This document shows, piece after piece, positions 1 to 60,740 of a stretch of DNA of 60,740 nt. The stretch is from positions 1 to 60,740 of IMG/VR virus record IMGVR_UViG_3300035670_000223. One strand, 5' to 3'. The notes under the pieces were generated by a model. That model worked only from the letters and a program-made list of their open reading frames with translations. It made no database searches and had not been told where the DNA came from. Each line of letters starts with the position of its first letter. The first letter of the stretch is position 1. The position numbers and the translations under genes were made by a program. The DNA is from a virus.

Positions 1-1
1 C

Positions 2-1957
2 ACATCAGGTACATCTGGTACTTCTGGTTCTTCTGGTACATCAGGATCTTCTGGTCAATCAGGAACATCAGGAACATCGGGTGCCGCAGGCACATCAGGT
101 ACAGCTGGAACATCTGGTTCTACTGGTACATCAGGCACAACAGGGACATCAGGAACATCGGGTGCGAGAGGAACATCAGGAACATCAGGAACGTCTGGCT
201 CTACTGGTACATCGGGTGTTTCAGGAACAGCCGGAACAGCTGGAACATCTGGAAATTCATTTACAATAGCTAATGCCGGCGATGATAGAGTTCTTACATC
301 AAACGGCACAACAAACGGAATTATAGCAGAGCCAAGATTCTTATTTACAACAGGTTCAGGAAGATCTAAAGTAACAATTGATTCCGGAACACTTGAATTG
401 TACGATAGAGACGGCTCTAGTATATCCATTGGTTATGGCGCATACCCAAATATGAATACAGCAATTGCAAATGCAACTGCAATTGGCTATCAAGCATTAA
501 ATACTTCACAGGCTGGAAAAGAAAATATTGCAATCGGATATAAAACATTATATAGTTTGACAAGTGCAGAAGATAATGTTGTAGTGGGAAATTATGCTGG
601 TTATTCTATTACAACTGGAGATAAAAATACTATAATTGGTTGGGGTGCACTAGCAACTTCATCTGCTCAATCCGAAAGCGTTAATATAGGATTCAGGGTT
701 GCTGGAAACGATACTGTAACTGGAAATGCAAACGTATTTATCGGGGCATATGCTGGCTACGATTCTACGGCAATATCTCAGAGTGTATTGATAGGATGGC
801 GAGCAGGTGAAAATATTACATCTGGGCCACAAAATACAATAGTAGGTTATGCAGCGGGCAGTCAAGCAACAAACAAGATCGGTTCAAAAAATATCTATTA
901 CGGCTGGTATGCAGGATACCCCGGTGCAACCATGGCAGGTGATGGTGGTGTGTCACCATCAAACGGAAGCACAAATAATATTATTATAGGAAATAATGTT
1001 GGTATTGTAGCCCGTGGATTAACCATAGCATTTAGAAGCAATCAAGTGGTTATTGGAAATAACGATAATGATTATTATTACCAATGGTTGGCGGGCTGGT
1101 ACGCACCATCAGATGCTAGGGATAAAATAGAAACTGGTTCGATAGGTCTTGGGCTTGATTTTATTAATCAGTTAGATATCAAAAAATTCAAATGGAACAA
1201 AAGAAGTAAATACCAAGACGAGGGGTCAAACGATGGGTCATTGGCAAGTTCTAAATATTCATGGGGTGTAATCGCTCAGAATTTAATTGCCTTAACGGGT
1301 AGCTATCCGGTATTATCGGATATAATTGACACCACAGAGGTATCTTATAAAGATGGCACTCCATATGAAATGTATGTATTTAATCATGATTTATTACTGT
1401 GGCCTGCTGTACAAGCGATTAAAGAAGTAGATTCAAAAATCAGTAACTTTAATTCAAATATATCCAGTTCACAGTATTTTTATGACCAGCGTGAGTATGA
1501 AGTTCAAGATTACAGACATCAGTTTTATTATTTTTCGGGAGAAGCATCATCTTCAAGTGCAAATTCATGGTCTGCTGCTACTTCAAATGACCAATCAACG
1601 GGTGCATTAAAAGTAACATTGCCTTTAAATTCAGCTCATCATATAAAAATAAAATGGATAGGTAGATCGGATGAGACAGGAAATATTGTATCAACATTAC
1701 GTGAAGATACTATACTTGTTCAAAAAGACGGTGGAGTACTTACATATATTAATAAAGTTAACACTGTTAGAACAAACGAAGGAATTGGATTTGATACTAA
1801 TTATATTGGACTGGATACAGGAGACGGCTCTGGTGATGGTCTTGCACTTCAATTTAGAATAGGAAACTATGAAGAAAATATAGTGGATCTATCAGCAAGA
1901 AGTTTTAATTTTAGAGTTAAAGCAGTAGTTGAAATATTATCAGTTGATCATTTGTAA
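2..1957 (+). CDS. Tail fibre, 5'-truncated: collagen-like stalk plus S74 chaperone
   Basis: The open frame runs in from the window edge, so the N-terminus is missing and 651 residues are visible. Residues 1 to about 83 are Gly-X-Y triplets (GTS, GSS, GTA, GST), a collagen-like trimeric stalk. Next comes a region of recurring IAIGY, VVVGNYAG and IIIGNN motifs, typical of left-handed beta-roll head repeats. The motif SDARDK begins near visible residue 370 and marks a peptidase_S74 intramolecular chaperone. In that family the Ser is the self-cleavage site and the Lys assists. A further beta-rich stretch of about 150 residues follows the chaperone, so the true tip may lie after it. The protein is probably a trimeric receptor-binding fibre. 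A second S74 fibre begins at 22073. The internal TTG at 398 is not the start. Confidence 0.85.
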   Translation, partial: TSGTSGTSGSSGTSGSSGQSGTSGTSGAAGTSGTAGTSGSTGTSGTTGTSGTSGARGTSGTSGTSGSTGTSGVSGTAGTAGTSGNSFTIANAGDDRVLTSNGTTNGIIAEPRFLFTTGSGRSKVTIDSGTLELYDRDGSSISIGYGAYPNMNTAIANATAIGYQALNTSQAGKENIAIGYKTLYSLTSAEDNVVVGNYAGYSITTGDKNTIIGWGALATSSAQSESVNIGFRVAGNDTVTGNANVFIGAYAGYDSTAISQSVLIGWRAGENITSGPQNTIVGYAAGSQATNKIGSKNIYYGWYAGYPGATMAGDGGVSPSNGSTNNIIIGNNVGIVARGLTIAFRSNQVVIGNNDNDYYYQWLAGWYAPSDARDKIETGSIGLGLDFINQLDIKKFKWNKRSKYQDEGSNDGSLASSKYSWGVIAQNLIALTGSYPVLSDIIDTTEVSYKDGTPYEMYVFNHDLLLWPAVQAIKEVDSKISNFNSNISSSQYFYDQREYEVQDYRHQFYYFSGEASSSSANSWSAATSNDQSTGALKVTLPLNSAHHIKIKWIGRSDETGNIVSTLREDTILVQKDGGVLTYINKVNTVRTNEGIGFDTNYIGLDTGDGSGDGLALQFRIGNYEENIVDLSARSFNFRVKAVVEILSVDHL

Positions 1958-1975
1958 TTATAAAGGGTTTTTAAT

Positions 1976-2587
1976 ATGGATTTAAATGAAAAAAATATAA
2001 CTCCGGAATCATTAAAAAAAATGTTGACAGGAACACATGAAACACAAAATAAAATTCAAATAGGATATACAGGAGAGGCAACACCAACAGAAATTCGAAA
2101 CATTGGAGATAAATGGACAGATTCGGATGGAAACGAATGGGAACAACGAAACGGATATGCGATAAAATTAGGAAAGGAATGGCAACAAGAATTACGTGAA
2201 TATCTAAATGAATTTAAAAATTGCCCAAAGGAAACATGTACATGTACTATGCCTAAGCGATTAGATGAAAAAATGAAAGTAATACATGGTATGTGTTTTG
2301 ATTGTGTATTATCAATGGAACATAAATTAAGAATTGAAGGAAAATTTGAAGAATATGAAAAACAAAAAGTAAAAAATAATGTAATGGCATGGATAAAAGA
2401 AGCAGAAAAGGATAAAGATTTAATAATAGAAGAGTTAACTCGCTCATTGGAGTTTGTAAACTCAAATGGTCTTGTGGAAAAATGGGGAAATAACGTTGAT
2501 CCCATACAGATGAAAAATAAAATAGAAGCCGATTTTGAGAATTTAAAACAAGATCTATTAAAAAAATTGGAGACTACCGATGGCTAA
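1976..2587 (+). CDS. Hypothetical protein with Cys cluster
   Basis: A 203-residue, charged, mostly helical protein of unknown function. A central stretch has a CPKETCTC cluster, then MCFDC about 30 residues later, which could bind a metal such as zinc. The C-terminal half is rich in Lys and Glu and likely coiled-coil. It follows the fibre gene after 18 bases, and its stop codon overlaps the next start by 8 bases, so it is probably co-transcribed with the following small membrane-protein genes. No signal peptide or membrane segment is visible. A fibre assembly or virion role is possible from position only. Confidence 0.7.
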   Translation: MDLNEKNITPESLKKMLTGTHETQNKIQIGYTGEATPTEIRNIGDKWTDSDGNEWEQRNGYAIKLGKEWQQELREYLNEFKNCPKETCTCTMPKRLDEKMKVIHGMCFDCVLSMEHKLRIEGKFEEYEKQKVKNNVMAWIKEAEKDKDLIIEELTRSLEFVNSNGLVEKWGNNVDPIQMKNKIEADFENLKQDLLKKLETTDG

Positions 2588-2849
2588 CAAAACAAAAAAA
2601 TATCTTTTAGAAATGATTTCAGATGTTGACGGTGATGTCAGTTCTAAACGAATTATAGGATTCGTTTTTACTACTGCCGTTTTGATAACATGGTATTTAA
2701 ATTTAATTTATGCAAAGCCAATTGAACAGTTTATTTTTGATGGCTTGCTATATATAATAGGAATAGCTCTTGCAACAACCGCAGCTGAAAAATTTTCAAG
2801 AAAAAATAATACTGAACAAAGTAACGTTGAGGAAACAAATGCAGAATAA
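2580..2849 (+). CDS. Small two-helix membrane protein, holin-like
   Basis: An 89-residue protein with two hydrophobic stretches, at about residues 25-45 (IIGFVFTTAVLITWYLNLIY) and 53-68 (FDGLLYIIGIALATTA), and charged ends. Size and two-helix topology match many phage holins, but no family signature was recognised. The start overlaps the upstream stop by 8 bases, and the 3' end overlaps the next gene by 11 bases, so it is translationally coupled on both sides. It neighbours a coiled-coil protein with a C-terminal membrane anchor, which is compatible with a lysis cassette, though no endolysin is seen nearby. It could equally be a membrane-bound virion assembly factor. Confidence 0.6.
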   Translation: MANKTKKYLLEMISDVDGDVSSKRIIGFVFTTAVLITWYLNLIYAKPIEQFIFDGLLYIIGIALATTAAEKFSRKNNTEQSNVEETNAE

Positions 2850-3225
2850 TCAGGATATACAGGATTTAATACACGATATAAAAGAGCTAAAAAACTCAAT
2901 AGCTGGTTACGGTATATCGCATATAACAGATGCGATGGATGAGATAAAAGTGAAAATGTCTGATTTAAAAACAGATATAACCGATATCAAAAAAGAAATT
3001 TTAAATCCAGAAACTGGAATAATTGTTAGACTTAATAAACTACAAGATCGAATTCATTATATAGAAAAAGAAAAAATTGCAAAAATAGAAGAAGCATTAG
3101 AACAATTAGAAAATTTAGATATTAATTACAGACAAATATCTGGATTTAAAGAAAATACTGTTAAATTTTTATGGTTATTCCTCGGTGGAATTTTAACAAT
3201 GTTAATTCAATTATTTTCAAAGTAA
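2839..3225 (+). CDS. Coiled-coil protein with C-terminal membrane anchor
   Basis: The chosen ATG at 2839 has a GAGGA ribosome site 5 bases upstream and overlaps the previous stop; the frame is open further upstream but that region only repeats the preceding gene in another frame. The 128-residue product is a long amphipathic helix (repeated I-x-x-I-K heptads, about residues 8-95) followed by one hydrophobic segment at the C-terminus (FLWLFLGGILTMLIQLF). Such tail-anchored coiled coils occur in phage lysis and superinfection modules. No catalytic motif is present, so the function is unknown. Confidence 0.65.
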   Translation: MQNNQDIQDLIHDIKELKNSIAGYGISHITDAMDEIKVKMSDLKTDITDIKKEILNPETGIIVRLNKLQDRIHYIEKEKIAKIEEALEQLENLDINYRQISGFKENTVKFLWLFLGGILTMLIQLFSK

Positions 3226-3229
3226 AATT

Positions 3230-3790
3230 ATGAAAAATATAAATGAAAAAAATGTACCAGCCAATAAAAAACTCTATAATAGAATAAAAGCTAGAATTAA
3301 GAGTAAATTTAAAGTGTGGCCATCCGCATATGCATCGGCAGCGGTTGTAAAAGCATATAAAGCTGCGGGTGGGGGATATAGAAAAACAAATGAAGTTTTA
3401 GAAGTTTTGGGGTACACTACCGATCAATTTGATAATATTTTAGATGTATATTTTGGTGTCAAAAATTCCTTAACTGAATCTATAATCGAAGAGGCAGAAT
3501 ATAAAGGAAGAAAGGTTAAATTGGGGAAACCTTTTAGAACCCCAGGTGGACCAAAAAAGTTTTCAGTATATGTTAAAAACCCAAAGGGAAATGTTGTAAA
3601 AGTTAATTTTGGTCATAAGGGATCGGGTGGTAAAAAAACAATGAAAATTAAAAAAAGCAATCCTGAACGAAGGGCTGCATTTAGAGCTAGGCACAATTGC
3701 GATACCCCAGGACCAAGGACATCTGCAAGGTATTGGTCATGTAGATTTGGGTGGCCGAAAAGTGGAAAAGGAGCAGTAGATAAGACATAA
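3230..3790 (+). CDS. Basic protein, DUF5872-like N-terminus plus phage Arg/Cys domain
   Basis: A 186-residue, strongly basic protein. Residues 25-40 contain KVWPSAYASAAVVKAYKA, the type of motif found in DUF5872 proteins of many aquatic phages. Residues 95-180 carry KPFRTPGGPKKFSVYVKN and RRAAFRARHNCDTPGPRT then ARYWSCRFGW, a conserved phage domain whose two Cys and His residues suggest metal binding. I know this domain from T4-like aquatic phages near packaging and head genes, but not its role. DNA or RNA contact is plausible from its charge. The next gene starts inside this stop codon (TAATG). Confidence 0.7.
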   Translation: MKNINEKNVPANKKLYNRIKARIKSKFKVWPSAYASAAVVKAYKAAGGGYRKTNEVLEVLGYTTDQFDNILDVYFGVKNSLTESIIEEAEYKGRKVKLGKPFRTPGGPKKFSVYVKNPKGNVVKVNFGHKGSGGKKTMKIKKSNPERRAAFRARHNCDTPGPRTSARYWSCRFGWPKSGKGAVDKT

Positions 3791-4581
3791 TGGCAGCAAC
3801 ATGGGTTATATTACAAAAAGATTTAGAACTTATCTTTAGATTAAAACAATCACAGGATTTTTCAGATTTTTCTGAGAAATTTACAGATGCATTTTCGAGA
3901 TCTACGTTAAACTTGGCTACAACTACATTCGGACAATTATTAACATATGGAAATTATAATTTAATAAAATCTTCAATAAAATCATTTTTAGATTTTAATC
4001 GTAATCTTGAACCAAATATAGAAAGATTAAAAATATCTTTAGATAAATTACTTGTTATTATTAATGATATTAGTGAAAATGGTAACATACGTAGTTTAGA
4101 ACTACCGTCAGATATACACCCATTATTAAGAAAAATAATATCCCCCAATATTACAGATTTAAATAAAAAAATAAAAAATTTAAATGAAACTAATCAAAAT
4201 TCAGTTTTAGAATTAAATGAATCAATAGAAAAGTTTAAAAATGATGTAGAAAAATTAAATTTAGAATTAATACCCTACATATATTTGGAGAGTGCTTTTA
4301 TAACATTTTGGTCAACCGTTAAGTTTTCTCCATTACCACCAACACCACCTACAATATCACCCCTCTTTGGAACATCAGTTTTAACCCCCGGCGTCCCCGG
4401 TATATTATCTGTTGGATTTAAAAATGCATTTACGTCAAAAGATCCAACTATAGCATCAACAATAATTGCAAACTCATTAGAAATACACGCAAAAACTATT
4501 TCTGGAACATATTCTGGATTCATAGCAAGTCCTTCTGGTCCTATCCCATCCCCCCCTATTCCATGGGTAAGCGTTATTTGA
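3790..4581 (+). CDS. Hypothetical structural-type protein
   Basis: A 263-residue protein. Residues 1-150 are helical and coiled-coil (long Leu/Ile/Asn/Lys-rich segments). From about residue 175 it changes to a Pro/Gly/Ser-rich, low-charge region (PLPPTPPT, TPGVPGI, SPSGPIPSPPIP). That pairing of a helical stem with a Pro/Gly-rich tail resembles virion accessory proteins. The start ATG overlaps the previous stop as TAATG. No enzymatic motif was seen and the function is unknown. A promoter-like TATTTATT follows its stop codon, so it likely ends one transcription segment. Confidence 0.65.
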   Translation: MAATWVILQKDLELIFRLKQSQDFSDFSEKFTDAFSRSTLNLATTTFGQLLTYGNYNLIKSSIKSFLDFNRNLEPNIERLKISLDKLLVIINDISENGNIRSLELPSDIHPLLRKIISPNITDLNKKIKNLNETNQNSVLELNESIEKFKNDVEKLNLELIPYIYLESAFITFWSTVKFSPLPPTPPTISPLFGTSVLTPGVPGILSVGFKNAFTSKDPTIASTIIANSLEIHAKTISGTYSGFIASPSGPIPSPPIPWVSVI

Positions 4582-4590
4582 ATATTCGTA

Positions 4591-4598
4591 TATTTATT
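4591..4598 (+). promoter_or_regulatory. Candidate late promoter element TATTTATT
   Basis: TATTTATT between the stop at 4581 and the start at 4614. It matches the 8-base motif that recurs before late genes in this window, with the shortest spacing of the set (15 bases to the ATG). Confidence 0.35.
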
Positions 4599-4613
4599 TA
4601 AAAAGGGAATATT

Positions 4614-4943
4614 ATGGATATTATAGATCAACTATTTATTGAAAATGAATTGCGAGAACTTTTTTTAAAAGAAGGCAAATCTGGTTTAAAAAAATGGTTT
4701 AAAGAAAAATGGGTAGATATATCAAGAAAAACTAAGTCTGGGTCCCATCCCCCATGCGGTGCATCTGCTGGTAAAAAAGAAAGGGGCTCGGGAAAGCGTA
4801 AGTATCCAAAATGTGTACCAGCGGCTAAAGCAGCAAGAATGTCAGCAAAACAAAAAAGAAGTGCCGTAGTGCGTAAACGCAAATATGGTTCAACGGCAAA
4901 AGGTAGTGCAAAGTTTGTTTCTACTTTTAAAAATAAAAAATGA
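4614..4943 (+). CDS. Very basic small protein, DUF5872-like
   Basis: A 109-residue protein, acidic for the first 20 residues, then highly basic. The stretch KWVDISRKTKSGSHPPCGAS, then GKRKYPKCVPAAKAARMS, is a conserved aquatic-phage motif with two Cys residues, which I associate with DUF5872-type proteins. The C-terminus (RSAVVRKRKYGSTAKGSAKF) is Lys/Arg-rich and probably binds nucleic acid. Its stop overlaps the next start by 4 bases (ATGA). The gene at 3230 is a second protein of this class, so the cluster may supply DNA-condensing or packaging accessory proteins. That role is inference. Confidence 0.65.
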   Translation: MDIIDQLFIENELRELFLKEGKSGLKKWFKEKWVDISRKTKSGSHPPCGASAGKKERGSGKRKYPKCVPAAKAARMSAKQKRSAVVRKRKYGSTAKGSAKFVSTFKNKK

Positions 4944-5260
4944 AAAAAAATAATATCATATCAATACTTGGCGTCATGTTCTTATGTTCTATCATGGGTG
5001 TATTTATTTTTTGCATAAACAAAAAAAATTATCAAATAGAAAAAAATAAAAAAATTATAGATAGTTTACAAAATTCATTGTTAGAATATAGAAAAATAAA
5101 CGATAGTCTTTATATAGTAGCTAATAAACTTGATAGCATAATCTTAAATCAAGAGGCTATTGTAATAAAAGTTAAAGAAAATTTTATTATTTACAAAACC
5201 CCTGAAATGAAAAACAGCTCTGACGCATATATTTATTTAAAAAAGTTTATAGTAGAATAA
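4940..5260 (+). CDS. Small inner-membrane protein, i-spanin-like
   Basis: A 106-residue protein with one N-terminal membrane helix (about residues 8-27, ISILGVMFLCSIMGVFIFCI), followed by a periplasmic-type coiled coil rich in Lys, Asn and Ser. The topology resembles Rz-type inner-membrane spanins. It overlaps the upstream stop by ATGA and sits 3 bases before a second membrane protein, forming a pair just before the terminase gene. No sequence match to a known spanin was recognised, so the lysis role is inference from topology and pairing. Confidence 0.6.
   Translation: MKKNNIISILGVMFLCSIMGVFIFCINKKNYQIEKNKKIIDSLQNSLLEYRKINDSLYIVANKLDSIILNQEAIVIKVKENFIIYKTPEMKNSSDAYIYLKKFIVE
5230..5237 (+). 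promoter_or_regulatory. Candidate late promoter element TATTTATT
   Basis: TATTTATT inside the end of the preceding gene, 26 bases before the ATG at 5264. The spacing fits the recurrent motif set. It overlaps coding sequence, so chance occurrence is more likely than for the intergenic copies. Confidence 0.25.
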
Positions 5261-5263
5261 AAT

Positions 5264-5641
5264 ATGAAAAAGTTTTTTTTAATATTATTTTTGATTAGTT
5301 CTGTTTCATTGAGAGCACAACAGCAGGATTCTTTGTTTTATTTTTCAAATAGCGAAGTATTAATATTAGCTAATAAAATTCAATTAATACGGGATTCTTT
5401 AAAATTTAAGACGGCTATAGTATATGAACAAGACTCACTGTTAACACTTCACCAGCAAAGAAGTTTAGTTTTTAAAGACCAATTGCAAAATAAAAATACA
5501 CAAATATTAATATTAGAGCAACAAAATCAAGTATTAAAAGAATCAGTAGAATTATTAACACCGACGTGGTATGACAATAAACTATTTTGGTTTGGAAACG
5601 GAGTTGCAGTCACATTAATAGCAGTTTTATTAATAAAATAA
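5264..5641 (+). CDS. Secreted coiled-coil protein with C-terminal membrane helix
   Basis: A 125-residue protein. The N-terminus (MKKFFLILFLISSVSLRAQQ) is a classical signal peptide with cleavage probably at Ala-Gln, a form very common in Bacteroidota. The middle is a Gln/Leu-rich coiled coil (about residues 60-100), and the C-terminus has a membrane helix (NGVAVTLIAVLLIK). It has no lipobox Cys, so it is not a standard o-spanin or u-spanin lipoprotein. With the preceding i-spanin-like protein it may form a periplasm-spanning pair. It is one of the better host clues in the window. Confidence 0.65.
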   Translation: MKKFFLILFLISSVSLRAQQQDSLFYFSNSEVLILANKIQLIRDSLKFKTAIVYEQDSLLTLHQQRSLVFKDQLQNKNTQILILEQQNQVLKESVELLTPTWYDNKLFWFGNGVAVTLIAVLLIK

Positions 5642-5648
5642 GAACCCA

Positions 5649-7229
5649 ATGTCATCGCAAAAAAACATAAAACAATTAATCATAGAAGAATATAAAAAAT
5701 GTGCACTGGATCCAGTGTACTTCATGAAAAAATACTGCCAGATACAACACCCCCAACGCGGAAAAATCTTATTCCATTTATATCCATTTCAAGAAAAAGC
5801 GTTAAAAGAAATATCTAATAACGATTATAATATAATTTTAAAATCTAGACAGCTTGGAATATCTACATTAACAGCTGGTTATGCATTGTGGATGATGATT
5901 TTTAATTCAGATAAAAATGTTCTCGTAATTGCTACTAAACAAGAAGTTGCAAAAAATTTAGTTTTAAAAGTGAGAACGATGCATGATTTATTGCCATCGT
6001 GGTTAAAAAATAAATGTATTGAAGATAATAAACTGTCACTGCGATTTGAAAATGGATCACAAATTAAAGCTGTTTCTGCTGCATCTGATGCTGGTAGATC
6101 TGAATCACTTTCGTTGCTTATAATAGATGAGGCGGCATTTATTGACTATATAGATGAAATATGGGCGTCTGCACAACAAACTCTTGCTAATGGTGGACGT
6201 GCTATAATTTTATCTACCCCAAACGGAACAGGTAATTTCTTCCATAAAACATGGGTAGGTGCAGAAACAGGAGAAAACGGATTTAACACAATATTACTAC
6301 CATGGACGGTACACCCAGAAAGAGATCAGTCATGGAGAGATAAACAGACTCAGCTTCTTGGTGAGAAAATGGCAGCACAGGAATGTGACTGTGACTTCAT
6401 ATCATCTGGTCATACTGTAATCGATGGTTCTATAATTCAATGGTACAACGAGACATATGTAAAAGACCCAATGGAACGCCAAGGAATAGATGGAAATCTC
6501 TGGATATGGGAATATCCAGATTTTACTAAATCATATATTGTTGTTGCAGACGTTGCAAGAGGAGACGGACAAGATTATTCAGCATGCCATGTACTTGACA
6601 TTGAAACATTGCAACAAGTTGCTGAATATAAAGGTAAAATTGACACGAAATCATATGGTAATTTTTTGGTTTCGGTTGCAACACAATACAATGATGCATT
6701 ATTGGTAATAGAAAACTCTAACATAGGATGGGCAGCAATTCAGCAAGCGATTGATCGGGGATATAGAAATCTATACTATTCATATAAAGAAGAAGGATAT
6801 GTAGACCCGGAAGTCCAATTAATAAAGGGATACGATCTAAAAGACAAAACTCAAATGGTAGCTGGCTTTACAATGAGCAGTAGAATACGACCACTTATAA
6901 TATCAAAATTTGAAACGTATTTTAGAGAAAGATTGCCTGTAATATATTCAAAACGATTAATCGAAGAAATGTTTGTATTTATATGGAACGGATCTCGTGC
7001 AGAAGCACTGCGTGGATATAATGATGACTTAGTAATGGCAATGGGCATCGCACTTTGGACTCGTGATTCTGCTATAAAATTAAAAAAAGATGGAATAGAA
7101 TTAACAAAAAATGCACTAAGCAATATTCAAAGACCGAAATTTGCATATAAGAATACTTCAGATGCTAATAATTATTGGAAGATGCAAACTCGTAACAATG
7201 AAAATGAAGATATATCATGGCTTTTATAA
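5649..7229 (+). CDS. 17: Terminase large subunit, T4 gp17-like
   Basis: The 526-residue packaging motor and headful nuclease. It has an N-terminal ATPase with the variant Walker A KSRQLGISTL (about residues 66-75) after a Q motif (YPFQEKAL), Walker B LLIIDEAAF (about 156-164) with catalytic Glu, and the coupling motif ILSTPNGTGNFF. The C-terminal RNase H-like nuclease has acidic residues in VVADVARGDGQDYS (about 297-310), IENSNIG (about 353) and NDDLVMAMG (about 458). Its length is a little below T4 gp17. It lies directly before the portal gene, as in many T4-like marine phages. No small terminase subunit was recognised in the window. Confidence 0.95.
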   Translation: MSSQKNIKQLIIEEYKKCALDPVYFMKKYCQIQHPQRGKILFHLYPFQEKALKEISNNDYNIILKSRQLGISTLTAGYALWMMIFNSDKNVLVIATKQEVAKNLVLKVRTMHDLLPSWLKNKCIEDNKLSLRFENGSQIKAVSAASDAGRSESLSLLIIDEAAFIDYIDEIWASAQQTLANGGRAIILSTPNGTGNFFHKTWVGAETGENGFNTILLPWTVHPERDQSWRDKQTQLLGEKMAAQECDCDFISSGHTVIDGSIIQWYNETYVKDPMERQGIDGNLWIWEYPDFTKSYIVVADVARGDGQDYSACHVLDIETLQQVAEYKGKIDTKSYGNFLVSVATQYNDALLVIENSNIGWAAIQQAIDRGYRNLYYSYKEEGYVDPEVQLIKGYDLKDKTQMVAGFTMSSRIRPLIISKFETYFRERLPVIYSKRLIEEMFVFIWNGSRAEALRGYNDDLVMAMGIALWTRDSAIKLKKDGIELTKNALSNIQRPKFAYKNTSDANNYWKMQTRNNENEDISWLL

Positions 7230-7240
7230 AAAGGTGAAAA

Positions 7241-9064
7241 ATGTCAATTTTTGATAAATTAAAAAAATTATTTAGCTCTCCTGTTATTTTAAAAAATGTA
7301 AATGGCAGGCTAAAGGTAGCAGACACTTCGCATTATCAATCACAGGGAAACCCATATCAGACAAAAGTGATCGATAGATATGGAAGACTACATGGGACAA
7401 AAGGAGCGAATGTAAACCCATACCATCAATATAACGGATTTAGTGCAGCTAGACTAGATTTGTATACCGATTACGAAGCAATGGACGAGGATGCCATCAT
7501 CTCATCTGCACTTGATATATATGCAGACGAAACAACAACGAAAAATGAAGAAGGAAAGGTATTAGTTGTTAATACTGAGAATGATTTAATACGAAAAATA
7601 TTAGATAATCTTTTTTATGATATCTTAAATATTGAATACAATATATGGCCTTGGATAAGAAATCTGGTTAAGTATGGTGATTTTTATTTGTTTTTAGATA
7701 TACAAGAAGAACATGGCATTGTCAACGCATTTCCAATGTCAGCGTATGAAATGACCAGAGAGGATGGTGTAAACCCTGGAAATTTATTTGATACAAAGTT
7801 TATCTATGAAGGCCCACTTGGTAAAGGAAAATTTGAAAATTATGAAATTGCTCATTTTAGATTATTATCTGATACTAATTTTTTACCATACGGGAAGTCA
7901 ATTTTAGAAGGTGCTAGAAAATTATTTAAACAATTAATATTAATGGAAGATGCGATGATGATTCATCGTGTAATGCGAGCACCAGAAAAAAGAGTTTATA
8001 AAATTGATATTGGAAACATACCACCAAATGAGGTTGACCAATATATGAAATCGGTAATGAACGAAATGAAAAAAACACCATTTATCGATGAACGAACTGG
8101 GCAATATAATCTTAGATACAACATGCAAAATATTTTGGAAGATTTTTACTTGCCCGTTAGAGGACAAAATAATGGAACTGACATAACTACATTGAACGGT
8201 TTAAATTATCAAGCAATTGAAGATTTAGAATATCTCAGAAGTAAGTTATTTGCCGCATTAAAAATACCAAAGGCGTTTTTAGGCTATGATGAAACAGTAG
8301 AAGGAAAGGCAACGTTAGCAGCCGAAGATATACGATTTGCAAGAACCATAGAAAGAGTCCAGCGTATCGTTGAAAGTGAGCTAACAAAAATTGCAATTGT
8401 TCATTTATATGCACAGGGATTTACCGAAAATGATCTGATAGATTTTTCTTTAAATCTAACTTCACCATCAATTATATATGAGCAAGAAAAAATAAATTTA
8501 TTAAATCAAAAGTTACAAGCATTTTCATTAGCAACTGAGAACCATGCATTATCAAAATGGAACATCTATAAAAATATTTTTAATATGAGCGAAGATGAGG
8601 CCAATGAAGAAATAAATAATATCATTGAAGATGCTAAATTTAAATTTAGAGTGTCGCAAATAGAAACCGAAGGTAATGACCCAGTTGTAACAGCAGAATC
8701 ATTTGGAACTCCACATGATATAGCTACAATGGAAATACCCGGAAAAATGGGCCGACCAAAGGAATATAAATCAACATATGAAACAGATGATCATCCTATG
8801 GGAAGAGACCCACTGGGTAAAAAAGCAGCATCCGATATAAAAATGGATAAAAAAATAAATCATAATTATAGAGGATCCGCCCTTAGCAATGAAAATTCAA
8901 TAGCAGATAAGTATATACCATATCTTAATAATATAAAATTTAAAACAAATGATATTATCAAAAAGTCTATTATAAAGGAAAATGTAGATGTAGATGAAAA
9001 TAATTTCAATGATACAACAGAAAATACATTTCTGAATGAAAAAAATCTAATAAATACCAAATAA
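7241..9064 (+). CDS. 20: Portal protein, T4 gp20-like
   Basis: A 607-residue portal vertex protein. It shows the family's characteristic stretches: RLDLYTDYEAMDEDAIISSA (about residues 70-90), SALDIYADETTTKNEEGKVL, LEDAMMIHRVMRAPEKRVY-type stem region (about 230-250) and GYDETVEGKATLAAEDIRFA (about 350). It forms the dodecameric DNA channel at one capsid vertex and docks the terminase. The start has a GGTG-type weak site 7 bases upstream. The C-terminal 90 residues are Asn/Asp/Lys-rich and variable. It lies 11 bases after the terminase stop and is probably co-transcribed with it. Confidence 0.95.
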   Translation: MSIFDKLKKLFSSPVILKNVNGRLKVADTSHYQSQGNPYQTKVIDRYGRLHGTKGANVNPYHQYNGFSAARLDLYTDYEAMDEDAIISSALDIYADETTTKNEEGKVLVVNTENDLIRKILDNLFYDILNIEYNIWPWIRNLVKYGDFYLFLDIQEEHGIVNAFPMSAYEMTREDGVNPGNLFDTKFIYEGPLGKGKFENYEIAHFRLLSDTNFLPYGKSILEGARKLFKQLILMEDAMMIHRVMRAPEKRVYKIDIGNIPPNEVDQYMKSVMNEMKKTPFIDERTGQYNLRYNMQNILEDFYLPVRGQNNGTDITTLNGLNYQAIEDLEYLRSKLFAALKIPKAFLGYDETVEGKATLAAEDIRFARTIERVQRIVESELTKIAIVHLYAQGFTENDLIDFSLNLTSPSIIYEQEKINLLNQKLQAFSLATENHALSKWNIYKNIFNMSEDEANEEINNIIEDAKFKFRVSQIETEGNDPVVTAESFGTPHDIATMEIPGKMGRPKEYKSTYETDDHPMGRDPLGKKAASDIKMDKKINHNYRGSALSNENSIADKYIPYLNNIKFKTNDIIKKSIIKENVDVDENNFNDTTENTFLNEKNLINTK

Positions 9065-9080
9065 TTAAAAAATATCTACA

Positions 9081-9088
9081 TATTTATA
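9081..9088 (+). promoter_or_regulatory. Candidate late promoter element TATTTATA
   Basis: TATTTATA in the 51-base gap after the portal gene, 27 bases before the ATG at 9116. It would drive the small head genes, the protease and the bS21 homologue. Confidence 0.4.
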
Positions 9089-9115
9089 AGTAATATGAAC
9101 TAATAAAATCTAATT

Positions 9116-9973
9116 ATGAAAGAATTAAAGCATTCTAAATTCAAAAATACTGGTATTTTGTTTGAGCTTTTAGCAAGACAAATTACAGCAGATATAATTG
9201 AAGGAAAAACCTCAAAAGCAAGTGCGTTTTTGAAAAAATATTTTTCAAAAAATACTGAAATGTATAAAGAATACATTTTGTATAAGACATTAGTTAATGA
9301 AAAATATACGTCAGAACAAAAAGCATCTATGCTAATAGAAACAGTAGTAGCCACAAGAAAAAAAGTAAACAGGCAAAAATTACAGGAAGAAAAGTTTAAT
9401 TTAATAAAAGAAATTAAACAAGAATTTAACGTAGATGCGTTTTTCAAAACAACAATACCAGAGTATAAAATATACGCATCGATCTATAAATTATTTGAAT
9501 ATAACTCAGATGATAACCCATTGGATACAGTAAGATCCAAAAGTACATTATTTGATCATATTTTAAAAACATCCAAAAGTAATAAATCAGATGATGAATT
9601 TCAAATATTAGAAAATAACTATCAGTACGAATCCGAAGATATCAGATTGTTGTCATATAAAATATTAGTAAATAAATTTAATGAAAAGTATGGATTTTTG
9701 GGAGAAAATCAAAAAAATACATTGCGAGAATTTATACTAAACATTTCAAACTCAAACAATCTAAAAACATTTATAATAAATGAAATTACAAAAATAGAAT
9801 CATTTATTATTGAATCGGAAAATAAAATTGAAGATACTGTTTTAAAAATAAAAATAAATGAACTTTTAAAATTAACAATGTCCTTAAAAGAAATAAAAAT
9901 AGTTACAGATGATCATGTTGTAAAACTTTTAAAATTGCAAGAATTAAAAAATGAATTAGGGAGAATCTTATAA
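9116..9973 (+). CDS. Head-cluster protein of unknown function
   Basis: A 285-residue helical, Lys/Glu-rich protein. The N-terminus (LKHSKFKNTGILFELLARQI, about residues 4-23) is a conserved opening that I associate with proteins between portal and protease in aquatic T4-like phages. The rest has no catalytic motif. Position suggests a prohead core or head assembly role comparable to T4 gp67/gp68, though length and sequence do not match those. Its stop overlaps the next ATG (TAATG). A late promoter-like motif lies 27 bases upstream. Confidence 0.7.
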   Translation: MKELKHSKFKNTGILFELLARQITADIIEGKTSKASAFLKKYFSKNTEMYKEYILYKTLVNEKYTSEQKASMLIETVVATRKKVNRQKLQEEKFNLIKEIKQEFNVDAFFKTTIPEYKIYASIYKLFEYNSDDNPLDTVRSKSTLFDHILKTSKSNKSDDEFQILENNYQYESEDIRLLSYKILVNKFNEKYGFLGENQKNTLREFILNISNSNNLKTFIINEITKIESFIIESENKIEDTVLKIKINELLKLTMSLKEIKIVTDDHVVKLLKLQELKNELGRIL

Positions 9974-10287
9974 TGTCTATACCTATACACCCATATGACT
10001 ATCCGCCATTAACTACTGAATCATATAATGATTTCGATAGATTAGGACATCCTGGTAAATTTTTTAAATCTATTCCTGCGTCTGGGACCGTTTATTTTAC
10101 TGGATCTAATTATGGAGCAGGTGCAATTTTACCTTTGTCTAGTGCAGCGGGAACTGCATATTTGTCTGGGGGTGGTTCAATTAATATGGCAGAACTTACA
10201 GCAGGATATATACACGAACTTTCAGTCGAGCATGTGGAAAGCGCGGCAAATGTAATAATATTAATACGCAATCAGGCTGTTAGATAA
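9973..10287 (+). CDS. Small beta-rich head-cluster protein
   Basis: A 104-residue protein with low charge, rich in Gly, Ser, Ala and Tyr (SGTVYFTGSNYGAGAILPL and AGTAYLSGGGS), predicted mainly beta. This composition is unlike the Lys-rich neighbours and suits an exposed virion protein such as a head decoration or vertex protein. The start overlaps the previous stop (TAATG). No known family was recognised and the function is inferred from composition and place only. Confidence 0.65.
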   Translation: MSIPIHPYDYPPLTTESYNDFDRLGHPGKFFKSIPASGTVYFTGSNYGAGAILPLSSAAGTAYLSGGGSINMAELTAGYIHELSVEHVESAANVIILIRNQAVR

Positions 10288-10293
10288 ATTACA

Positions 10294-10827
10294 ATGGAAG
10301 ATGTAAAAGAATATATAAAACAAATTAAAAAATACATTTCCGAAGAGGATGGATCTGTTGGAAATGTAACATCAAATGTTGATGGATACAACATACCCGG
10401 TGCATTTGCTGCATCCGAAGAAGAACACGAAAAAAGAATGGATATTATCTCTAGGGCGTTTGGCTATGTCCCAGTAAAAAAGAAAAAACCAAAATATTTT
10501 ATACCGGTACACAAACAGCCACTAAAGCAAGTAAAAAAAGAAAGTGTATTTCAAGAATTTGCATCGCATTTACATTTAAATGAGGTAAGATATTCCGATT
10601 TTAAAAAAGATGAAACGTTATCAAATTCTAAAAAAATAAATGTTGGTATAAAAAAAATAAACAGATCTTTATATGAGTTAGAATCATTTATAAACCAACA
10701 TTCTAAATTAAAAAATGAAATGAATATAACAAACGATTTATACTGGAAATCTTCAAAAAAGAAATTACATAAAATCGCAGAAAGATTAATTAAAATATCA
10801 AAAAAAATTATAGAACTATCAGCATGA
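10294..10827 (+). CDS. Head-cluster protein, possible prohead core component
   Basis: A 177-residue, Lys-rich helical protein. The segment SVGNVTSNVDGYNIPGAFA (about residues 22-41) is a motif I associate with prohead-region proteins of aquatic T4-like phages. The C-terminal half is probably a coiled coil (KKINRSLYELESFINQHSKL). It overlaps the protease start by 4 bases (ATGA), so the two are translationally coupled, which fits an internal core protein that is later cleaved by gp21. The exact role is not established from the sequence. Confidence 0.65.
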   Translation: MEDVKEYIKQIKKYISEEDGSVGNVTSNVDGYNIPGAFAASEEEHEKRMDIISRAFGYVPVKKKKPKYFIPVHKQPLKQVKKESVFQEFASHLHLNEVRYSDFKKDETLSNSKKINVGIKKINRSLYELESFINQHSKLKNEMNITNDLYWKSSKKKLHKIAERLIKISKKIIELSA

Positions 10828-11483
10828 ATAATACAGAAGATAAACAACTGCTCATAACATTTGTAGGTACAATGGATATTTCACCTGCAATGGTAAATGA
10901 ATCAATGACTACTAATAATGGAAAATTGATTGTAACGGGCCCTTTGCAGCGAGCTGAAGTAAAAAATCAAAATGGGCGTGTTTACCCAAAAGAAATTTTA
11001 GTTAATGAATCTAAAAAATATTATGATACGCTCGTAACAGAACGTAGAGCATGGGGAGAATTAGATCATCCAGACAGTGCTGTTGTTAATTTAAAAAATG
11101 TTAGCCATAGAATTATAGACATGTACTGGAAAGGTAATGATTTAATTGGAAAAATAGAAATAGTAAATACCCCATCTGGTAATATATTAAAAGAATTATT
11201 TAAATCCGGTGGGAAGGTTGGGGTATCCTCCAGGGGCCTTGGAACTGTCAAAGAAGTTAATGAATCACTTGTTGTTCAAGATGATTTTGAATTAATAGCA
11301 TGGGATTTTGTATCAAACCCAAGTACTCATGGAGCCTTTGTTGTTCCAACAAACGAATCGATTATAAAAGAATCTGCTGAATTCAATAATAAAGTAAATT
11401 TAATTGCTGAAAAATACAGCAAAGCAAACAGATTAATACAGGAATTAATTTGTGAATTATCATGCGAATGTAATTTGGAGTAA
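10824..11483 (+). CDS. 21: Prohead core protease, T4 gp21-like
   Basis: A 219-residue serine protease that matures the prohead by cleaving scaffold and capsid proteins. Family hallmarks are visible: GPLQRAEVKNQNGRVYPKE near the N-terminus (about residues 37-55), the catalytic His in WGELDHPDSA (about residues 76-85) and the catalytic Ser in GGKVGVSSRGLGTV (about 130-143). DFVSNPSTHGAFV closes the domain. It lies upstream of scaffold gp22 and capsid gp23 as in T4. It overlaps the previous gene by ATGA, which supports co-translation. Confidence 0.93.
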   Translation: MNNTEDKQLLITFVGTMDISPAMVNESMTTNNGKLIVTGPLQRAEVKNQNGRVYPKEILVNESKKYYDTLVTERRAWGELDHPDSAVVNLKNVSHRIIDMYWKGNDLIGKIEIVNTPSGNILKELFKSGGKVGVSSRGLGTVKEVNESLVVQDDFELIAWDFVSNPSTHGAFVVPTNESIIKESAEFNNKVNLIAEKYSKANRLIQELICELSCECNLE

Positions 11484-11485
11484 GT

Positions 11486-12034
11486 ATGCCAGCTAAAAGT
11501 GAAAACCAACAACAATTAATGGCAATGGCTTTAATGTACAAGCGCGGCAAAATGAAAAATGCGTCTCCAGCCGTTAAAGCATTGGCAAAAAATATGTCAG
11601 AAAAAGAATTGGAAAAATATGCAACAACATCCACAAAAGGATTACCAAAGAAACTAAAGAAAGAAGAAATAGTAAAAATTTTTGAAAAATTTATAACTAA
11701 AGTTGATGATTCATATAGAATACGAAGTGCAAAAACGGGCGAGCTATGGCCGCAAAAATATGATTCATATGCACATGCATTAAAAGCATTAAAAGCATAC
11801 CAAGTTCATAAAAATGAAGTATTAGAAGATGTTGAAAAACAAAGAATTGATCAAATAAGCACCATAATTAAAACAAATTCATCGGGTAGAGTAGATGAAG
11901 AAGTAGTCGATGTGCCATCGGCAAACCTAATGATGAGTGTTTATGAAGCGTTGACTTCAATGGAAGCAAGAGCAAAATTTTTAAAATTACCTGTAAAGAA
12001 AATGATAGAGGTTTCACATAAATTAATTAAATGA
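11486..12034 (+). CDS. DUF3008-like small head-cluster protein
   Basis: A 182-residue protein. The opening PAKSENQQQLMAMALMYKRG (residues 2-21) and following PAVKALAKNMSEKELEKYAT match the DUF3008 pattern of small phage and bacterial proteins. A second part contains YRIRSAKTGELWPQKYDSYA (about residues 72-92), a small beta/alpha segment, and the C-terminus is helical. It is 2 bases after the protease and 6 bases before the bS21 homologue. The function is unknown; an internal head protein is plausible by position. Confidence 0.65.
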   Translation: MPAKSENQQQLMAMALMYKRGKMKNASPAVKALAKNMSEKELEKYATTSTKGLPKKLKKEEIVKIFEKFITKVDDSYRIRSAKTGELWPQKYDSYAHALKALKAYQVHKNEVLEDVEKQRIDQISTIIKTNSSGRVDEEVVDVPSANLMMSVYEALTSMEARAKFLKLPVKKMIEVSHKLIK

Positions 12035-12040
12035 GGTTTT

Positions 12041-12271
12041 ATGAAAAAAGTTATTACGGATAGAGTTAAAAAATACGGAACATACGTAGAAGTAAAAAAC
12101 AATGATATAGAGTCGGCATTGAAAAATTTTAAAAGAAAAGTAAAAGAATTTAGAATTTTAGAGCTATACAGAGAAAAACAAGAATATGTAAAACCGTCTG
12201 AAAAAAGAAAACGTGCAAAACGTGCATCTATTTTAAAACAGAAAAAAAATAGATTTTCGCAAGAATTATAA
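12041..12271 (+). CDS. rpsU: Ribosomal protein bS21 homologue
   Basis: A 76-residue, strongly basic protein. Residues 18-70 align with bacterial bS21: VKNNDIESALKNFKRKV matches the first helix (consensus ALRRFKR), and EYVKPSEKRKRAKRASI matches the second helix (consensus YEKP..ERKRAKASA). Length is at the upper end of the 55-76 residue family range. bS21 sits on the 30S platform beside the 16S 3' end and affects initiation. Phage bS21 homologues have been reported in some marine and very large phages and are thought to enter host ribosomes. Its own start follows a GAGG site by 5 bases. It lies between protease and scaffold, so it is probably a late gene. The C-terminus (KQKKNRFSQEL) is unlike the Bacteroidota bS21 tails I remember. 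Confidence 0.85.
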   Translation: MKKVITDRVKKYGTYVEVKNNDIESALKNFKRKVKEFRILELYREKQEYVKPSEKRKRAKRASILKQKKNRFSQEL

Positions 12272-12290
12272 TGTTTTAAAAAAAATTATA

Positions 12291-12298
12291 TATTTATT
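12291..12298 (+). promoter_or_regulatory. Candidate late promoter element TATTTATT before gp22
   Basis: TATTTATT in the 121-base gap between the bS21 homologue and gp22. It is 94 bases before the ATG at 12393, the longest spacing of the set, which leaves an unusually long leader that contains hairpins. Confidence 0.4.
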
Positions 12299-12307
12299 AG
12301 ATATAAT

Positions 12308-12381
12308 ACTTCGTATTTACGGAGTTCCAAAATAATTTAATTTTATTATAGCGATTAAATAGCTATAGAATTTTTTTCTAT
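12308..12381 (+). promoter_or_regulatory. Structured leader of the scaffold gene
   Basis: Three short inverted repeats are visible. ACTTCGT (12308-12314) pairs with ACGGAGT (12319-12325) with one G-U pair. TATAGC (12347-12352) pairs with GCTATA (12362-12367). ATAGAA (12365-12370) pairs with TTCTAT (12376-12381). The last two share bases 12365-12367 and cannot both form. They sit just before the GAGG ribosome site of gp22, so alternative folding could affect translation, but the stems are short and AT-rich. Confidence 0.3.
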
Positions 12382-12392
12382 GAGGATTTTTT

Positions 12393-13421
12393 ATGTCAAA
12401 AGATTTATTGAGAGAGGCCATAGCCGATGCTAAAGCAGTAAAAGAAACTGCATATGCAAATGCTAAATTAGCATTAGAAGAAGCATTGGCACCACACATC
12501 CAATCAATGATTTCTGCTAAATTGTCAGAAGACTTGGATGAGACGGTCACCGAAGATTCAGTCAATGAAGAAAATACTGAATATGGTACCGATGATATGC
12601 ATAAGGTGAAAGACATTACAGAAGCTGATATGGAAGATAAAGATGAAAAGAAAGATGAGTCTGTATCTGAAATTACAGCTGAAACTGTAGCTGAGGAAAA
12701 GGAAGAAGATAAAGAAGAGATGGATGAGGAAGATGACATGTCAGACCTCGATTTAGAGGCAATTATTCGCGAATTGGAAGAGGAGCTTGCATCATCTGAT
12801 ATTGGTCAAGGCGATAACAAAGAACCATCAGATGTATCATCCGCAGCTGATACCGATGATCCGGGTAAAAATGACCTCATCCATGCCGAAGGAAATGAAA
12901 TGGGCCATGATGATGAAATGAAAAAGCAAGAAGGATCAAAAATGATAGATCTTGAAGAATTGATCCGTGCTTTAAGAGAAGTGGATTCAGATGAGGAAGA
13001 TATGAATGAAGAGGGCTACGGAAAAGATGATGATAGTGATGATAAAAAAATGGAATCATTACAATCAGATCTTGCCGAAGCATATGAAGTGATTACTTTC
13101 TTAAGAAATCAAATCAATGAAATTAATCTTTTGAATGCAAAACTTATGTATTCAACAAAATTATTCAAAAAGTTTGATTTAAATGAATCTCAAAAAGCTA
13201 AAGTGATTGAAAATTTGGATAGAACAAAGTCATTGCGCGAAGCAAAACTTATCTATACAACACTTGCTGAAACATTTCATTCACATAAAACCAAAGCTTC
13301 AACATTAAAGGAATCATTTGCTAGTAATGCAATTCCATCTACAAAGCCTTCAACAACAGAAATTGTTTCTGGTGGAAATGAATTGGCAAGTAGATTTAAA
13401 GTATTAGCAGGATTAAAATAA
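12393..13421 (+). CDS. 22: Prohead scaffold protein, T4 gp22-like
   Basis: A 342-residue, very acidic, helical core scaffold. The N-terminus (LLREAIADAKAVKETAYANA, residues 4-23) is the typical opening of gp22 in marine T4-like phages. The middle (about residues 45-220) is dominated by Glu and Asp. The C-terminal helix region (LNAKLMYSTKLFKKFDLNES) is the conserved part thought to interact with capsid protein. It lies between protease gp21 and capsid gp23 as in T4. It is probably degraded by gp21 during maturation. A GAGG site lies 9 bases upstream of the ATG. Confidence 0.88.
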   Translation: MSKDLLREAIADAKAVKETAYANAKLALEEALAPHIQSMISAKLSEDLDETVTEDSVNEENTEYGTDDMHKVKDITEADMEDKDEKKDESVSEITAETVAEEKEEDKEEMDEEDDMSDLDLEAIIRELEEELASSDIGQGDNKEPSDVSSAADTDDPGKNDLIHAEGNEMGHDDEMKKQEGSKMIDLEELIRALREVDSDEEDMNEEGYGKDDDSDDKKMESLQSDLAEAYEVITFLRNQINEINLLNAKLMYSTKLFKKFDLNESQKAKVIENLDRTKSLREAKLIYTTLAETFHSHKTKASTLKESFASNAIPSTKPSTTEIVSGGNELASRFKVLAGLK

Positions 13422-13463
13422 TAAAAATAATAAAATAAAATTATTTAAATTTAGGAGAAATAA

Positions 13464-15107
13464 ATGAGTGTTAGAGAAATTTTAAGTCAAACATCTAGCC
13501 CATATAAAAAGCAGATGGATGAGGCAAAACCACTTATAAACAAGTGGGAAAAAACAGGCCTTCTTGAAGGTCTTGGTAAGGATTATGATAAGTCAGGAAT
13601 GGCCATTCTTCTTGAAAACCAAGCAAAGCAGCTTATTGAAGAATCATCAAGAACTGGAACAGCCGCAGGTTCAGAGGAGTGGGCAGGCGTTGCTCTCCCA
13701 CTTGTAAGACGTATTTTTGCACAAATTGCAGCAAAAGATTTCGTTTCGGTTCAGCCAATGAACCTCCCTTCAGGACTTGTGTTCTTCCTTGACTTTAAAT
13801 ATGGAACAGCACAACCCGGCTTTACTACTGGTGCTGGTAAGGATTCACAATCAGATTCTGTATTCGGTGTTACCGGAAAAGCTGCAGAAGGTGTAGACCC
13901 ATCTGGTGGTCTCTATGGTGCAGGTAGATTCGGTTACTCAATCAATGAAGCCTCATCAACTACATTAACAATTGCTTCATCCGTTGGTGCATCTAACTTT
14001 GCAACAAGTTCAGTATCTGAAGCAGATTATGACTTTGATACAGAGTTTTATAATACATTTTCTGCATCAATTGCAGCCGGTGAAATTTTTAAGCTTACTG
14101 TATCAAGTGCATCACTTGACGTATCATATGATCAAGAAGCTATTCGTAGCTTTAATATCAGTGGTTCTGGTCTTACTGGATATTTCCCACAGTATACAAA
14201 TACAAATTCAACTGGAACACAGATAACCTTTATTTGCCAACGAGCAGCTGCTACTACACCTGCAAATGCAGTTGTTGACTTCAGCAAGCAGCCAACGGCA
14301 CTTAGTAGAGGCGACTTTGAAGATAGAGCGGGATCATTAGATATTCCAGAAATTAATCTTGAGCTTCGCAGCGAAACAATAGTTGCTAAGACACGCAAGT
14401 TGAAGGCAGTGTGGACACCTGAATTTGCACAGGATTTAAATGCGTATCACTCAATCGATGCGGAAGCAGAATTAACATCAATGTTGTCGGAGTATATCTC
14501 GCAAGAGATCGATCTTGAAATTCTTGACATGCTTATCAAGAACGCACAGACAACTGAAAGATGGTCTGCTCGTGTTGGTCGTCAATATGATGGATTAACT
14601 GGTACATTCCAAGATCTTTCAAGTGCACAAGCACAAGCATCGGCATATACACAGCAAACTTGGTTCCAAACACTTGGCACCAAAATGCAAAAAGTGTCAA
14701 ATGCAATTCACCAAAAAACGATGCGCGGTGGTGCTAACTTCGCGGTAGTTGGACCACAGGTTGCAACTATTCTCGAGTCAATGCCGGGATTTGCTGTAGA
14801 CCCAGGAAGTGGTCAGGAAATGCAATTTGCAATGGGTGTCCAAAAAGTTGGTACATTCCAAGGTCGCTATCAAATCTATAAGAACCCATATATGTTAGAA
14901 AATCAAATTCTTATGGGTTATCGTGGATCACAGTTCCTTGAAACAGGCGCAGTCTATGCCCCATATGTGCCATTGATCATGACACCGCTTGTATACGATC
15001 CAGATACCTTTACACCACGTAAAGGCGTAATGACTCGCTATGCAAAGAAAATTGTTCGTCCTGAATTCTATGGTCTTATCCAAATCGATTCATTGGGCGA
15101 CATCTAA
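13464..15107 (+). CDS. 23: Major capsid protein, T4 gp23-like
   Basis: A 547-residue HK97-fold capsid protein. Diagnostic stretches are WAGVALPLVRRIFAQIAAKD (about residues 73-92), NLPSGLVFFLDFKYG (about 99-113), LKAVWTPEFAQDLNAYHSID (about 313-333) and the C-terminal IYKNPYMLENQILMGYRG region. An N-terminal propeptide of about 60 residues (to LLENQAKQL and beyond) is expected to be removed by gp21. It has one of the strongest ribosome sites of the window (AGGAG, 6 bases before ATG) and codon use richer in C-ending codons than its neighbours, both signs of high expression. A GC-rich terminator follows. Confidence 0.97.
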   Translation: MSVREILSQTSSPYKKQMDEAKPLINKWEKTGLLEGLGKDYDKSGMAILLENQAKQLIEESSRTGTAAGSEEWAGVALPLVRRIFAQIAAKDFVSVQPMNLPSGLVFFLDFKYGTAQPGFTTGAGKDSQSDSVFGVTGKAAEGVDPSGGLYGAGRFGYSINEASSTTLTIASSVGASNFATSSVSEADYDFDTEFYNTFSASIAAGEIFKLTVSSASLDVSYDQEAIRSFNISGSGLTGYFPQYTNTNSTGTQITFICQRAAATTPANAVVDFSKQPTALSRGDFEDRAGSLDIPEINLELRSETIVAKTRKLKAVWTPEFAQDLNAYHSIDAEAELTSMLSEYISQEIDLEILDMLIKNAQTTERWSARVGRQYDGLTGTFQDLSSAQAQASAYTQQTWFQTLGTKMQKVSNAIHQKTMRGGANFAVVGPQVATILESMPGFAVDPGSGQEMQFAMGVQKVGTFQGRYQIYKNPYMLENQILMGYRGSQFLETGAVYAPYVPLIMTPLVYDPDTFTPRKGVMTRYAKKIVRPEFYGLIQIDSLGDI

Positions 15108-15130
15108 TCTATCATTAGATAGAAGAAATA

Positions 15131-15166
15131 AATGGGTAGCAGAAATGCTACCCATTTTTATTTTTA
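15131..15166 (+). terminator. Rho-independent terminator after gp23
   Basis: A perfect 11-bp stem, AATGGGTAGCA (15131-15141) with TGCTACCCATT (15146-15156), closed by a GAAA tetraloop and followed by a T-rich tail. Confidence 0.9.
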
Positions 15167-15194
15167 TAACTCATATTATATCACTATTTTTTGA

Positions 15195-15202
15195 TATTTA
15201 TT
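15195..15202 (+). promoter_or_regulatory. Candidate promoter element TATTTATT before phoH
   Basis: TATTTATT located after the gp23 terminator and 33 bases before the ATG at 15236. Following a terminator, a new promoter is needed here, which strengthens the call. Confidence 0.5.
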
Positions 15203-15235
15203 TTAAACTAATCTTCTTATAATAATGGATTTTTT

Positions 15236-15970
15236 ATGATAAACAATACCAATGTTATTGATGGCGAATTTGCTGATTTTGAAACTAATTTTGGAAAGGA
15301 GTTTGGTATTAAACAAGGAAGAAAACAGTTAAAAAATAAAATAAAATTTGGGTTGTCTTTAAATGAAGAACAAAAAGATGCTAAAGCATCTATATTAAAT
15401 GATTCAATTTCTATAATAACGGGGAAAGCTGGTTCTGGTAAAACACTTTTGGCCTGTCAGATAGCACTTGAATATTTATTTTACCGAGAAATAGACAAAA
15501 TTATAATAACACGGCCAACTGTATCAAACGAAGATATTGGATTTTTGCCGGGTAGTATGGAAGAAAAAATGAATCCATGGGTTGCGCCAATTCATGCAAA
15601 TATGTATATGCTTGCCGGAAAAGAAAAGGTTGAAAAACTAATAGGAGAGGATAAATTAGAAATAGCTCCTATAAGTTTTATGCGAGGTAGAACATTTGTA
15701 AATTCGTGTGTAATAGTAGATGAAGCACAAAATATTACACGATCTCAAATGGAAATGATTGTGTCAAGATTGGGCATGCATTCAAAAATGATAATATGTG
15801 GCGATAGTACCCAAACTGATTTAAAAAATAAAAAAGACAGTGGATTTCCTCATTTATTTAATATGAAAGATACAATATCTGGTATCGGTGTATATGAATT
15901 AAAGAAAAATCACAGACATCCAATTGTTGAACAATTATTATCTTATTTTGAAGAAATACCGACAAAATAA
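15236..15970 (+). CDS. phoH: PhoH-like P-loop ATPase
   Basis: A 244-residue P-loop NTPase. Walker A is ITGKAGSGKTLLA (about residues 60-72), followed by ITRPTVSNEDIGFLPGSMEE, a PhoH hallmark, then PISFMRGRTF and Walker B CVIVDEAQNIT (about 158-168). GDSTQTDL and the C-terminal LKKNHRHPIVEQLL correspond to sensor and arginine motifs. The family is a very common auxiliary gene in marine phages; related proteins have RNA helicase or RNase-linked roles, but its phage role is unsettled. It lies alone between the capsid and neck modules with a promoter-like element on each side. Confidence 0.92.
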   Translation: MINNTNVIDGEFADFETNFGKEFGIKQGRKQLKNKIKFGLSLNEEQKDAKASILNDSISIITGKAGSGKTLLACQIALEYLFYREIDKIIITRPTVSNEDIGFLPGSMEEKMNPWVAPIHANMYMLAGKEKVEKLIGEDKLEIAPISFMRGRTFVNSCVIVDEAQNITRSQMEMIVSRLGMHSKMIICGDSTQTDLKNKKDSGFPHLFNMKDTISGIGVYELKKNHRHPIVEQLLSYFEEIPTK

Positions 15971-16002
15971 ACAATAACTAAAAATATTAAAGAAAAAAAT
16001 AA

Positions 16003-16010
16003 TATTTATA
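16003..16010 (+). promoter_or_regulatory. Candidate late promoter element TATTTATA before neck genes
   Basis: TATTTATA, 34 bases before the ATG at 16045, in the 74-base gap after phoH. It is placed to drive the gp13-gp14-gp15 neck genes. Confidence 0.45.
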
Positions 16011-16044
16011 CTAGTAGTTAATTATTTAATACGAGAGATTTATT

Positions 16045-17178
16045 ATGGTAGTAATTCCAATATGGCCCGGATCATCTAGCTTTTCTCCAGGAGACACGCC
16101 CTTTGGATTTTATGACGATGAAGCTATATTTACACAGCAAATCGACAAAGCTGCAAAATGGGCTGCAACTAGACTTGGATATCCAATTGTTGATGTGGAA
16201 TTACAACCAGTTAATTTCTATGCATGTTTTGAAGAGGCAGTATATGAATACACGAGCCAAGTAAATCAATTTAATATACGTCAGAATATGTTAAATTTAC
16301 AAGGTGCATCTACCGGTTCAAATTTATCCGGAAAACTTGTAAATGCAAATTTAGGAAGACTAGTTTCAATTGCAGATGAATATGGACAAGAAGTTGGAGT
16401 TGGTGGAGAAATTGACTTTAAAACTGGCTCCATACAACTACAACCAGATGTTCAAAACTATGATTTAAAAACCCTGTTCAATGATATCTACGAGCCAGAC
16501 GGTACGGTTGAAGTCAAGCGGATATTTCACTATAGGGTACCAGCATCATCTAGATTTTTTGATCCGTATTTAGGTAATCAGGCACTTTTAGATGCGTTCG
16601 GATTTGGGCCCTATTCAACGGGTGTTCAGTTTATGTTAATGCCTGTTTATTATGATTTACTTAGAATCCAAGCAATAGAATTCAATGATGAAATAAGAAA
16701 ATCTGCGTATAGTTTTGATTTACGAAATAATAAATTAACCATATTTCCCATTCCATCTGAACCCATAACCTTGTATTTTACATACATTTTAAAGGAAGAT
16801 AGGTCAAACCCAATTAGAAAACCGGTCGATGGATTAATTTCAGATTATAGCAATGCACCATATGGTATATTGCCATTTAGCAGTATAAATGATGTTGGCA
16901 GAGCTTGGATATATTCGTATTTCTTAGCACTATGTAAAGAAATGTTAGGATACATACGTGGTAAGTATTTAGAAATTCCCATACCAAATGCAGAAGTAAC
17001 TCTAAATTATTCCGAATTAATTGATTCTGCAACTGTTGAAAAAGAGAGATTAATTAAAGAGCTTCAGGCAGCACTGGAAGAAACTTCAAGAAAAACACAA
17101 CTTGAAAAAAAGAAGTTAGAATCTGATGCGATCAGAGAAACTTTATCAAATGTACCCTTAAAAATATATATTGGATAA
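16045..17178 (+). CDS. 13: Neck protein, T4 gp13-like
   Basis: A 377-residue head-completion protein, longer than T4 gp13 (309). The region RLGYPIVDVELQPVNFYACF (about residues 41-60) aligns with the T4 segment [20 protein letters not shown] as I recall it, and the C-terminal layout (an ALCKEMLGYIRGKY helix, then a long charged coiled coil, then a hydrophobic IYIG end) matches gp13 too. With gp14 it seals the portal after DNA packaging and forms the tail attachment site. Gene order gp13-gp14-gp15-x-gp18-gp19 follows T4. The stop overlaps the next start (TAATG). Confidence 0.85.
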   Translation: MVVIPIWPGSSSFSPGDTPFGFYDDEAIFTQQIDKAAKWAATRLGYPIVDVELQPVNFYACFEEAVYEYTSQVNQFNIRQNMLNLQGASTGSNLSGKLVNANLGRLVSIADEYGQEVGVGGEIDFKTGSIQLQPDVQNYDLKTLFNDIYEPDGTVEVKRIFHYRVPASSRFFDPYLGNQALLDAFGFGPYSTGVQFMLMPVYYDLLRIQAIEFNDEIRKSAYSFDLRNNKLTIFPIPSEPITLYFTYILKEDRSNPIRKPVDGLISDYSNAPYGILPFSSINDVGRAWIYSYFLALCKEMLGYIRGKYLEIPIPNAEVTLNYSELIDSATVEKERLIKELQAALEETSRKTQLEKKKLESDAIRETLSNVPLKIYIG

Positions 17179-17699
17179 TGGCACTATACGGTAAAAATAG
17201 AGATATAAGTTTGTTTAATACTCTAAACAAGGAGTTAATTGTAGATATAATTGACATTGAAGTTAGTATATTTAAATTATCCTTAGAAAAAACAAATACA
17301 AATATTTACGAAGAAGCAGATAATAAAGTTTATTATTCTGGTGTTAAAGTTCCATGTTTAATAAACAGATCAAATCAACAGTATAATTTTGACAATCCAA
17401 CTATAGATTATTTACAGCCAATAGAATTTCAATTTTTACGTGATATTCTTATAGATGTTGAAATTGTAATTGAAGTGGGTGATCTTGTTGAATATAATGG
17501 AGAATATTACGAAATCGATAACGTAATAGATAACCAGTATATTTTAGGAAAAAATCCAGACTATGCATCAACGGGCACAGAATGGGGATCAAATTTTTCC
17601 ATTATAGCACAGGGGCACATAACAAGACGCAGTAAACTTAACATAGAGCAAGTCAGATCTGGAATCAATAAAGAAAACAACTTACCAAATAACTTTTAA
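17178..17699 (+). CDS. 14: Neck protein, T4 gp14-like
   Basis: A 173-residue protein. The start MALYGKNRDISLFNTLNKEL resembles neck gp14 openings in aquatic T4-like phages. The middle has VGDLVEYNGEYYEIDNVIDN (about residues 101-120), matching the small beta-barrel segment of gp14 (T4 has GDLIYFPMDNSLFEI here, as I recall). It is shorter than T4 gp14 (256 residues), lacking a C-terminal extension. It is translationally coupled to gp13 by TAATG and followed after 2 bases by the gp15-like gene. Confidence 0.78.
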   Translation: MALYGKNRDISLFNTLNKELIVDIIDIEVSIFKLSLEKTNTNIYEEADNKVYYSGVKVPCLINRSNQQYNFDNPTIDYLQPIEFQFLRDILIDVEIVIEVGDLVEYNGEYYEIDNVIDNQYILGKNPDYASTGTEWGSNFSIIAQGHITRRSKLNIEQVRSGINKENNLPNNF

Positions 17700-17701
17700 T
17701 T

Positions 17702-18613
17702 ATGAAAAATTCTCAAAAATATAGACCACCTTTAAAAAGAACAGTTGATTCTTTTATTGATGATAAAGATAAAATAACCAGACCCAACCATCAATTGGGC
17801 CAAACCAGACATACACAAATAAGAAGAGACCAAGATAAAGTAAAGGGCCCGAGTGTAAGTCTATATGACATTGACTTTGCAATAAAAGCTTTTTTTGAAA
17901 ATGTTATAAAACCAAAAGTTGTAGAAAACGATCAGATTGTGGATGTTCCTATATTGTATATGAATTCTGAAAAATGGGCAAACATTCAAAAAGAAGGATA
18001 TATACGAGATAAAAAAGGAAAAATATTAATACCGGTAATCGCATTTAGAAGATCAACGGTAGATATCGATGAGCAATTGAAAAGAAACAAAGTATCACCA
18101 GTTGAAGATTTGTATTATTTAGCAGAATCTAAATATGATAAAAATTTTAGATATGATCAACTCTCATCGCAAATCGGAGCAACTCGTCAAAATGAATATT
18201 ATCTAATACAACCGCCGGATTATGTTAAAATAACATATGAATTTCAATTTTGGTGTGAATACCAATCACAGCTAAATGATTTAATTGAAACTATGATTTT
18301 TTATGAGGGTCAATCATTTGGCGATAAAAATAATTATAAATTTAGATCATATGCAAATAATTATACGATAGACAATTTACCAAATATAAACGAAGACAGA
18401 TTAGTAAGAGCTACATTTGATATTGAAACATATGGATATCTTGTTAGGGAATCAGTGACAGGAGAAGTTGTGACAAAACGAAGATTAGCTACAAAGCGTA
18501 TAGTATTTAATGAAGAAATTGTCAGTGAAATAGACCAAGATTTTAGAGATAACAGAAAAGGACCAAACGATAAAAAATATTATAGCGATACACTAAATAA
18601 TAATGATTTTTGA
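17702..18613 (+). CDS. 15: Tail terminator / sheath stabiliser, T4 gp15-like
   Basis: A 303-residue protein in the gp15 position between gp14 and sheath gp18. The segment SLYDIDFAIKAFFENVIKPK (about residues 56-75), and the beta-rich middle (PPDYVKITYEFQFWCEYQSQ, then IETMIFYEGQSFGD), have the character of tail terminators, whose hexamer caps tube and sheath. The first 55 residues are basic and probably disordered. T4 gp15 is 272 residues, so the length agrees. Assignment rests on order and segment character rather than on a full alignment. Confidence 0.75.
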   Translation: MKNSQKYRPPLKRTVDSFIDDKDKITRPNHQLGQTRHTQIRRDQDKVKGPSVSLYDIDFAIKAFFENVIKPKVVENDQIVDVPILYMNSEKWANIQKEGYIRDKKGKILIPVIAFRRSTVDIDEQLKRNKVSPVEDLYYLAESKYDKNFRYDQLSSQIGATRQNEYYLIQPPDYVKITYEFQFWCEYQSQLNDLIETMIFYEGQSFGDKNNYKFRSYANNYTIDNLPNINEDRLVRATFDIETYGYLVRESVTGEVVTKRRLATKRIVFNEEIVSEIDQDFRDNRKGPNDKKYYSDTLNNNDF

Positions 18614-18625
18614 AAAAAAAAATAA

Positions 18626-18633
18626 TATTTATT
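18626..18633 (+). promoter_or_regulatory. Candidate late promoter element TATTTATT before tail genes
   Basis: TATTTATT, 34 bases before the ATG at 18668, in the gap after gp15. The spacing is identical to that of the 16003 copy. Confidence 0.45.
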
Positions 18634-18667
18634 AAATGAATAGACATTTTTTTAACATGGAGGTTTT

Positions 18668-18958
18668 ATGGAAGCAGTCAAATTTAGTCAAGAAGACATG
18701 GATAAAATTAAGAAAATTCAAAATCAATACTTCGCATTTTCTACTGAATTAGGGCAAATTGAAATAGAAAAAAATGCGCTTGAAAATAGATTAAACGCTA
18801 TTAATGAAGTTAAACAAGAAGCTTGGAAAAAATACGAAGAATTGAGAAAAGAAGAACAAGAGATGATTCAAGAATTTAATACAAAATATGGAGATGGTGT
18901 TTTAGACTTGGAAAGTGGAACATTCCAACCAAAATCCGAGGAATCACCTAATAACTAA
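18668..18958 (+). CDS. Small coiled-coil protein before sheath gene
   Basis: A 96-residue, strongly charged protein that is almost entirely one predicted coiled coil (residues 5-75; IEIEKNALENRLNAINEVKQ), followed by a short Ser/Glu-rich tail. A strong GGAGG ribosome site lies 5 bases before the ATG, so it should be well expressed. It sits between neck and sheath genes, where T4 has terminase genes instead. A role as a small structural or assembly protein is possible. No family was recognised. Confidence 0.7.
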   Translation: MEAVKFSQEDMDKIKKIQNQYFAFSTELGQIEIEKNALENRLNAINEVKQEAWKKYEELRKEEQEMIQEFNTKYGDGVLDLESGTFQPKSEESPNN

Positions 18959-18980
18959 ACAATTAATTTAGGAGAATATT

Positions 18981-21413
18981 GTGGCAGAAAGAATTGTAAG
19001 TCCTGGTGTATTTTCAAGAGAAATTGATTCGTCATTTCTCCCCCAAGCAGTGGCGCAAATTGGTGCTGCTTTAATAGGACCAACAATAAAGGGTCCTGCG
19101 TTTGTTCCAACACCGGTGGGATCATTTAGAGAATTTGTTACCAGATTTGGTGGATTTTCTGAAAATACATACCTACCATATACAGCAAAATCATATTTAA
19201 CTAACGCACCAAGTGCTACGATTGTTAGAGTATTAGGAACTGGTGGGTATGAACTAACTAATCCAATTGCTATTGTTGCAAATTCTGGAAGTGAATCACA
19301 TTTAATTTCAATGCTTCACCCAACATTCGTTGTTACAACAGATGGGTCTACTCCTTTATTTGAAGAATCCACTTTTGTAGAAGGCACAACCGCAGGATCC
19401 TTTGTATTAACTGTATCGGGTTCATTCGTAACTGATACGTCTACATTTACAAATGCCACAGATAAAAACGGAACAGCTTATTCAAGTTCAATCAATCCAA
19501 ATAGTACAGATTATATTGGAAAGCTATTTGGATACAGCCCAGTAGGAACCAGCCCCGTTTACAATTATTCATTGTTTGCAAACAAAGCAGCGGCTTTAAT
19601 TGAAAGCGGATTCGATTCAATTACGATTGAAACTGGATCTGCACTTGATAACTTTGATTTTCAAAATACATATCTACCAGCAGAAACGCCATGGATAACA
19701 TCCCAAAAAGTAGGTGGACAAACAATGAATTTATTCAAGCTTGTTCATCTTTCTGATGGTTCTGCCACAAATATGGACGTGAAAATAGGAATCGCGAATG
19801 TGAGAGCAGCCGGAACAATCGCTGGGTCACAATATGGGCAATTTGATGTTATAGTACGATATGTAGATCAAAGTGACATAAAAAATGCTCCGTTCACACA
19901 CGAAGATGATGATTTAAGGCCAGCAATAGTAGAACAGTTTACTTGTAATTTAGACCCAAATTCACCGCTCTTTATAGCAAGAGTTATTGGAGACAGATAT
20001 TATTCCGTAAATGAAGCTGGTGAAGTTAGTGTGTTGGGAGATTATCCAAACAAATCTAATTTTGTGCGTGTTCAATTAGATGAAGCGGTTAATAATGGTG
20101 CAATTGATCCATCGCTTGTTCCATTTGGATTTAGAGCATTATATAGCCCAATCCCATCTACGTTTACACAACCAGTTGCCGCAACATATGTTGCAGGTCA
20201 AACTATCGGTGGGACATATAATAAAAGAAAATATTGGGGATTTGATTTTGATTTCCAAAATACAGACAACGTAAATTATTTAGCACCGTTGCCAGTAAGT
20301 TCTCAATTATCAACCGGAAATAATGTTGATTTTGTTCTTTCCGATTACAGCCAATCACTTGGCGCGGCATTCCCATCAGCAGCATCACCATATACTGGAT
20401 CTATTGATTTAACATCGAACACATCATTAGATAGTAGAAAATTTATAGTTCCATTGCAGGGTGGATTTGATGGACAGAAGCCAAACCTACAGAAAAGAAC
20501 TGGTCAGTTTATAACAGCTGGAAATACGCAAGGATTTGATATATCATCAACATCCGCTGCTGGATATACCGCATACAAAAAAGCGTTAGACGCTGTATCA
20601 AATAAAGATGAATTCGATATCAATATGGTAATAACACCGGGTGTCTTACATTCGTTACATTCAGCAATAACAACATATGCGAAAGATATAGCAGAAGAAC
20701 GAGGAGATACTTTTTATGTTATGGACATTGCTGGATATGATGCATCAATAACAGATGCAGTTAGCACTGTTGCTGGTTTTGATTCTAGCTATACTGCAAC
20801 GTATTACCCATGGGTAAAAATAGTAGATACTGATAGAAATAAGCCAGTTTGGGTACCACCATCTGTAGTGCTCCCCGGTGTAATTTCATTTAGCGATAGA
20901 ATTGCAGCTGAATGGTTTGCACCTGCTGGTTTGAATCGCGGTGGTTTAACTGAAGTTATTCAAGCAAAATCAAGACTAACCCAAACACAGCGAGATAGTC
21001 TTTATGAAAATAGGATCAATCCAATTGCATCCTTCCCGGGTCAAGGAGTTTGTGTATGGGGGCAGAAGACACTACAGGGAAGACCGTCTGCATTAGACAG
21101 AATAAATGTTAGACGATTGTTAATAGCCGCTAAGAAATTTATTGCAGCTTCTACAAGATTCTTAGTGTTTGAACAAAATACCGCAGCAACACGAAATAGA
21201 TTCTTAAATATCGTAACACCATATTTAGAATCAATTCAACAACGTCAAGGATTATTTGCATTCAGAGTTATTATGGATGAAACAAATAATACTCCGGATG
21301 TAATCGATAGAAATATTATGTATGGACAACTGTATTTACAACCAACCCGGACGGCTGAATTTATTATACTTGATTTTAATATTCAACCAACTGGTGCAGA
21401 ATTCCCAGAATAA
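18981..21413 (+). CDS. 18: Tail sheath protein, T4 gp18-like
   Basis: An 810-residue contractile sheath subunit, longer than T4 gp18 (659), with the extra length in variable surface domains between about residues 90 and 500. The N-terminus (RIVSPGVFSREIDSSFLPQA, residues 4-23) is the family opening. The conserved C-terminal core has WFAPAGLNRGGLTEVIQAKS (about 650-670), NPIASFPGQGVCVWGQKTLQ and the final strand region FRVIMDETNNTPDVIDRN. The start is GTG, with AGGAG 6 bases upstream. It precedes the tube gene, as in T4. Confidence 0.95.
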   Translation: MAERIVSPGVFSREIDSSFLPQAVAQIGAALIGPTIKGPAFVPTPVGSFREFVTRFGGFSENTYLPYTAKSYLTNAPSATIVRVLGTGGYELTNPIAIVANSGSESHLISMLHPTFVVTTDGSTPLFEESTFVEGTTAGSFVLTVSGSFVTDTSTFTNATDKNGTAYSSSINPNSTDYIGKLFGYSPVGTSPVYNYSLFANKAAALIESGFDSITIETGSALDNFDFQNTYLPAETPWITSQKVGGQTMNLFKLVHLSDGSATNMDVKIGIANVRAAGTIAGSQYGQFDVIVRYVDQSDIKNAPFTHEDDDLRPAIVEQFTCNLDPNSPLFIARVIGDRYYSVNEAGEVSVLGDYPNKSNFVRVQLDEAVNNGAIDPSLVPFGFRALYSPIPSTFTQPVAATYVAGQTIGGTYNKRKYWGFDFDFQNTDNVNYLAPLPVSSQLSTGNNVDFVLSDYSQSLGAAFPSAASPYTGSIDLTSNTSLDSRKFIVPLQGGFDGQKPNLQKRTGQFITAGNTQGFDISSTSAAGYTAYKKALDAVSNKDEFDINMVITPGVLHSLHSAITTYAKDIAEERGDTFYVMDIAGYDASITDAVSTVAGFDSSYTATYYPWVKIVDTDRNKPVWVPPSVVLPGVISFSDRIAAEWFAPAGLNRGGLTEVIQAKSRLTQTQRDSLYENRINPIASFPGQGVCVWGQKTLQGRPSALDRINVRRLLIAAKKFIAASTRFLVFEQNTAATRNRFLNIVTPYLESIQQRQGLFAFRVIMDETNNTPDVIDRNIMYGQLYLQPTRTAEFIILDFNIQPTGAEFPE

Positions 21414-21469
21414 TATTTTTAAATTTATATAATTATTATAAAATAACATTTGACATTAAGGAGAAATAA

Positions 21470-21958
21470 ATGGCCGAACTTTTAAGCCCTACCGAAATTA
21501 TGTTTACTGCCTTTGAGCCCAAGGTATTAAATAGATTTATAATGTATATCGAAGGTGTACCTGCATATTTGATAAAGGCAGCACAAAGACCAAATATTAA
21601 TTTCGGCAAGGTTACAATGGAGCACATTAATGTTAAGCGTCAATTAAAGGGTAAAGGTGAATGGCAAGATTTGCAGATAAAATTATATGATCCGATTGTA
21701 CCTTCGGCGGCGCAAGCAACATTAGAATGGATTAGATTATCACACGAATCGGTAACAGGTAGAGATGGTTATGCAGACTTTTACAAAAAAGATATAACAT
21801 TCAATACACTTGGCCCGGTCGGTGATAAAATAGAAGAATGGACAATAAAGGGTGCATTTATCAAAGAAACAAACTTTGGCGATTTTGACTGGGGCACCGA
21901 AAGTGCAGTTGAAATTACATTGACGATATCATATGATTATGCAATATTGCAATTCTAA
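21470..21958 (+). CDS. 19: Tail tube protein, T4 gp19-like
   Basis: A 162-residue tail tube subunit, matching T4 gp19 (163). Typical features are an N-terminal beta strand region (NRFIMYIEGVPAYLIKAAQR, about residues 21-40), the loop with QLKGKGEWQDLQIKLYDPIV, and the C-terminal alternating strand ESAVEITLTISYDYAILQF. The AAGGAG site is 6 bases before the ATG, suggesting high expression. A GC-rich terminator follows, ending the sheath/tube unit. Confidence 0.93.
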   Translation: MAELLSPTEIMFTAFEPKVLNRFIMYIEGVPAYLIKAAQRPNINFGKVTMEHINVKRQLKGKGEWQDLQIKLYDPIVPSAAQATLEWIRLSHESVTGRDGYADFYKKDITFNTLGPVGDKIEEWTIKGAFIKETNFGDFDWGTESAVEITLTISYDYAILQF

Positions 21959-21980
21959 TTAGAAAAAAAATATAATAAAA

Positions 21981-22007
21981 AATCCCCCTTTGTGGGGATT
22001 TTTTTTT
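21981..22007 (+). terminator. Rho-independent terminator after gp19
   Basis: Stem AATCCCC (21981-21987) with GGGGATT (21994-22000), a six-base loop and a run of T residues. Confidence 0.9.
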
Positions 22008-22019
22008 ATTTAAAAACAA

Positions 22020-22027
22020 TATTTATA
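22020..22027 (+). promoter_or_regulatory. Candidate late promoter element TATTTATA before the giant fibre gene
   Basis: TATTTATA right after the gp19 terminator and 45 bases before the ATG at 22073. The fibre gene is bounded by terminators on both sides, so it needs its own promoter. Confidence 0.5.
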
Positions 22028-22072
22028 GTAGTAACCTACGCATAAAATTTATCTACATTATAGAGAGAAAAA

Positions 22073-25000
22073 ATGAAAATATTCGGAAATACCAATATTG
22101 ATGGACGACTTGTAGCTGATGCTGCATCTTTTGGTACATTTGGATTAAAAACTGGTGAAACAATACCAAATGTGTTTATAGCTGGTACCGATACACAAGA
22201 CTTCAGAAGCGTTCAGGGGAATCGCTCAGTCATTGCTCAAGGACAATATGATTATATAATAACATCACAAGATGTTGGTGGTGTCAATGAGCCTTCTTTT
22301 AAACAAACTGAAGATTTATTACAGGGCTCTGTTATGGGATACCGCGTACAACACGTGGATTCTAAAACAGTATATACATTAGTAGTTGAACGTAATAAAC
22401 CTGCAAATGTAACTGCATCTTTTATAAATGTTTCAGAAAACGGCGGTATAAAATTTGAACGTGCGTATTCAATAGGGATTACAGCGTTTGATATGGAATG
22501 GGTCAATGCAGATGAGGCATATGTAGTTGGTGGAAAGGTTACACCTGGTCTAGACAAAGTTTTTTGGGAAAAATTCAATAAATACGGCCTGCCAGTTATA
22601 ACTACTGCTTCAAACGCATCGAGTAAAACAGCTGTGGTTTATAAAAAAGAGGCAAATTCAAATAATTTTATACCTTGGGGTACATTCCCGGCAAGTTTTT
22701 TTAATGATTGTGCAACGGCAATTGCTGTAAATAAAGATGACAACGATATAGTTTTAGTTGGAACGGAGAATGGAAAAATATACAAATCTGCAGATGGTGC
22801 TCTTACTTGGCAACTTGTTTATAATGGTAGTAATTGCATTAATAAAATTAAGTTTGTAACTGGAAATTCCGCTCACGTTTGGGCAGTTGGTACTAATCAA
22901 ACATTGTTGAGGTCAACATTGGCAGGTGAAGCTGATACATGGGAAACCCTCTCTACCTCAGATTCGAGCAATATAGTTAAATATTATAAAGCAGCAAATG
23001 ATACACGTGTATCAATTGAACGTTCAAAAGCATTCAATGATATTTTATTACCAAATGTTGATAACGCAATCGTAATTGGTGATGATTTTAAATACGTTCT
23101 ACAAACATTAAATTCAAGCCAAGAAGCAGCTGAAGATATCGTTTGGAAAAAAAATCCAACAAATATATTTGCGGATTATGAGCCTATTACAAAAATAAAA
23201 TCCATAATAGTAAATACAACAGCGTACTATGCAGCAATATCGAGAGATAAACTTTTTTATACATCTGATATTAAATATGATAGGCTTTCATCAGACGCAT
23301 CAAATATTAATCTAGCTGGTTTAGACTGGAAAGAATATGCATTAACTGGGGATGGTGTAACCGGAGATGCCATTGATTTAGTTCTAGTAACAGATGAAAA
23401 CCCAACTGTAAATAACACGCAAGGATATGCTTTTATATTAACTACAAATGGATTGTATGAATTTGATTTTTCTACTAATAGATTAAGCCCAAAAAGACAA
23501 TTTCCATCGTCATTTACTTCATCACCATTGGGATTGGTTGCTCATAGTTACAGGGAAATATATATAACTGCTGAAAATGCAAAGATTCTAAGAGGAACAA
23601 AATTTCAATATTCATTTGAGAACAACTTTACATTTGTAGAAGAAACATCATCATTATCAACTGAAATTTTAACAAGCATAAATACTGCAAAAACAGGTAG
23701 AATTTTTGCAGGGACAAACGATGGTATTTTGATTTTTAAGGATACTGGGTCAATTATAGATGAAACAACATATTCAACTGATCCAGTCACATGGACGCAA
23801 GCTACATCAAGCCCAACGGGATCTGCACATACTATAGTACAATTACAAGCTATAGATAATGATAAAATATATGCGTTAATAAAGGATACTGGAACTTTAG
23901 ATACAGTTTTATTTAGATCGGATAATTCTGGAAGCAGTTGGTCTCAGTTGTATGCATATCCAGAGAACGTATCACAGTTTTTTGTTTATGATGATACACC
24001 ATCTAATGAAGAGATATACGCATTAAATCAAGATGGTACACTTATATATGCAACAGCAAATTCATTTTCTACAGTTACACAGTATGCAATTTCATCTGAT
24101 GATAATTCTAATTTTGAATCTATTGAGTACGATTCTACTCAAACGTCAAAAATATTTTTATTGACGGCTAGAAATGGTATTTCAATGACTGATTTACAAA
24201 CCGTTAAACGTGCTGGTCCGTTTGATAGCCAATGGACATTGTGTGCTATAACAGGTGAAGATGGAAATGATTTTTGGATCGCAGGTGGAACAACATTTAC
24301 AGCAAAAAGAGGAACACCAGCATTAAATGACCTTGGTTCAGAACCACTATTATTAAGATCAAGTGCAGTCCCGATTTCTCAAGGGCAAGGGGGTGAAATA
24401 TGGGAAAATTATACAGATAGAATTGAACCAGATGAACCACTGGTAACAGGTACTTCAGGTGGCGATTTTACTCTTACTAGTTTAAGTGAGGGTACTTACA
24501 TCGTTGAAGAAAGCAAAGACATATTTAATGTTTATTCTACAGCGAATGAAGGAGCATCATTTACAAAAGTAAATTCTAATCTTTACAGAGAAGATAACAT
24601 ATACCCCGGTAATATGGATGGTATACAAAAATTAAGATTTTATGATAATAAGTTTGGTGTCGCAGTTAGTGATATATCAATAGATGAAACATTAAAAACT
24701 GCAACTAATATAAACACTGACCCAAATACAACATCTAAAATTTCAATTACAAATGACGGTGGTGTTACTTGGAATTATGCATTTTTACCACTTGAATATA
24801 ATTTCACATCTGTATTTATAACCACAAAATCCTTAAATTTAAATACAAATCAAGATGAATATCAAATATTCGCAACGGCATATCCAACTGATGATTCATC
24901 AGACGGTGTAATATTTAAATCAGACACCTCTGGTCTTACATGGCAAATAATTTATACATTCCCACAGTCAACATCAGGATTATCATATAGGCCCGCTGAT

Positions 25001-28000
25001 ATCTTTTTTGTTAATGATTCAACCGGTTCGGTTTCAGTATATGGAAATATCAATGGAACACCTACCGTTGAGGGGATATATAAAACACAAAATGGTGGAA
25101 ATTCTTGGTCTTTTGTTACTATATCTGATTTTGCAGCTTCAAATACCAAAGGACATTTACAATTTATAACATCAAGAAAAGGGTATGTTGGTGGTGCACA
25201 CGGCACAGACAAATATTCTGGCTTATATAAAACTATAGATTCTGGAGATTCTTGGACTAGGATTTTAACACCATATTCTTCATCTGATAATAGTCCAATA
25301 ACTGCCCTTCACTTTTTAGATGAAGCGGTTGGTGTTATAGGTGTTGGCAATGAAATATGGAAAACAACAGACAGTGGATCATCGTGGTCAAGAACACACC
25401 AATTGAGGAGAATTGTTGGTAGAGATTTTGTAGGAGTCAGTGGTTCAATAAATGATATTAAATTTAATTCAAACGGAACACTTGGATTCGCAGTTGGATT
25501 TTATGCATCTACTAATGATTCTACACGGGGTGAGCATTTTGTACTTAAATCTATAGATTCTGGTTCATCGTGGACTGAAGTCGATTCCAACCATTCATAT
25601 GTTGATTTGGAATTTGATTTTGATAATAGTAGAAATTTAGTAGGACAACCGTCAAACCTATATACGATTGCTTTTGCAGAACAGGTAATATTGGCCGAAG
25701 AAAGTCAATCTGTAGTAGAACCAGATCCCGAAGAACCAAGACCAACGGATGACTGCTTTGGAAGTAAGTTCATGAGTGCATCGTATTATAACTTTGAAAA
25801 TTTTGCATATAAGTGTACTCCATCTGGATCTAGGCCAATATATCATCCAAATATATCTCAGAATATTGGATTAGGACGGGGTATATTTGGTCAGAGAACA
25901 TCTATTGACAGAGCTGTATTAAAAAATACAATCCGATATGGCGCAGCTCTTGGTGTAAATGCATTAGGAAAAGCAGAAAACAGTAAGGGCGATACTGCTG
26001 CTGGCTTTGGTGCAATGGATCAGATGGAAAATACTACAAATAACGTAGCTATTGGATATAAGGCATTGAGTTGGAACCGTCCCGATGCAAATTTAACCGG
26101 TGGAACAAATACAACAAGCACTGCTGGTGTAAATTCTCTTATATTTGCATTAAGAAATAATGCCGCATTGCTAGTATCAGAAAATGGTGGTAGATATTGG
26201 TCAGTAGATAGAACACAGCTGGCGGGCTATGGAACTGGATCGGAAAATTTAGAATTTAGAAAAATATACAAAGTAAGCAATGATGAAGTGCTTGTATTGG
26301 CAAATTCTATATCAGATGATCCGGGAGAAAAAACAGTAATTGCAAAATATAATAAAAAAGCAGATGATTATAGTGTAATATTTACTTCATCAATAGATAG
26401 AATCGATGAACTTGATGTCTTAACACCGTCGATTGTATATGGAATTGATACAAGACAGAAAAAATTCTTCAAATCTATATCAGGGGCAACTGGTTTTGAA
26501 ACTGGAAGTATTTCGGATACAGCTGGTAATTTTTTAAGATCCGTTAATATGTCATCGCAAACAGTAGGATTTATTGTTGGTTCCAAAATTTGGAAATTGC
26601 AAGATGGCAGTCAATTAGAATGGGAAACATCAAGTTATGCAGGTGAGCATATCATTAACGCTATAGACTATGTATCACCGGGAACACGCACATGGGTTGC
26701 AGTTGGTAATAGTGGATCTATTTATAGAACTACAGATAGAGGAGAGACTTGGTCACATATACAACCCAACATAACAACTCAGAATTTAAAGGACGTTAAA
26801 TCGGTTGGTAATAGGGTCATTGCAGTTGGCGATAGTGGAAGTATCCTTGTTAGTAATAATTCCGGATTAACATGGGCAAGTGGGCAATTTGTTCAGGATA
26901 ATGTTGAATATAAAACATTATCAAACATTACCATATTGGACAAAGACTCAATAATTGTTAATCATGATTCTGGATTAATAAAAACATCAGACGGTGGACG
27001 AAACTGGTATGATTTGGAAATACAAGATTTAGCTGAATACTTGTATGGAAGCTTTACCGGATCCGAAGATTTCCCAATGTTAATAAAATCAATTACAAAT
27101 ACAAGATATTCAGTTGATAGGGCGTTTGCACCTAGCAGTGATTTATCTATTATAAATCCATCTGCAGTACGACCAGTCCCTGAACAGATTGCCCAAACTC
27201 GTACTGTTGATGAAAACGTAGCAGTTGGTTCCTATAGCTTATATGCTACGGCAAATTCATCAAAGATGGTAGCGATTGGAGCGAACGCACTCAGAAGCGT
27301 ATCTTCTAATGAACAGGGGAGCCCTCCAAATTCTGGCGAGACAATTTTTTCAACAGCATACGATTTTGTTAGCAATATAACTGCTTCGGGTCTTCCAGCA
27401 ACATATGGTCAAATTGCAATCGGAGCAAACTCACAACAAAAATCAGATAACTCATTTTTTAATACTTCCGTTGGCTATGCTTCATTATATGAATTGGATA
27501 ACTCATCGTATAATACTGCAATTGGATTTTATAGCCAACATTTTAGTAACAATAACAGAAATACATCGCTTGGTGTTTGGGCACTTGGATTAAATGCTGA
27601 TTTAGGATTATCGGATGGAATACTATCTACGGATTCTACAGTAATTTCAAGTTCATTCTTTGGTGGAAGTGATAATATTGCAATTGGCTATAAAGCTTTG
27701 TTGAACAATGTTACTTCACACAGAGTATTTGAAATGAGAAGAGCCGGTACCGATGACCCATATGTTGGTCTGGCTTCACTGGGAAGTAGAAACATTGCAA
27801 TAGGAAATAATGCATTTTTAAATTCAAATGGTTCAGTTGATACAATAGCGATAGGACACGGCGCAGTTGAAAGACGCGGTAGTGATCTAACAGATTCTGT
27901 ATTTGTTGGGAATTTTGTTGGAGAGAATTTTGGACCATTAACCGGATCATATTATTCCAGTTCATTGGAAAATGATTGGAGATTAACTCAAACTGTAGCA

Positions 28001-30856
28001 ATTGGTTCTAGGGCGTTGCAAAATCATTTAGGTTATGATATTGTAGCTGTTGGTGCTAATGCATTGCGTGGCACATTGAGTGGATCAACCGCAGAAGAAC
28101 CAAGTATTAATACATTTATAACACCAGAGTTTGGTGTTTTATTGATGGGATATTTTAACAGTTCCATATTAAGTACAGTTGATACATCGGACTTTTCTAA
28201 AAATGAATGGAAAATTCCATTATATAAAAAGAAAAGTGCGTCCGATCAAACTGAATATTTTATATACGATGAATTAACATCACCTGCGGGTGCTGATTGG
28301 ATATATGCAGATGAGGTACCAACCCCTCGATCTGTGGCGATTGCCAGTAAAGATGTTGCATATGGTGTATTTGCTCTTCCAATAAATAAAGGTAATTTTA
28401 AGGGCAGCTTATACCCAGTAATAATGAAAACATCAACACTGTCTACCGCTGGTACTAATCGTGTAGTATGGAATACAGTTCAACATGTAGATGGACTTAA
28501 TCAACGTCATAAATTAGCACCAAGGCCGGGCGTAATTTATGATGCAGGTGCATTAAAATCAGGAGCAATGGTACTAAAAGCACCGGATAAAAATACCCTT
28601 TATCTTTTAATACGCCAGGGCACCACTCAAAGCGGAATAAATAGTGGACGTTTAAACAGTAAAAGTTTCATATTAAAGTCTGGTGTTGGTCAATATCTTT
28701 TAGGCGGAGAAGGACCGGGATCACGCTTTGAAACTATCTTAACTGGTGAATCTGAAAATAGTGGTGTAGTTACACAATCTATATTTAGAGATATGGCATT
28801 TCCAACCACAGATGATGGTATGGTGGTTGGTAATATTACCCAGTGGGTAAATTCATCCGGTTTCTTATTAACAAATATTCCAACATATGCACGTACAACT
28901 GATGGCGGTTCTACGTGGGAATCGGGAAGTATTGATTCAACCGTATCGGGATCATCCGTTAGCATTAATGGTTTATGGATGAATGAAAGTGCATCCGTTG
29001 CGTATGCAGTTGGCAATTACGGATCAATTTACAAATGGACAAATATTGGTGGATGGGAAAAGAAACTTGGAGCAAGTAGCGATGTTAATTTTAATGGAAG
29101 TGTAAATGATTCATTCTGGTCAAATGCCACATCAATGAGTTTGAATGATATTCCTGTAACTGTGTTAGAGTATTTTCAACAAGAAGCAAACAAATGGCAA
29201 ACTCATGTTGCATTTTTTGATGTTGATTTTGCCAGCGATTCGGTAGGATATGCAATAGGCAAATACCCCGCTTTCATTCAGAAAGCCGTGGGTGGGGGTG
29301 GGCCCGTTGGTTATAACCAATTTATAGCTAAAACTACAGATGGTGGTGATACATGGGAATATCAAGCACTTGATATATTACCAAATCCATGTGTAAACAA
29401 AAATTATGGAGCACAACGAGGTACAGCTGGAGAGAACAAAGCACAGCCATTTGGAGAAATAACCGTTATTGATGAAAATACCGTAATCATTGGAATGAGT
29501 TATGGTACAGTTGTATATACACATGATGGTGGAACAACTTGGTCATATGATGATAAAAATGCCTTTGGCACTGCTGGTAGAACAAATGGTGCGTGTGGTT
29601 GTGACCCATATCCAATATTTTGGTGTAGTGATTATAAGCAATTTGCAGCGGAAATCACATATAGCTCATCTAGCATTTTACCACGTGAAATAACTGAAAC
29701 AGTTACAGTTGGGTCGGATGCCCAACCAAAACAAACAACCGTAACAAATAACGTTGCAGTTGGATACAAGGTTCAGTTTGAATCATCTGGAAGTGCTATT
29801 GACAGCGTTCAAATTGGATCACACGCTACATTAAGAGCAAATGAAATAGAAGATACTGTTGCCATTGGAAATGAAACATTACAATTGACACAGTATTCGT
29901 ATGGAACAACTGCGGTTGGAGCCGAAACATTATATACGTTAGAAGCTGATAAAACAAACCCACAATACCCAGCTCCAATAACAAATCAGATATATGCTTG
30001 GAATGCTGATTATGATTACTATACAAGTAGTAAATCAGAAATAAATACGGTTGTTGGACTGGGTGCCGGATACAGTTTAAAGATGGGCGGGTCTAACGTA
30101 TTTATTGGTCATAATGCAGGTATGTTTAATACCCCAAAAACACCTACATACGGCGATAATAATATCGTAATTGGAACAAATGCACAGAAAACAAATCCAA
30201 ATCAAATTAATCAAATTGCGATTGGAAATTATCAACACAATACTGCAGTTCTTTGGGGACAGCATAACGCAGCACAACCATGGATAGTAATGTCAGATGC
30301 ACGTGACAAAACGGATACGGGTTCATTTGCAACCGGTCTTACATTTATACGTGAACTGGATGTTAAAACGTTTAAGTGGGATGGTCGCTATAATTATCCG
30401 TCTGGATCTGATCCGGATGGAACGCATAAGCAGCCATCTAGTTCATTTGGATTTATTGCACAAGACATAGAATCCGCGGCTAATACAGCTGGGCTTGACC
30501 CAAGAGCATTTGTGGTGGACACAACAGGATCAAGTTCAGATGGATCTGGAAGTTTTGAACAGAAATTAATTGTTCCTGGAATGATTGATTTAATGGTGTA
30601 TAATGCAGTCAGGGAATTGGATACCACAATTCAGAATTCAAAATATGCAGCGTTTATTGGTGACGGTATAAACACATCATATACAGTTACACACAATTTG
30701 AATTCAACTGATATCATTGCCTCTGTATACGATACACAAAATGGTCCAAATACTATTGTGTATCCAACAATGTCAGTTAGTAGTTCAAATGATTTGGTTG
30801 TAACGTTTAATTCAGTTGCACTTCCAAGCCAATATAGAGTTATTGTAATGAAATAA
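22073..30856 (+). CDS. Giant tail fibre: propeller-type repeats, IG repeats and S74 chaperone
   Basis: A 2,927-residue protein, the largest in the window. Many repeats of the BNR/Ycf48 type (for example IYKSADGALTW, IWKTTDSGSSW, IYRTTDRGETW and IAKTTDGGDTW) occur in three blocks, at about residues 230-1200, 1345-1690 and 2020-2530. Between them are blocks of VAIGYKAL/IAIGNNAF beta-roll repeats, at about 1265-1345, 1705-2010 and 2555-2735. MSDARDK near residue 2741 starts an S74 intramolecular chaperone with the cleavage Ser. A final 65-residue beta segment follows. It is probably a trimeric receptor-binding fibre whose propellers bind glycans or surface proteins. The order resembles three fused copies of one module. 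Confidence 0.88.
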   Translation: MKIFGNTNIDGRLVADAASFGTFGLKTGETIPNVFIAGTDTQDFRSVQGNRSVIAQGQYDYIITSQDVGGVNEPSFKQTEDLLQGSVMGYRVQHVDSKTVYTLVVERNKPANVTASFINVSENGGIKFERAYSIGITAFDMEWVNADEAYVVGGKVTPGLDKVFWEKFNKYGLPVITTASNASSKTAVVYKKEANSNNFIPWGTFPASFFNDCATAIAVNKDDNDIVLVGTENGKIYKSADGALTWQLVYNGSNCINKIKFVTGNSAHVWAVGTNQTLLRSTLAGEADTWETLSTSDSSNIVKYYKAANDTRVSIERSKAFNDILLPNVDNAIVIGDDFKYVLQTLNSSQEAAEDIVWKKNPTNIFADYEPITKIKSIIVNTTAYYAAISRDKLFYTSDIKYDRLSSDASNINLAGLDWKEYALTGDGVTGDAIDLVLVTDENPTVNNTQGYAFILTTNGLYEFDFSTNRLSPKRQFPSSFTSSPLGLVAHSYREIYITAENAKILRGTKFQYSFENNFTFVEETSSLSTEILTSINTAKTGRIFAGTNDGILIFKDTGSIIDETTYSTDPVTWTQATSSPTGSAHTIVQLQAIDNDKIYALIKDTGTLDTVLFRSDNSGSSWSQLYAYPENVSQFFVYDDTPSNEEIYALNQDGTLIYATANSFSTVTQYAISSDDNSNFESIEYDSTQTSKIFLLTARNGISMTDLQTVKRAGPFDSQWTLCAITGEDGNDFWIAGGTTFTAKRGTPALNDLGSEPLLLRSSAVPISQGQGGEIWENYTDRIEPDEPLVTGTSGGDFTLTSLSEGTYIVEESKDIFNVYSTANEGASFTKVNSNLYREDNIYPGNMDGIQKLRFYDNKFGVAVSDISIDETLKTATNINTDPNTTSKISITNDGGVTWNYAFLPLEYNFTSVFITTKSLNLNTNQDEYQIFATAYPTDDSSDGVIFKSDTSGLTWQIIYTFPQSTSGLSYRPADIFFVNDSTGSVSVYGNINGTPTVEGIYKTQNGGNSWSFVTISDFAASNTKGHLQFITSRKGYVGGAHGTDKYSGLYKTIDSGDSWTRILTPYSSSDNSPITALHFLDEAVGVIGVGNEIWKTTDSGSSWSRTHQLRRIVGRDFVGVSGSINDIKFNSNGTLGFAVGFYASTNDSTRGEHFVLKSIDSGSSWTEVDSNHSYVDLEFDFDNSRNLVGQPSNLYTIAFAEQVILAEESQSVVEPDPEEPRPTDDCFGSKFMSASYYNFENFAYKCTPSGSRPIYHPNISQNIGLGRGIFGQRTSIDRAVLKNTIRYGAALGVNALGKAENSKGDTAAGFGAMDQMENTTNNVAIGYKALSWNRPDANLTGGTNTTSTAGVNSLIFALRNNAALLVSENGGRYWSVDRTQLAGYGTGSENLEFRKIYKVSNDEVLVLANSISDDPGEKTVIAKYNKKADDYSVIFTSSIDRIDELDVLTPSIVYGIDTRQKKFFKSISGATGFETGSISDTAGNFLRSVNMSSQTVGFIVGSKIWKLQDGSQLEWETSSYAGEHIINAIDYVSPGTRTWVAVGNSGSIYRTTDRGETWSHIQPNITTQNLKDVKSVGNRVIAVGDSGSILVSNNSGLTWASGQFVQDNVEYKTLSNITILDKDSIIVNHDSGLIKTSDGGRNWYDLEIQDLAEYLYGSFTGSEDFPMLIKSITNTRYSVDRAFAPSSDLSIINPSAVRPVPEQIAQTRTVDENVAVGSYSLYATANSSKMVAIGANALRSVSSNEQGSPPNSGETIFSTAYDFVSNITASGLPATYGQIAIGANSQQKSDNSFFNTSVGYASLYELDNSSYNTAIGFYSQHFSNNNRNTSLGVWALGLNADLGLSDGILSTDSTVISSSFFGGSDNIAIGYKALLNNVTSHRVFEMRRAGTDDPYVGLASLGSRNIAIGNNAFLNSNGSVDTIAIGHGAVERRGSDLTDSVFVGNFVGENFGPLTGSYYSSSLENDWRLTQTVAIGSRALQNHLGYDIVAVGANALRGTLSGSTAEEPSINTFITPEFGVLLMGYFNSSILSTVDTSDFSKNEWKIPLYKKKSASDQTEYFIYDELTSPAGADWIYADEVPTPRSVAIASKDVAYGVFALPINKGNFKGSLYPVIMKTSTLSTAGTNRVVWNTVQHVDGLNQRHKLAPRPGVIYDAGALKSGAMVLKAPDKNTLYLLIRQGTTQSGINSGRLNSKSFILKSGVGQYLLGGEGPGSRFETILTGESENSGVVTQSIFRDMAFPTTDDGMVVGNITQWVNSSGFLLTNIPTYARTTDGGSTWESGSIDSTVSGSSVSINGLWMNESASVAYAVGNYGSIYKWTNIGGWEKKLGASSDVNFNGSVNDSFWSNATSMSLNDIPVTVLEYFQQEANKWQTHVAFFDVDFASDSVGYAIGKYPAFIQKAVGGGGPVGYNQFIAKTTDGGDTWEYQALDILPNPCVNKNYGAQRGTAGENKAQPFGEITVIDENTVIIGMSYGTVVYTHDGGTTWSYDDKNAFGTAGRTNGACGCDPYPIFWCSDYKQFAAEITYSSSSILPREITETVTVGSDAQPKQTTVTNNVAVGYKVQFESSGSAIDSVQIGSHATLRANEIEDTVAIGNETLQLTQYSYGTTAVGAETLYTLEADKTNPQYPAPITNQIYAWNADYDYYTSSKSEINTVVGLGAGYSLKMGGSNVFIGHNAGMFNTPKTPTYGDNNIVIGTNAQKTNPNQINQIAIGNYQHNTAVLWGQHNAAQPWIVMSDARDKTDTGSFATGLTFIRELDVKTFKWDGRYNYPSGSDPDGTHKQPSSSFGFIAQDIESAANTAGLDPRAFVVDTTGSSSDGSGSFEQKLIVPGMIDLMVYNAVRELDTTIQNSKYAAFIGDGINTSYTVTHNLNSTDIIASVYDTQNGPNTIVYPTMSVSSSNDLVVTFNSVALPSQYRVIVMK

Positions 30857-30864
30857 ATAAAGTA

Positions 30865-30895
30865 ACCCTCCCTGTTTTTACGGGGAGGGTTTTTT
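30865..30895 (+). terminator. Rho-independent terminator after the giant fibre gene
   Basis: Perfect stem ACCCTCCC (30865-30872) with GGGAGGGT (30883-30890), then a T tract. Confidence 0.92.
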
Positions 30896-30905
30896 ATTAT
30901 TTTCA

Positions 30906-30913
30906 TATTTATA
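30906..30913 (+). promoter_or_regulatory. Candidate late promoter element TATTTATA before gp26-like gene
   Basis: TATTTATA directly after a terminator and 33 bases before the ATG at 30947. Confidence 0.5.
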
Positions 30914-30946
30914 TAAAATAAAAAAAGTTTATTTAAAGGAGTTTTT

Positions 30947-31783
30947 ATGAGTACTGAAAAACAGTTAACTGATGAACAATTAAAAGAATTAGCACTTCAA
31001 AATTATAAAACAGAAGAAGTTAAAAGTTATAATTTTCCAACAGAAACGGTGCCATTACCATCAAGGGGACTATTGTATCCCAAAGATCACCCGTTGGCAT
31101 CTGGATTTATTGATTTAAAGTATATGACTGCACGGGAGGAAGATATTTTAACATCTGCAAATTTAATAAAACAAGGGACTGTTATAGATAAATTGTTGCA
31201 ATCACTTATAGTTACTCCTATGAGATATGACGATATATATATAGGAGATAAAAATGCAATCATGGTTGCTGCAAGAATTTTGGGGTATGGAAAAGATTAT
31301 GATGTAGAAATAGATGATCCGTTTTCACCGGGAAATAAACAAAGAGTAACAATTGATTTACAAGAAATTCAAGACAAAGAAGTTAATTGGGAAATGATGC
31401 CTGAAAATGAAAATAGATTTGAATTCACATTGCCAAACTCAAAAAGAAAAATTACATTTAGATTGCTCACACATGGAATTGAAAATGAAATATCGCAGGC
31501 ATTAAAAAATAAAAGATTAAAGAAAAACGATGGCATAGATAGAGAATTTACAACACGATTAAAGTATGTGATAACATCAGTTGATGAAGAAACTGATAGA
31601 CAATATATTGATAATTTTGTTGACAATGAACTGTTTTCACTTGATTCGAGAGCATTGCGAGATTATATACAAGAAGTATCCCCAGACATAGACTTAAAAT
31701 TTGAATTTATGTCAGATATAACAGGGGACTCCATGTTAATGGACGTGCCGATGGGGACCTCCTTTTTTTGGCCTAGGGGTTAG
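30947..31783 (+). CDS. 26: Baseplate/tail assembly chaperone, T4 gp26-like
   Basis: A 278-residue protein. The stretch ETVPLPSRGLLYPKDHPLAS (about residues 33-52), then FIDLKYMTAREEDILTSANL, is the hallmark of the T4 gp26-type baseplate family, including proteins that act with the tape measure during tail assembly. The reading frame ends with SFFWPRG shortly after a run of seven T. A second frame, without a start codon, continues with clearly coding sequence up to the tape measure gene (separate entry). That arrangement is typical of tail assembly chaperones with a frameshifted long form. A strong AAAGGAG site precedes the ATG. Confidence 0.82.
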   Translation: MSTEKQLTDEQLKELALQNYKTEEVKSYNFPTETVPLPSRGLLYPKDHPLASGFIDLKYMTAREEDILTSANLIKQGTVIDKLLQSLIVTPMRYDDIYIGDKNAIMVAARILGYGKDYDVEIDDPFSPGNKQRVTIDLQEIQDKEVNWEMMPENENRFEFTLPNSKRKITFRLLTHGIENEISQALKNKRLKKNDGIDREFTTRLKYVITSVDEETDRQYIDNFVDNELFSLDSRALRDYIQEVSPDIDLKFEFMSDITGDSMLMDVPMGTSFFWPRG

Positions 31784-32006
31784 CCACAAGCCCCTTATAC
31801 ACAAGGAAATTTTTCAGTTAGTATTTTATACTAAAGGTTCATTTCCGTGGGAACATGTATACAACATGCCAATTTTTTTAAGAAAATTTTATATAAAAGA
31901 GGTGGAGCAGGCATTTGTTGACAGAGCAAAAGCAATAGATGAAGCAACAAAAGGCGTTAAAAAATCTTCAAATTCTACGTCAAAACCGGGAATTTCGCCT
32001 AAATAA
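31770..32006 (+). CDS. Frameshift extension of the gp26-like chaperone (+1 frame)
   Basis: After the seven-T run at 31763-31769, the +1 frame reads GLGVSHKPLIHKEIFQLVFY, then TKGSFPWEHVYNMPIFLRKF and a Lys/Ser-rich tail, ending at TAA 32004-32006. The text looks like real protein: aromatic, helical and typical of T4-type assembly factors. The frame has no ATG, GTG or TTG before the conserved part; the first ATG is at 31866, deep inside. It is therefore expected to be made as a fusion to the upstream protein by a +1 or -2 shift, giving roughly 350 residues. A single-base error in the T run would also create this picture. Confidence 0.65.
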   Translation, partial: GLGVSHKPLIHKEIFQLVFYTKGSFPWEHVYNMPIFLRKFYIKEVEQAFVDRAKAIDEATKGVKKSSNSTSKPGISPK

Positions 32007-32019
32007 TTTTTTTATAAAA

Positions 32020-32027
32020 TATTTATT
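32020..32027 (+). promoter_or_regulatory. Candidate late promoter element TATTTATT before tape measure gene
   Basis: TATTTATT in the 52-base gap before the tape measure gene, 31 bases ahead of the ATG at 32059. Confidence 0.4.
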
Positions 32028-32058
32028 ATAAAGGGTATTATTTTAACTGGGCGAATAA

Positions 32059-35000
32059 ATGGCAACTAGCGAAGATTTACAAAAACAGAAAAAAGCTTTA
32101 GAAAAATTGGTCAAATTGAAAGAACAATTTGCTGAAATAGATTTTTCTACATCGTCTGCCTCTGCCCAAAAATTAAAAAATAATATAGATAAAGTTACTG
32201 AATCCTTAGTTAAAATGGGAATGGCTGAGGAAAGGATTGACGCATTTTATAAAGCATTTGTAAAGGCGAATGCTTCTGTAAATGATATATCAATTAGTTT
32301 AAGCGGTAATTTACTTAAAAATATAAACAAGCTTAACGAAAATATTTCAGAGGGTGTTAAACAGTTTTCAACACCTTTAGAAGATTTTAAAGCAGGTGCA
32401 GAAAACATAATTGATTTATTACAAAATACAATTAAAAAATCAGCAGATTTAGAAACATATGCGCTAGAAAGACGTAGAGAAAATACACGCGGATTTGTAG
32501 AAAAGTCAATTAAATTAACATCTGATTTATCTAAAGCATATGATAATCTAATAAAGAATGAAGCCAATTTAGGAACTGCCAAATTTGCCAATTTAAACGT
32601 TGAGCAGGAAATTGCAAACACGCTTCTTTATATAAATGAATTAGATAAAATGAAGCTGCAACTTGCAGGCGGATATTATAGTAGTTTGAGAATGCAAGCA
32701 ACTACTGTTTTGGAAATGCTAAACGATATAACTACATTGAATAAGGTTCATAGAGCAAACCACGATTTAGCAAAAGATGCATTGGAAACAGAGCGTGAAC
32801 GTTTGCAATTAGAAAAAGAAATTGCAGCCGAAGAAAAAAAAATGCAACAAGAAAAAGAAAAATTTGATCAAAAGCAAGAAAAAATGGATCGAGAACTAAG
32901 AGCAAGAGAATTGAATCGGGTCTTTGGTCCAGTGTTAGCTGAAATAGCTGCATTAGAAAAGCTAGAAGAAGAGAGAGAAAAAATTTATGAAAAGCGAGAA
33001 AAAATAGATCGAGAACGAAGAGCAAGAGAGTTGAACCGTGTTTTCGGTCCAGTATTAGCTGAAATAGCTGCATTAGAAAAGCTAGAAGACGAAATAGAAA
33101 AATTTAATCAAAAACGAGAAAAAATAGACCGAGATCAGAGAGCAAGAGACTTGAATCGCGTTTTTGGTCCATTGCAGCAAAAATTAAATGCTGAAGAAAA
33201 AATGCAAGAGGAATTAAATAAGTTACGAGAAAAAGAAGAGGAAAAAGCCAAACAAGCATATGACAACTTCTTTAATAAAGCAATATCAAAAATGCCGCTT
33301 AGTGGTATACTTTCTAAAACAGCAGCGTTGGGTGCTGTTGCGCAAATGTTATCATTAATTGTTGGTGGGATTCTTTATTTACTTACCAAATGGGATTTTT
33401 TAGTTTCTAAATTTGCAGAAAAACTATCTATAGCACGTGCACAGGCCGAAGCAACATTAAAAGTTGCAGGCGATTTGGCTTCTAAATTTAGTCTAATAAA
33501 TTCAAATATGGAGCAAGTCGCTATTGCGATTGCTGAAGTTGTTGAGGGGTTGGGTGGAGCGGATATAACAACAGCGTTGATTTCAAATAATCGATTTGTA
33601 GAACGGTTGACTCAAGGTGCCACTGTATTGAGTGATACATTTGGATTAGCTGGAAAAGAAATAGCTGGAATGGTGGATGCATCGACCGCAATGGGAGTTT
33701 CGTTATCAAGTAATACCATAATGGCTACTGCCATGTCTAAAGGTATTATGAGTGTAAACAAATTGATGCAATCACTTGCTAATTTATCTCCAAAAATTTT
33801 AACGGGGTTTAAGGGCTCAAATTCACAGTTAATATCCATGGTTACAAAAATGAAATTACTTGGAGTTGAAGCTAATAATGTTGTATCTGCTAATAATAAG
33901 CTATTAGATATTGAAAGTTCGATAACAAATGCCTTTGAAGCACAGGTTGCAACTGGGGCGCAAATAAACATAGATAGGCTAATGGCGTTACAGATGTCAG
34001 GAAAATACAGCGATGTATTGGATGAACAACTTAAAACATTACAGCAAAGCGATTATTTAAATAGATCACCACTAGCACAACAATTAATTGCAGAAGGTCT
34101 TGGATTAGATGCCGAAACTGCATCACAGATGATGCTCAGAAATCTTTTAATGGAGAGAGTGGGTCTAACTGATGAATTAATTGCAAAAAGACAACAAGAA
34201 GGAAAGCTATTAGAAAATGACATAAGACTTGCCGAAAAACAAGGACGAATTAGTAAAATTGAAGCCGATAGATTAATGGACATTTCTAAAGAATATGACA
34301 GTAAAACTATTCAAGAAAAATTTATACGTGCTCTTAATGAATTTACAGCTGCGTTAAGTTCTACACTTGGTCCTTTAACAGACATATTGCGCACCTTAGC
34401 ATCTGGAATTAATTCAATCTCACAATCCATTGGCGGATTGACGTATGGCCTCGGAAATGTTGGCACTGGTATAATGTCTGGAATTGCAGGTATTGGTCTA
34501 GCGGCTTCTGTTATTTTATTAGCTAAAAAAGGTATTGGTGCAGTTAGGGGCATGGCAGCGGTATTACGGGGAGGTGCCGGGGGAGGAGTCGGCGCAGCAT
34601 CAACTGCAGCAGGCGCAACTGAAGCAGCTGCACAAGCAATGACAGGTACGGGAACAGCAAAGGGAATTGGAACTGCAAGTAAATTTATGAAAGGATTAAA
34701 AGCAGGTGGTGTTCTCGGTGGGATAGCAACTGCTGCTGAATTTGGTGTGAATTTATCACAGGGGCAGTCATTAGGTGAAGCTGCTGGAAGAGCGGGACTA
34801 TCAGGGGGTCTCGGAATCGCGGGCGCAGCATTGGGATCATTAATACCATTGCCTGTTGTTGGAACACTGGCGGGTGGTTTCTTGGGTAGCGCATTGGGAG
34901 ATTTCATAGGAAATCAAATATATGGCAATCAAATGACGCCAGAAGATTCTGCATTTTTAGAATCAAACATATCTGCATATCAAAATGCAAATGCTGCATC

Positions 35001-35253
35001 ACAAGCGACAGCAACTACTATTTCATCCGAATTAATAAATGCTATAAATATGATGTCATCTAAATTGGATACTACAAATAGTTTGTTAAGTACAATGAAT
35101 AATAAGCAAACAGAAATTGCAGTTGAATTAGACGGTGAGCGTGTAGGAAAAGCAGTTATGAGTTATTCATCTGCCACAATGGATAGAAACAGAATTATAG
35201 GCAACAATTTTGGTGCCAATCGAGATCAATATTCAAATCGTGTTCCACGTTAA
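32059..35253 (+). CDS. Tail tape measure protein
   Basis: A 1,064-residue, helical protein in the position of T4 gp29, directly after the gp26-like chaperone. Residues 1-410 are coiled coil. They include a three-fold repeat of 40 residues (DRELRARELNRVFGPVLAEI and variants, DNA period 120 bases, from about 32881). Hydrophobic segments follow (about 420-450, and 795-960 rich in Gly/Ala), typical of tape measures that meet the host membrane. The length of the helical part sets tail length. No lytic transglycosylase or peptidase motif was seen. There is no clear Shine-Dalgarno before the ATG, so coupling to the upstream reading is possible. Confidence 0.82.
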   Translation: MATSEDLQKQKKALEKLVKLKEQFAEIDFSTSSASAQKLKNNIDKVTESLVKMGMAEERIDAFYKAFVKANASVNDISISLSGNLLKNINKLNENISEGVKQFSTPLEDFKAGAENIIDLLQNTIKKSADLETYALERRRENTRGFVEKSIKLTSDLSKAYDNLIKNEANLGTAKFANLNVEQEIANTLLYINELDKMKLQLAGGYYSSLRMQATTVLEMLNDITTLNKVHRANHDLAKDALETERERLQLEKEIAAEEKKMQQEKEKFDQKQEKMDRELRARELNRVFGPVLAEIAALEKLEEEREKIYEKREKIDRERRARELNRVFGPVLAEIAALEKLEDEIEKFNQKREKIDRDQRARDLNRVFGPLQQKLNAEEKMQEELNKLREKEEEKAKQAYDNFFNKAISKMPLSGILSKTAALGAVAQMLSLIVGGILYLLTKWDFLVSKFAEKLSIARAQAEATLKVAGDLASKFSLINSNMEQVAIAIAEVVEGLGGADITTALISNNRFVERLTQGATVLSDTFGLAGKEIAGMVDASTAMGVSLSSNTIMATAMSKGIMSVNKLMQSLANLSPKILTGFKGSNSQLISMVTKMKLLGVEANNVVSANNKLLDIESSITNAFEAQVATGAQINIDRLMALQMSGKYSDVLDEQLKTLQQSDYLNRSPLAQQLIAEGLGLDAETASQMMLRNLLMERVGLTDELIAKRQQEGKLLENDIRLAEKQGRISKIEADRLMDISKEYDSKTIQEKFIRALNEFTAALSSTLGPLTDILRTLASGINSISQSIGGLTYGLGNVGTGIMSGIAGIGLAASVILLAKKGIGAVRGMAAVLRGGAGGGVGAASTAAGATEAAAQAMTGTGTAKGIGTASKFMKGLKAGGVLGGIATAAEFGVNLSQGQSLGEAAGRAGLSGGLGIAGAALGSLIPLPVVGTLAGGFLGSALGDFIGNQIYGNQMTPEDSAFLESNISAYQNANAASQATATTISSELINAINMMSSKLDTTNSLLSTMNNKQTEIAVELDGERVGKAVMSYSSATMDRNRIIGNNFGANRDQYSNRVPR
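32881..33240 (+). repeat. Three tandem 120-bp repeats inside the tape measure gene
   Basis: Units begin near 32881, 33001 and 33121. Each encodes 40 residues with the core RARELNRVFGP. The first two are nearly identical at the protein level; the third diverges after that core. Confidence 0.85.
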
Positions 35254-35269
35254 CTAAAATAATAAAAAT

Positions 35270-38200
35270 ATGCCACTTATAGATTACAAATCGACATTAT
35301 CAAATTATAGAAGGGTTATCAAACCAAAACCAAGCGAAAATTCTGCACAGCCACCCGTGCCATTTGGTGAATATACCCCAGTCACGAATCACCTTGAAGA
35401 ATATCAAGATGACATTTATGGTTTTGATACAAAAAAATTAGAAACATTTGATAGAAAACAAATAAATGACTTATTTGAAACTGATTCTGTTTTAGAAAAA
35501 AATTCAATATATGATGATGTAAATGCAGAAAAAAAGGATTTAAAAAAATCAAAGGTAATTGATAATACACAAGAACCATTTGAAAATATAAAAACTTTTG
35601 GTAATAACGAAGAAAGCCCAACTAATATAGTACCTATATTAAATAAGGAAGACAAAGAATCTCAAGCAAAAACAATTTTACCGGTAAGCCAAGAAGACAA
35701 ACCCTCCAAATTGGTATCAAAATATCAATTAATAAATAAAATAGAAGTTGGAGATGAAAAAAAATTAGAATCAATCGATTCAAAATATGATATAGATGGT
35801 CCCATAAAACCAACACAGACAAGCGGTAGATATGAAAAAGAAAAAGAATCAAGATTTGGATTTTTATCAAATTCTAAGCCATATGTCAATGCATTTTCTG
35901 ACAAATTTAATGTTGGATTTAAAATAAAAGATCCGAGTGGATTTACCCAAGCGGCGTTTGATTATTCTTGGCTTGGGACAAATGAAAATGCACCGAGTGT
36001 TGACTTTTTTTCAAACACTTTTGTAAAAAACGGTTTTGTAAAATTTTCAAAATTAGGTCAAACACAGTATAAAGAAAGTTTATTGCCATCAATAAAACAA
36101 ACAGATTCGTTTTCTAACCGATACAATAAAAATTTTATAATTAAACAGACAAAAACAGAGTTTACTGATTTAGCTTTACAATATACCACGGTAAAAGCAG
36201 TTGATTATTTTAAAAATGATTATAGCGAAAATTTTAAAATAAACACAAATCCGCTAGAAACCGCGTACACAGAAACCGGGTTAACTTATGGATTAAAACA
36301 ACTGGGAGCGGTTAATTATTTTGATATAAATAAAGCCTATACGATATCAGGATTTGCATTAAATCAAAAATTATATACTACAGACTTTAATGATATTGCA
36401 TTAGACTGGGGATTGAAAAAAGACCAACCTGCAACAAACTATTTTGATGTAAATAAAACGTTTACAAATTCCGGATTTACTATAAAGCAAAAAATATATG
36501 AAACAGAATTTAATACTTTAGCATTGGATTATGGCTTGCAGGGTATATTTGAAACAACTAATTATTTTGATGAAAATAATAATTTTACTGACAACGGATT
36601 TGTATTTAAGCAACAATTATATACAACAGATTTTAATAAGTCTGCACTAGATTGGGGACTGCGTGGCACATACCCAACAACAGATTACTTTGACCAAAAT
36701 AAAGAGTTCACAAATAAAGGATTTACTTTTAAGCAACAGCTATATGCTACAGATTTTAATAAATCTGCATTAGACTGGGGGCTTCGTGGAATCTATCCAA
36801 ATGTAAACTATTTTGATCAAAATTATAAATTCACAAATAACGGGTTTGTGATAAACCAGCGTATTTTATCAACTGATTTCAATTCATCTGCATTGGATTG
36901 GGGGCTTAGGGGGTCATATCCAACAACAGATTATTTTGATCAAAATAAACAATTTACTGATACAGGTTTTACTTTTAAGCAACAGCTGTATGCTACTGAT
37001 TTCAATCCATCTGCCTTAGACTGGGGATTACAAGGATCTTATCCAACAACAGATTATTTTGATCAAAATAAACAATTTACTAATACGGGATTTACTTTTA
37101 AGCAGCCAATATTAAAAACAGATTTTAACGTGTCAGCATTGGATTGGGGACTTCGGGGTTCTTATCCAACAACGGACTACTTTGACCAAAGCAAACAATT
37201 TACTGATACAGGTTTTACTTTTAAGCAACAACTATATATTACCGATTTCAATTCATCTGCATTGGACTGGGGACTCCGGGGATCTTATCCAACAACAGAT
37301 TATTTTGATCAAAGCAAACAATTTACAGATACTGGGTTTACCTTTAAGCAACAATTGTATATTACCGATTTTAATTCAGCTGCATTGGACTGGGGACTTC
37401 AAGGTTCTTACCCAACAACAGACTACTTTGATCAAAATAAACAATTTACTAAGTCTGGGTTTACTTTTAAGCAGCCACTATTAATGACTGATTTTAATTT
37501 ATCAGCATTAGATTGGGGGCTTAAAGGTATTTACCCAACAACAGATTATTTTGATCAACGCAAACAATTTACGGATACTGGTTTTACTTTTAAGCAACAA
37601 CTGTTAATAACCGATTTTAATCCTACAGCATTGGACTGGGGTCTTAAAGGCATTTATCCAACAACAAATTATTTTGATCAAATTAACCAATTTACAGATA
37701 GTGGATTTACTTTTAAGCAACAGATATATGCAACGGATTTTAATTCTTCTGCATTGGACTGGGGACTTCAGGGTTCTTACCCAACAACTGACTACTTTGA
37801 TCAGAGCAAACAATTTACTAATACAGGATTTACTTTTAAGCAGCCATTATTAATAACTGATTTTAATTCGTCTGCATTAGACTGGGGACTCCGTGGTGCT
37901 TACCCAACAACAGACTATTTTGACCAAAATAAACAATTTACTGATACGGGATTTACTTTTAAGCAAAAATTATACACCACTGATTTTAATGGTGATGCAT
38001 TAGATTACAGCTTAAAAAATATACCACCGTTAGCGTCAGGACTTCCCTCGGTAAATTTAACGTTAGTTTCAGGAAAACAGTTTGCCGAAACAGATTATTT
38101 TGATATACAAAAAATAAATACAACACGTGGATTTCACGTTTTTGCTAAACCGTTAGAACCTACCAGTTATAAAACAGATTCAACCCAATATTTTACGGTA

Positions 38201-40834
38201 CCTGCATCAGATTTTGAAATACCAAGAATTGGGTCTCCTGTTCACAATATAAATTCTCAGCTAGTGAAATCTCCTATATTTTTGAATATAGGATTTGTAA
38301 AGGAAAACAAAAATACATATGCAGAATTAATAAGATCTAGAAATTATGAATCATTTTTAGGTGATGTATCTACAAAAAGAAATAGTCCATCATTATTAGA
38401 TATCCAATACGAAAAATATTCATTACAAGATGAAGCTATAAATTACGATGTAAGTTTGTTTGGAAGACAGCCATACATAACCCGAGGTATTCAAAACAAA
38501 GGACAGATTGAAAATGAAAGATGGGGCTTTGGTGTAAGTTTTGATGATGGGTTTATTAGGGGGGGTGCAGTTACCGCAGCAGATCGGGCTAAAAATGATG
38601 TTATTCGATTAACGAAATGGTCTACTACCACAAAGGGATATCTATATTTAGTCAAGCAAACTGCACTACAGCTGGCAAATCCTCAAACAGAAGCGGCTGG
38701 CTTGGCTTCTACACGGATATACCAACCATTGTCTCCATTGTTGGCAGCAGCCGGTACTGCATTTGGTATACATCCACCTCGCCATGGGCTGCTTCCGTTT
38801 ATAGTATCGGGTAAATATCAAGATATCATAAAAGAAAAAACAATGTTATTTATGAATTCCCCCGAAGCATCAAACAGGAATATTGAAAATGCGAGTACAC
38901 TTTATTCCGATGGGGGTGTTCCAAGGGAAACTGGATTAAGCAATAGATTAAAAGGATATTACGCGCCTGCCTTAATTACAATTGGAAAAAATACAACACG
39001 ATCAACAGTACCACCAGCTGGTAGGCGTGAGATTGGTCCACTTGAAACACCAAGCGATTCTTCTCTATTAAAATTAGAACGGTTATATAACATACTATCC
39101 GATCATGCATTTAGAGAAACAGGATTAAATCCATTTGGATATTATGATAAAAAATATGATGAAGATGATAACCTTGATATAAATTTTTATATAAAAAACC
39201 GCTTAAACCCGTTCGGCAAGATTATTCCGGGGGGAGATGACGGGTATCATAATATAAGTAAAAAGGTAAGTGGAGATTCATCACCAAGACCCGAATATAT
39301 ATATAGCCGGAATTCATTAAGAGAGTATGCAACCACCGAATATGCAGAAATACCAAACGGCTATAATGAAAAATTTTTAGATTTTAGATATAACTTACAA
39401 AATTTTCTAACATTGAATACAGGGACAAACGGAGAACAAAATGTTGCAATAGACATAGTAGGACGTGTTAATTTTGCGTCAAACCCTGCTATAATAAAAT
39501 ATAGATCAAACAATTTAGAAGATAAAGCCGGATATGGACAACACGGGTTACCTGGAATGAATAGGACAAATCCAGTGTTATCGTTCTTGTGTGGACGTGT
39601 TTCCCAAGGTATTAGAAAGATAGGCGGTGATCAATATAATGGTGAATATTTATTTAGGGGTGATCGTGTAAACCTAGTAGATTTTAGACATGATAAATCT
39701 ACAACAGATATTCGAGAAATATATGAGCTTGGTGAAAATTCATTAATACCCGGTAAAAAAGATTTAATAGAATTTTATGTCACTGGTACTGGTGCCCGTG
39801 ATAGAGTAATTGTTTTTAGAGCATCGATTACTGAGGTAAGCGATACATTTAATCCATCTTGGGAAACTGTAAAATATCTGAATAGAGCTGATCCAGCATA
39901 CATATATAGAGGCTTTGAACGAGATGTTTCAATTGCTTTTGATATAGGGATTACGTCTAGAGATGAGCTAAGAACACGCTGGCGATCGTTAAATGCATTG
40001 GCAGGGTTTACTGCTCCTGAATATTTAAATTCACCAAATCCTGATTTAGATGGAAGAATGAAGGCACCATTAATGAAATTAACACTTGGCCATTTATTTA
40101 GATCTACTCCATGTATAATTACAAATTTAAATTATTCCTTCGATAATTCACAAGTAGTTTGGGAAACGGCAAAGTTAACTCGATGGGTAAATGGCCAAGA
40201 AATAGAAGAAACAATCACCACGGATGATTTAGATGATCCAGCATGCTGTGTAGCATTGCAGTTACCAAAAATGATAAAAGTAACAATGAATTTAAAAATA
40301 ATTGGAAATTATAGACCACAATCAAATGGCGGTGCATCTGGCTATCCTGACATGGGTGTTTTTTACCAATTATATGCAAATGATGATGCTGTAACCGATG
40401 GTCAACTACCAAGAAAAGGTGGCATTTATGTAAATTATTATAATAGAGAATGCACGGTTGTAAACCTTCCACCAGAACAACCAAAATTCAGAGAAGAGCC
40501 ACAAATAACAAAAGAAAAGGATGTATTCGTAAAAGAGCCTCAACTAACAAAAGAGGAAATTAAACGGAATCCACCAGCCACTATACCAGATGACCCACCA
40601 TCCAGAGGAGGCAAAGATAATGAAATCGATGATACACAGTCGATAGAAAGAATACAAGAAGAAGTAGATACAGGAAAGGGTGAAGGTATACAAAAACGCC
40701 AAGGCCCGTCTAGTACTAAAAAGCCAAGAAGATTAAATTCAAATGGTTCAAAGTCATCACGTGATCTACAACCAAATCCATCTAGTGTAAATAACCCAAG
40801 AACTGCAGCGGGTCAAGCTGTACCATACCCATAA
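35270..40834 (+). CDS. Baseplate protein with 14 tandem 41-residue repeats
   Basis: A 1,854-residue protein. Residues 1-210 are charged and probably disordered. Degenerate repeats run from about 215 to 345, then 14 clear repeats of 41 residues (consensus YPTTDYFDQNKQFTDTGFTF, then KQQLYATDFNSSALDWGLRG) to about residue 917. The C-terminal part (about residues 1490-1680) has FRASITEVSDTFNPSWETVK and SIAFDIGITSRDELRTRWRS, a pattern I associate with baseplate or tube-cap proteins (gp48/gp54-like) of aquatic T4-like phages. The last 130 residues are Pro/Lys/Glu-rich. No Shine-Dalgarno is obvious. It is clearly a virion baseplate component by position; the exact T4 equivalent is uncertain. Confidence 0.75.
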   Translation: MPLIDYKSTLSNYRRVIKPKPSENSAQPPVPFGEYTPVTNHLEEYQDDIYGFDTKKLETFDRKQINDLFETDSVLEKNSIYDDVNAEKKDLKKSKVIDNTQEPFENIKTFGNNEESPTNIVPILNKEDKESQAKTILPVSQEDKPSKLVSKYQLINKIEVGDEKKLESIDSKYDIDGPIKPTQTSGRYEKEKESRFGFLSNSKPYVNAFSDKFNVGFKIKDPSGFTQAAFDYSWLGTNENAPSVDFFSNTFVKNGFVKFSKLGQTQYKESLLPSIKQTDSFSNRYNKNFIIKQTKTEFTDLALQYTTVKAVDYFKNDYSENFKINTNPLETAYTETGLTYGLKQLGAVNYFDINKAYTISGFALNQKLYTTDFNDIALDWGLKKDQPATNYFDVNKTFTNSGFTIKQKIYETEFNTLALDYGLQGIFETTNYFDENNNFTDNGFVFKQQLYTTDFNKSALDWGLRGTYPTTDYFDQNKEFTNKGFTFKQQLYATDFNKSALDWGLRGIYPNVNYFDQNYKFTNNGFVINQRILSTDFNSSALDWGLRGSYPTTDYFDQNKQFTDTGFTFKQQLYATDFNPSALDWGLQGSYPTTDYFDQNKQFTNTGFTFKQPILKTDFNVSALDWGLRGSYPTTDYFDQSKQFTDTGFTFKQQLYITDFNSSALDWGLRGSYPTTDYFDQSKQFTDTGFTFKQQLYITDFNSAALDWGLQGSYPTTDYFDQNKQFTKSGFTFKQPLLMTDFNLSALDWGLKGIYPTTDYFDQRKQFTDTGFTFKQQLLITDFNPTALDWGLKGIYPTTNYFDQINQFTDSGFTFKQQIYATDFNSSALDWGLQGSYPTTDYFDQSKQFTNTGFTFKQPLLITDFNSSALDWGLRGAYPTTDYFDQNKQFTDTGFTFKQKLYTTDFNGDALDYSLKNIPPLASGLPSVNLTLVSGKQFAETDYFDIQKINTTRGFHVFAKPLEPTSYKTDSTQYFTVPASDFEIPRIGSPVHNINSQLVKSPIFLNIGFVKENKNTYAELIRSRNYESFLGDVSTKRNSPSLLDIQYEKYSLQDEAINYDVSLFGRQPYITRGIQNKGQIENERWGFGVSFDDGFIRGGAVTAADRAKNDVIRLTKWSTTTKGYLYLVKQTALQLANPQTEAAGLASTRIYQPLSPLLAAAGTAFGIHPPRHGLLPFIVSGKYQDIIKEKTMLFMNSPEASNRNIENASTLYSDGGVPRETGLSNRLKGYYAPALITIGKNTTRSTVPPAGRREIGPLETPSDSSLLKLERLYNILSDHAFRETGLNPFGYYDKKYDEDDNLDINFYIKNRLNPFGKIIPGGDDGYHNISKKVSGDSSPRPEYIYSRNSLREYATTEYAEIPNGYNEKFLDFRYNLQNFLTLNTGTNGEQNVAIDIVGRVNFASNPAIIKYRSNNLEDKAGYGQHGLPGMNRTNPVLSFLCGRVSQGIRKIGGDQYNGEYLFRGDRVNLVDFRHDKSTTDIREIYELGENSLIPGKKDLIEFYVTGTGARDRVIVFRASITEVSDTFNPSWETVKYLNRADPAYIYRGFERDVSIAFDIGITSRDELRTRWRSLNALAGFTAPEYLNSPNPDLDGRMKAPLMKLTLGHLFRSTPCIITNLNYSFDNSQVVWETAKLTRWVNGQEIEETITTDDLDDPACCVALQLPKMIKVTMNLKIIGNYRPQSNGGASGYPDMGVFYQLYANDDAVTDGQLPRKGGIYVNYYNRECTVVNLPPEQPKFREEPQITKEKDVFVKEPQLTKEEIKRNPPATIPDDPPSRGGKDNEIDDTQSIERIQEEVDTGKGEGIQKRQGPSSTKKPRRLNSNGSKSSRDLQPNPSSVNNPRTAAGQAVPYP
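36311..38019 (+). repeat. Tandem 123-bp repeat array, 14 units, in the baseplate gene
   Basis: In-frame units of 123 bases. Copies between about 36917 and 37980 are very similar at DNA level; outer copies (36311-36680) are more diverged. Period was checked between unit starts at 36917 and 37040. Each unit carries YFDQ, GFTFKQ and ALDWGL landmarks. Confidence 0.92.
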
Positions 40835-40848
40835 CAGAGGAAATATTT

Positions 40849-41187
40849 ATGGCAAATCGATATCAATATGTTAAAGAAAAAAATACAACGGAAACAACTG
40901 GCAGAAAAACTATAATTAAAAAAACTTTAAAAACACAGATAGTGCCACAAGTTGGAACCGATGCTGGTGATATATTTATATTAACAAAATTTGGAGATCG
41001 ATTAGACAGATTAGCATATTTATATTATGGGGATGCAAGTCTTTGGTGGTTTATAGGCAAGGCGAATAATTTAGGCAAGGGAACATGGGCAATTAACCCT
41101 GGAACTGTATTACGAATTCCTGCAAAGGTTGACGGGGAATTTACGCTATTAACAGAGTTACAAAAATACAATGAGCAATATAGATGA
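40849..41187 (+). CDS. 53: Baseplate wedge protein, gp53/LysM-like
   Basis: A 112-residue protein. Residues 50-100 (FGDRLDRLAYLYYGDASLWW, then FIGKANNLGKGTWAINPGTV) form a LysM-like fold typical of gp53-type baseplate wedge proteins and of small LysM proteins in other contractile tails. It is shorter than T4 gp53 (196), having only the LysM-like core plus a basic N-terminus. The GAGG site is 9 bases before the ATG. Its stop overlaps the following baseplate gene by ATGA, showing co-translation. Confidence 0.75.
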   Translation: MANRYQYVKEKNTTETTGRKTIIKKTLKTQIVPQVGTDAGDIFILTKFGDRLDRLAYLYYGDASLWWFIGKANNLGKGTWAINPGTVLRIPAKVDGEFTLLTELQKYNEQYR

Positions 41188-44100
41188 TTATAAATCAGTA
41201 TTATAATTTTTACACCAACGAGGTATCAAGACCAGTTGCAGATGAATTAATAGCAAGAATGGATGCACTTAGTTCTTTAAATAGAAATGTTTCTCAATTT
41301 GCATCATCAAAACAATTCTTCGCAGTAAAAAATAGCAATAATGCAAAGCCAGAATTATTACGTAAATTTCAAGAATGGAGAGATAGAAAAGTTGCGTATG
41401 GTGAGGTTAGGGCATTTAGAAAAGTTTCTCAATGTTGTAAAGGCCAACTGGTAAAGGATACCGAAGAATCTCCATTTGTAATTACAGTTAATTATGATGA
41501 TAAAAATGGCACAGTTCCAACATCATCACCCGATATATCTGATTTTACGATAGCCGATAATGGATTATCGTATAGAAAGTCTTATGGTGATATTAAATAT
41601 TCAGTTGCAGATGGACTTAATAAACCATCATTTTATAATGGACAACCACAGGCATTTTTACAATCCATACGAGTTTCAAATGAGGGATATGGTGGAGTTG
41701 TTCAGCGCGTCACTATAAAAATGAGAGTTTTTACAAAAGAGGCGTTTGAAATTATAGATAAATGGTATTTGCGTCCTGGAAATGAAATGTTAGTAAAATT
41801 TGGATGGTCGGTTCCATTGACTAGTATGGAGACATCGTCTGAGGTTATACATGCAGTTATATTCAATTTTAATGCTGTATTAACAGATGATATTGGGTGG
41901 GAAGTAACTGTACACGGAATAGCAAAGGGAAACTTGGCTGTAGGCTTGGCATTGGGATCTTCAGCAGTAGAAACAGTTGCTCTTAATAATGCAAATAATA
42001 CACAACAACCAAATATAGACCCAAATGTAATACCAAATTTAACAACAATATTAAAAGATGAATTAAATAAAATACGAATTGGGTTTCCGGGAATAACTGA
42101 AAGCGATGTGTCAAATATATATGATGCAAATACCGATTTAGATTCTGATAATCGTCCATACGGTATAGTATATGAATCTGATATTTTTCCACACGGAATT
42201 GGAAGAATAAAATTTGCAATTGAAACAGCTCCCCAAGATGCAAACATTGCACCGGCTGCAAATCAAGCAGCAATACAAAATGACCCATTATTTGAAAAAC
42301 GCCAAGCAACGGATGCGGAATTAAATACTTGGCTTGAAGGATTTAGAATTGCTAACCCAAGATTTGTAGAACTCGAAGCTGAATACGGCATAAAATCACC
42401 AAAAGCTTTTATTGAATTTTATAAAGGAAATTTCGGAGTAATTCGGTCAGGGTTAGTAGGCGAAATTGTTTTTCCAAGACGTGATAAGGTACTCCTAACA
42501 GAAGAGTTTATAACGGGAAAAAATCCAGAAGTAACAGATCAACAATCACAAACACAGAGAACAGAAATTTTTTTTGAGGAAGCTGCTGGAGATGTAATTG
42601 GGTCATACCTTGAACGCCAACGCCAACCAGAAAGCCAAAATTACGCAAGCCTTAGACCACCATTTGGTCCATTAAGAAGACGTGTATTAAATATAATGTA
42701 TAACGATTTACCGGATACTAGGTCTGAGCAACAAAAACAATTGGAAGCTGCTCAACAAGAGCAACTTGTGTCAATACAACAACAAATTCAACAGCAAGAT
42801 GCATTACAGGGTGGTGTATATAATGATGCAAGGATTACAGACCCACAAAGTACAGTTAGATATTTTATATGTTTGGGCGACTTGGTTTACTTTTTTAACG
42901 AAAAAATATTTAAGCAAGCTCCTGAGTTATATACAGCAGTTCAATTGCTCGTAGAAAATCAACCAACATCGTATGATCCCAATTTAGTATCGGCCATACC
43001 GACAGAAGTTATATTATCAAATGCCAGAAATACACAGGGTGGTATGTCTTCATACGGTTATTATAATTCTGTTAATTACGGGTTTAAATATAAAAAATTA
43101 AAAATAAACAATGAGCTGGTTGATGCCTTTGGATGCGACGGGGTTGATTTTTATCCAAGTGAAGAATTCAATTCAAAAGAAGATATGGCCAATCATAGAG
43201 AAGATTGGGGTGTCTATTTAAGAGAAAACGGTGGTGAAAAAATAGCAGCATTTAATATAGCACACATATGGATTTCAGTTGATGTGATAAATGAAGCATA
43301 TACATTTGTTTTAAAAGACAAAGCAATTGATCCGCAATATAAAACAGTATTTGACTTTTTTGAGCAAATATTCAGAAGAATAGCACAGGCAAGTGCTGGG
43401 TCTATACAATTAACATTAATGCCAGACAACAACGAGTTATACAATAATAATCCACTACAATCGAAGATTTTATCTTTAGAAAATCCATTAATAAATAAAA
43501 CCCAATTATTTAGAATTGTTGACAATAATTTTCAAGTACCACATAATCTACCCGGTGCGCCCAGAAGTTTTGATTTTAAAGTTAATGATGTTAACGCTAC
43601 AATGTTACGTGATGTTAACGTAGCTTTAAAAATACCATCAAAATTACAAACTGTTGCATATACATACGGTAGGTCGGGTATGAATGAAGATATTGTTGAT
43701 ATAGATGATTCAGCAGATGGCACTGGCGGTATTTGTCAAAAAGATTATGATCAATTAGTCCAAAAAAGAAACGAAATATTAAAAAAATTAAATGATATAA
43801 AAAATGAAGTAGCGTTTAATATGTCAGCCGATAACATAGAAAAACTTATAAATGCATTAAGTCAATATATTATAAATCCAGTCCCAGTTGGTTCTGATTC
43901 ACTTGATACTTCACCAAATGCCTCTATACATCAAGGTTGGTTATATTCTAAGTTATATCCGGTTGAACTTCAATTTAAATTGGATGGTATATCCGGCTTT
44001 TTATACGGAAATAAAGTTAATATTTTAAATGCGCTTCCCTCTAGGTATTCAAATAGAGTTTATTTTACTTTGATAAAAATTGAACATGAGGTTCAAAATA

Positions 44101-44441
44101 ATGATTGGATTACCACATTAACTGCAATAGCAAGATTAAAAAATTCAAATGGACTGGTGCAGTTCCCACGAGTCGTAACAACGGAAGCAAGACCAGACTT
44201 ATGTGATAAAGTACCTGAAATCCAAACACCACTACCACCCGTTGGTGGTGCATCACCACTCCCAGCCCCAACTCCGCAGACAACACAAGTTCCGGAAAGT
44301 TTGGCAACCCCCAATTCTATACCACAAGTCGGAACAGTTGGAGTAAATGCAACTGGATTAAGCGCGTTTCCATTGCCCGGTGTTCCCGGTGGGGGTGGTG
44401 GATTCGGACTACCCGAACCAGATAGACCAGTATTGCCATAG
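41184..44441 (+). CDS. Large baseplate protein, hub-like
   Basis: A 1,085-residue virion protein. The N-terminal third contains TIKMRVFTKEAFEIIDKWYL, then RPGNEMLVKFGWS (about residues 170-210), a beta-barrel pattern seen in hub-type baseplate proteins. Around 445-540 lies a Gln-rich linker. The C-terminal conserved part (about 925-1000; KLYPVELQFKLDGISGFLYG and FTLIKIEHEVQNNDWITTLT) resembles the gp27/late-control-D class. The last 75 residues are Pro/Gly-rich (GVPGGGGGFGLPEP). It is co-translated with the gp53-like gene. The T4 equivalent could be gp27, but I am not certain. Confidence 0.68.
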   Translation: MIINQYYNFYTNEVSRPVADELIARMDALSSLNRNVSQFASSKQFFAVKNSNNAKPELLRKFQEWRDRKVAYGEVRAFRKVSQCCKGQLVKDTEESPFVITVNYDDKNGTVPTSSPDISDFTIADNGLSYRKSYGDIKYSVADGLNKPSFYNGQPQAFLQSIRVSNEGYGGVVQRVTIKMRVFTKEAFEIIDKWYLRPGNEMLVKFGWSVPLTSMETSSEVIHAVIFNFNAVLTDDIGWEVTVHGIAKGNLAVGLALGSSAVETVALNNANNTQQPNIDPNVIPNLTTILKDELNKIRIGFPGITESDVSNIYDANTDLDSDNRPYGIVYESDIFPHGIGRIKFAIETAPQDANIAPAANQAAIQNDPLFEKRQATDAELNTWLEGFRIANPRFVELEAEYGIKSPKAFIEFYKGNFGVIRSGLVGEIVFPRRDKVLLTEEFITGKNPEVTDQQSQTQRTEIFFEEAAGDVIGSYLERQRQPESQNYASLRPPFGPLRRRVLNIMYNDLPDTRSEQQKQLEAAQQEQLVSIQQQIQQQDALQGGVYNDARITDPQSTVRYFICLGDLVYFFNEKIFKQAPELYTAVQLLVENQPTSYDPNLVSAIPTEVILSNARNTQGGMSSYGYYNSVNYGFKYKKLKINNELVDAFGCDGVDFYPSEEFNSKEDMANHREDWGVYLRENGGEKIAAFNIAHIWISVDVINEAYTFVLKDKAIDPQYKTVFDFFEQIFRRIAQASAGSIQLTLMPDNNELYNNNPLQSKILSLENPLINKTQLFRIVDNNFQVPHNLPGAPRSFDFKVNDVNATMLRDVNVALKIPSKLQTVAYTYGRSGMNEDIVDIDDSADGTGGICQKDYDQLVQKRNEILKKLNDIKNEVAFNMSADNIEKLINALSQYIINPVPVGSDSLDTSPNASIHQGWLYSKLYPVELQFKLDGISGFLYGNKVNILNALPSRYSNRVYFTLIKIEHEVQNNDWITTLTAIARLKNSNGLVQFPRVVTTEARPDLCDKVPEIQTPLPPVGGASPLPAPTPQTTQVPESLATPNSIPQVGTVGVNATGLSAFPLPGVPGGGGGFGLPEPDRPVLP

Positions 44442-44450
44442 GAGAAAAAA

Positions 44451-45092
44451 ATGAAAAGATCTAAATTATATTACCCTAAAACTGCAATAACTGAAAACCT
44501 GTATACAAATGGCGGAGAATATATGTTTGAAACCGGAACAATGTATGTTGGTTATTACCACAAGTATGACACCGGTGAAGTTTTTACAAGACCAGTGTGG
44601 GATCCTAACAAATCTATAAAATTATTACCATACACAGATATTTCGGGATTACCTGCTGGTAGTTATCAAACACCGGGTCAACTTAAAGCTTTTTTATTAT
44701 CTGATTTAAACCAAAAGAAATATAAAAATCCAATTTCAAATACAACAAGTCCATCTGATGATGATTATATACGTGGTTATTATTATAGATATTTTACGGT
44801 AAAACGAAATGAACCGGAAAAAATGACAGAGATAACTAGAACTGAATTTTTAAACGCAGGAAATGTTTCTGGTATAAATACATTTTTATATAAAGTTGGA
44901 AAAATAAAATGGCATTTAATTGGAGACGAATACGATACTAAAAATCAAAATGGCGTTGTAATAAAAAAAGGTGTAATAGATAATAATGCAAGAGAAGTGT
45001 TTGCTTTATTGCAAACATATCCTTATATTTATACGTTATTTGGTGATTATAGGCAATATACACAATATAGTAGATTATACACACGGTTATGA
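44451..45092 (+). CDS. Virion-type protein, unknown function
   Basis: A 213-residue protein rich in Tyr, Gly and Thr. The opening KRSKLYYPKTAITENLYTNG, then GEYMFETGTMYVGYYHKYDT, is a conserved pattern I associate with virion proteins beside baseplate genes in aquatic T4-like phages. It is probably beta-rich and exposed. It follows the hub-like gene after 9 bases with a GGAG site, and its stop overlaps the start of the polymerase homologue (ATGA). Confidence 0.65.
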   Translation: MKRSKLYYPKTAITENLYTNGGEYMFETGTMYVGYYHKYDTGEVFTRPVWDPNKSIKLLPYTDISGLPAGSYQTPGQLKAFLLSDLNQKKYKNPISNTTSPSDDDYIRGYYYRYFTVKRNEPEKMTEITRTEFLNAGNVSGINTFLYKVGKIKWHLIGDEYDTKNQNGVVIKKGVIDNNAREVFALLQTYPYIYTLFGDYRQYTQYSRLYTRL

Positions 45093-46336
45093 TTTTTATT
45101 GAAACACCCGATGAACTGGAAATATTAACAAATAAAAGAATAATTGTTGTACCAGTTGTCGATGGAAAACAGCATTTTATCTATGAAATGGCGGTTCTTA
45201 TATACATAATCGATGTGGATTCGCATGAAGAGTATGTTATAAATTTAACACATCCAGACTATACATCATATGCAGGGCCATTGCCAAATATGACAAACGC
45301 ATTTGTTTTGGGATTAAATAAAAAGTTCTTGTATCATAATAAAGTTGTAAGCGATAATTCAGTAGATTTAAATTTTTTTATTTACCCAGACAAACATAAA
45401 AAGTTTGATTTTTACGAATATATACCAAAGCCATATTTAATTTATCAAAATAGATTTGTTGAATGGAAAACATACCCATTATCTATTTTGATAAAGATGT
45501 GTAATGATGTTGCATTAGAGATGCTGGCATATGTGAATAAGTTTGACGATTATTTATTAGAAATTAAAAAATTTGATAACTTATACTATAATTCTTTATT
45601 TAAAACCGAAACAAATATATTTGAATTTGATAACGATGGTGTGTATTCTAATTATAATCCATACACCCTAACGAATAGACCATCGAATTCTTCGTTTGAT
45701 ATTAATCTGTCTGCGTTACCAAAAAAGGGAAATATTAGAGATAAAATTAAATCTTCTACCAATAAAAAATTGGTTCAATTTGATTATACGTCATTTCATG
45801 TTTACTTATTAACAAAAATGTTAAATTTTGAGTTGCCAAATAATATAGACATTTATTTATTTTTAAATGATGCTTATAATTTTTCATCCAAAACAGATAG
45901 AGATGAAATAAAAATGGATTTTTTCAAGTATATATACGGAAAAACAGAACACAACTCAGATTTATCTAATATCATTAGTGATTTTAAACATACTTTATTT
46001 GAGTATTATAAAAATAATGGTCATGTAATATCTTTTTTCTTAAAACGAAAGATATTTTTTAATAATCATGATATTGATCAAAGTAATAAGCTGTTTAATT
46101 ATTATTTACAAAATGCAGAAACGGAATACAATTTCTTAAAAATACAGGAAATCATTGAACGTATACCAAGTCAAGAAGCTAATCTATTTTTGTATACATT
46201 TGATAGCTTTTTATTTGAATTCAATGATAATAATCCAGATATAATTTATAAAATAAAACAGCTTTTAGAAAAAGATGGAATACCAGTAACCACTAAAGTT
46301 GGATCAACTTATGGTAATTTAATTGATATTTATTAA
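45089..46336 (+). CDS. Divergent family A DNA polymerase homologue in the tail cluster
   Basis: A 415-residue protein. The polymerase core is recognisable by ordered motifs. DNDGVYSNYNPYTLTNRPSN (181-200) matches the DG..H..FN...T.TGRLSS region of Pol I. VQFDYTSFHV (229-238) is motif A with Asp232. RDEIKMDFFKYIYG (271-284) keeps Arg271, Lys275, Phe279 and Tyr283 in the exact O-helix spacing. YTFDSFLFEF (369-378) is motif C with Asp372. The motif A Glu gate residue is His and the motif C His is Phe. The N-terminus (IETPDELEI, then EEYVINLTHPDY) resembles the 3'-5' exonuclease domain, but its DxE is lost. It is coupled by ATGA to a virion gene. Activity is unknown. Confidence 0.78.
   Translation: MIFIETPDELEILTNKRIIVVPVVDGKQHFIYEMAVLIYIIDVDSHEEYVINLTHPDYTSYAGPLPNMTNAFVLGLNKKFLYHNKVVSDNSVDLNFFIYPDKHKKFDFYEYIPKPYLIYQNRFVEWKTYPLSILIKMCNDVALEMLAYVNKFDDYLLEIKKFDNLYYNSLFKTETNIFEFDNDGVYSNYNPYTLTNRPSNSSFDINLSALPKKGNIRDKIKSSTNKKLVQFDYTSFHVYLLTKMLNFELPNNIDIYLFLNDAYNFSSKTDRDEIKMDFFKYIYGKTEHNSDLSNIISDFKHTLFEYYKNNGHVISFFLKRKIFFNNHDIDQSNKLFNYYLQNAETEYNFLKIQEIIERIPSQEANLFLYTFDSFLFEFNDNNPDIIYKIKQLLEKDGIPVTTKVGSTYGNLIDIY
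46327..46334 (+). promoter_or_regulatory. Candidate late promoter element TATTTATT
   Basis: TATTTATT over the last codons of the polymerase homologue, 27 bases before the ATG at 46362. The spacing supports that ATG over an upstream TTG. Confidence 0.4.
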
Positions 46337-46361
46337 TAATAAGTTTAATATTGGTATTCAA

Positions 46362-48125
46362 ATGCAAAATGATCAAAAACAAATAATAGAATTAATAACA
46401 GAAAACATATTAAATGAAGTTTTAGGCGTAGACCCAAACTCGCTTGAGTTTGATTTTATGGTTGAAAAGATTTTAATCAATTGTGGATTGGAAGAGAAAT
46501 ATGTTTTTGAATTAATTAATACTTTGAAAAAATCATTAAATGAAACAAAAAATTATAATAATATTTTTATTAAAAAAGAGATTAGTAATTTTGTAGATAT
46601 TGTTTTTGAAGAAAAAAGACAGGTAGATAAAATTGCAGTAAGAAACAAGCAGTCTGGTGCAATTCAATTGGTATCGAAAAAAACATATCAAGCAAATTCA
46701 CAGATTTATACTCCGTTGTCTGCTGGGTGGGCTAAAGCAAATGTCATAATGGTTAGAAATAAAACCAGTGGTGAAGAATACCCCATCTTATTAAAGAACT
46801 TTGATTCAAATAAACATGAAAAAGTAGGAACGGGACGACCGCCAGAAGAAAAAGAAAAGGAAGCACCGTTGCAGGCTAAACCCGCCGTGCCTGTTCCTAA
46901 TCGAAAAGATAAAAAACAAAAAGACGCAGAACTGCCTAAAAAATCAAAGGATACGGTTAGACCGATTATGATTGAGCCTAGTTTAAAGGCAAAAACAATG
47001 ACAGCATTCATACTTCCAAAAGATATAAGTAAGCAACAAACCCCACCAGAATTCCCAGAAAAAGAAAGTGATATAATATCAAAAGTAAATCAATCTATAA
47101 AAGATAAAAAACTAAATAAAAATCTTCCATTGGAACGCCCATCCTTCAAGTATGCTGGGGATGACGGTGATTATGAAATATACGATAAACTGGGAGATTC
47201 TGGTCTTTTACCACCGGGCTTTAATTTAAATAAACGATATACTATACCCAATAGTTTAACGAATAAAATTAAAATACCACGTGGTTATGTTACAATAATA
47301 GAACAATTAATTAACACTATAAATGGGGAAAATACAACAATTGGATCATATAGCATTCCATTTGCAATTAAAACAAACCCAAATGCAAAACTATCGCTAT
47401 TTGAGCTAATACTGTTATATTCAGTATGCTTAGATAATGAAGATTTTTCAAAATTTTCAATTTCAATTGAAACGTTTATTAATTCTGGAATTGAAAGTAA
47501 TTTAACAAAAGAATTATGGGATAGTGTTATAGCAGAAAGAAAGTTAATTATAAACTATCTGATAAAAAAGTATTCGTCAATTTATACCATCGTTGCCGGT
47601 GCATGGAAAACAGAGGACCATCAGCTAGATCTAGGAATAGATGATTCAGAAATTGATATGGATAAAGTGTCAGATATTTTTCTTAGGATAAAAAATGAAG
47701 AAGGATCAGATATTTTAGAAGAATTTTTAGTTACTCCAAATAGATCTACGTTAATTTATTTAGACAAACCACAATTCGTAAAATATATAAAAGTTAAAAA
47801 AGAAAATATAAAAGCAAAATTATTAATGTTTATTTTAAAAATGTTTCCACTTCAACGTATATTAGAAGGTAATATAGCCGTTGTATTTCCAAATGTTATA
47901 TATGACAACATTACATTAATCGAACTTTTTAAAACACAATCCGTAGACAATCTTGAATTAAAATTAAAACATGCTGATAAGCAAATACATTTAATGTATA
48001 AACTGGAAGAACAGTATAAGAATATAATTTCAATTATGATCGATGACATCATTAATTTAAAAATTGATGACGCATTTGAAAAAGACTGTATTACAATTAA
48101 CAATAAAATTTATAAAATAGACTAA
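46362..48125 (+). CDS. Hypothetical protein with duplicated VRNKxSG motif
   Basis: A 587-residue protein from the ATG at 46362. The in-frame TTG at 46323 would place the start inside the promoter-like motif and the preceding gene. Residues 1-85 are helical. A small domain carries two related stretches, VRNKQSGAIQLVSKKTYQAN and VRNKTSGEEYPILLKNFDSN (about residues 93-155). A Pro/Lys/Glu-rich linker spans about 158-240. The C-terminal 300 residues are helical, with AGAWKTEDHQLDLGIDDSEI as the most distinctive stretch. No enzyme motif was recognised. It lies between tail and replication modules, and could belong to either. Confidence 0.65.
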   Translation: MQNDQKQIIELITENILNEVLGVDPNSLEFDFMVEKILINCGLEEKYVFELINTLKKSLNETKNYNNIFIKKEISNFVDIVFEEKRQVDKIAVRNKQSGAIQLVSKKTYQANSQIYTPLSAGWAKANVIMVRNKTSGEEYPILLKNFDSNKHEKVGTGRPPEEKEKEAPLQAKPAVPVPNRKDKKQKDAELPKKSKDTVRPIMIEPSLKAKTMTAFILPKDISKQQTPPEFPEKESDIISKVNQSIKDKKLNKNLPLERPSFKYAGDDGDYEIYDKLGDSGLLPPGFNLNKRYTIPNSLTNKIKIPRGYVTIIEQLINTINGENTTIGSYSIPFAIKTNPNAKLSLFELILLYSVCLDNEDFSKFSISIETFINSGIESNLTKELWDSVIAERKLIINYLIKKYSSIYTIVAGAWKTEDHQLDLGIDDSEIDMDKVSDIFLRIKNEEGSDILEEFLVTPNRSTLIYLDKPQFVKYIKVKKENIKAKLLMFILKMFPLQRILEGNIAVVFPNVIYDNITLIELFKTQSVDNLELKLKHADKQIHLMYKLEEQYKNIISIMIDDIINLKIDDAFEKDCITINNKIYKID

Positions 48126-48139
48126 TCTGAGGTAAATAT

Positions 48140-48532
48140 GTGAAAGGTATATTATTATGTACGTTTGTTCGCGGATACGCCATAAATTCTGTAATTGATG
48201 ATCTGTTATATGAGTATGGCGATCTTTTTGATAACAACAAAATTTTTTTATTTGCAACTGATGACAAAAATCGTTATATTTTATCTTACAATCTTTTAGT
48301 AGACAGAGAAATACAATTTTATAATAATACGGTGTTGGTTCACCGAAAAAAAGAAACAAATACAATGTATACTATAAACGCAATAAACGAACTTATAAAA
48401 AATTTGAATAATGGTATACTTGATAAAAGTTATAAAATAGACTGGGAATTATATAAAAATTCATTGCTTGTCTCTAATAATGGAAATTTTAGGACAATTC
48501 CCACACAATTGAAAAAAATTTACAATATTTAA
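48140..48532 (+). CDS. Small conserved-looking protein, unknown function
   Basis: A 130-residue protein starting at GTG, 7 bases after GAGG. An ATG that overlaps this GTG by one base is followed at once by TGA, so it cannot be the start. A mid-protein stretch (NTVLVHRKKETNTMYTINAI, then NELIKNLNNGILDKSYKIDW) looks like the conserved core of a small family in aquatic T4-like phages. No catalytic motif is seen. It is the last gene before the 72-base gap that precedes gp32. Confidence 0.6.
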   Translation: MKGILLCTFVRGYAINSVIDDLLYEYGDLFDNNKIFLFATDDKNRYILSYNLLVDREIQFYNNTVLVHRKKETNTMYTINAINELIKNLNNGILDKSYKIDWELYKNSLLVSNNGNFRTIPTQLKKIYNI

Positions 48533-48604
48533 TTTGCATATTTAGGCCAAATTTATTATTATCGTTAACACAAACAACAGTTATTTTTAAGTAAGGAGTT
48601 TTTT

Positions 48605-49396
48605 ATGGCTATCAATTTAGATTCAATAAAGAATCGATTGCAAACGTTGCAAGATCAAACGTCGGATAAGACGGAAAAGAAATCAACGTTGGACGACATC
48701 TGGAAACCAGAAGTTGGACAACACCAAGTTAGGATTGTACCATACGCCCATAATAAAGAAAATCCATTTATTGAAATGTATTTTCATTATAATTTAGGAA
48801 AGCGCACATTTCTTTCCCCTGCAACTTACGGAAACCCCGATCCTGTTGTTGAATTTGCGCAAAAATTACAAGGTAAGGGCACAAAAGAAGATTGGGTTGC
48901 TGGTAAAAAACTAGAACCAAAACTTCGTGTTTATGCACCGGTAATAGTTAGAGGAGAAGAAGATAAAGGCGTTAGGTTCTGGGGGTTTGGTATTACTGTA
49001 TATCAAGAATTGCTTTCATATATATCAGATTCTGATTACGGTGATATCACCGATCCATTAAATGGAAGGGATATCGTATTGGATGTACAGCCACCAGAAA
49101 AAACAGGCAAAAAATTTCCAACAACTGCAATACGTATAAAACCAAACACATCTAAAGTCTCTGAAGACCCTTCTGTAATCAGTTCAATTAAAAATCAAAA
49201 AAATATAACTGAAATATTTTCAGAACCATCTTACGATGAATTAAGCCAAGCACTTGAAAAATATCTCTTCCCAGAACAGGAATCTGAAGTACAGACTGAT
49301 TATTCAACTTCCATTGCATCGGAATCAACACAATCTACAAAATCAACTGTAGATCAAATAGAGCAGCAATGGAAAGAATTATTTGACGAAGAATAA
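48605..49396 (+). CDS. 32: Single-stranded DNA-binding protein, T4 gp32-like
   Basis: A 263-residue SSB. The opening of the OB-fold core (TLDDIWKPEVGQHQVRIVPY, about residues 28-47), followed by FIEMYFHYNLGKRTFLSP, is typical of gp32. The middle has ARG/Lys-rich and aromatic residues for ssDNA contact (LRVYAPVIVRGEEDKGVRFW). The C-terminus is acidic and ends WKELFDEE, the usual protein-protein interaction tail. The Zn-binding Cys cluster of T4 gp32 is not present. An AAGGAG site lies 7 bases before the ATG. It heads the recombination/replication operon. Confidence 0.92.
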   Translation: MAINLDSIKNRLQTLQDQTSDKTEKKSTLDDIWKPEVGQHQVRIVPYAHNKENPFIEMYFHYNLGKRTFLSPATYGNPDPVVEFAQKLQGKGTKEDWVAGKKLEPKLRVYAPVIVRGEEDKGVRFWGFGITVYQELLSYISDSDYGDITDPLNGRDIVLDVQPPEKTGKKFPTTAIRIKPNTSKVSEDPSVISSIKNQKNITEIFSEPSYDELSQALEKYLFPEQESEVQTDYSTSIASESTQSTKSTVDQIEQQWKELFDEE

Positions 49397-49407
49397 GGGA
49401 GTTTTAA

Positions 49408-50559
49408 ATGGCAAAAACAAAAACAACTTCAGAAGTATCTGAAGACTTAGGCGCACTGTTGGCCGATACATTGAATAAAAAATTCAAAGAAAGTTCATTT
49501 AAAACAGCTTATTTTTTAGAAGGCGATCCAGACGCACCAGTTCACGTAAACGAATTTGTTTCAACCGGTTCTTCTATTTTGGATTTGGCAATATCAAATA
49601 AAAAAGATGGTGGATTTCCAGTGGGCCGTATTACCGAAATAACAGGGTTGGAGCAAAGCGGTAAATCTTTACTTGCTGCTCATGCGATAGCAAACACACA
49701 GAAAAAGGGTGGTATGGCTATATTCATTGATACTGAAAACGCATTCCCGCCTGAATTTTTTACGGCGATTGGAATCGATTTGAAAAAAATGCTTTACATA
49801 CCGATGGATACCGTTGAAGATATATTTGAAGCAATAGAAACAATGGTAGAAAAAGTACGAGCGTCTGACAAAAAAAAATTGGTTACAATTGTTGTTGATT
49901 CGGTTGCTGGTGCATCTACAAAGCAAGAAATGGAATCCGATTTTGAAAAAGATGGCTATGCAACAGCAAAGGCAATCATAATTTCTAAAGCTATGCGAAA
50001 AATTACCAATTTAATTGGAAGAGAGCGAATTTGTTTGATTTTTACAAATCAGCTTAGAACAAAGATGGGCGTTAGCTTTGGTGATCCGTACACAACTTCA
50101 GGTGGAAAGGCAATTGCATATCACTCAAGTGTTCGTCTTAGATTAAAAAATATTGGAAATATCAAGGCAAAACTAAACGGTGTTGAGCAAATTGTTGGTA
50201 AAAAAACTTCTGCAAATGTTGTAAAAAATAGACTAGGCCCACCTGAACGCGGGTGTGACTACGAAGTATTTTATGCATCCGGTATAGATAACTATAATAG
50301 TTGGTTAGGAGTATTAAAAGAATACAAACTAGTAAACCAAGCCGGGGCATGGTATTCATATATCAATAAGATTTCAGGTGAAGAAATAAAATTTCAAGCA
50401 AAAGATTTTAAAAATCTTATATTAAACGATCAACAATTGTATGACACAATTTATGATGAAATATGTGAACATCTTATAATGAAATATGAAACATCTGCGT
50501 CTCTTTTAGAACTGGATGATGTTATTACCGATACGGCAGATGTAGATGAGCTTTCGTAA
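49408..50559 (+). CDS. uvsX: Recombinase UvsX (RecA-like)
   Basis: A 383-residue RecA-family recombinase that loads on gp32-coated ssDNA and drives strand exchange and recombination-dependent replication. Walker A is EITGLEQSGKSLLA (about residues 77-90), followed by AIFIDTENAFPPEF and Walker B KLVTIVVDSVAGAS (about 157-170). FTNQLRTKMGVSFGDPYTTS (about 213-232) is the L1/L2 region. It lies 11 bases after gp32 with a GGGAG site and its stop overlaps the next start (TAATG). Confidence 0.95.
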   Translation: MAKTKTTSEVSEDLGALLADTLNKKFKESSFKTAYFLEGDPDAPVHVNEFVSTGSSILDLAISNKKDGGFPVGRITEITGLEQSGKSLLAAHAIANTQKKGGMAIFIDTENAFPPEFFTAIGIDLKKMLYIPMDTVEDIFEAIETMVEKVRASDKKKLVTIVVDSVAGASTKQEMESDFEKDGYATAKAIIISKAMRKITNLIGRERICLIFTNQLRTKMGVSFGDPYTTSGGKAIAYHSSVRLRLKNIGNIKAKLNGVEQIVGKKTSANVVKNRLGPPERGCDYEVFYASGIDNYNSWLGVLKEYKLVNQAGAWYSYINKISGEEIKFQAKDFKNLILNDQQLYDTIYDEICEHLIMKYETSASLLELDDVITDTADVDELS

Positions 50560-51587
50560 TGAATAAAAAGTATTCAGAGTTATTTAAACAGGTAAAAGAA
50601 GAGCATTCAAATAGAGCCAACTTAAATAAGAATAGTAAAGTTCTTATAATAGATGGCATGAATACCTACATAAGAACCTTTTCTGCTAGTCCTGCATTAA
50701 ATGATAATGGCGAACACGTGGGTGGGTATTATGGTTTTATTAATGTTTTAAAAAATATAATAAAACTTATAAATCCCACCCGCGTTATTATAGTTTTTGA
50801 TGGAAAAGGCGGATCTCAGAAAAGAAAAAAAATTTACGCTAATTACAAAGAAGGCCGCGCAATTAAGAATAAGTTAAACAGGGTTTTAGAATTAGATGTA
50901 AACGATGAACAAAAAATCTTAAAACTCCAATTTATACGTCTTTTGGAATATCTAGAATGCCTTCCCATAACTATAATGTCTTATGATTATATAGAGGCAG
51001 ACGATGTCATTGCTTTTTTAGCAACAGAATGTTTAAAAGAAGAAGTTATTATCTATTCAAACGATAAGGATTATTATCAACTTATAAATGACCGCATCTC
51101 AGTATATTTCCCAGCAAAAACAAAACTTTATACAAAGACAGATATAATAACAGAGTATAATATTTTGCCAGAAAATTTTATATGGCAAAAAGTTATTTTG
51201 GGAGATAAGTCAGACAATGTAAAAGGAATAAGGGGAGTTGGTATTGGGAAGTTTAATCTAGCATTTTCTTTTTTAAAAGAGAAAATCTATTCTTTGGATG
51301 AATTTAAGGAAATACTTCTCGAATCAGATAGTAAAATTTTGAACAAAGTAAAAAATTCAATTGACATTGTTGAGAGAAACTATTATATTATGCAGTTGTC
51401 TGATGTTGACATTAGTGGCAACACAAAATCAAAAATAATAAATTTATTAGATGGTGAACCACCACAGCTAAATAAACCCAAGTTAAAAACGCTAATGATA
51501 ACAGATAAGCTAAATTCATTAATAAAAAATTATGAAATATGGATTTCAAACGCATTCGATAAACTAAACTACTATAGGAATAAATAA
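50559..51587 (+). CDS. rnh: 5'-3' exonuclease / flap endonuclease, T4 RNase H-like
   Basis: A 342-residue FEN-family nuclease that removes Okazaki primers. Metal-binding residues are seen in VLIIDGMNTYIRTF (about residues 28-41), VIIVFDGKGGSQKR (about 74-87), YIEADDVIAFLA (about 145-156) and YSNDKDYYQLI (about 167-177). The helix-hairpin-helix motif is LGDKSDNVKGIRGVGIGK (about 213-230). Its length is close to T4 RNase H (305). Starts and stops overlap both neighbours by TAATG, so UvsX, this gene and gp41 are co-translated. Confidence 0.92.
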   Translation: MNKKYSELFKQVKEEHSNRANLNKNSKVLIIDGMNTYIRTFSASPALNDNGEHVGGYYGFINVLKNIIKLINPTRVIIVFDGKGGSQKRKKIYANYKEGRAIKNKLNRVLELDVNDEQKILKLQFIRLLEYLECLPITIMSYDYIEADDVIAFLATECLKEEVIIYSNDKDYYQLINDRISVYFPAKTKLYTKTDIITEYNILPENFIWQKVILGDKSDNVKGIRGVGIGKFNLAFSFLKEKIYSLDEFKEILLESDSKILNKVKNSIDIVERNYYIMQLSDVDISGNTKSKIINLLDGEPPQLNKPKLKTLMITDKLNSLIKNYEIWISNAFDKLNYYRNK

Positions 51588-52936
51588 TGACAGACAGATT
51601 AGATAGTTATGGCTATAACTTTCAGATTAAAATCATCACATGTCTATTAAAAGACCGTGCATTTTTACATCAAGTTAGTGATGTTCTTAACCCAAATTAC
51701 TTTGAATCTGAAGCTACCAACTGGATTGTTAGAACCATATTAAACTACTGGGATGCATACCGAAATTCACCAACAATTGAAGTTTTAAAAGTAGAGATAG
51801 AAAAAATAGATTTAGACATTTTAAAAATAGAAGTAAAAGATAAGGTAAAGGATGCTGTCAAAAATTTTGACGCAACTGATCTGGATTATGTTAAACAGCA
51901 AACACTAGATTTTTGCAAAAATCAAACTTTAAAAAAAGCAATTTTAGATTCAGTTGATCTTCTTAAAACTGGTGAATACGATAAAATCAAATATAAAATA
52001 GATAATGCAATACGTTCTGGAACAGACAGAAATTTGGGCCACATTTATTCAAAAGAAATAGATGATCGGTATTCACAGTATGCAAGAAGTCCACTTTCAA
52101 CTGGATGGGATCTGCTTGATAAATTGATGGATGGTGGCCTTGGCAAAGGCGAGCTTGGCGCGGTTATGGCCCCGGCTGGTATTGGAAAAAGCTGGATGCT
52201 TGTTAGTATAGCGGCCAACGCTGTAAAACATGGAAAAACTGTTATTTATTATACAATGGAATTGAACCCGTATTATGTTGGACAACGATTTGACGCTTGG
52301 TTTACAGGCGTCCCGTTTCAAAACTTGAAAGATGACTCAAACAGAGAACGGTTAAACAGTATCATTGGTAATATAAATGGCGAATTAATTGTAAAATATT
52401 ACCCAACTAAAAGCCCAACCGTATCAACAATTTCAGCGCATATCGAAAAATGCATTATGCAAGAAAAAAAGCCAGATCTTATTATAGTAGATTATGCCGA
52501 TCTCATGAGAGCTTCTTCTGGGGTGTCTGATTCAGAATCTGAATCAAATCAAATATATGTAGAATTGCGCGGGTTAGCCGGTGAATACGATATACCAGTA
52601 TGGACGGCTTCTCAGACAAATAGGGGCGGTTTAAAAGAAGATGTAATTGGGGGTGATAACATTGCATCGTCATATAGAAAGCTGGCTCATAGCGATTTTA
52701 TGATGTCTTTAAGCAGAAAAATAGAAGATAAGGTTTCTGGAACAGGTAGAATTCACATAATAAAAAATAGATTTGGTGCGGATGGAATCACTTTCCCAAG
52801 TAAAATAAATACGTTTAATGGTCACATTGAATTATTTGAACCGAACAGTGAAGCCAGTAGAGATATGCAACCTGCGAGTCAAGAAGAAATAGTTAGAAAA
52901 TCTTTAGCTGAAAAATTTAAAGCACTTAAATCATAA
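51587..52936 (+). CDS. 41: Replicative DNA helicase, T4 gp41 / DnaB-like
   Basis: A 449-residue hexameric helicase. After an N-terminal helical domain it has a RecA-like core: STGWDLLDKLMDGGLGKGEL, then Walker A APAGIGKSWMLV (about residues 193-204), VIYYTMELNPYYVGQRFDAW, Walker B LIIVDYADLMRA (about 302-313) and WTASQTNRGG (about 341-350). The C-terminus has SRKIEDKVSGTGRIHIIKNR. It moves 5'-3' ahead of gp43. The stop is followed by an 83-base gap before the ribonucleotide reductase gene. A separate primase gene (gp61) was not recognised. Confidence 0.94.
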   Translation: MTDRLDSYGYNFQIKIITCLLKDRAFLHQVSDVLNPNYFESEATNWIVRTILNYWDAYRNSPTIEVLKVEIEKIDLDILKIEVKDKVKDAVKNFDATDLDYVKQQTLDFCKNQTLKKAILDSVDLLKTGEYDKIKYKIDNAIRSGTDRNLGHIYSKEIDDRYSQYARSPLSTGWDLLDKLMDGGLGKGELGAVMAPAGIGKSWMLVSIAANAVKHGKTVIYYTMELNPYYVGQRFDAWFTGVPFQNLKDDSNRERLNSIIGNINGELIVKYYPTKSPTVSTISAHIEKCIMQEKKPDLIIVDYADLMRASSGVSDSESESNQIYVELRGLAGEYDIPVWTASQTNRGGLKEDVIGGDNIASSYRKLAHSDFMMSLSRKIEDKVSGTGRIHIIKNRFGADGITFPSKINTFNGHIELFEPNSEASRDMQPASQEEIVRKSLAEKFKALKS

Positions 52937-53019
52937 ATCGCCTATTTTTTACAAAAAAATTACATAGTTATAGTTTACAATGAGATTTTTAATAAAAAAA
53001 CCCGTATTTAGGAGAAAAA

Positions 53020-54876
53020 ATGGAATTAAGCAATAAAATTTTATCCGATATAACAGTATATATGAAATATGCAAGATTTATACCGGAATTAAATAGAAGG
53101 GAAACGTGGGAAGAATTAGTTACTAGAAATAAAGAAATGCATCAAAGAAAGTACCCGCAGCTTAAGGATGAGATAGAATCTGTTTATAAATTTGTTTATG
53201 AGAAAAAGGTACTTCCTTCAATGCGCTCTTTACAATTTGGTGGCAAACCGATTGAAATAAGCCCAAATAGAGTTTACAATTGTGCGTATTTACCAATTGA
53301 TGACTGGAGGGCATTTGGAGAAGTTATGTTTCTTTTGCTGGGTGGTACTGGGGTTGGATATTCTGTTCAAAAACACCATATCGAAAAACTTCCAGAAATC
53401 CGTAAACCAAAGGCAGATAGAGAAAGAAGATTCTTAGTTTCTGATTCTATTGAAGGCTGGGCAGATGCCGTAAAAGCAGTTATTAAATCATACTTTACAG
53501 GTGGGTCATCATTAAGATTCGATTATTCTGATATACGTCCAAAGGGGTCACGTCTTATAACGTCAGGTGGAAAAGCACCGGGACCAGAGCCATTGCGCAT
53601 TTGCATTGAAAAAATAAGATCCATATTAGATTCAAAAAAAGATGGTGAAAAATTATCTCCAATTCAAGTTCATGACATGATCTGTCATATTGCAGATGCA
53701 GTTCTTGCAGGTGGTATCCGCCGTGCTGCTCTTATCTCCCTTTTCTCGGCAGATGATGACGAAATGGTTTCTTGTAAATTTGGTGCATGGTGGGAACTAA
53801 ATCCTCAGCGCGGGCGAGCAAACAATTCAGCTGTATTACTCCGCAGCAAAGTAACCGAAGAATTTTTTAAGGGACTTTGGAAGAAGATTGAACTCTCAAA
53901 TGCAGGTGAGCCAGGAATTTACTTTTCTAATGATAAGGACTGGGGAACAAATCCCTGCTGCGAAATAGGTCTTCGTCCTTTCCAGTTTTGTAATTTGTGC
54001 GAAGTAAATGTTTCAGATGTTGCGGATCAGCAAGACTTAGAAGACAGAGTTCGTGCAGCAACATTTATTGGAACACTTCAAGCTGGATATACTGACTTCC
54101 ATTACCTTCGTCCAATTTGGCAAAGAACAACAGAAAAGGATGCTCTGTTGGGTGTTGGTATGACCGGAATAGGATCGGGGGCTGTCCAGAAGTTAGACGT
54201 AAAGGCAGCGGCTAGGGTTGCAAAGGAAGAAAACGAACGAGTGGCAAACATGCTAGGAATCAACAAAGCAGCTCGTATAACAACCATCAAACCAGCGGGC
54301 ACGTCGTCTCTTACGCTTGGATCATCGTCGGGAATTCACGCATGGCATAACGATTATTATCTTCGTCGTATTCGCGTTGGGAAAAATGAAGCCATTTATC
54401 CTTTCTTAAAAGAACATCACCCAGAGTTAGTAGAAGATGAATACTTCCGTCCACATGATACTGCTGTTATTGGTGTTCCACAGAAAGCACCAGAAGGCTC
54501 TATATTACGCACAGAATCGCCATTACAGCTTCTTGAAAGGGTTAAATGGTTCAGTCAACATTGGATAAAGCCGGGCCATCGAAGCGGCATGAATACGCAT
54601 AACATTTCTGCAACAGTTTCAATTCGCGAACACGAGTGGGACGCCGTTGGAAAATGGATGTGGGAAAACAGAGAATTTTATAATGGTCTTTCTGTTCTTA
54701 ATTACGATGGGGGCTCTTACACGCAAGCCCCGTTTGAAGATATTACAAAAGATGAGTATGATCGTTTAATGAACGCATTAAAGGGCGTTGATCTGAGTAA
54801 TGTTATTGAAATGGATGATAATACTGATTTAACTGGCGAACTAGCGTGTGCTGGGGGTGCCTGCGAAATCCGCTAA
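53020..54876 (+). CDS. nrdJ: Adenosylcobalamin-dependent ribonucleotide reductase, class II
   Basis: A 618-residue class II enzyme that makes deoxyribonucleotides. The opening and length match the monomeric triphosphate reductases. NRVYNCAYLPIDDWRAFGEV (about residues 82-101) has the first redox Cys. LLLGGTGVGYSVQKHHIEKL is the family glycine-rich stretch. GTNPCCEIGLRPFQFCNLCE (309-328) carries the active-site Cys313 and Glu315. TIKPAGTSSLTLGSSSGIHA is the phosphate loop. C-terminal Cys610 and Cys615 (ACAGGACEIR) are the exit redox pair. Unlike T4, no NrdA/NrdB or NrdD is seen. An AGGAG site precedes the ATG. Thioredoxin at 60199 could be its reductant. Confidence 0.93.
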   Translation: MELSNKILSDITVYMKYARFIPELNRRETWEELVTRNKEMHQRKYPQLKDEIESVYKFVYEKKVLPSMRSLQFGGKPIEISPNRVYNCAYLPIDDWRAFGEVMFLLLGGTGVGYSVQKHHIEKLPEIRKPKADRERRFLVSDSIEGWADAVKAVIKSYFTGGSSLRFDYSDIRPKGSRLITSGGKAPGPEPLRICIEKIRSILDSKKDGEKLSPIQVHDMICHIADAVLAGGIRRAALISLFSADDDEMVSCKFGAWWELNPQRGRANNSAVLLRSKVTEEFFKGLWKKIELSNAGEPGIYFSNDKDWGTNPCCEIGLRPFQFCNLCEVNVSDVADQQDLEDRVRAATFIGTLQAGYTDFHYLRPIWQRTTEKDALLGVGMTGIGSGAVQKLDVKAAARVAKEENERVANMLGINKAARITTIKPAGTSSLTLGSSSGIHAWHNDYYLRRIRVGKNEAIYPFLKEHHPELVEDEYFRPHDTAVIGVPQKAPEGSILRTESPLQLLERVKWFSQHWIKPGHRSGMNTHNISATVSIREHEWDAVGKWMWENREFYNGLSVLNYDGGSYTQAPFEDITKDEYDRLMNALKGVDLSNVIEMDDNTDLTGELACAGGACEIR

Positions 54877-54883
54877 ACAATTT

Positions 54884-54891
54884 TATTTATT
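54884..54891 (+). promoter_or_regulatory. Possible promoter element TATTTATT
   Basis: TATTTATT in the 35-base gap after the reductase gene, 20 bases before the ATG at 54912. It is the only intergenic copy inside the replication module, in an AT-rich stretch, so chance is a real possibility. Confidence 0.25.
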
Positions 54892-54911
54892 ATTATATAA
54901 TGGAGTTTAAT

Positions 54912-55160
54912 ATGAGTTATAATGATGTTAGAGAAATGATTGATACACTTGAGCAAGAAAATAAAAAGCTTAGAAAAATTGCCCATGAGTTATATAACAT
55001 GACACGAGAATTTTTAGAGGAGTCTGGTTTAGACACAATAAATGCGTATGGGTATGATGGCACTCATTTGCAAAGACAAGGACGGGCAGTAACTGATAGA
55101 GCATATAGAGTGTTATATACTGAGAATAAAATGATTCCACAGACTGAAAAAATGATTTAA
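54912..55160 (+). CDS. Small coiled-coil protein
   Basis: An 82-residue protein starting at the ATG 6 bases after GGAG. An upstream in-frame ATG at 54900 overlaps that ribosome site and is less likely. It is helical and charged (VREMIDTLEQENKKLRKIAH), followed by MTREFLEESGLDTINAYGYD. There is no membrane segment or catalytic motif. It is the first of several short genes between the reductase and gp43, a typical place for small host-modifying phage genes. Confidence 0.6.
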   Translation: MSYNDVREMIDTLEQENKKLRKIAHELYNMTREFLEESGLDTINAYGYDGTHLQRQGRAVTDRAYRVLYTENKMIPQTEKMI

Positions 55161-55181
55161 TAACAATTAAGGATATATACA

Positions 55182-55364
55182 ATGACAAAAGAACAACTTT
55201 ATACTCAAATGAAAGAATTGTTTCAAGAGTTTGACAGAGCACACAATTCAACAAAGAAAAAAGATGCCGCTGCTGCACGTAAAGCTGCCGGTGCATTTAA
55301 AAAGCTAGTCACGCCATATAATCAAGCATCTGTTGCTGAGGCAAAAGCTGCAAAAGGCGAGTAA
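55182..55364 (+). CDS. Histone H1-like (Hc1-type) small protein
   Basis: A 60-residue protein. Residues 10-55 (ELFQEFDRAHNSTKKKDAAA, then ARKAAGAFKKLVTPYNQASV) resemble the Hc1 / histone H1-like family common in Bacteroidota, with the pattern ARKA...KKLV..Y..AS. It is Lys/Ala-rich and helical, so DNA binding is likely. Possible roles are compaction of phage or host DNA. Its small size and low complexity make false similarity possible. It has a weak AAGGA site upstream. Confidence 0.55.
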   Translation: MTKEQLYTQMKELFQEFDRAHNSTKKKDAAAARKAAGAFKKLVTPYNQASVAEAKAAKGE

Positions 55365-55395
55365 TATAATTTATTAATTTATTTGGAGATTAGTT

Positions 55396-56052
<657 letters not shown>

Positions 56053-56067
56053 TTAGAACGATATCTG

Positions 56068-56123
56068 CTTGATGATTGATCAAGTTTCAATGGGTGGGCT
56101 CCGTTGAGTAAAACGATAGGCCC
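56068..56123 (+). promoter_or_regulatory. Two hairpins in the gp43 leader
   Basis: CTTGAT (56068-56073) pairs with ATCAAG (56079-56084) across a 5-base loop. GGGC (56096-56099) plus CGTT (56102-56105) pair with AACG (56112-56115) plus GCCC (56120-56123) across a 6-base loop with an internal bulge. They precede the GAGG site (56139-56142) and ATG of gp43. T4 gp43 represses its own translation through a leader hairpin, so an analogous operator is possible here, but T4's overlaps the ribosome site and this one ends 15 bases before it. Confidence 0.4.
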
Positions 56124-56148
56124 TTATTAATTATTATTGAGGTGTTTT

Positions 56149-58668
56149 ATGTATCAAAATGTTTTTTATGACAAGGGCACGAAAATTGCCCATATATGGG
56201 ATGATGAAAAGGGCCATATAACGTTTCCTTTTACTCCATATGCGTTTAGGAAATCTTCACGAGGAACTTATACATCGTTGTTTGGTGATAAGTTAGAAAA
56301 AATAACGTATTTTGATAAAAATGATCCGACGTTATTTGAAGCCGATGTTGCTGAGACTACTAGAATATTAGTAGACATGTATACGGATTCGGATGCTGTT
56401 TCAACTGGACACAATATTATGTTTTTTGATATTGAAGTTGAGATGGACTCTGGGACCCCCGACACTGAAAAAGCAGAAAATGAAATAACATCTATTGCTA
56501 CATATTTTTCTAATACAAAAAAATATACTGTATTTGTATTAGATAAAGATAATTCTGCTTCAAAAACAAAATTAGAAGATTCAAGTGTTGATCTTATATC
56601 ATGCTTGACGGAAAAAGATTTGTTGAAACGATTTTATGATTTGTACGAAAAAGAAAAGCCGACAATTATAACCGGGTGGAACTGTGATTTTTTCGACATT
56701 CCTTATTTGTTTAATAGAACAAAAAACATTCTTGGTAAAAAAGCTGCGTTGAGAATTTCCCCAATTGGAGAACACTTTTTCTCTCCATATAGAAATAGAT
56801 TTTTCTTTGGTGGCGTCTCTGTCTTAGACTACCTGAGTATTTACAAGAAATTTACATATACGCAATTGCCCTCCTATTCATTGGATGCTGTATCTAAAAA
56901 AGAATTAGGACGGGGTAAGGTTGAGTATGAGGGAAACTTGGATGAATTAAAAAAGAATGATTTAAAAAAATTCATTGAATACAACATAACAGACGTTGAA
57001 CTTATCGTAGAGATGAATGAAAAACTTCAATTCATTGATCTTGTAAAGGGTATATGTCATGTTGGGCATGTTTCATACGAAGATTACGTATATTCATCTA
57101 AGTATTTAGAGGGTGCCGTATTAACATATTTAAAGCGCAGAAACATTATTGCACCAAATAAGCCAGCAGATAGACAAGAGCGAATGGCAGCCGTTAGGGA
57201 ATCTGGGGAAGAAAAGTTTATTGGTGCTTATGTGAAAGATCCAATTGTAGGCAAATATGAGTGGATATATGACCTAGACCTTACATCGCTGTATCCATCG
57301 ATTATTATGTCTTTAAACATATCCCCAGAAACAAAAATTGGTAAAATAGATAATTGGAATGCAGAAGATTACATTAAAGGTGTTCAGAAAGAATATATCG
57401 TTGATGGTGAAATTATAGAAAAAGAGCAAGTTGAAAAGTTTTTCAAAACATACAACTACTCAGTTGCATCAAACGGTGTATTATATAATACGGAAAAGAA
57501 GGGTGTAATTCCATCAATTTTGGATGAATGGTTTGACCAGCGTGTTGAATATAAAAATTTGATGAAAGAGTATGGCAAATCTGGCGATAATGAAAAATAT
57601 AATTTTTATAAGCAGCGTCAATTAGTTCAAAAAATTCTGTTGAACTCTTTATACGGGGTATTGGGATTGCCCGCATTTAGATTTTATGATATAGATAATG
57701 CAGAAGCTGTAACTCTTACAGGACAAACTGTAATTAAAAAAACAGCTGAAGTTTTAAATAAAAAATACAATAAAGAACTTCAAACAGAAAATGTAGATTA
57801 TAATATTTACATTGACACTGATAGCTGCTTTTTCTCTGCCTTACCGCTAGTGGTGCATAGATTCCCAGATGTGGATACATCCGATGATGCTATAATGACA
57901 GAAAAGATTTATGATATTGCAAATGAAAGTCAATCATTTATAAATTCATTTTATGATATTTTCTCTAAAAAATACTTTAATATAAATTCACACCGCTTTG
58001 AAATTAAGCAAGAAATGATAGCCAAATCCGGTATATGGATAGCTAAAAAAAGATATGCTCAATGGATTATAGCGGATAACGGTGTTAGAGTTGATAAATT
58101 AGATGTAAAAGGTCTTGATGTTGTTAGATCATCATTCCCAAAAGCATTTCAAAAATTCATGTCAAATCTTTTAATATCTATTTTGAAGGGTGCATCGAAA
58201 GATGAAATAGATAACATGATTTTGGAAATGAAAAAAAATGTTCGTAATGTTGACATCGTTGACTTGGCTAAAAACTCTTCTTTAAATAACTTAGTTAAAT
58301 ATAGTGGAAAAATAGATGTTGATAGAATAAATTCGTTTGGCAAAGGTACACCTGCACAGGTTAAAGCTGCCATTGCATATAACAGATTATTAGAACATTA
58401 TAAGTGTCCGTTTAAGTATATGCCGTTTCGAGATGGCGATAAATTAAAATGGATTTATTTAAAGGATAATCCGTTTGGAATAGATACGTTGGCATTTAGG
58501 GGAGATAGCGACCCAAAGGAAATCAAAAAATTTATTACAACATATGTAGATCCAGACTTTATGTTTACATCTGAGTTGGATAACAAATTAGAAGATTTTT
58601 ATAGCGCATTAAAATGGAAAATGCCATCACCAAGTAGTAAACTTATTAACGAATTTTTTCAGTTTTAA
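56149..58668 (+). CDS. 43: DNA polymerase, family B, T4 gp43-like
   Basis: An 839-residue replicative polymerase, a little shorter than T4 gp43 (898). The start is the ATG 6 bases after GAGG; an upstream in-frame TTG overlaps that site. The 3'-5' exonuclease motifs are MFFDIEVEMDSG (about residues 91-102), GWNCDFFDIPYLF (about 178-190) and the YNITDVELI stretch (about 280). Polymerase motifs are DLDLTSLYPSIIMS (about 375-388), QKILLNSLYGVLG (about 494-506) and NIYIDTDSCFFS (about 551-562) with catalytic Asp residues. The clamp gene follows after 12 bases. It is the clear replicative enzyme, in contrast to the family A homologue at 45089. Confidence 0.96.
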   Translation: MYQNVFYDKGTKIAHIWDDEKGHITFPFTPYAFRKSSRGTYTSLFGDKLEKITYFDKNDPTLFEADVAETTRILVDMYTDSDAVSTGHNIMFFDIEVEMDSGTPDTEKAENEITSIATYFSNTKKYTVFVLDKDNSASKTKLEDSSVDLISCLTEKDLLKRFYDLYEKEKPTIITGWNCDFFDIPYLFNRTKNILGKKAALRISPIGEHFFSPYRNRFFFGGVSVLDYLSIYKKFTYTQLPSYSLDAVSKKELGRGKVEYEGNLDELKKNDLKKFIEYNITDVELIVEMNEKLQFIDLVKGICHVGHVSYEDYVYSSKYLEGAVLTYLKRRNIIAPNKPADRQERMAAVRESGEEKFIGAYVKDPIVGKYEWIYDLDLTSLYPSIIMSLNISPETKIGKIDNWNAEDYIKGVQKEYIVDGEIIEKEQVEKFFKTYNYSVASNGVLYNTEKKGVIPSILDEWFDQRVEYKNLMKEYGKSGDNEKYNFYKQRQLVQKILLNSLYGVLGLPAFRFYDIDNAEAVTLTGQTVIKKTAEVLNKKYNKELQTENVDYNIYIDTDSCFFSALPLVVHRFPDVDTSDDAIMTEKIYDIANESQSFINSFYDIFSKKYFNINSHRFEIKQEMIAKSGIWIAKKRYAQWIIADNGVRVDKLDVKGLDVVRSSFPKAFQKFMSNLLISILKGASKDEIDNMILEMKKNVRNVDIVDLAKNSSLNNLVKYSGKIDVDRINSFGKGTPAQVKAAIAYNRLLEHYKCPFKYMPFRDGDKLKWIYLKDNPFGIDTLAFRGDSDPKEIKKFITTYVDPDFMFTSELDNKLEDFYSALKWKMPSPSSKLINEFFQF

Positions 58669-58680
58669 AAGAAAATTATT

Positions 58681-59412
58681 ATGGAAAAAAATAAACTATT
58701 TTCATTTATATCCAAATACTCGCTCGGCGGATTGATAGAATCCGCCGAGTGGAGCTTAACACAAGATGAATTATCAACAAAATTTATTTCTGACGATGAC
58801 AATGCACTTGGAGAGGTAAGACTCCATAATGTTGAAAACTTAAATTATTCAAATGATGAATTGTTTGGAATTGCAAATACAGGATTTTTGGTTAAAATGA
58901 TGTCTGTGCTGGGAGACAATATACAATTTGAATTGAAAGCAAAGACGGGTATGGTTCCGGATACATTAAAAATTTCAGATGGAGAATCTGAAATAAATTA
59001 CATGTTAGCTGATCCAGTTATTATACCAAAGGCACCAAGTCCTAAAAACTTACCAGATCCAACATATGAATTTGATTTTGATAAAAGCAGTTTTTTGGAT
59101 AAATTTATAAAGGCAAAATCAGCATTTTCTGATGTAGAGACTTTTACACTAAATCCAACGAAAAAAGGATTGGAAGTTATAATCGGAAATTCTGTAAACA
59201 AAATAAAAATGCCAATAAAATCTGATATAATTGGCACGCCATCTAGACCTATCGTATTTAGCGCAAAGTATTTCAAGGAAATGCTTTCTGCTAATAAAGA
59301 AATGATATCGGCTACATTTTCTGTATATGAACGTGGGATGTCTAGAGTAAAATTTAATCATGCAGATACAGATGTCACTTATTTTTTAACAGAAATAATA
59401 ATACAACCTTGA
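58681..59412 (+). CDS. 45: Sliding clamp, T4 gp45-like
   Basis: A 243-residue clamp subunit, near T4 gp45 (228). Segments resembling gp45 include TKFISDDDNALGEVRLHNVE (about residues 31-50), FGIANTGFLVKMMSVLGDNI (about 61-80) and the C-terminal FSAKYFKEMLSANKEMISAT. It forms a trimeric ring that tethers gp43 and, in T4, also activates late transcription. It lies 12 bases after gp43. A perfect 11-bp GC-rich hairpin covers codons 15-23. Clamp loader genes 44 and 62 are not in the window. Confidence 0.9.
   Translation: MEKNKLFSFISKYSLGGLIESAEWSLTQDELSTKFISDDDNALGEVRLHNVENLNYSNDELFGIANTGFLVKMMSVLGDNIQFELKAKTGMVPDTLKISDGESEINYMLADPVIIPKAPSPKNLPDPTYEFDFDKSSFLDKFIKAKSAFSDVETFTLNPTKKGLEVIIGNSVNKIKMPIKSDIIGTPSRPIVFSAKYFKEMLSANKEMISATFSVYERGMSRVKFNHADTDVTYFLTEIIIQP
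58723..58749 (+). repeat. Perfect inverted repeat inside gp45
   Basis: CTCGGCGGATT (58723-58733) and AATCCGCCGAG (58739-58749) form an 11-bp stem with a GATAG loop, extended by one G-U and one C-G pair. No T tract follows, so it is not an ordinary terminator. It lies about 42 bases after the gp45 ATG. Confidence 0.85.
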
Positions 59413-59471
59413 TTTTCTGCATTATGTTTTGTATATTACTCTTTATTTTTTCACACATAAATTAATAAAAC

Positions 59472-60188
59472 ATGATTATTGCAATAGGCGATGTACACGA
59501 AAAGTTCAGGGAAATGAAAATAAAAATGCAAGGCATTATGAATGAAAAATTTCCCGAAACAATCCCTATAAATTTTATCCAAGTAGGTGATTTTGGTATA
59601 GGGTTTAATGACCCAGAAGAGGAATATAATGAATTAGTATTACTCGATACACGTCTATTTGAAACTAATTCAAATCTTTATGTAATTAGGGGCAACCATG
59701 ATAGACCATCTTTTTGGGAATCTGATTCGTATAAATTTAACAATATACATTTTATCAAAGATGATACGATTATAACAATAGAAGGAAAGACCTGTTATTT
59801 TGCAGGCGGTGGTATATCAATTGATAGAACAGAACGAATTCACGGTGTATCGTATTGGGATAATGAAAAATATGTTTTCAATTATGTAGAAGATAATTTT
59901 AAAGATAAAAAAATTGATATTTTATTTACACATGATGTATACACAGTATTATCCAATTTAAATTTTTTAGAAAGTACACCTGTTAGAAATTGGAAAATAC
60001 GTGATCAAAAATTAAACGAAGATTTGATTGAACAACAAAATCAAATTAAAAAATTATACGAATGTGTATTAAAAACAAATTCAAAGTTAAAGTGGTATCA
60101 TGGTCACTATCATCGATCATATACAAATTATGTAAATGAACAAACCATATGTTGCTTAGATGAATTAGAATTTAAACAAATTTTTTAA
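59472..60188 (+). CDS. Metallophosphoesterase
   Basis: A 238-residue calcineurin-like phosphoesterase. Metal-binding motifs in order are IAIGDVHEKF (about residues 3-12), QVGDFGIGF (about 37-45), RGNHDRPSF (about 73-81), FTHDVYT (about 154-160) and WYHGHYHRSY (about 208-217). Substrate is not evident; related phage proteins act as Ser/Thr phosphatases or nucleotide phosphoesterases. A short gap of 59 bases without a clear terminator separates it from gp45. Its stop runs into a strong AAAGGAGGT site of the thioredoxin gene. Confidence 0.88.
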   Translation: MIIAIGDVHEKFREMKIKMQGIMNEKFPETIPINFIQVGDFGIGFNDPEEEYNELVLLDTRLFETNSNLYVIRGNHDRPSFWESDSYKFNNIHFIKDDTIITIEGKTCYFAGGGISIDRTERIHGVSYWDNEKYVFNYVEDNFKDKKIDILFTHDVYTVLSNLNFLESTPVRNWKIRDQKLNEDLIEQQNQIKKLYECVLKTNSKLKWYHGHYHRSYTNYVNEQTICCLDELEFKQIF

Positions 60189-60198
60189 AGGAGGTATA

Positions 60199-60471
60199 AT
60201 GATAACAGTTACTAGATTTACTGCTAATTGGTGTATTCCGTGTAAAACGGTTGGGCCTATTATGGAAGGAATTAAAAATGATTCCTATTTTTCAAATGTT
60301 AATTTCATAACGATTGACATTGATTCAAATAGAGAATTAGCTTCTAAATATGGAATCCGCTCTATCCCAACGGTTGTTATAGAAAATAATGGAGTTGTTG
60401 TGGAACAATTAGTTGGTACAAAAAGTAGAGCAGATTATGAAGATTCAATTAAAAAATGGACATCCAAATAA
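60199..60471 (+). CDS. trxA: Thioredoxin
   Basis: A 90-residue thioredoxin fold protein. The active site is TANWCIPCKTVGPIM (about residues 8-22) with redox Cys12 and Cys15; the usual WCGPC is WCIPC here. The cis-Pro loop is YGIRSIPTVVI (about 51-61), followed by a Gly in the last strand (EQLVGTKSR). It probably supplies electrons to the class II ribonucleotide reductase. The ribosome site AAAGGAGGT is the most complete Shine-Dalgarno in the window. Confidence 0.92.
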   Translation: MITVTRFTANWCIPCKTVGPIMEGIKNDSYFSNVNFITIDIDSNRELASKYGIRSIPTVVIENNGVVVEQLVGTKSRADYEDSIKKWTSK

Positions 60472-60484
60472 TATAGGAGATAAT

Positions 60485-60740
60485 ATGAACGGTAAAAACT
60501 GGTGGTCAACTACCCCACCCACTGAATTTGCTTACGATGATAATGGGAATTTAATTGCAAACACACTAAAAGTAAAATTTAAAAAGCTTCATCCAGAAGC
60601 AACCACACCATCATATGCAAAAGATGGTGATGCTGGCCTTGATCTAACTGCAACCAGCATGGTTATGACACCAACAACCATCGAGTATTATACCGGAATT
60701 GCAGTTGAAATACCGGCTGGTTATGTTGGTCTTCTATTTC
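60485..60740 (+). CDS. dut: dUTP diphosphatase, 3'-truncated
   Basis: 85 codons are visible before the window ends. The frame starts at ATG 60485, 6 bases after AGGAGA. After about 28 N-terminal residues, LKVKFKKLHPEATTPSYAKD, then GDAGLDLTATS, is motif 1 of trimeric dUTPases, and YTGIAVEIPAGYVGLLF leads into motif 2. The enzyme removes dUTP and gives dUMP for thymidylate synthesis, which fits the nucleotide-metabolism neighbours. Confidence 0.9.
   Translation, partial: MNGKNWWSTTPPTEFAYDDNGNLIANTLKVKFKKLHPEATTPSYAKDGDAGLDLTATSMVMTPTTIEYYTGIAVEIPAGYVGLLF

Follow-up and report, generated by a model that had tools for sequence, protein, structure and literature searches.

Organization of the locus

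The window, by which we mean the entire 60,740-nucleotide stretch analysed here (a 60.7-kb record with a G+C content of 33%), derives from a phage with a contractile tail whose genes follow the order sheath, tube and gp26-like gene, all features described below being on the plus strand. The tail sheath gene (18981..21413; phrog_23, E 2.2e-75) and the tail tube gene (21470..21958; phrog_4542, E 5.9e-24) were assigned by PHROG matches. A spike-like ORF of 2,927 aa (phrog_4636; 22073-30856) separates the tail tube gene from the gp26-like gene, and in Microcystis phage Mel-JY01 and Flavobacterium phage immuto no spike-like gene lies between the gene in the tube position and the chaperone gene.

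The gp26-like gene (30947..31783) is preceded by a Shine-Dalgarno-like AAAGGAG, read from the sequence at 30935..30941, and codes for a product of 278 aa that ends in GTSFFWPRG; on the basis of its ORF, a match to phrog_150 and an AF2 model, we refer to this product as TAC-N, the short form of a putative tail assembly chaperone (TAC). Close to the 3' end of the gene lies a run of seven T (31763..31769), read in the zero frame as TTT at 31763, TTT at 31766 and then TGG at 31769, after which the frame is closed by a TAG at 31781..31783. From its sequence and conservation, TTT TTT T is proposed as the site at which tRNA-Phe would slip by +1. The +1 frame is open from 31740, the preceding +1 stop being at 31737, to a TAA at 32004-32006, and from 31770 onward it contains 78 codons (234 bases). 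This segment, TAC-C (31770..32006, including the TAA), was recognized by its open frame, by purifying selection and by homology, and its joining to the upstream frame by frameshifting would give a predicted long form, TAC-NC, of 352 aa. In the window, the only ATG, GTG or TTG codons of this +1 frame are an ATG at 31866 and a GTG at 31902, both deep within the conserved domain. An ORF of 1064 aa (32059..35253) begins 52 bases after the extension stop; it is placed as the tape measure gene by position only and has no solid family match. The setting between tube and tape measure genes expected of a tail assembly chaperone is thus present, the tape measure end by position. The initial annotation had described a gp26-like frame that stops just after a run of seven T and a 78-codon +1 frame, lacking a usable start, that ends 52 bases before a long ORF, and all of its coordinates hold. 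Runs of at least seven T occur 14 times in the window, so that such a run is in itself common there and the unusual feature is its conservation in this register.

Conservation of the frame relation

Relatives were gathered by tblastn and pattern searches of IMG/VR, genome contigs and phage isolates, and junctions were inspected directly in the first twelve relatives and then in 86 loci. The resulting set of 272 sequences comprises loci L001-L271 and the window stretch, with T4 the sole member that gave no match to the upstream domain. The first set served to build an extension profile, which was then run against all three forward frames of each locus. Among the 271 loci with the upstream domain, the extension was detectable in 258 (a count that includes the window and two copies of it), 7 run off their contig and 6 gave no match in the profile search (RM378, SP-15, BRock, L012, RAS14 and PA5oct). 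All 258 detectable loci carry the extension in the +1 frame and in no other, a result that is partly circular for the first set, since that set built the profile, but not for L099-L271. In RM378, Bacillus phage SP-15 and BRock, the frame assignment came from visual inspection of the open frame and not from the profile. The combination that marks a TAC pair, a conserved short ORF with a conserved extension in another frame, is therefore found throughout these relatives.

Once the two window copies and identical junctions are removed, 196 distinct junctions remain, the majority of them on viral contigs from metagenomes. In 193 of these the first Phe codon and the zero-frame stop are 6-8 codons apart, and this constancy of position indicates that the short product is kept. 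A long ORF was found at most 300 bases downstream of the extension in just 75 of 166 loci, and tight linkage to the tape measure gene is accordingly not general.

Several individual loci deserve separate mention. In L012 (the relative LR756511; 2001-2852), TAC-N ends well past the FF motif and a TAC-C-like ORF with an ATG start lies in the -1 frame, possibly an unshifted, two-gene state. Contig NHDW01000006.1 (305,838 bases, labelled Methylococcaceae TMED69) carries the tail locus twice (L110 and L111), in two copies about 280 kb from each other that show no difference over 3,972 bases; the contig looks like a circular jumbo phage genome that was binned as a bacterium. The WOR-3 MAG chromosome CP070664.1 (L109, about 2.766 Mb) likewise contains a T4-type tail locus whose chaperone gene has the same +1 layout, as either a prophage or an assembly error.

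Composition of the slippery site

UUU UUU U is present in 191 of the 196 distinct junctions, as seven T in 190 and as eight T in one. The initial annotation had pointed to related phages as a check on the run, and in them the seven T are conserved across independent contigs. Most junctions read TTT TTT TGG CCN (142/196, with CCT in 115, CCA in 25 and CCC in 2) or TTT TTT TAY CCT (48/196, with TAC CCT in 47 and TAT CCT in 1). The six remaining junctions read TTT TTT TTC CCT (L101), TTT CTA TTC CCT (L008), TTT CTT TGG CCT (L007), TTC TTT TAC CCT (L128, on the same contig as L084), TTC TTT CGT CCC (L009) and TTT TTT AGT ACC (L010). Both site codons are nearly always TTT, the first of them in 194 of 196 junctions, as compared with a usage of 1304 TTT vs 366 TTC for Phe elsewhere in these genes; when the junctions are clustered at 70% protein identity, 66 of the 72 clusters have the seven T vs 43.6 expected from codon use.

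The bases and codons around the run are constrained as well. A T directly before the run occurs in none of the 188 seven-T junctions with enough flanking sequence, vs 88.8 expected from codon use, and codons -10 to -2 show a milder T deficit or none; the -1 heptamer U_UUU_UUU thus appears to be avoided. On neither side of the run, in fact, is the flanking base ever T in the 188 seven-T junctions tabulated. Where Tyr follows Phe-Phe, it is encoded by TAC in 46 of 47 seven-T junctions with enough flank, vs 230 TAT to 38 TAC elsewhere, and TAC at this position also fixes the +1 codon (ACC). The codon that would occupy the A site is a sense codon, UGG or UAC, the former without a synonym and the latter the rarer Tyr codon, and in the seven-T junctions Pro always follows the Trp or Tyr. 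Re-pairing of the P-site tRNA one base downstream (UUU, then U or C) is possible near the zero-frame end in all 196 junctions; L103 was flagged in the scan, its TTT TTT TGG CCT lying just beyond the scanned range. A slip on the Pro codon was rejected, because the CCA junctions (25/196) would not re-pair.

The site departs from the lambda-type and prfB-type arrangements. A lambda-type heptamer X_XXY_YYZ with a -1 extension is absent, the extension being in the +1 frame and T never preceding the run in the 188 junctions, and the UGA found directly after the slippery codon in prfB has no counterpart here, the stop being 6-8 codons away in 193/196. No stimulator came to light: the A-site codons are sense codons, RNA folding of 94 of the 188 seven-T junctions in four folding windows gave mean z values of -0.8 to -1.1, weakly more stable than shuffles, and revealed no clear element, and an Rfam search of the window gave no match.

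The two protein domains

Several features identify the extension as a real protein domain. It is complete, with 61-97 codons, in 187 of the 188 seven-T junctions with enough flank. Over 398 pairs of 75-98% identity, the pN/pS of the +1 frame is 0.25, pN is smaller than pS in every pair and changes fall at +1-frame codon positions 1, 2 and 3 in proportions of 25/17/58%; between the window and L002 the corresponding differences number 9, 11 and 32. The +1 frame is under purifying selection. The conserved core of TAC-C reads roughly H..IF.L.Y.G.GGF....VYNMP..LR.FY. Pfam returned no family for either part and a PHROG scan of the window's own extension found none, while 3 of 29 TAC-C members matched phrog_634, 'baseplate hub assembly catalyst'.

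TAC-N of the window belongs to the T4 gp26 family by its match to phrog_150, 'baseplate hub' (E 3.6e-10, residues 26-260). An AF2 model computed from 31 sequences reached a pLDDT of 88.3, and its matches in BFVD included the SP-15 baseplate hub subunit and proteins named T4-like baseplate hub assembly. Foldseek against the PDB gave no match at E<=0.001 (E 0.87), and PDB sequence searches with both profiles returned nothing significant. Among 709 PDB chains aligned with VIA-align, the best, with Z 4.6 and an rmsd of 4.5 over 96 aligned residues, was the HK97 tail assembly chaperone 2ob9, followed by a chain at Z 2.0. The score of 2ob9 lies below the level for claiming a shared fold, and the resemblance of the modelled TAC-N to this chaperone is accordingly suggestive. 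The fused protein modelled without an alignment gave a pLDDT of 31.6, and an alignment that combined N with C fragments was likewise of poor quality.

Proposed mechanism and its alternatives

At the level of sequence, the comparisons show a constant relation between the two frames, a conserved site, purifying selection acting on the +1 frame, and homology of both domains to the cyanophage-type pair. We consider it probable that the frames are joined by programmed +1 ribosomal frameshifting, tRNA-Phe moving from UUU to UU(U/C), which would give the chaperones TAC-N and TAC-NC. In this T4-type phage with a contractile tail, the tail assembly chaperone gene would then yield two products from a single start. 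Most ribosomes would read UUU UUU UGG CCU AGG GGU UAG and release the short TAC-N, while a fraction would shift by +1 with tRNA-Phe on either UUU, where re-pairing one base downstream would be perfect. Short and long forms would both be made, apparently because some ribosomes skip one base forward at the U run, in a ratio that the frequency of the shift would presumably set. If the products act as chaperones in the manner of lambda G and GT, TAC-N would be expected to coat the tape measure protein, with TAC-NC bringing in the tube subunits.

The initial annotation had allowed for either a +1 or a -2 frameshift producing short and long chaperones, and the comparative data strongly support this proposal and favour +1. 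A Mu-like -2 shift at the same run, in which the tRNA-Phe of the second UUU would move back by two and insert an extra Phe (SFFFGLG), leads to the same frame, and the seven T permit it. It would also need the first Phe codon to be TTT, as it is in 194/196 junctions, a constraint that would not follow from +1 slippage at only the second codon; the conserved first TTT fits either two tandem +1 sites or a -2 slip. Slip directions can be judged by the rules of tRNA re-pairing, by which L084/L128 (UUC UUU UAC), GXN1 (UUC UUU CGU), BRock (CUG UUU CGC) and L008 (UUU CUA), all of which keep the frame relation, can re-pair only at +1, whereas L007 (UUU CUU UGG) allows +1 and, with wobble, -2. Furthermore, the second Phe codon is strictly TTT, although UUC would suffice for -2. 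Because some junctions permit +1 re-pairing only, and because two tandem UUU_U sites explain both of the kept TTT codons, we prefer +1 and regard -2, its main rival, as unlikely. It is also improbable, and distinctly more so, that RNA polymerase rather than the ribosome shifts, gaining or losing a U at the seven T so that some of the mRNA carries both domains in one frame. A conserved homopolymer of seven whose flanking bases are never T in 188 junctions would suit such slippage, but seven T is short for known transcriptional slippage, runs of this length or longer are common in the window, and the frame relation is kept where no long run exists (L007, L008, L128, GXN1 and BRock). The features tied to codon register, namely the exclusion of NNT before the run and the use of TAC in 46/47, point to decoding.

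The remaining alternatives dispense with frameshifting. TAC-C might be a separate gene with a coupled or non-standard start and never be fused to TAC-N, and in keeping with this idea, possible starts occur in the open +1 stretch of 108 of the 196 junctions (ATG in 48, GTG or TTG in 60), L012 has its own ATG-initiated ORF, and the deposited annotations of Mel-JY01 and RM378 show separate small ORFs. Against it, the positions of these codons vary, and the other 88 junctions contain none of the three (ATG, GTG, TTG) anywhere in the open +1 stretch, taken to 12 bases beyond the stop. A +1-frame stop precedes the run by at most 11 bases in 82/196 junctions. Only 14/196 have a Shine-Dalgarno-like 5-mer close to the junction, and both the conserved UUU UUU U register and the exclusion of T before it would be needless in a separate gene. 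A real start codon in relatives, which the initial annotation had named as evidence against its proposal, does not recur consistently among them, and we give a separate gene very little credence. Finally, a sequencing or assembly error could split a single gene, and a T run is a typical site for such errors. Many contigs and isolates, however, show the split, which recurs in 196 distinct junctions and has the stop 6-8 codons away in 193 of them; on these sequence comparisons the error reading is already refuted for the family. A programmed +1 frameshift thus remains our preferred reading.

A mirror image in cyanophage-type homologues

A T4 gp26 query reached cyanophages and other T4-type phages, and in S-CAM8, phiW-14, RL2RES, Va3, RAS14 and PA5oct a -1-frame extension lies behind U_UUU_UU(C/G/U). 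A -1 set was assembled from a scan with S-CAM8 gp26 together with the phage records L272-L276, for a total of 85 loci, of which 83 have the stop and 120 bases downstream and 66 are distinct. The -1 frame is open for at least 40 codons in all 66 of these cyanophage-type junctions and the +1 frame in none, and T_TTT_TT(C/A/G) is present in 65, the exception being Salmonella phage Mooltan. Profile comparison of the +1 and -1 groups aligned TAC-N over 208 columns, as far as the FF motif (prob 97.3, E 2.8e-11), and TAC-C over 52 columns (prob 96.3, E 1.5e-9). With both halves homologous, a single position in one gene would be shifted forward in one group and backward in the other, the U run being displaced by one base. 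The cyanophage-type system therefore shares with that of the window its TAC-N and TAC-C domains, the location at the FF motif and the U run, but differs in that the run, read against the codon frame, begins one base earlier (NNU UUU UUC) and the extension is in the -1 frame. A quick TAC-N tree requires at least two changes between +1 and -1, and the history of these switches is uncertain because the tree has long branches.

T4 itself has genes 26 and 51 as two separate genes on opposite strands, with gp26 ending in FFELL, but the window family resembles it through the match of TAC-N to phrog_150 and of some TAC-C members to phrog_634. The -1 TAC-C profile aligned with residues 207-244 in the C-terminal part of T4 gp51 (E 8.8e-4, prob 23%), the +1 TAC-C profile found nothing in gp51 (E 0.4), and the TAC-N profile of the +1 group gave a weak match to T4 gp26 (E 0.0099 over 18 columns). 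As these direct comparisons are weak or null, the link to T4 runs through the cyanophage group and phrog_150.

On balance, we lean toward an evolutionary scenario in which one family switched direction between -1 (NNU UUU UUC) and +1 (NNV UUU UUU U) through displacement of the U run by a single base at the same Phe-Phe codons, with the extension kept, and in which T4 abandoned frameshifting in favour of two genes. The +1 branch would then amount to a very large, naturally occurring class of +1 frameshifting at sense codons in bacterial phages, with tRNA-Phe on UUU_U/C.

Relation to known systems and implications

The -1 chaperone frameshift is the textbook version, and T4 is the textbook exception. 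G-T frameshifting is described as widely conserved in long-tailed phages 'except T4' (PMC5009743), and T4 gp26 and gp51 are both given as hub assembly chaperones in another source (PMC3004832). Like lambda G/GT, the window's gene would make a short and a long chaperone with a common N part by a shift near the 3' end, and it sits between the tube and tape measure genes; it differs from the -1 lambda system in its +1 direction, in the use of UUU_U on Phe codons instead of X_XXY_YYZ, and in belonging to the T4 gp26-type family. The initial annotation had also cited Listeria phage PSA as a +1 chaperone case, but the PSA +1 events, according to PMC5009743, concern capsid and tail-shaft genes.

A frameshift in T4-type gp26 had not been known to the initial annotation. 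This holds insofar as we found no report of a +1 site in T4-type gp26 in the open-licence literature searched; it does not hold for -1, as poly-T signals for -1 shifts in TAC-N of T4-like phages are described as known, citing Vladimirov 2022, in PMC12846349, which also lists a -1 GTTTTT in Vandenendeviridae. According to PMC10885494, again citing Vladimirov 2022, some T4-like phages instead encode the short form in one gene and the long, fused form in another, with no frameshift.

Forward shifts at comparable positions have been proposed elsewhere. For haloviruses of the HF1 group, PMC7230728 reports a putative +1 at TTT-CGC in chaperone genes, and a +1 shift is called very likely for HSTV-2 in PMC5009743. 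As in the window family, the shift would lie between two small ORFs ahead of the tape measure gene, and the HF1-group TTT-CGC is the same motif as the TTT CGC of BRock and near the TTT CGT of GXN1. These viruses are archaeal, in contrast, and the main motif of the window family is UUU UUU UGG/UAC. UUU_U is also used by a small minority of species in prfB, which encodes RF2 (PMC5009743). The prfB +1 shift is alike in that a P-site tRNA slips onto an overlapping codon, but in the window family the next codon is a sense codon (UGG/UAC) and not UGA, no Shine-Dalgarno-like stimulator was seen, and the product would be a tail-assembly protein and not an autoregulated factor. Judged by comparative sequence analysis, then, the window family evidently has a genuine and highly conserved +1 frameshift in a known kind of gene, and the literature searched offers no example of this direction or this site in the family.

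In phage tail assembly a central part is played by the short-to-long chaperone ratio that frameshifting sets, and T4-type phages, as sampled mostly from metagenomes, would appear to retain the frameshift, many of them shifting forward instead of back. Deposited annotations of this family miss the predicted long chaperone, showing either a separate small hypothetical protein or nothing in its place. The family also offers a natural experiment, in which, at the same two codons, a displacement of the U run by one base would select -1 or +1 shifting, and comparison of the -1 and +1 members would reveal what sets the direction of the shift and why a sense codon in the A site (UGG/UAC) suffices.

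Follow-up and report, generated by a model that had tools for sequence, protein, structure and literature searches.

Genomic context of the divPolA1 gene

The window analysed here is a 60,740-nt fragment of the DNA of a T4-like phage (positions 1–60,740 of IMG/VR record IMGVR_UViG_3300035670_000223). At 45089–46336 it encodes a 415-residue protein that, judging from sequence profiles and a predicted structure, is a family A DNA polymerase homologue. The gene is assigned by sequence to divPolA1, a family named by Yutin et al. 2024 from 14 phages, the immuto phages included (Virol J 21:200; PMC11348598), and its product is a new, divergent member. The following features were located around it:

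40849..41187, + strand: LysM-type baseplate-wedge-like protein, 112 aa (phrog_7145, E 5.3e-11; synteny)
41184..44441, + strand: large tail-block protein, 1085 aa; upstream in 68/83 loci
44451..45092, + strand: upstream gene, 213 aa, end of the tail block; kept in 75/83 loci
45089..45092, + strand: ATGA stop/start overlap (ATG of divPolA1, TGA of the upstream ORF); not conserved in relatives
45089..46336, + strand: divPolA1, 415 codons plus stop; predicted thumbless, exonuclease-degenerate family A polymerase homologue
46362..48125, + strand: 587-aa protein, poorly conserved among relatives
48140..48532, + strand: 130-aa conserved protein; 68/83 loci
48605..49396, + strand: gp32-like ssDNA-binding protein; in relatives, a long gap with promoter-like sites lies 5' of the gene
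49408..50559, + strand: UvsX/RecA recombinase
50559..51587, + strand: 5'-3' exonuclease (stand-alone counterpart of the N-terminal nuclease of Pol I)
51587..52936, + strand: gp41/DnaB-like replicative helicase
56137..58668, + strand: gp43, the regular family B replicase (listed with a TTG start; in-frame ATG at 56149)
58681..59412, + strand: gp45-like sliding clamp (phrog_223, E 1.4e-6)

Across 83 loci the order upstream was large tail proteins, LysM protein, large tail protein, 213-aa gene and divPolA1, followed downstream by variable genes, the 130-aa gene, gp32, uvsX, the 5'-3' exonuclease and gp41; the gp32-uvsX-exonuclease-gp41 run was present downstream in the window and in most loci that extend far enough. 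Because the upstream neighbours are tail genes, this neighbourhood is a weak guide to the role of divPolA1. The 130-aa protein has many invariant residues (HRKKxTNTxYTINAxN) and matched no known family or structure. A ribonucleotide reductase (RNR) at 53020–54876 resembles B12-dependent class II enzymes, matching phrog_367 and the Pfam RNR-II insertion domain, and an RNR also adjoins gp41 in Microcystis phage Mel-JY01 and a few relatives.

The first-pass annotation had pointed to a coexisting gp43, and the family B polymerase at 56137–58668 is indeed intact. A PolB likewise accompanies divPolA1 in Mel-JY01 and an uncultured phage (LR756508), while the immuto phages encode a second, full-length PolA beside it; since a PolB or a full PolA is also present, divPolA1 is not the replicase. 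A role as a missing primase was considered and rejected, as all three complete relatives carrying divPolA1 encode a DnaG-type primase (the window is a fragment). The window gp43 is 52% identical to the Mel-JY01 PolB and ∼32% identical to those of marine cyanophages, which makes Mel-JY01 the nearest isolated relative found.

Homology, predicted fold and family size

Single-sequence searches with the window protein produced no match in Pfam (where the PF00476 cut-off was not reached), PHROGs or the PDB, and a single-sequence contig scan with it returned nothing, so that relatives were needed for detection. Searching phage records with tblastn identified full-length relatives in Mel-JY01 (E 3e-29), in an uncultured 484-kb phage (E 1e-25) and in the Flavobacterium immuto phages (E 8e-16, coverage 89%; e.g. 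YP_010114413). The alignment of the tblastn relatives contained 35 invariant columns, and a scan of IMG/VR with that alignment confirmed at least 562 relatives among the 599 candidate stretches listed; the window protein is at most ∼32% identical to any relative among the matches listed. A scan of host genomes gave only four matches, all on short MAG contigs, which are probably binned viral DNA. With relatives in so many viral contig stretches, divPolA1 appears to be a widespread component of T4-like replisomes in the environment, one that biochemistry has yet to address.

Profile methods, profile-profile alignment and structure prediction agree in supporting the family A homology proposed in the first-pass annotation. 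PF00476 was matched individually by 28 of 42 relatives at E≤1 (best 5.5e-14), and a profile of the 42 relatives searched against the PDB retrieved Pol I-type chains (Taq, Klenow, Bst; best E 1.1e-5). Using hhalign against four Pol I sequences, a probability of 98.2% and an E of 2.9e-14 were obtained, with motif A, the O-helix, the Q849 region and motif C in register. The AlphaFold2 model of the window protein (pLDDT 90.1, pTM 0.88) matched Pol nu (4xvm, 1.3e-14), the apicoplast polymerase and Klenow in Foldseek at E values of ∼1e-14 to 1e-13, with a TMq of ∼0.7 to Klenow and others (0.73 for Klenow 1d8y). The palm and fingers, whose absence from a predicted structure had been named as the outcome that would speak against homology, are thus present in the model.

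Several records deserve comment with respect to annotation. In Mel-JY01 (L001), the gene annotated ‘DNA polymerase I’ (17363–18403) is a 5'-3' exonuclease, and the true PolA-like gene (11968–13194) is annotated as hypothetical. The polA of Exiguobacterium phage EalM-132 was considered as a member and rejected, being a regular SPO1-type PolA. Three loci (L033, L046 and L069) hold short divPolA1 ORFs of 251–275 aa, apparently without the N-terminal domain; gene splitting, a frameshift or a genuinely shorter version of the protein may account for them.

Active-site anatomy and constraint

The length of the protein and every landmark named in the first-pass annotation (TNRPS 195–199, D232, R271/K275/F279/Y283-G284 and D372) were found at their reported positions:

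45671..45688, + strand: TNRPSN, residues 195–200, equivalent to Pol I TGRLSS; R197 corresponds to R668 and is invariant (45 members)
45782..45799, + strand: motif A, DYTSFH, residues 232–237; D232 corresponds to D705, invariant; H237 replaces E710, invariant
45899..45940, + strand: motif B/O-helix, residues 271–284; R271, K275 (K758), F279 (F762), Y283-G284 (Y766-G767)
46097..46126, + strand: N337-x3-Q341-x2-E344-T345-E346; counterparts of N845 and Q849; E344-T345 is a family-specific invariant pair
46199..46207, + strand: motif C, FDS, residues 371–373; D372 corresponds to D882, invariant; H881 replaced by F, E883 by S

Conservation was assessed on 45 distinct members filtered at 80% identity (median pairwise identity 32%, lowest 21%). 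Residues R197, N200, N206, D232, H237, K275, Y283, G284, Q341, E344, T345 and D372 were invariant in all 45, a set that, by alignment to E. coli Pol I, includes R668, D705, K758, Y766, G767, Q849 and D882; F279 (F762) was kept in 44. The position of E710 is occupied by His in 45/45 members, that of H881 by Tyr in 44 and by Phe in the window protein, and that of E883 by Ser or Ala throughout. The entry for R271, the R754 equivalent, needs correction: only nine members, the window protein among them, have Arg here and 35 have Tyr. H29, H55, K79, D93 and P130 are conserved in the N-terminal domain, and dN/dS values of ∼0.06–0.25 between close pairs indicate purifying selection.

The Glu to His change in motif A and the His to Phe change in motif C were already recognised in the first-pass annotation, which overlooked the replacement of E883 by S373 and the loss of the thumb. 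Counted from the IERNG-like Glu to TGR, the thumb region spans 20–38 residues in the family versus 124 in E. coli Pol I, a near-complete loss. As to the reported loss of the exonuclease motif, no FDTE-like motif was seen by eye in residues 1–125 (the profile alignment stops outside this domain), and Yutin et al. 2024 report that the exonuclease catalytic residues are lost in the family (PMC11348598).

Compared with Pol I/Klenow (PF00476), the window protein shares the palm and fingers, has motifs A, B and C in the same order and retains the Asp pair and equivalents of K758, F762, Y766, Q849 and R668, but has no thumb or 5' nuclease domain, probably no active 3'-5' exonuclease, and carries the three substitutions E710 to H, H881 to F and E883 to S. 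For divPolA1, Yutin et al. 2024 describe conservation of the palm residues, truncation of the thumb and inactivation of the exonuclease (PMC11348598); the window protein is homologous over its full length, retains the palm catalytic residues, has a truncated thumb, is additional to a regular polymerase and has replication genes downstream. It differs from other divPolA1 in lacking equivalents of H734 and R712, which most members keep (Y256 and Y239 in the window protein), in having Phe for Tyr in motif C, and in the overlap of its gene with the one upstream. The divPolA2 of barbaviruses is likewise an extra, thumb-deficient PolA beside a PolB, but is set apart, according to the same paper, by its unrelated N-terminal domain and variable neighbourhood (PMC11348598). 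Tt72 Pol A, an active enzyme, has a natural Ser at the E883 position, as does the window protein, yet is full-length, proofreads strongly and has Glu at the E710 position (PMC9324360).

Overlap, promoter-like sites and expression

The ATGA overlap with the ORF at 44451–45092, from which late synthesis had been deduced, is present at 45089–45092 but proved almost private to the window. The coupling to baseplate genes noted at the same time holds insofar as tail genes, including the LysM ORF, lie upstream; the overlapped gene itself could not be shown to be a virion gene, as the 213-aa product has no homologue of known function and, although modelled by AF2 at a pLDDT of 88, gave an empty PDB fold search, so that its virion label rests on position. 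The gene pair recurs in relatives; an overlapping or abutting start was found in only 5 of 70. The spacing between divPolA1 and the preceding gene has a median of 24 nt and is usually within 50 nt, whereas the gap in front of gp32 measures 75 nt or more in every case (58/58). This gap first suggested an operon boundary that would place divPolA1 in the tail operon, an idea weakened by the promoter-like sites at the divPolA1 start.

A search for the T4-type late promoter TATAAATA revealed no enrichment upstream of any gene of the block. In contrast to the tail genes, where it occurred in 0/94 upstream regions, the strict Bacteroidota promoter consensus TTG / TAnnTTTG (PMC6847099) lay no more than 130 nt from the divPolA1 start in 7/43 members versus 0.7% of random windows (p 3e-8), and at gp32 in 5/32. 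A looser pattern was found at 28/43 divPolA1, 14/31 gp32 and 12/21 gp41 starts; as it was chosen after viewing the sequences, only the test of the published consensus is fair. The window itself has no such site upstream of divPolA1. Given these host-type promoter sites in relatives and the rarity of the overlap, late synthesis is not supported. In four loci (L007, L008, L027 and L068) the promoter-like element ends ∼5 nt before the divPolA1 ATG, which hints at leaderless or short-leader transcripts in phages of Bacteroidota.

Proposed function

We favour, with moderate confidence, the view that divPolA1 would act as an auxiliary polymerase, active but unable to proofread, which carries out short synthesis for replication, recombination or repair; it resembles a functional accessory enzyme more than a component of the virion. 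The product would be Klenow-like, with a decayed exonuclease domain and no thumb but with the palm/fingers active site held by selection, and it would carry out low-processivity DNA synthesis over short stretches at ends or gaps alongside gp43, while the phage replicates or recombines its DNA or matures Okazaki fragments. In a thumbless enzyme, the grip on the substrate presumably comes from partners, which may be gp32, UvsX, the clamp or the stand-alone 5'-3' exonuclease. This reading draws on the homology and the fold, the invariance of the catalytic residues, the signature of purifying selection, the place of the gene in the genome and the regular polymerase alongside; activity, dNTP use and the choice of partners are what we infer. 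The same reading, a replication role with DNA polymerase activity, was proposed by Yutin et al. 2024 from 14 phages (PMC11348598). To our knowledge, the present analysis adds to that account the environmental family size, the fixed His at E710, the figures on constraint and the sites resembling promoters.

The pattern of kept and lost residues fits a working enzyme when read against mutants of Tt72 Pol A, in which E710A keeps 35% of activity and S616A 76%, and either Asp mutant 4% (PMC9324360). It would seem that divPolA1 has kept exactly those residues that Pol I cannot do without, while His became fixed at the ribose gate and the thumb was dropped. Nevertheless, a protein in which the thumb, H881, the exonuclease and, in most members, R754 have been lost could be non-catalytic, and the window protein is a divergent member in which the equivalents of H734 and R712 are missing too. 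Such a pseudo-polymerase would keep the pocket that binds the nucleotide and the primer end and act as a regulator, DNA-end binder or replisome scaffold. The replacement of E710 and E883 is in line with this, and the novel invariant E344-T345 pair and the conserved N-domain residues suggest a new task. We regard it as unlikely: both metal-binding Asp residues and K758 are invariant at 21–32% identity, and such constancy would be difficult to account for if no metal-dependent catalysis took place; moreover, the residues changed in divPolA1 are dispensable in Tt72 Pol A (PMC9324360).

The auxiliary polymerase might instead use an altered substrate. E710 is the residue that excludes ribonucleotides in Pol I (PMC9324360), and His at this gate, fixed in 45/45, may admit NTPs for short RNA or mixed synthesis, or allow untemplated addition; a thumbless core would suit very short products. 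The retention of F762 in 44/45 members and the DnaG-type primase of the three complete genomes, which leaves no primase missing, make this improbable. A doubtful but related thought is that the thumbless core and the invariant His together amount to changed chemistry, yielding very short RNA/DNA or untemplated additions at ends; if true, T4-like replisomes would contain, in divPolA1, an auxiliary nucleotidyltransferase of a new type.

A place for divPolA1 in the virion, or a structural role, with late production from the baseplate operon, as suggested by the overlap in the window and by the position of the gene directly behind the conserved tail block and ahead of the gp32 gap, is very improbable, since the overlap is not conserved, the overlapped 213-aa gene has no homologue or fold match marking a virion protein, many relatives have promoter-like sites at the divPolA1 start and none at tail genes, gp32-uvsX-exonuclease-gp41 follow downstream, and invariant catalytic residues would not be expected if the polymerase fold had been retained for structure alone.
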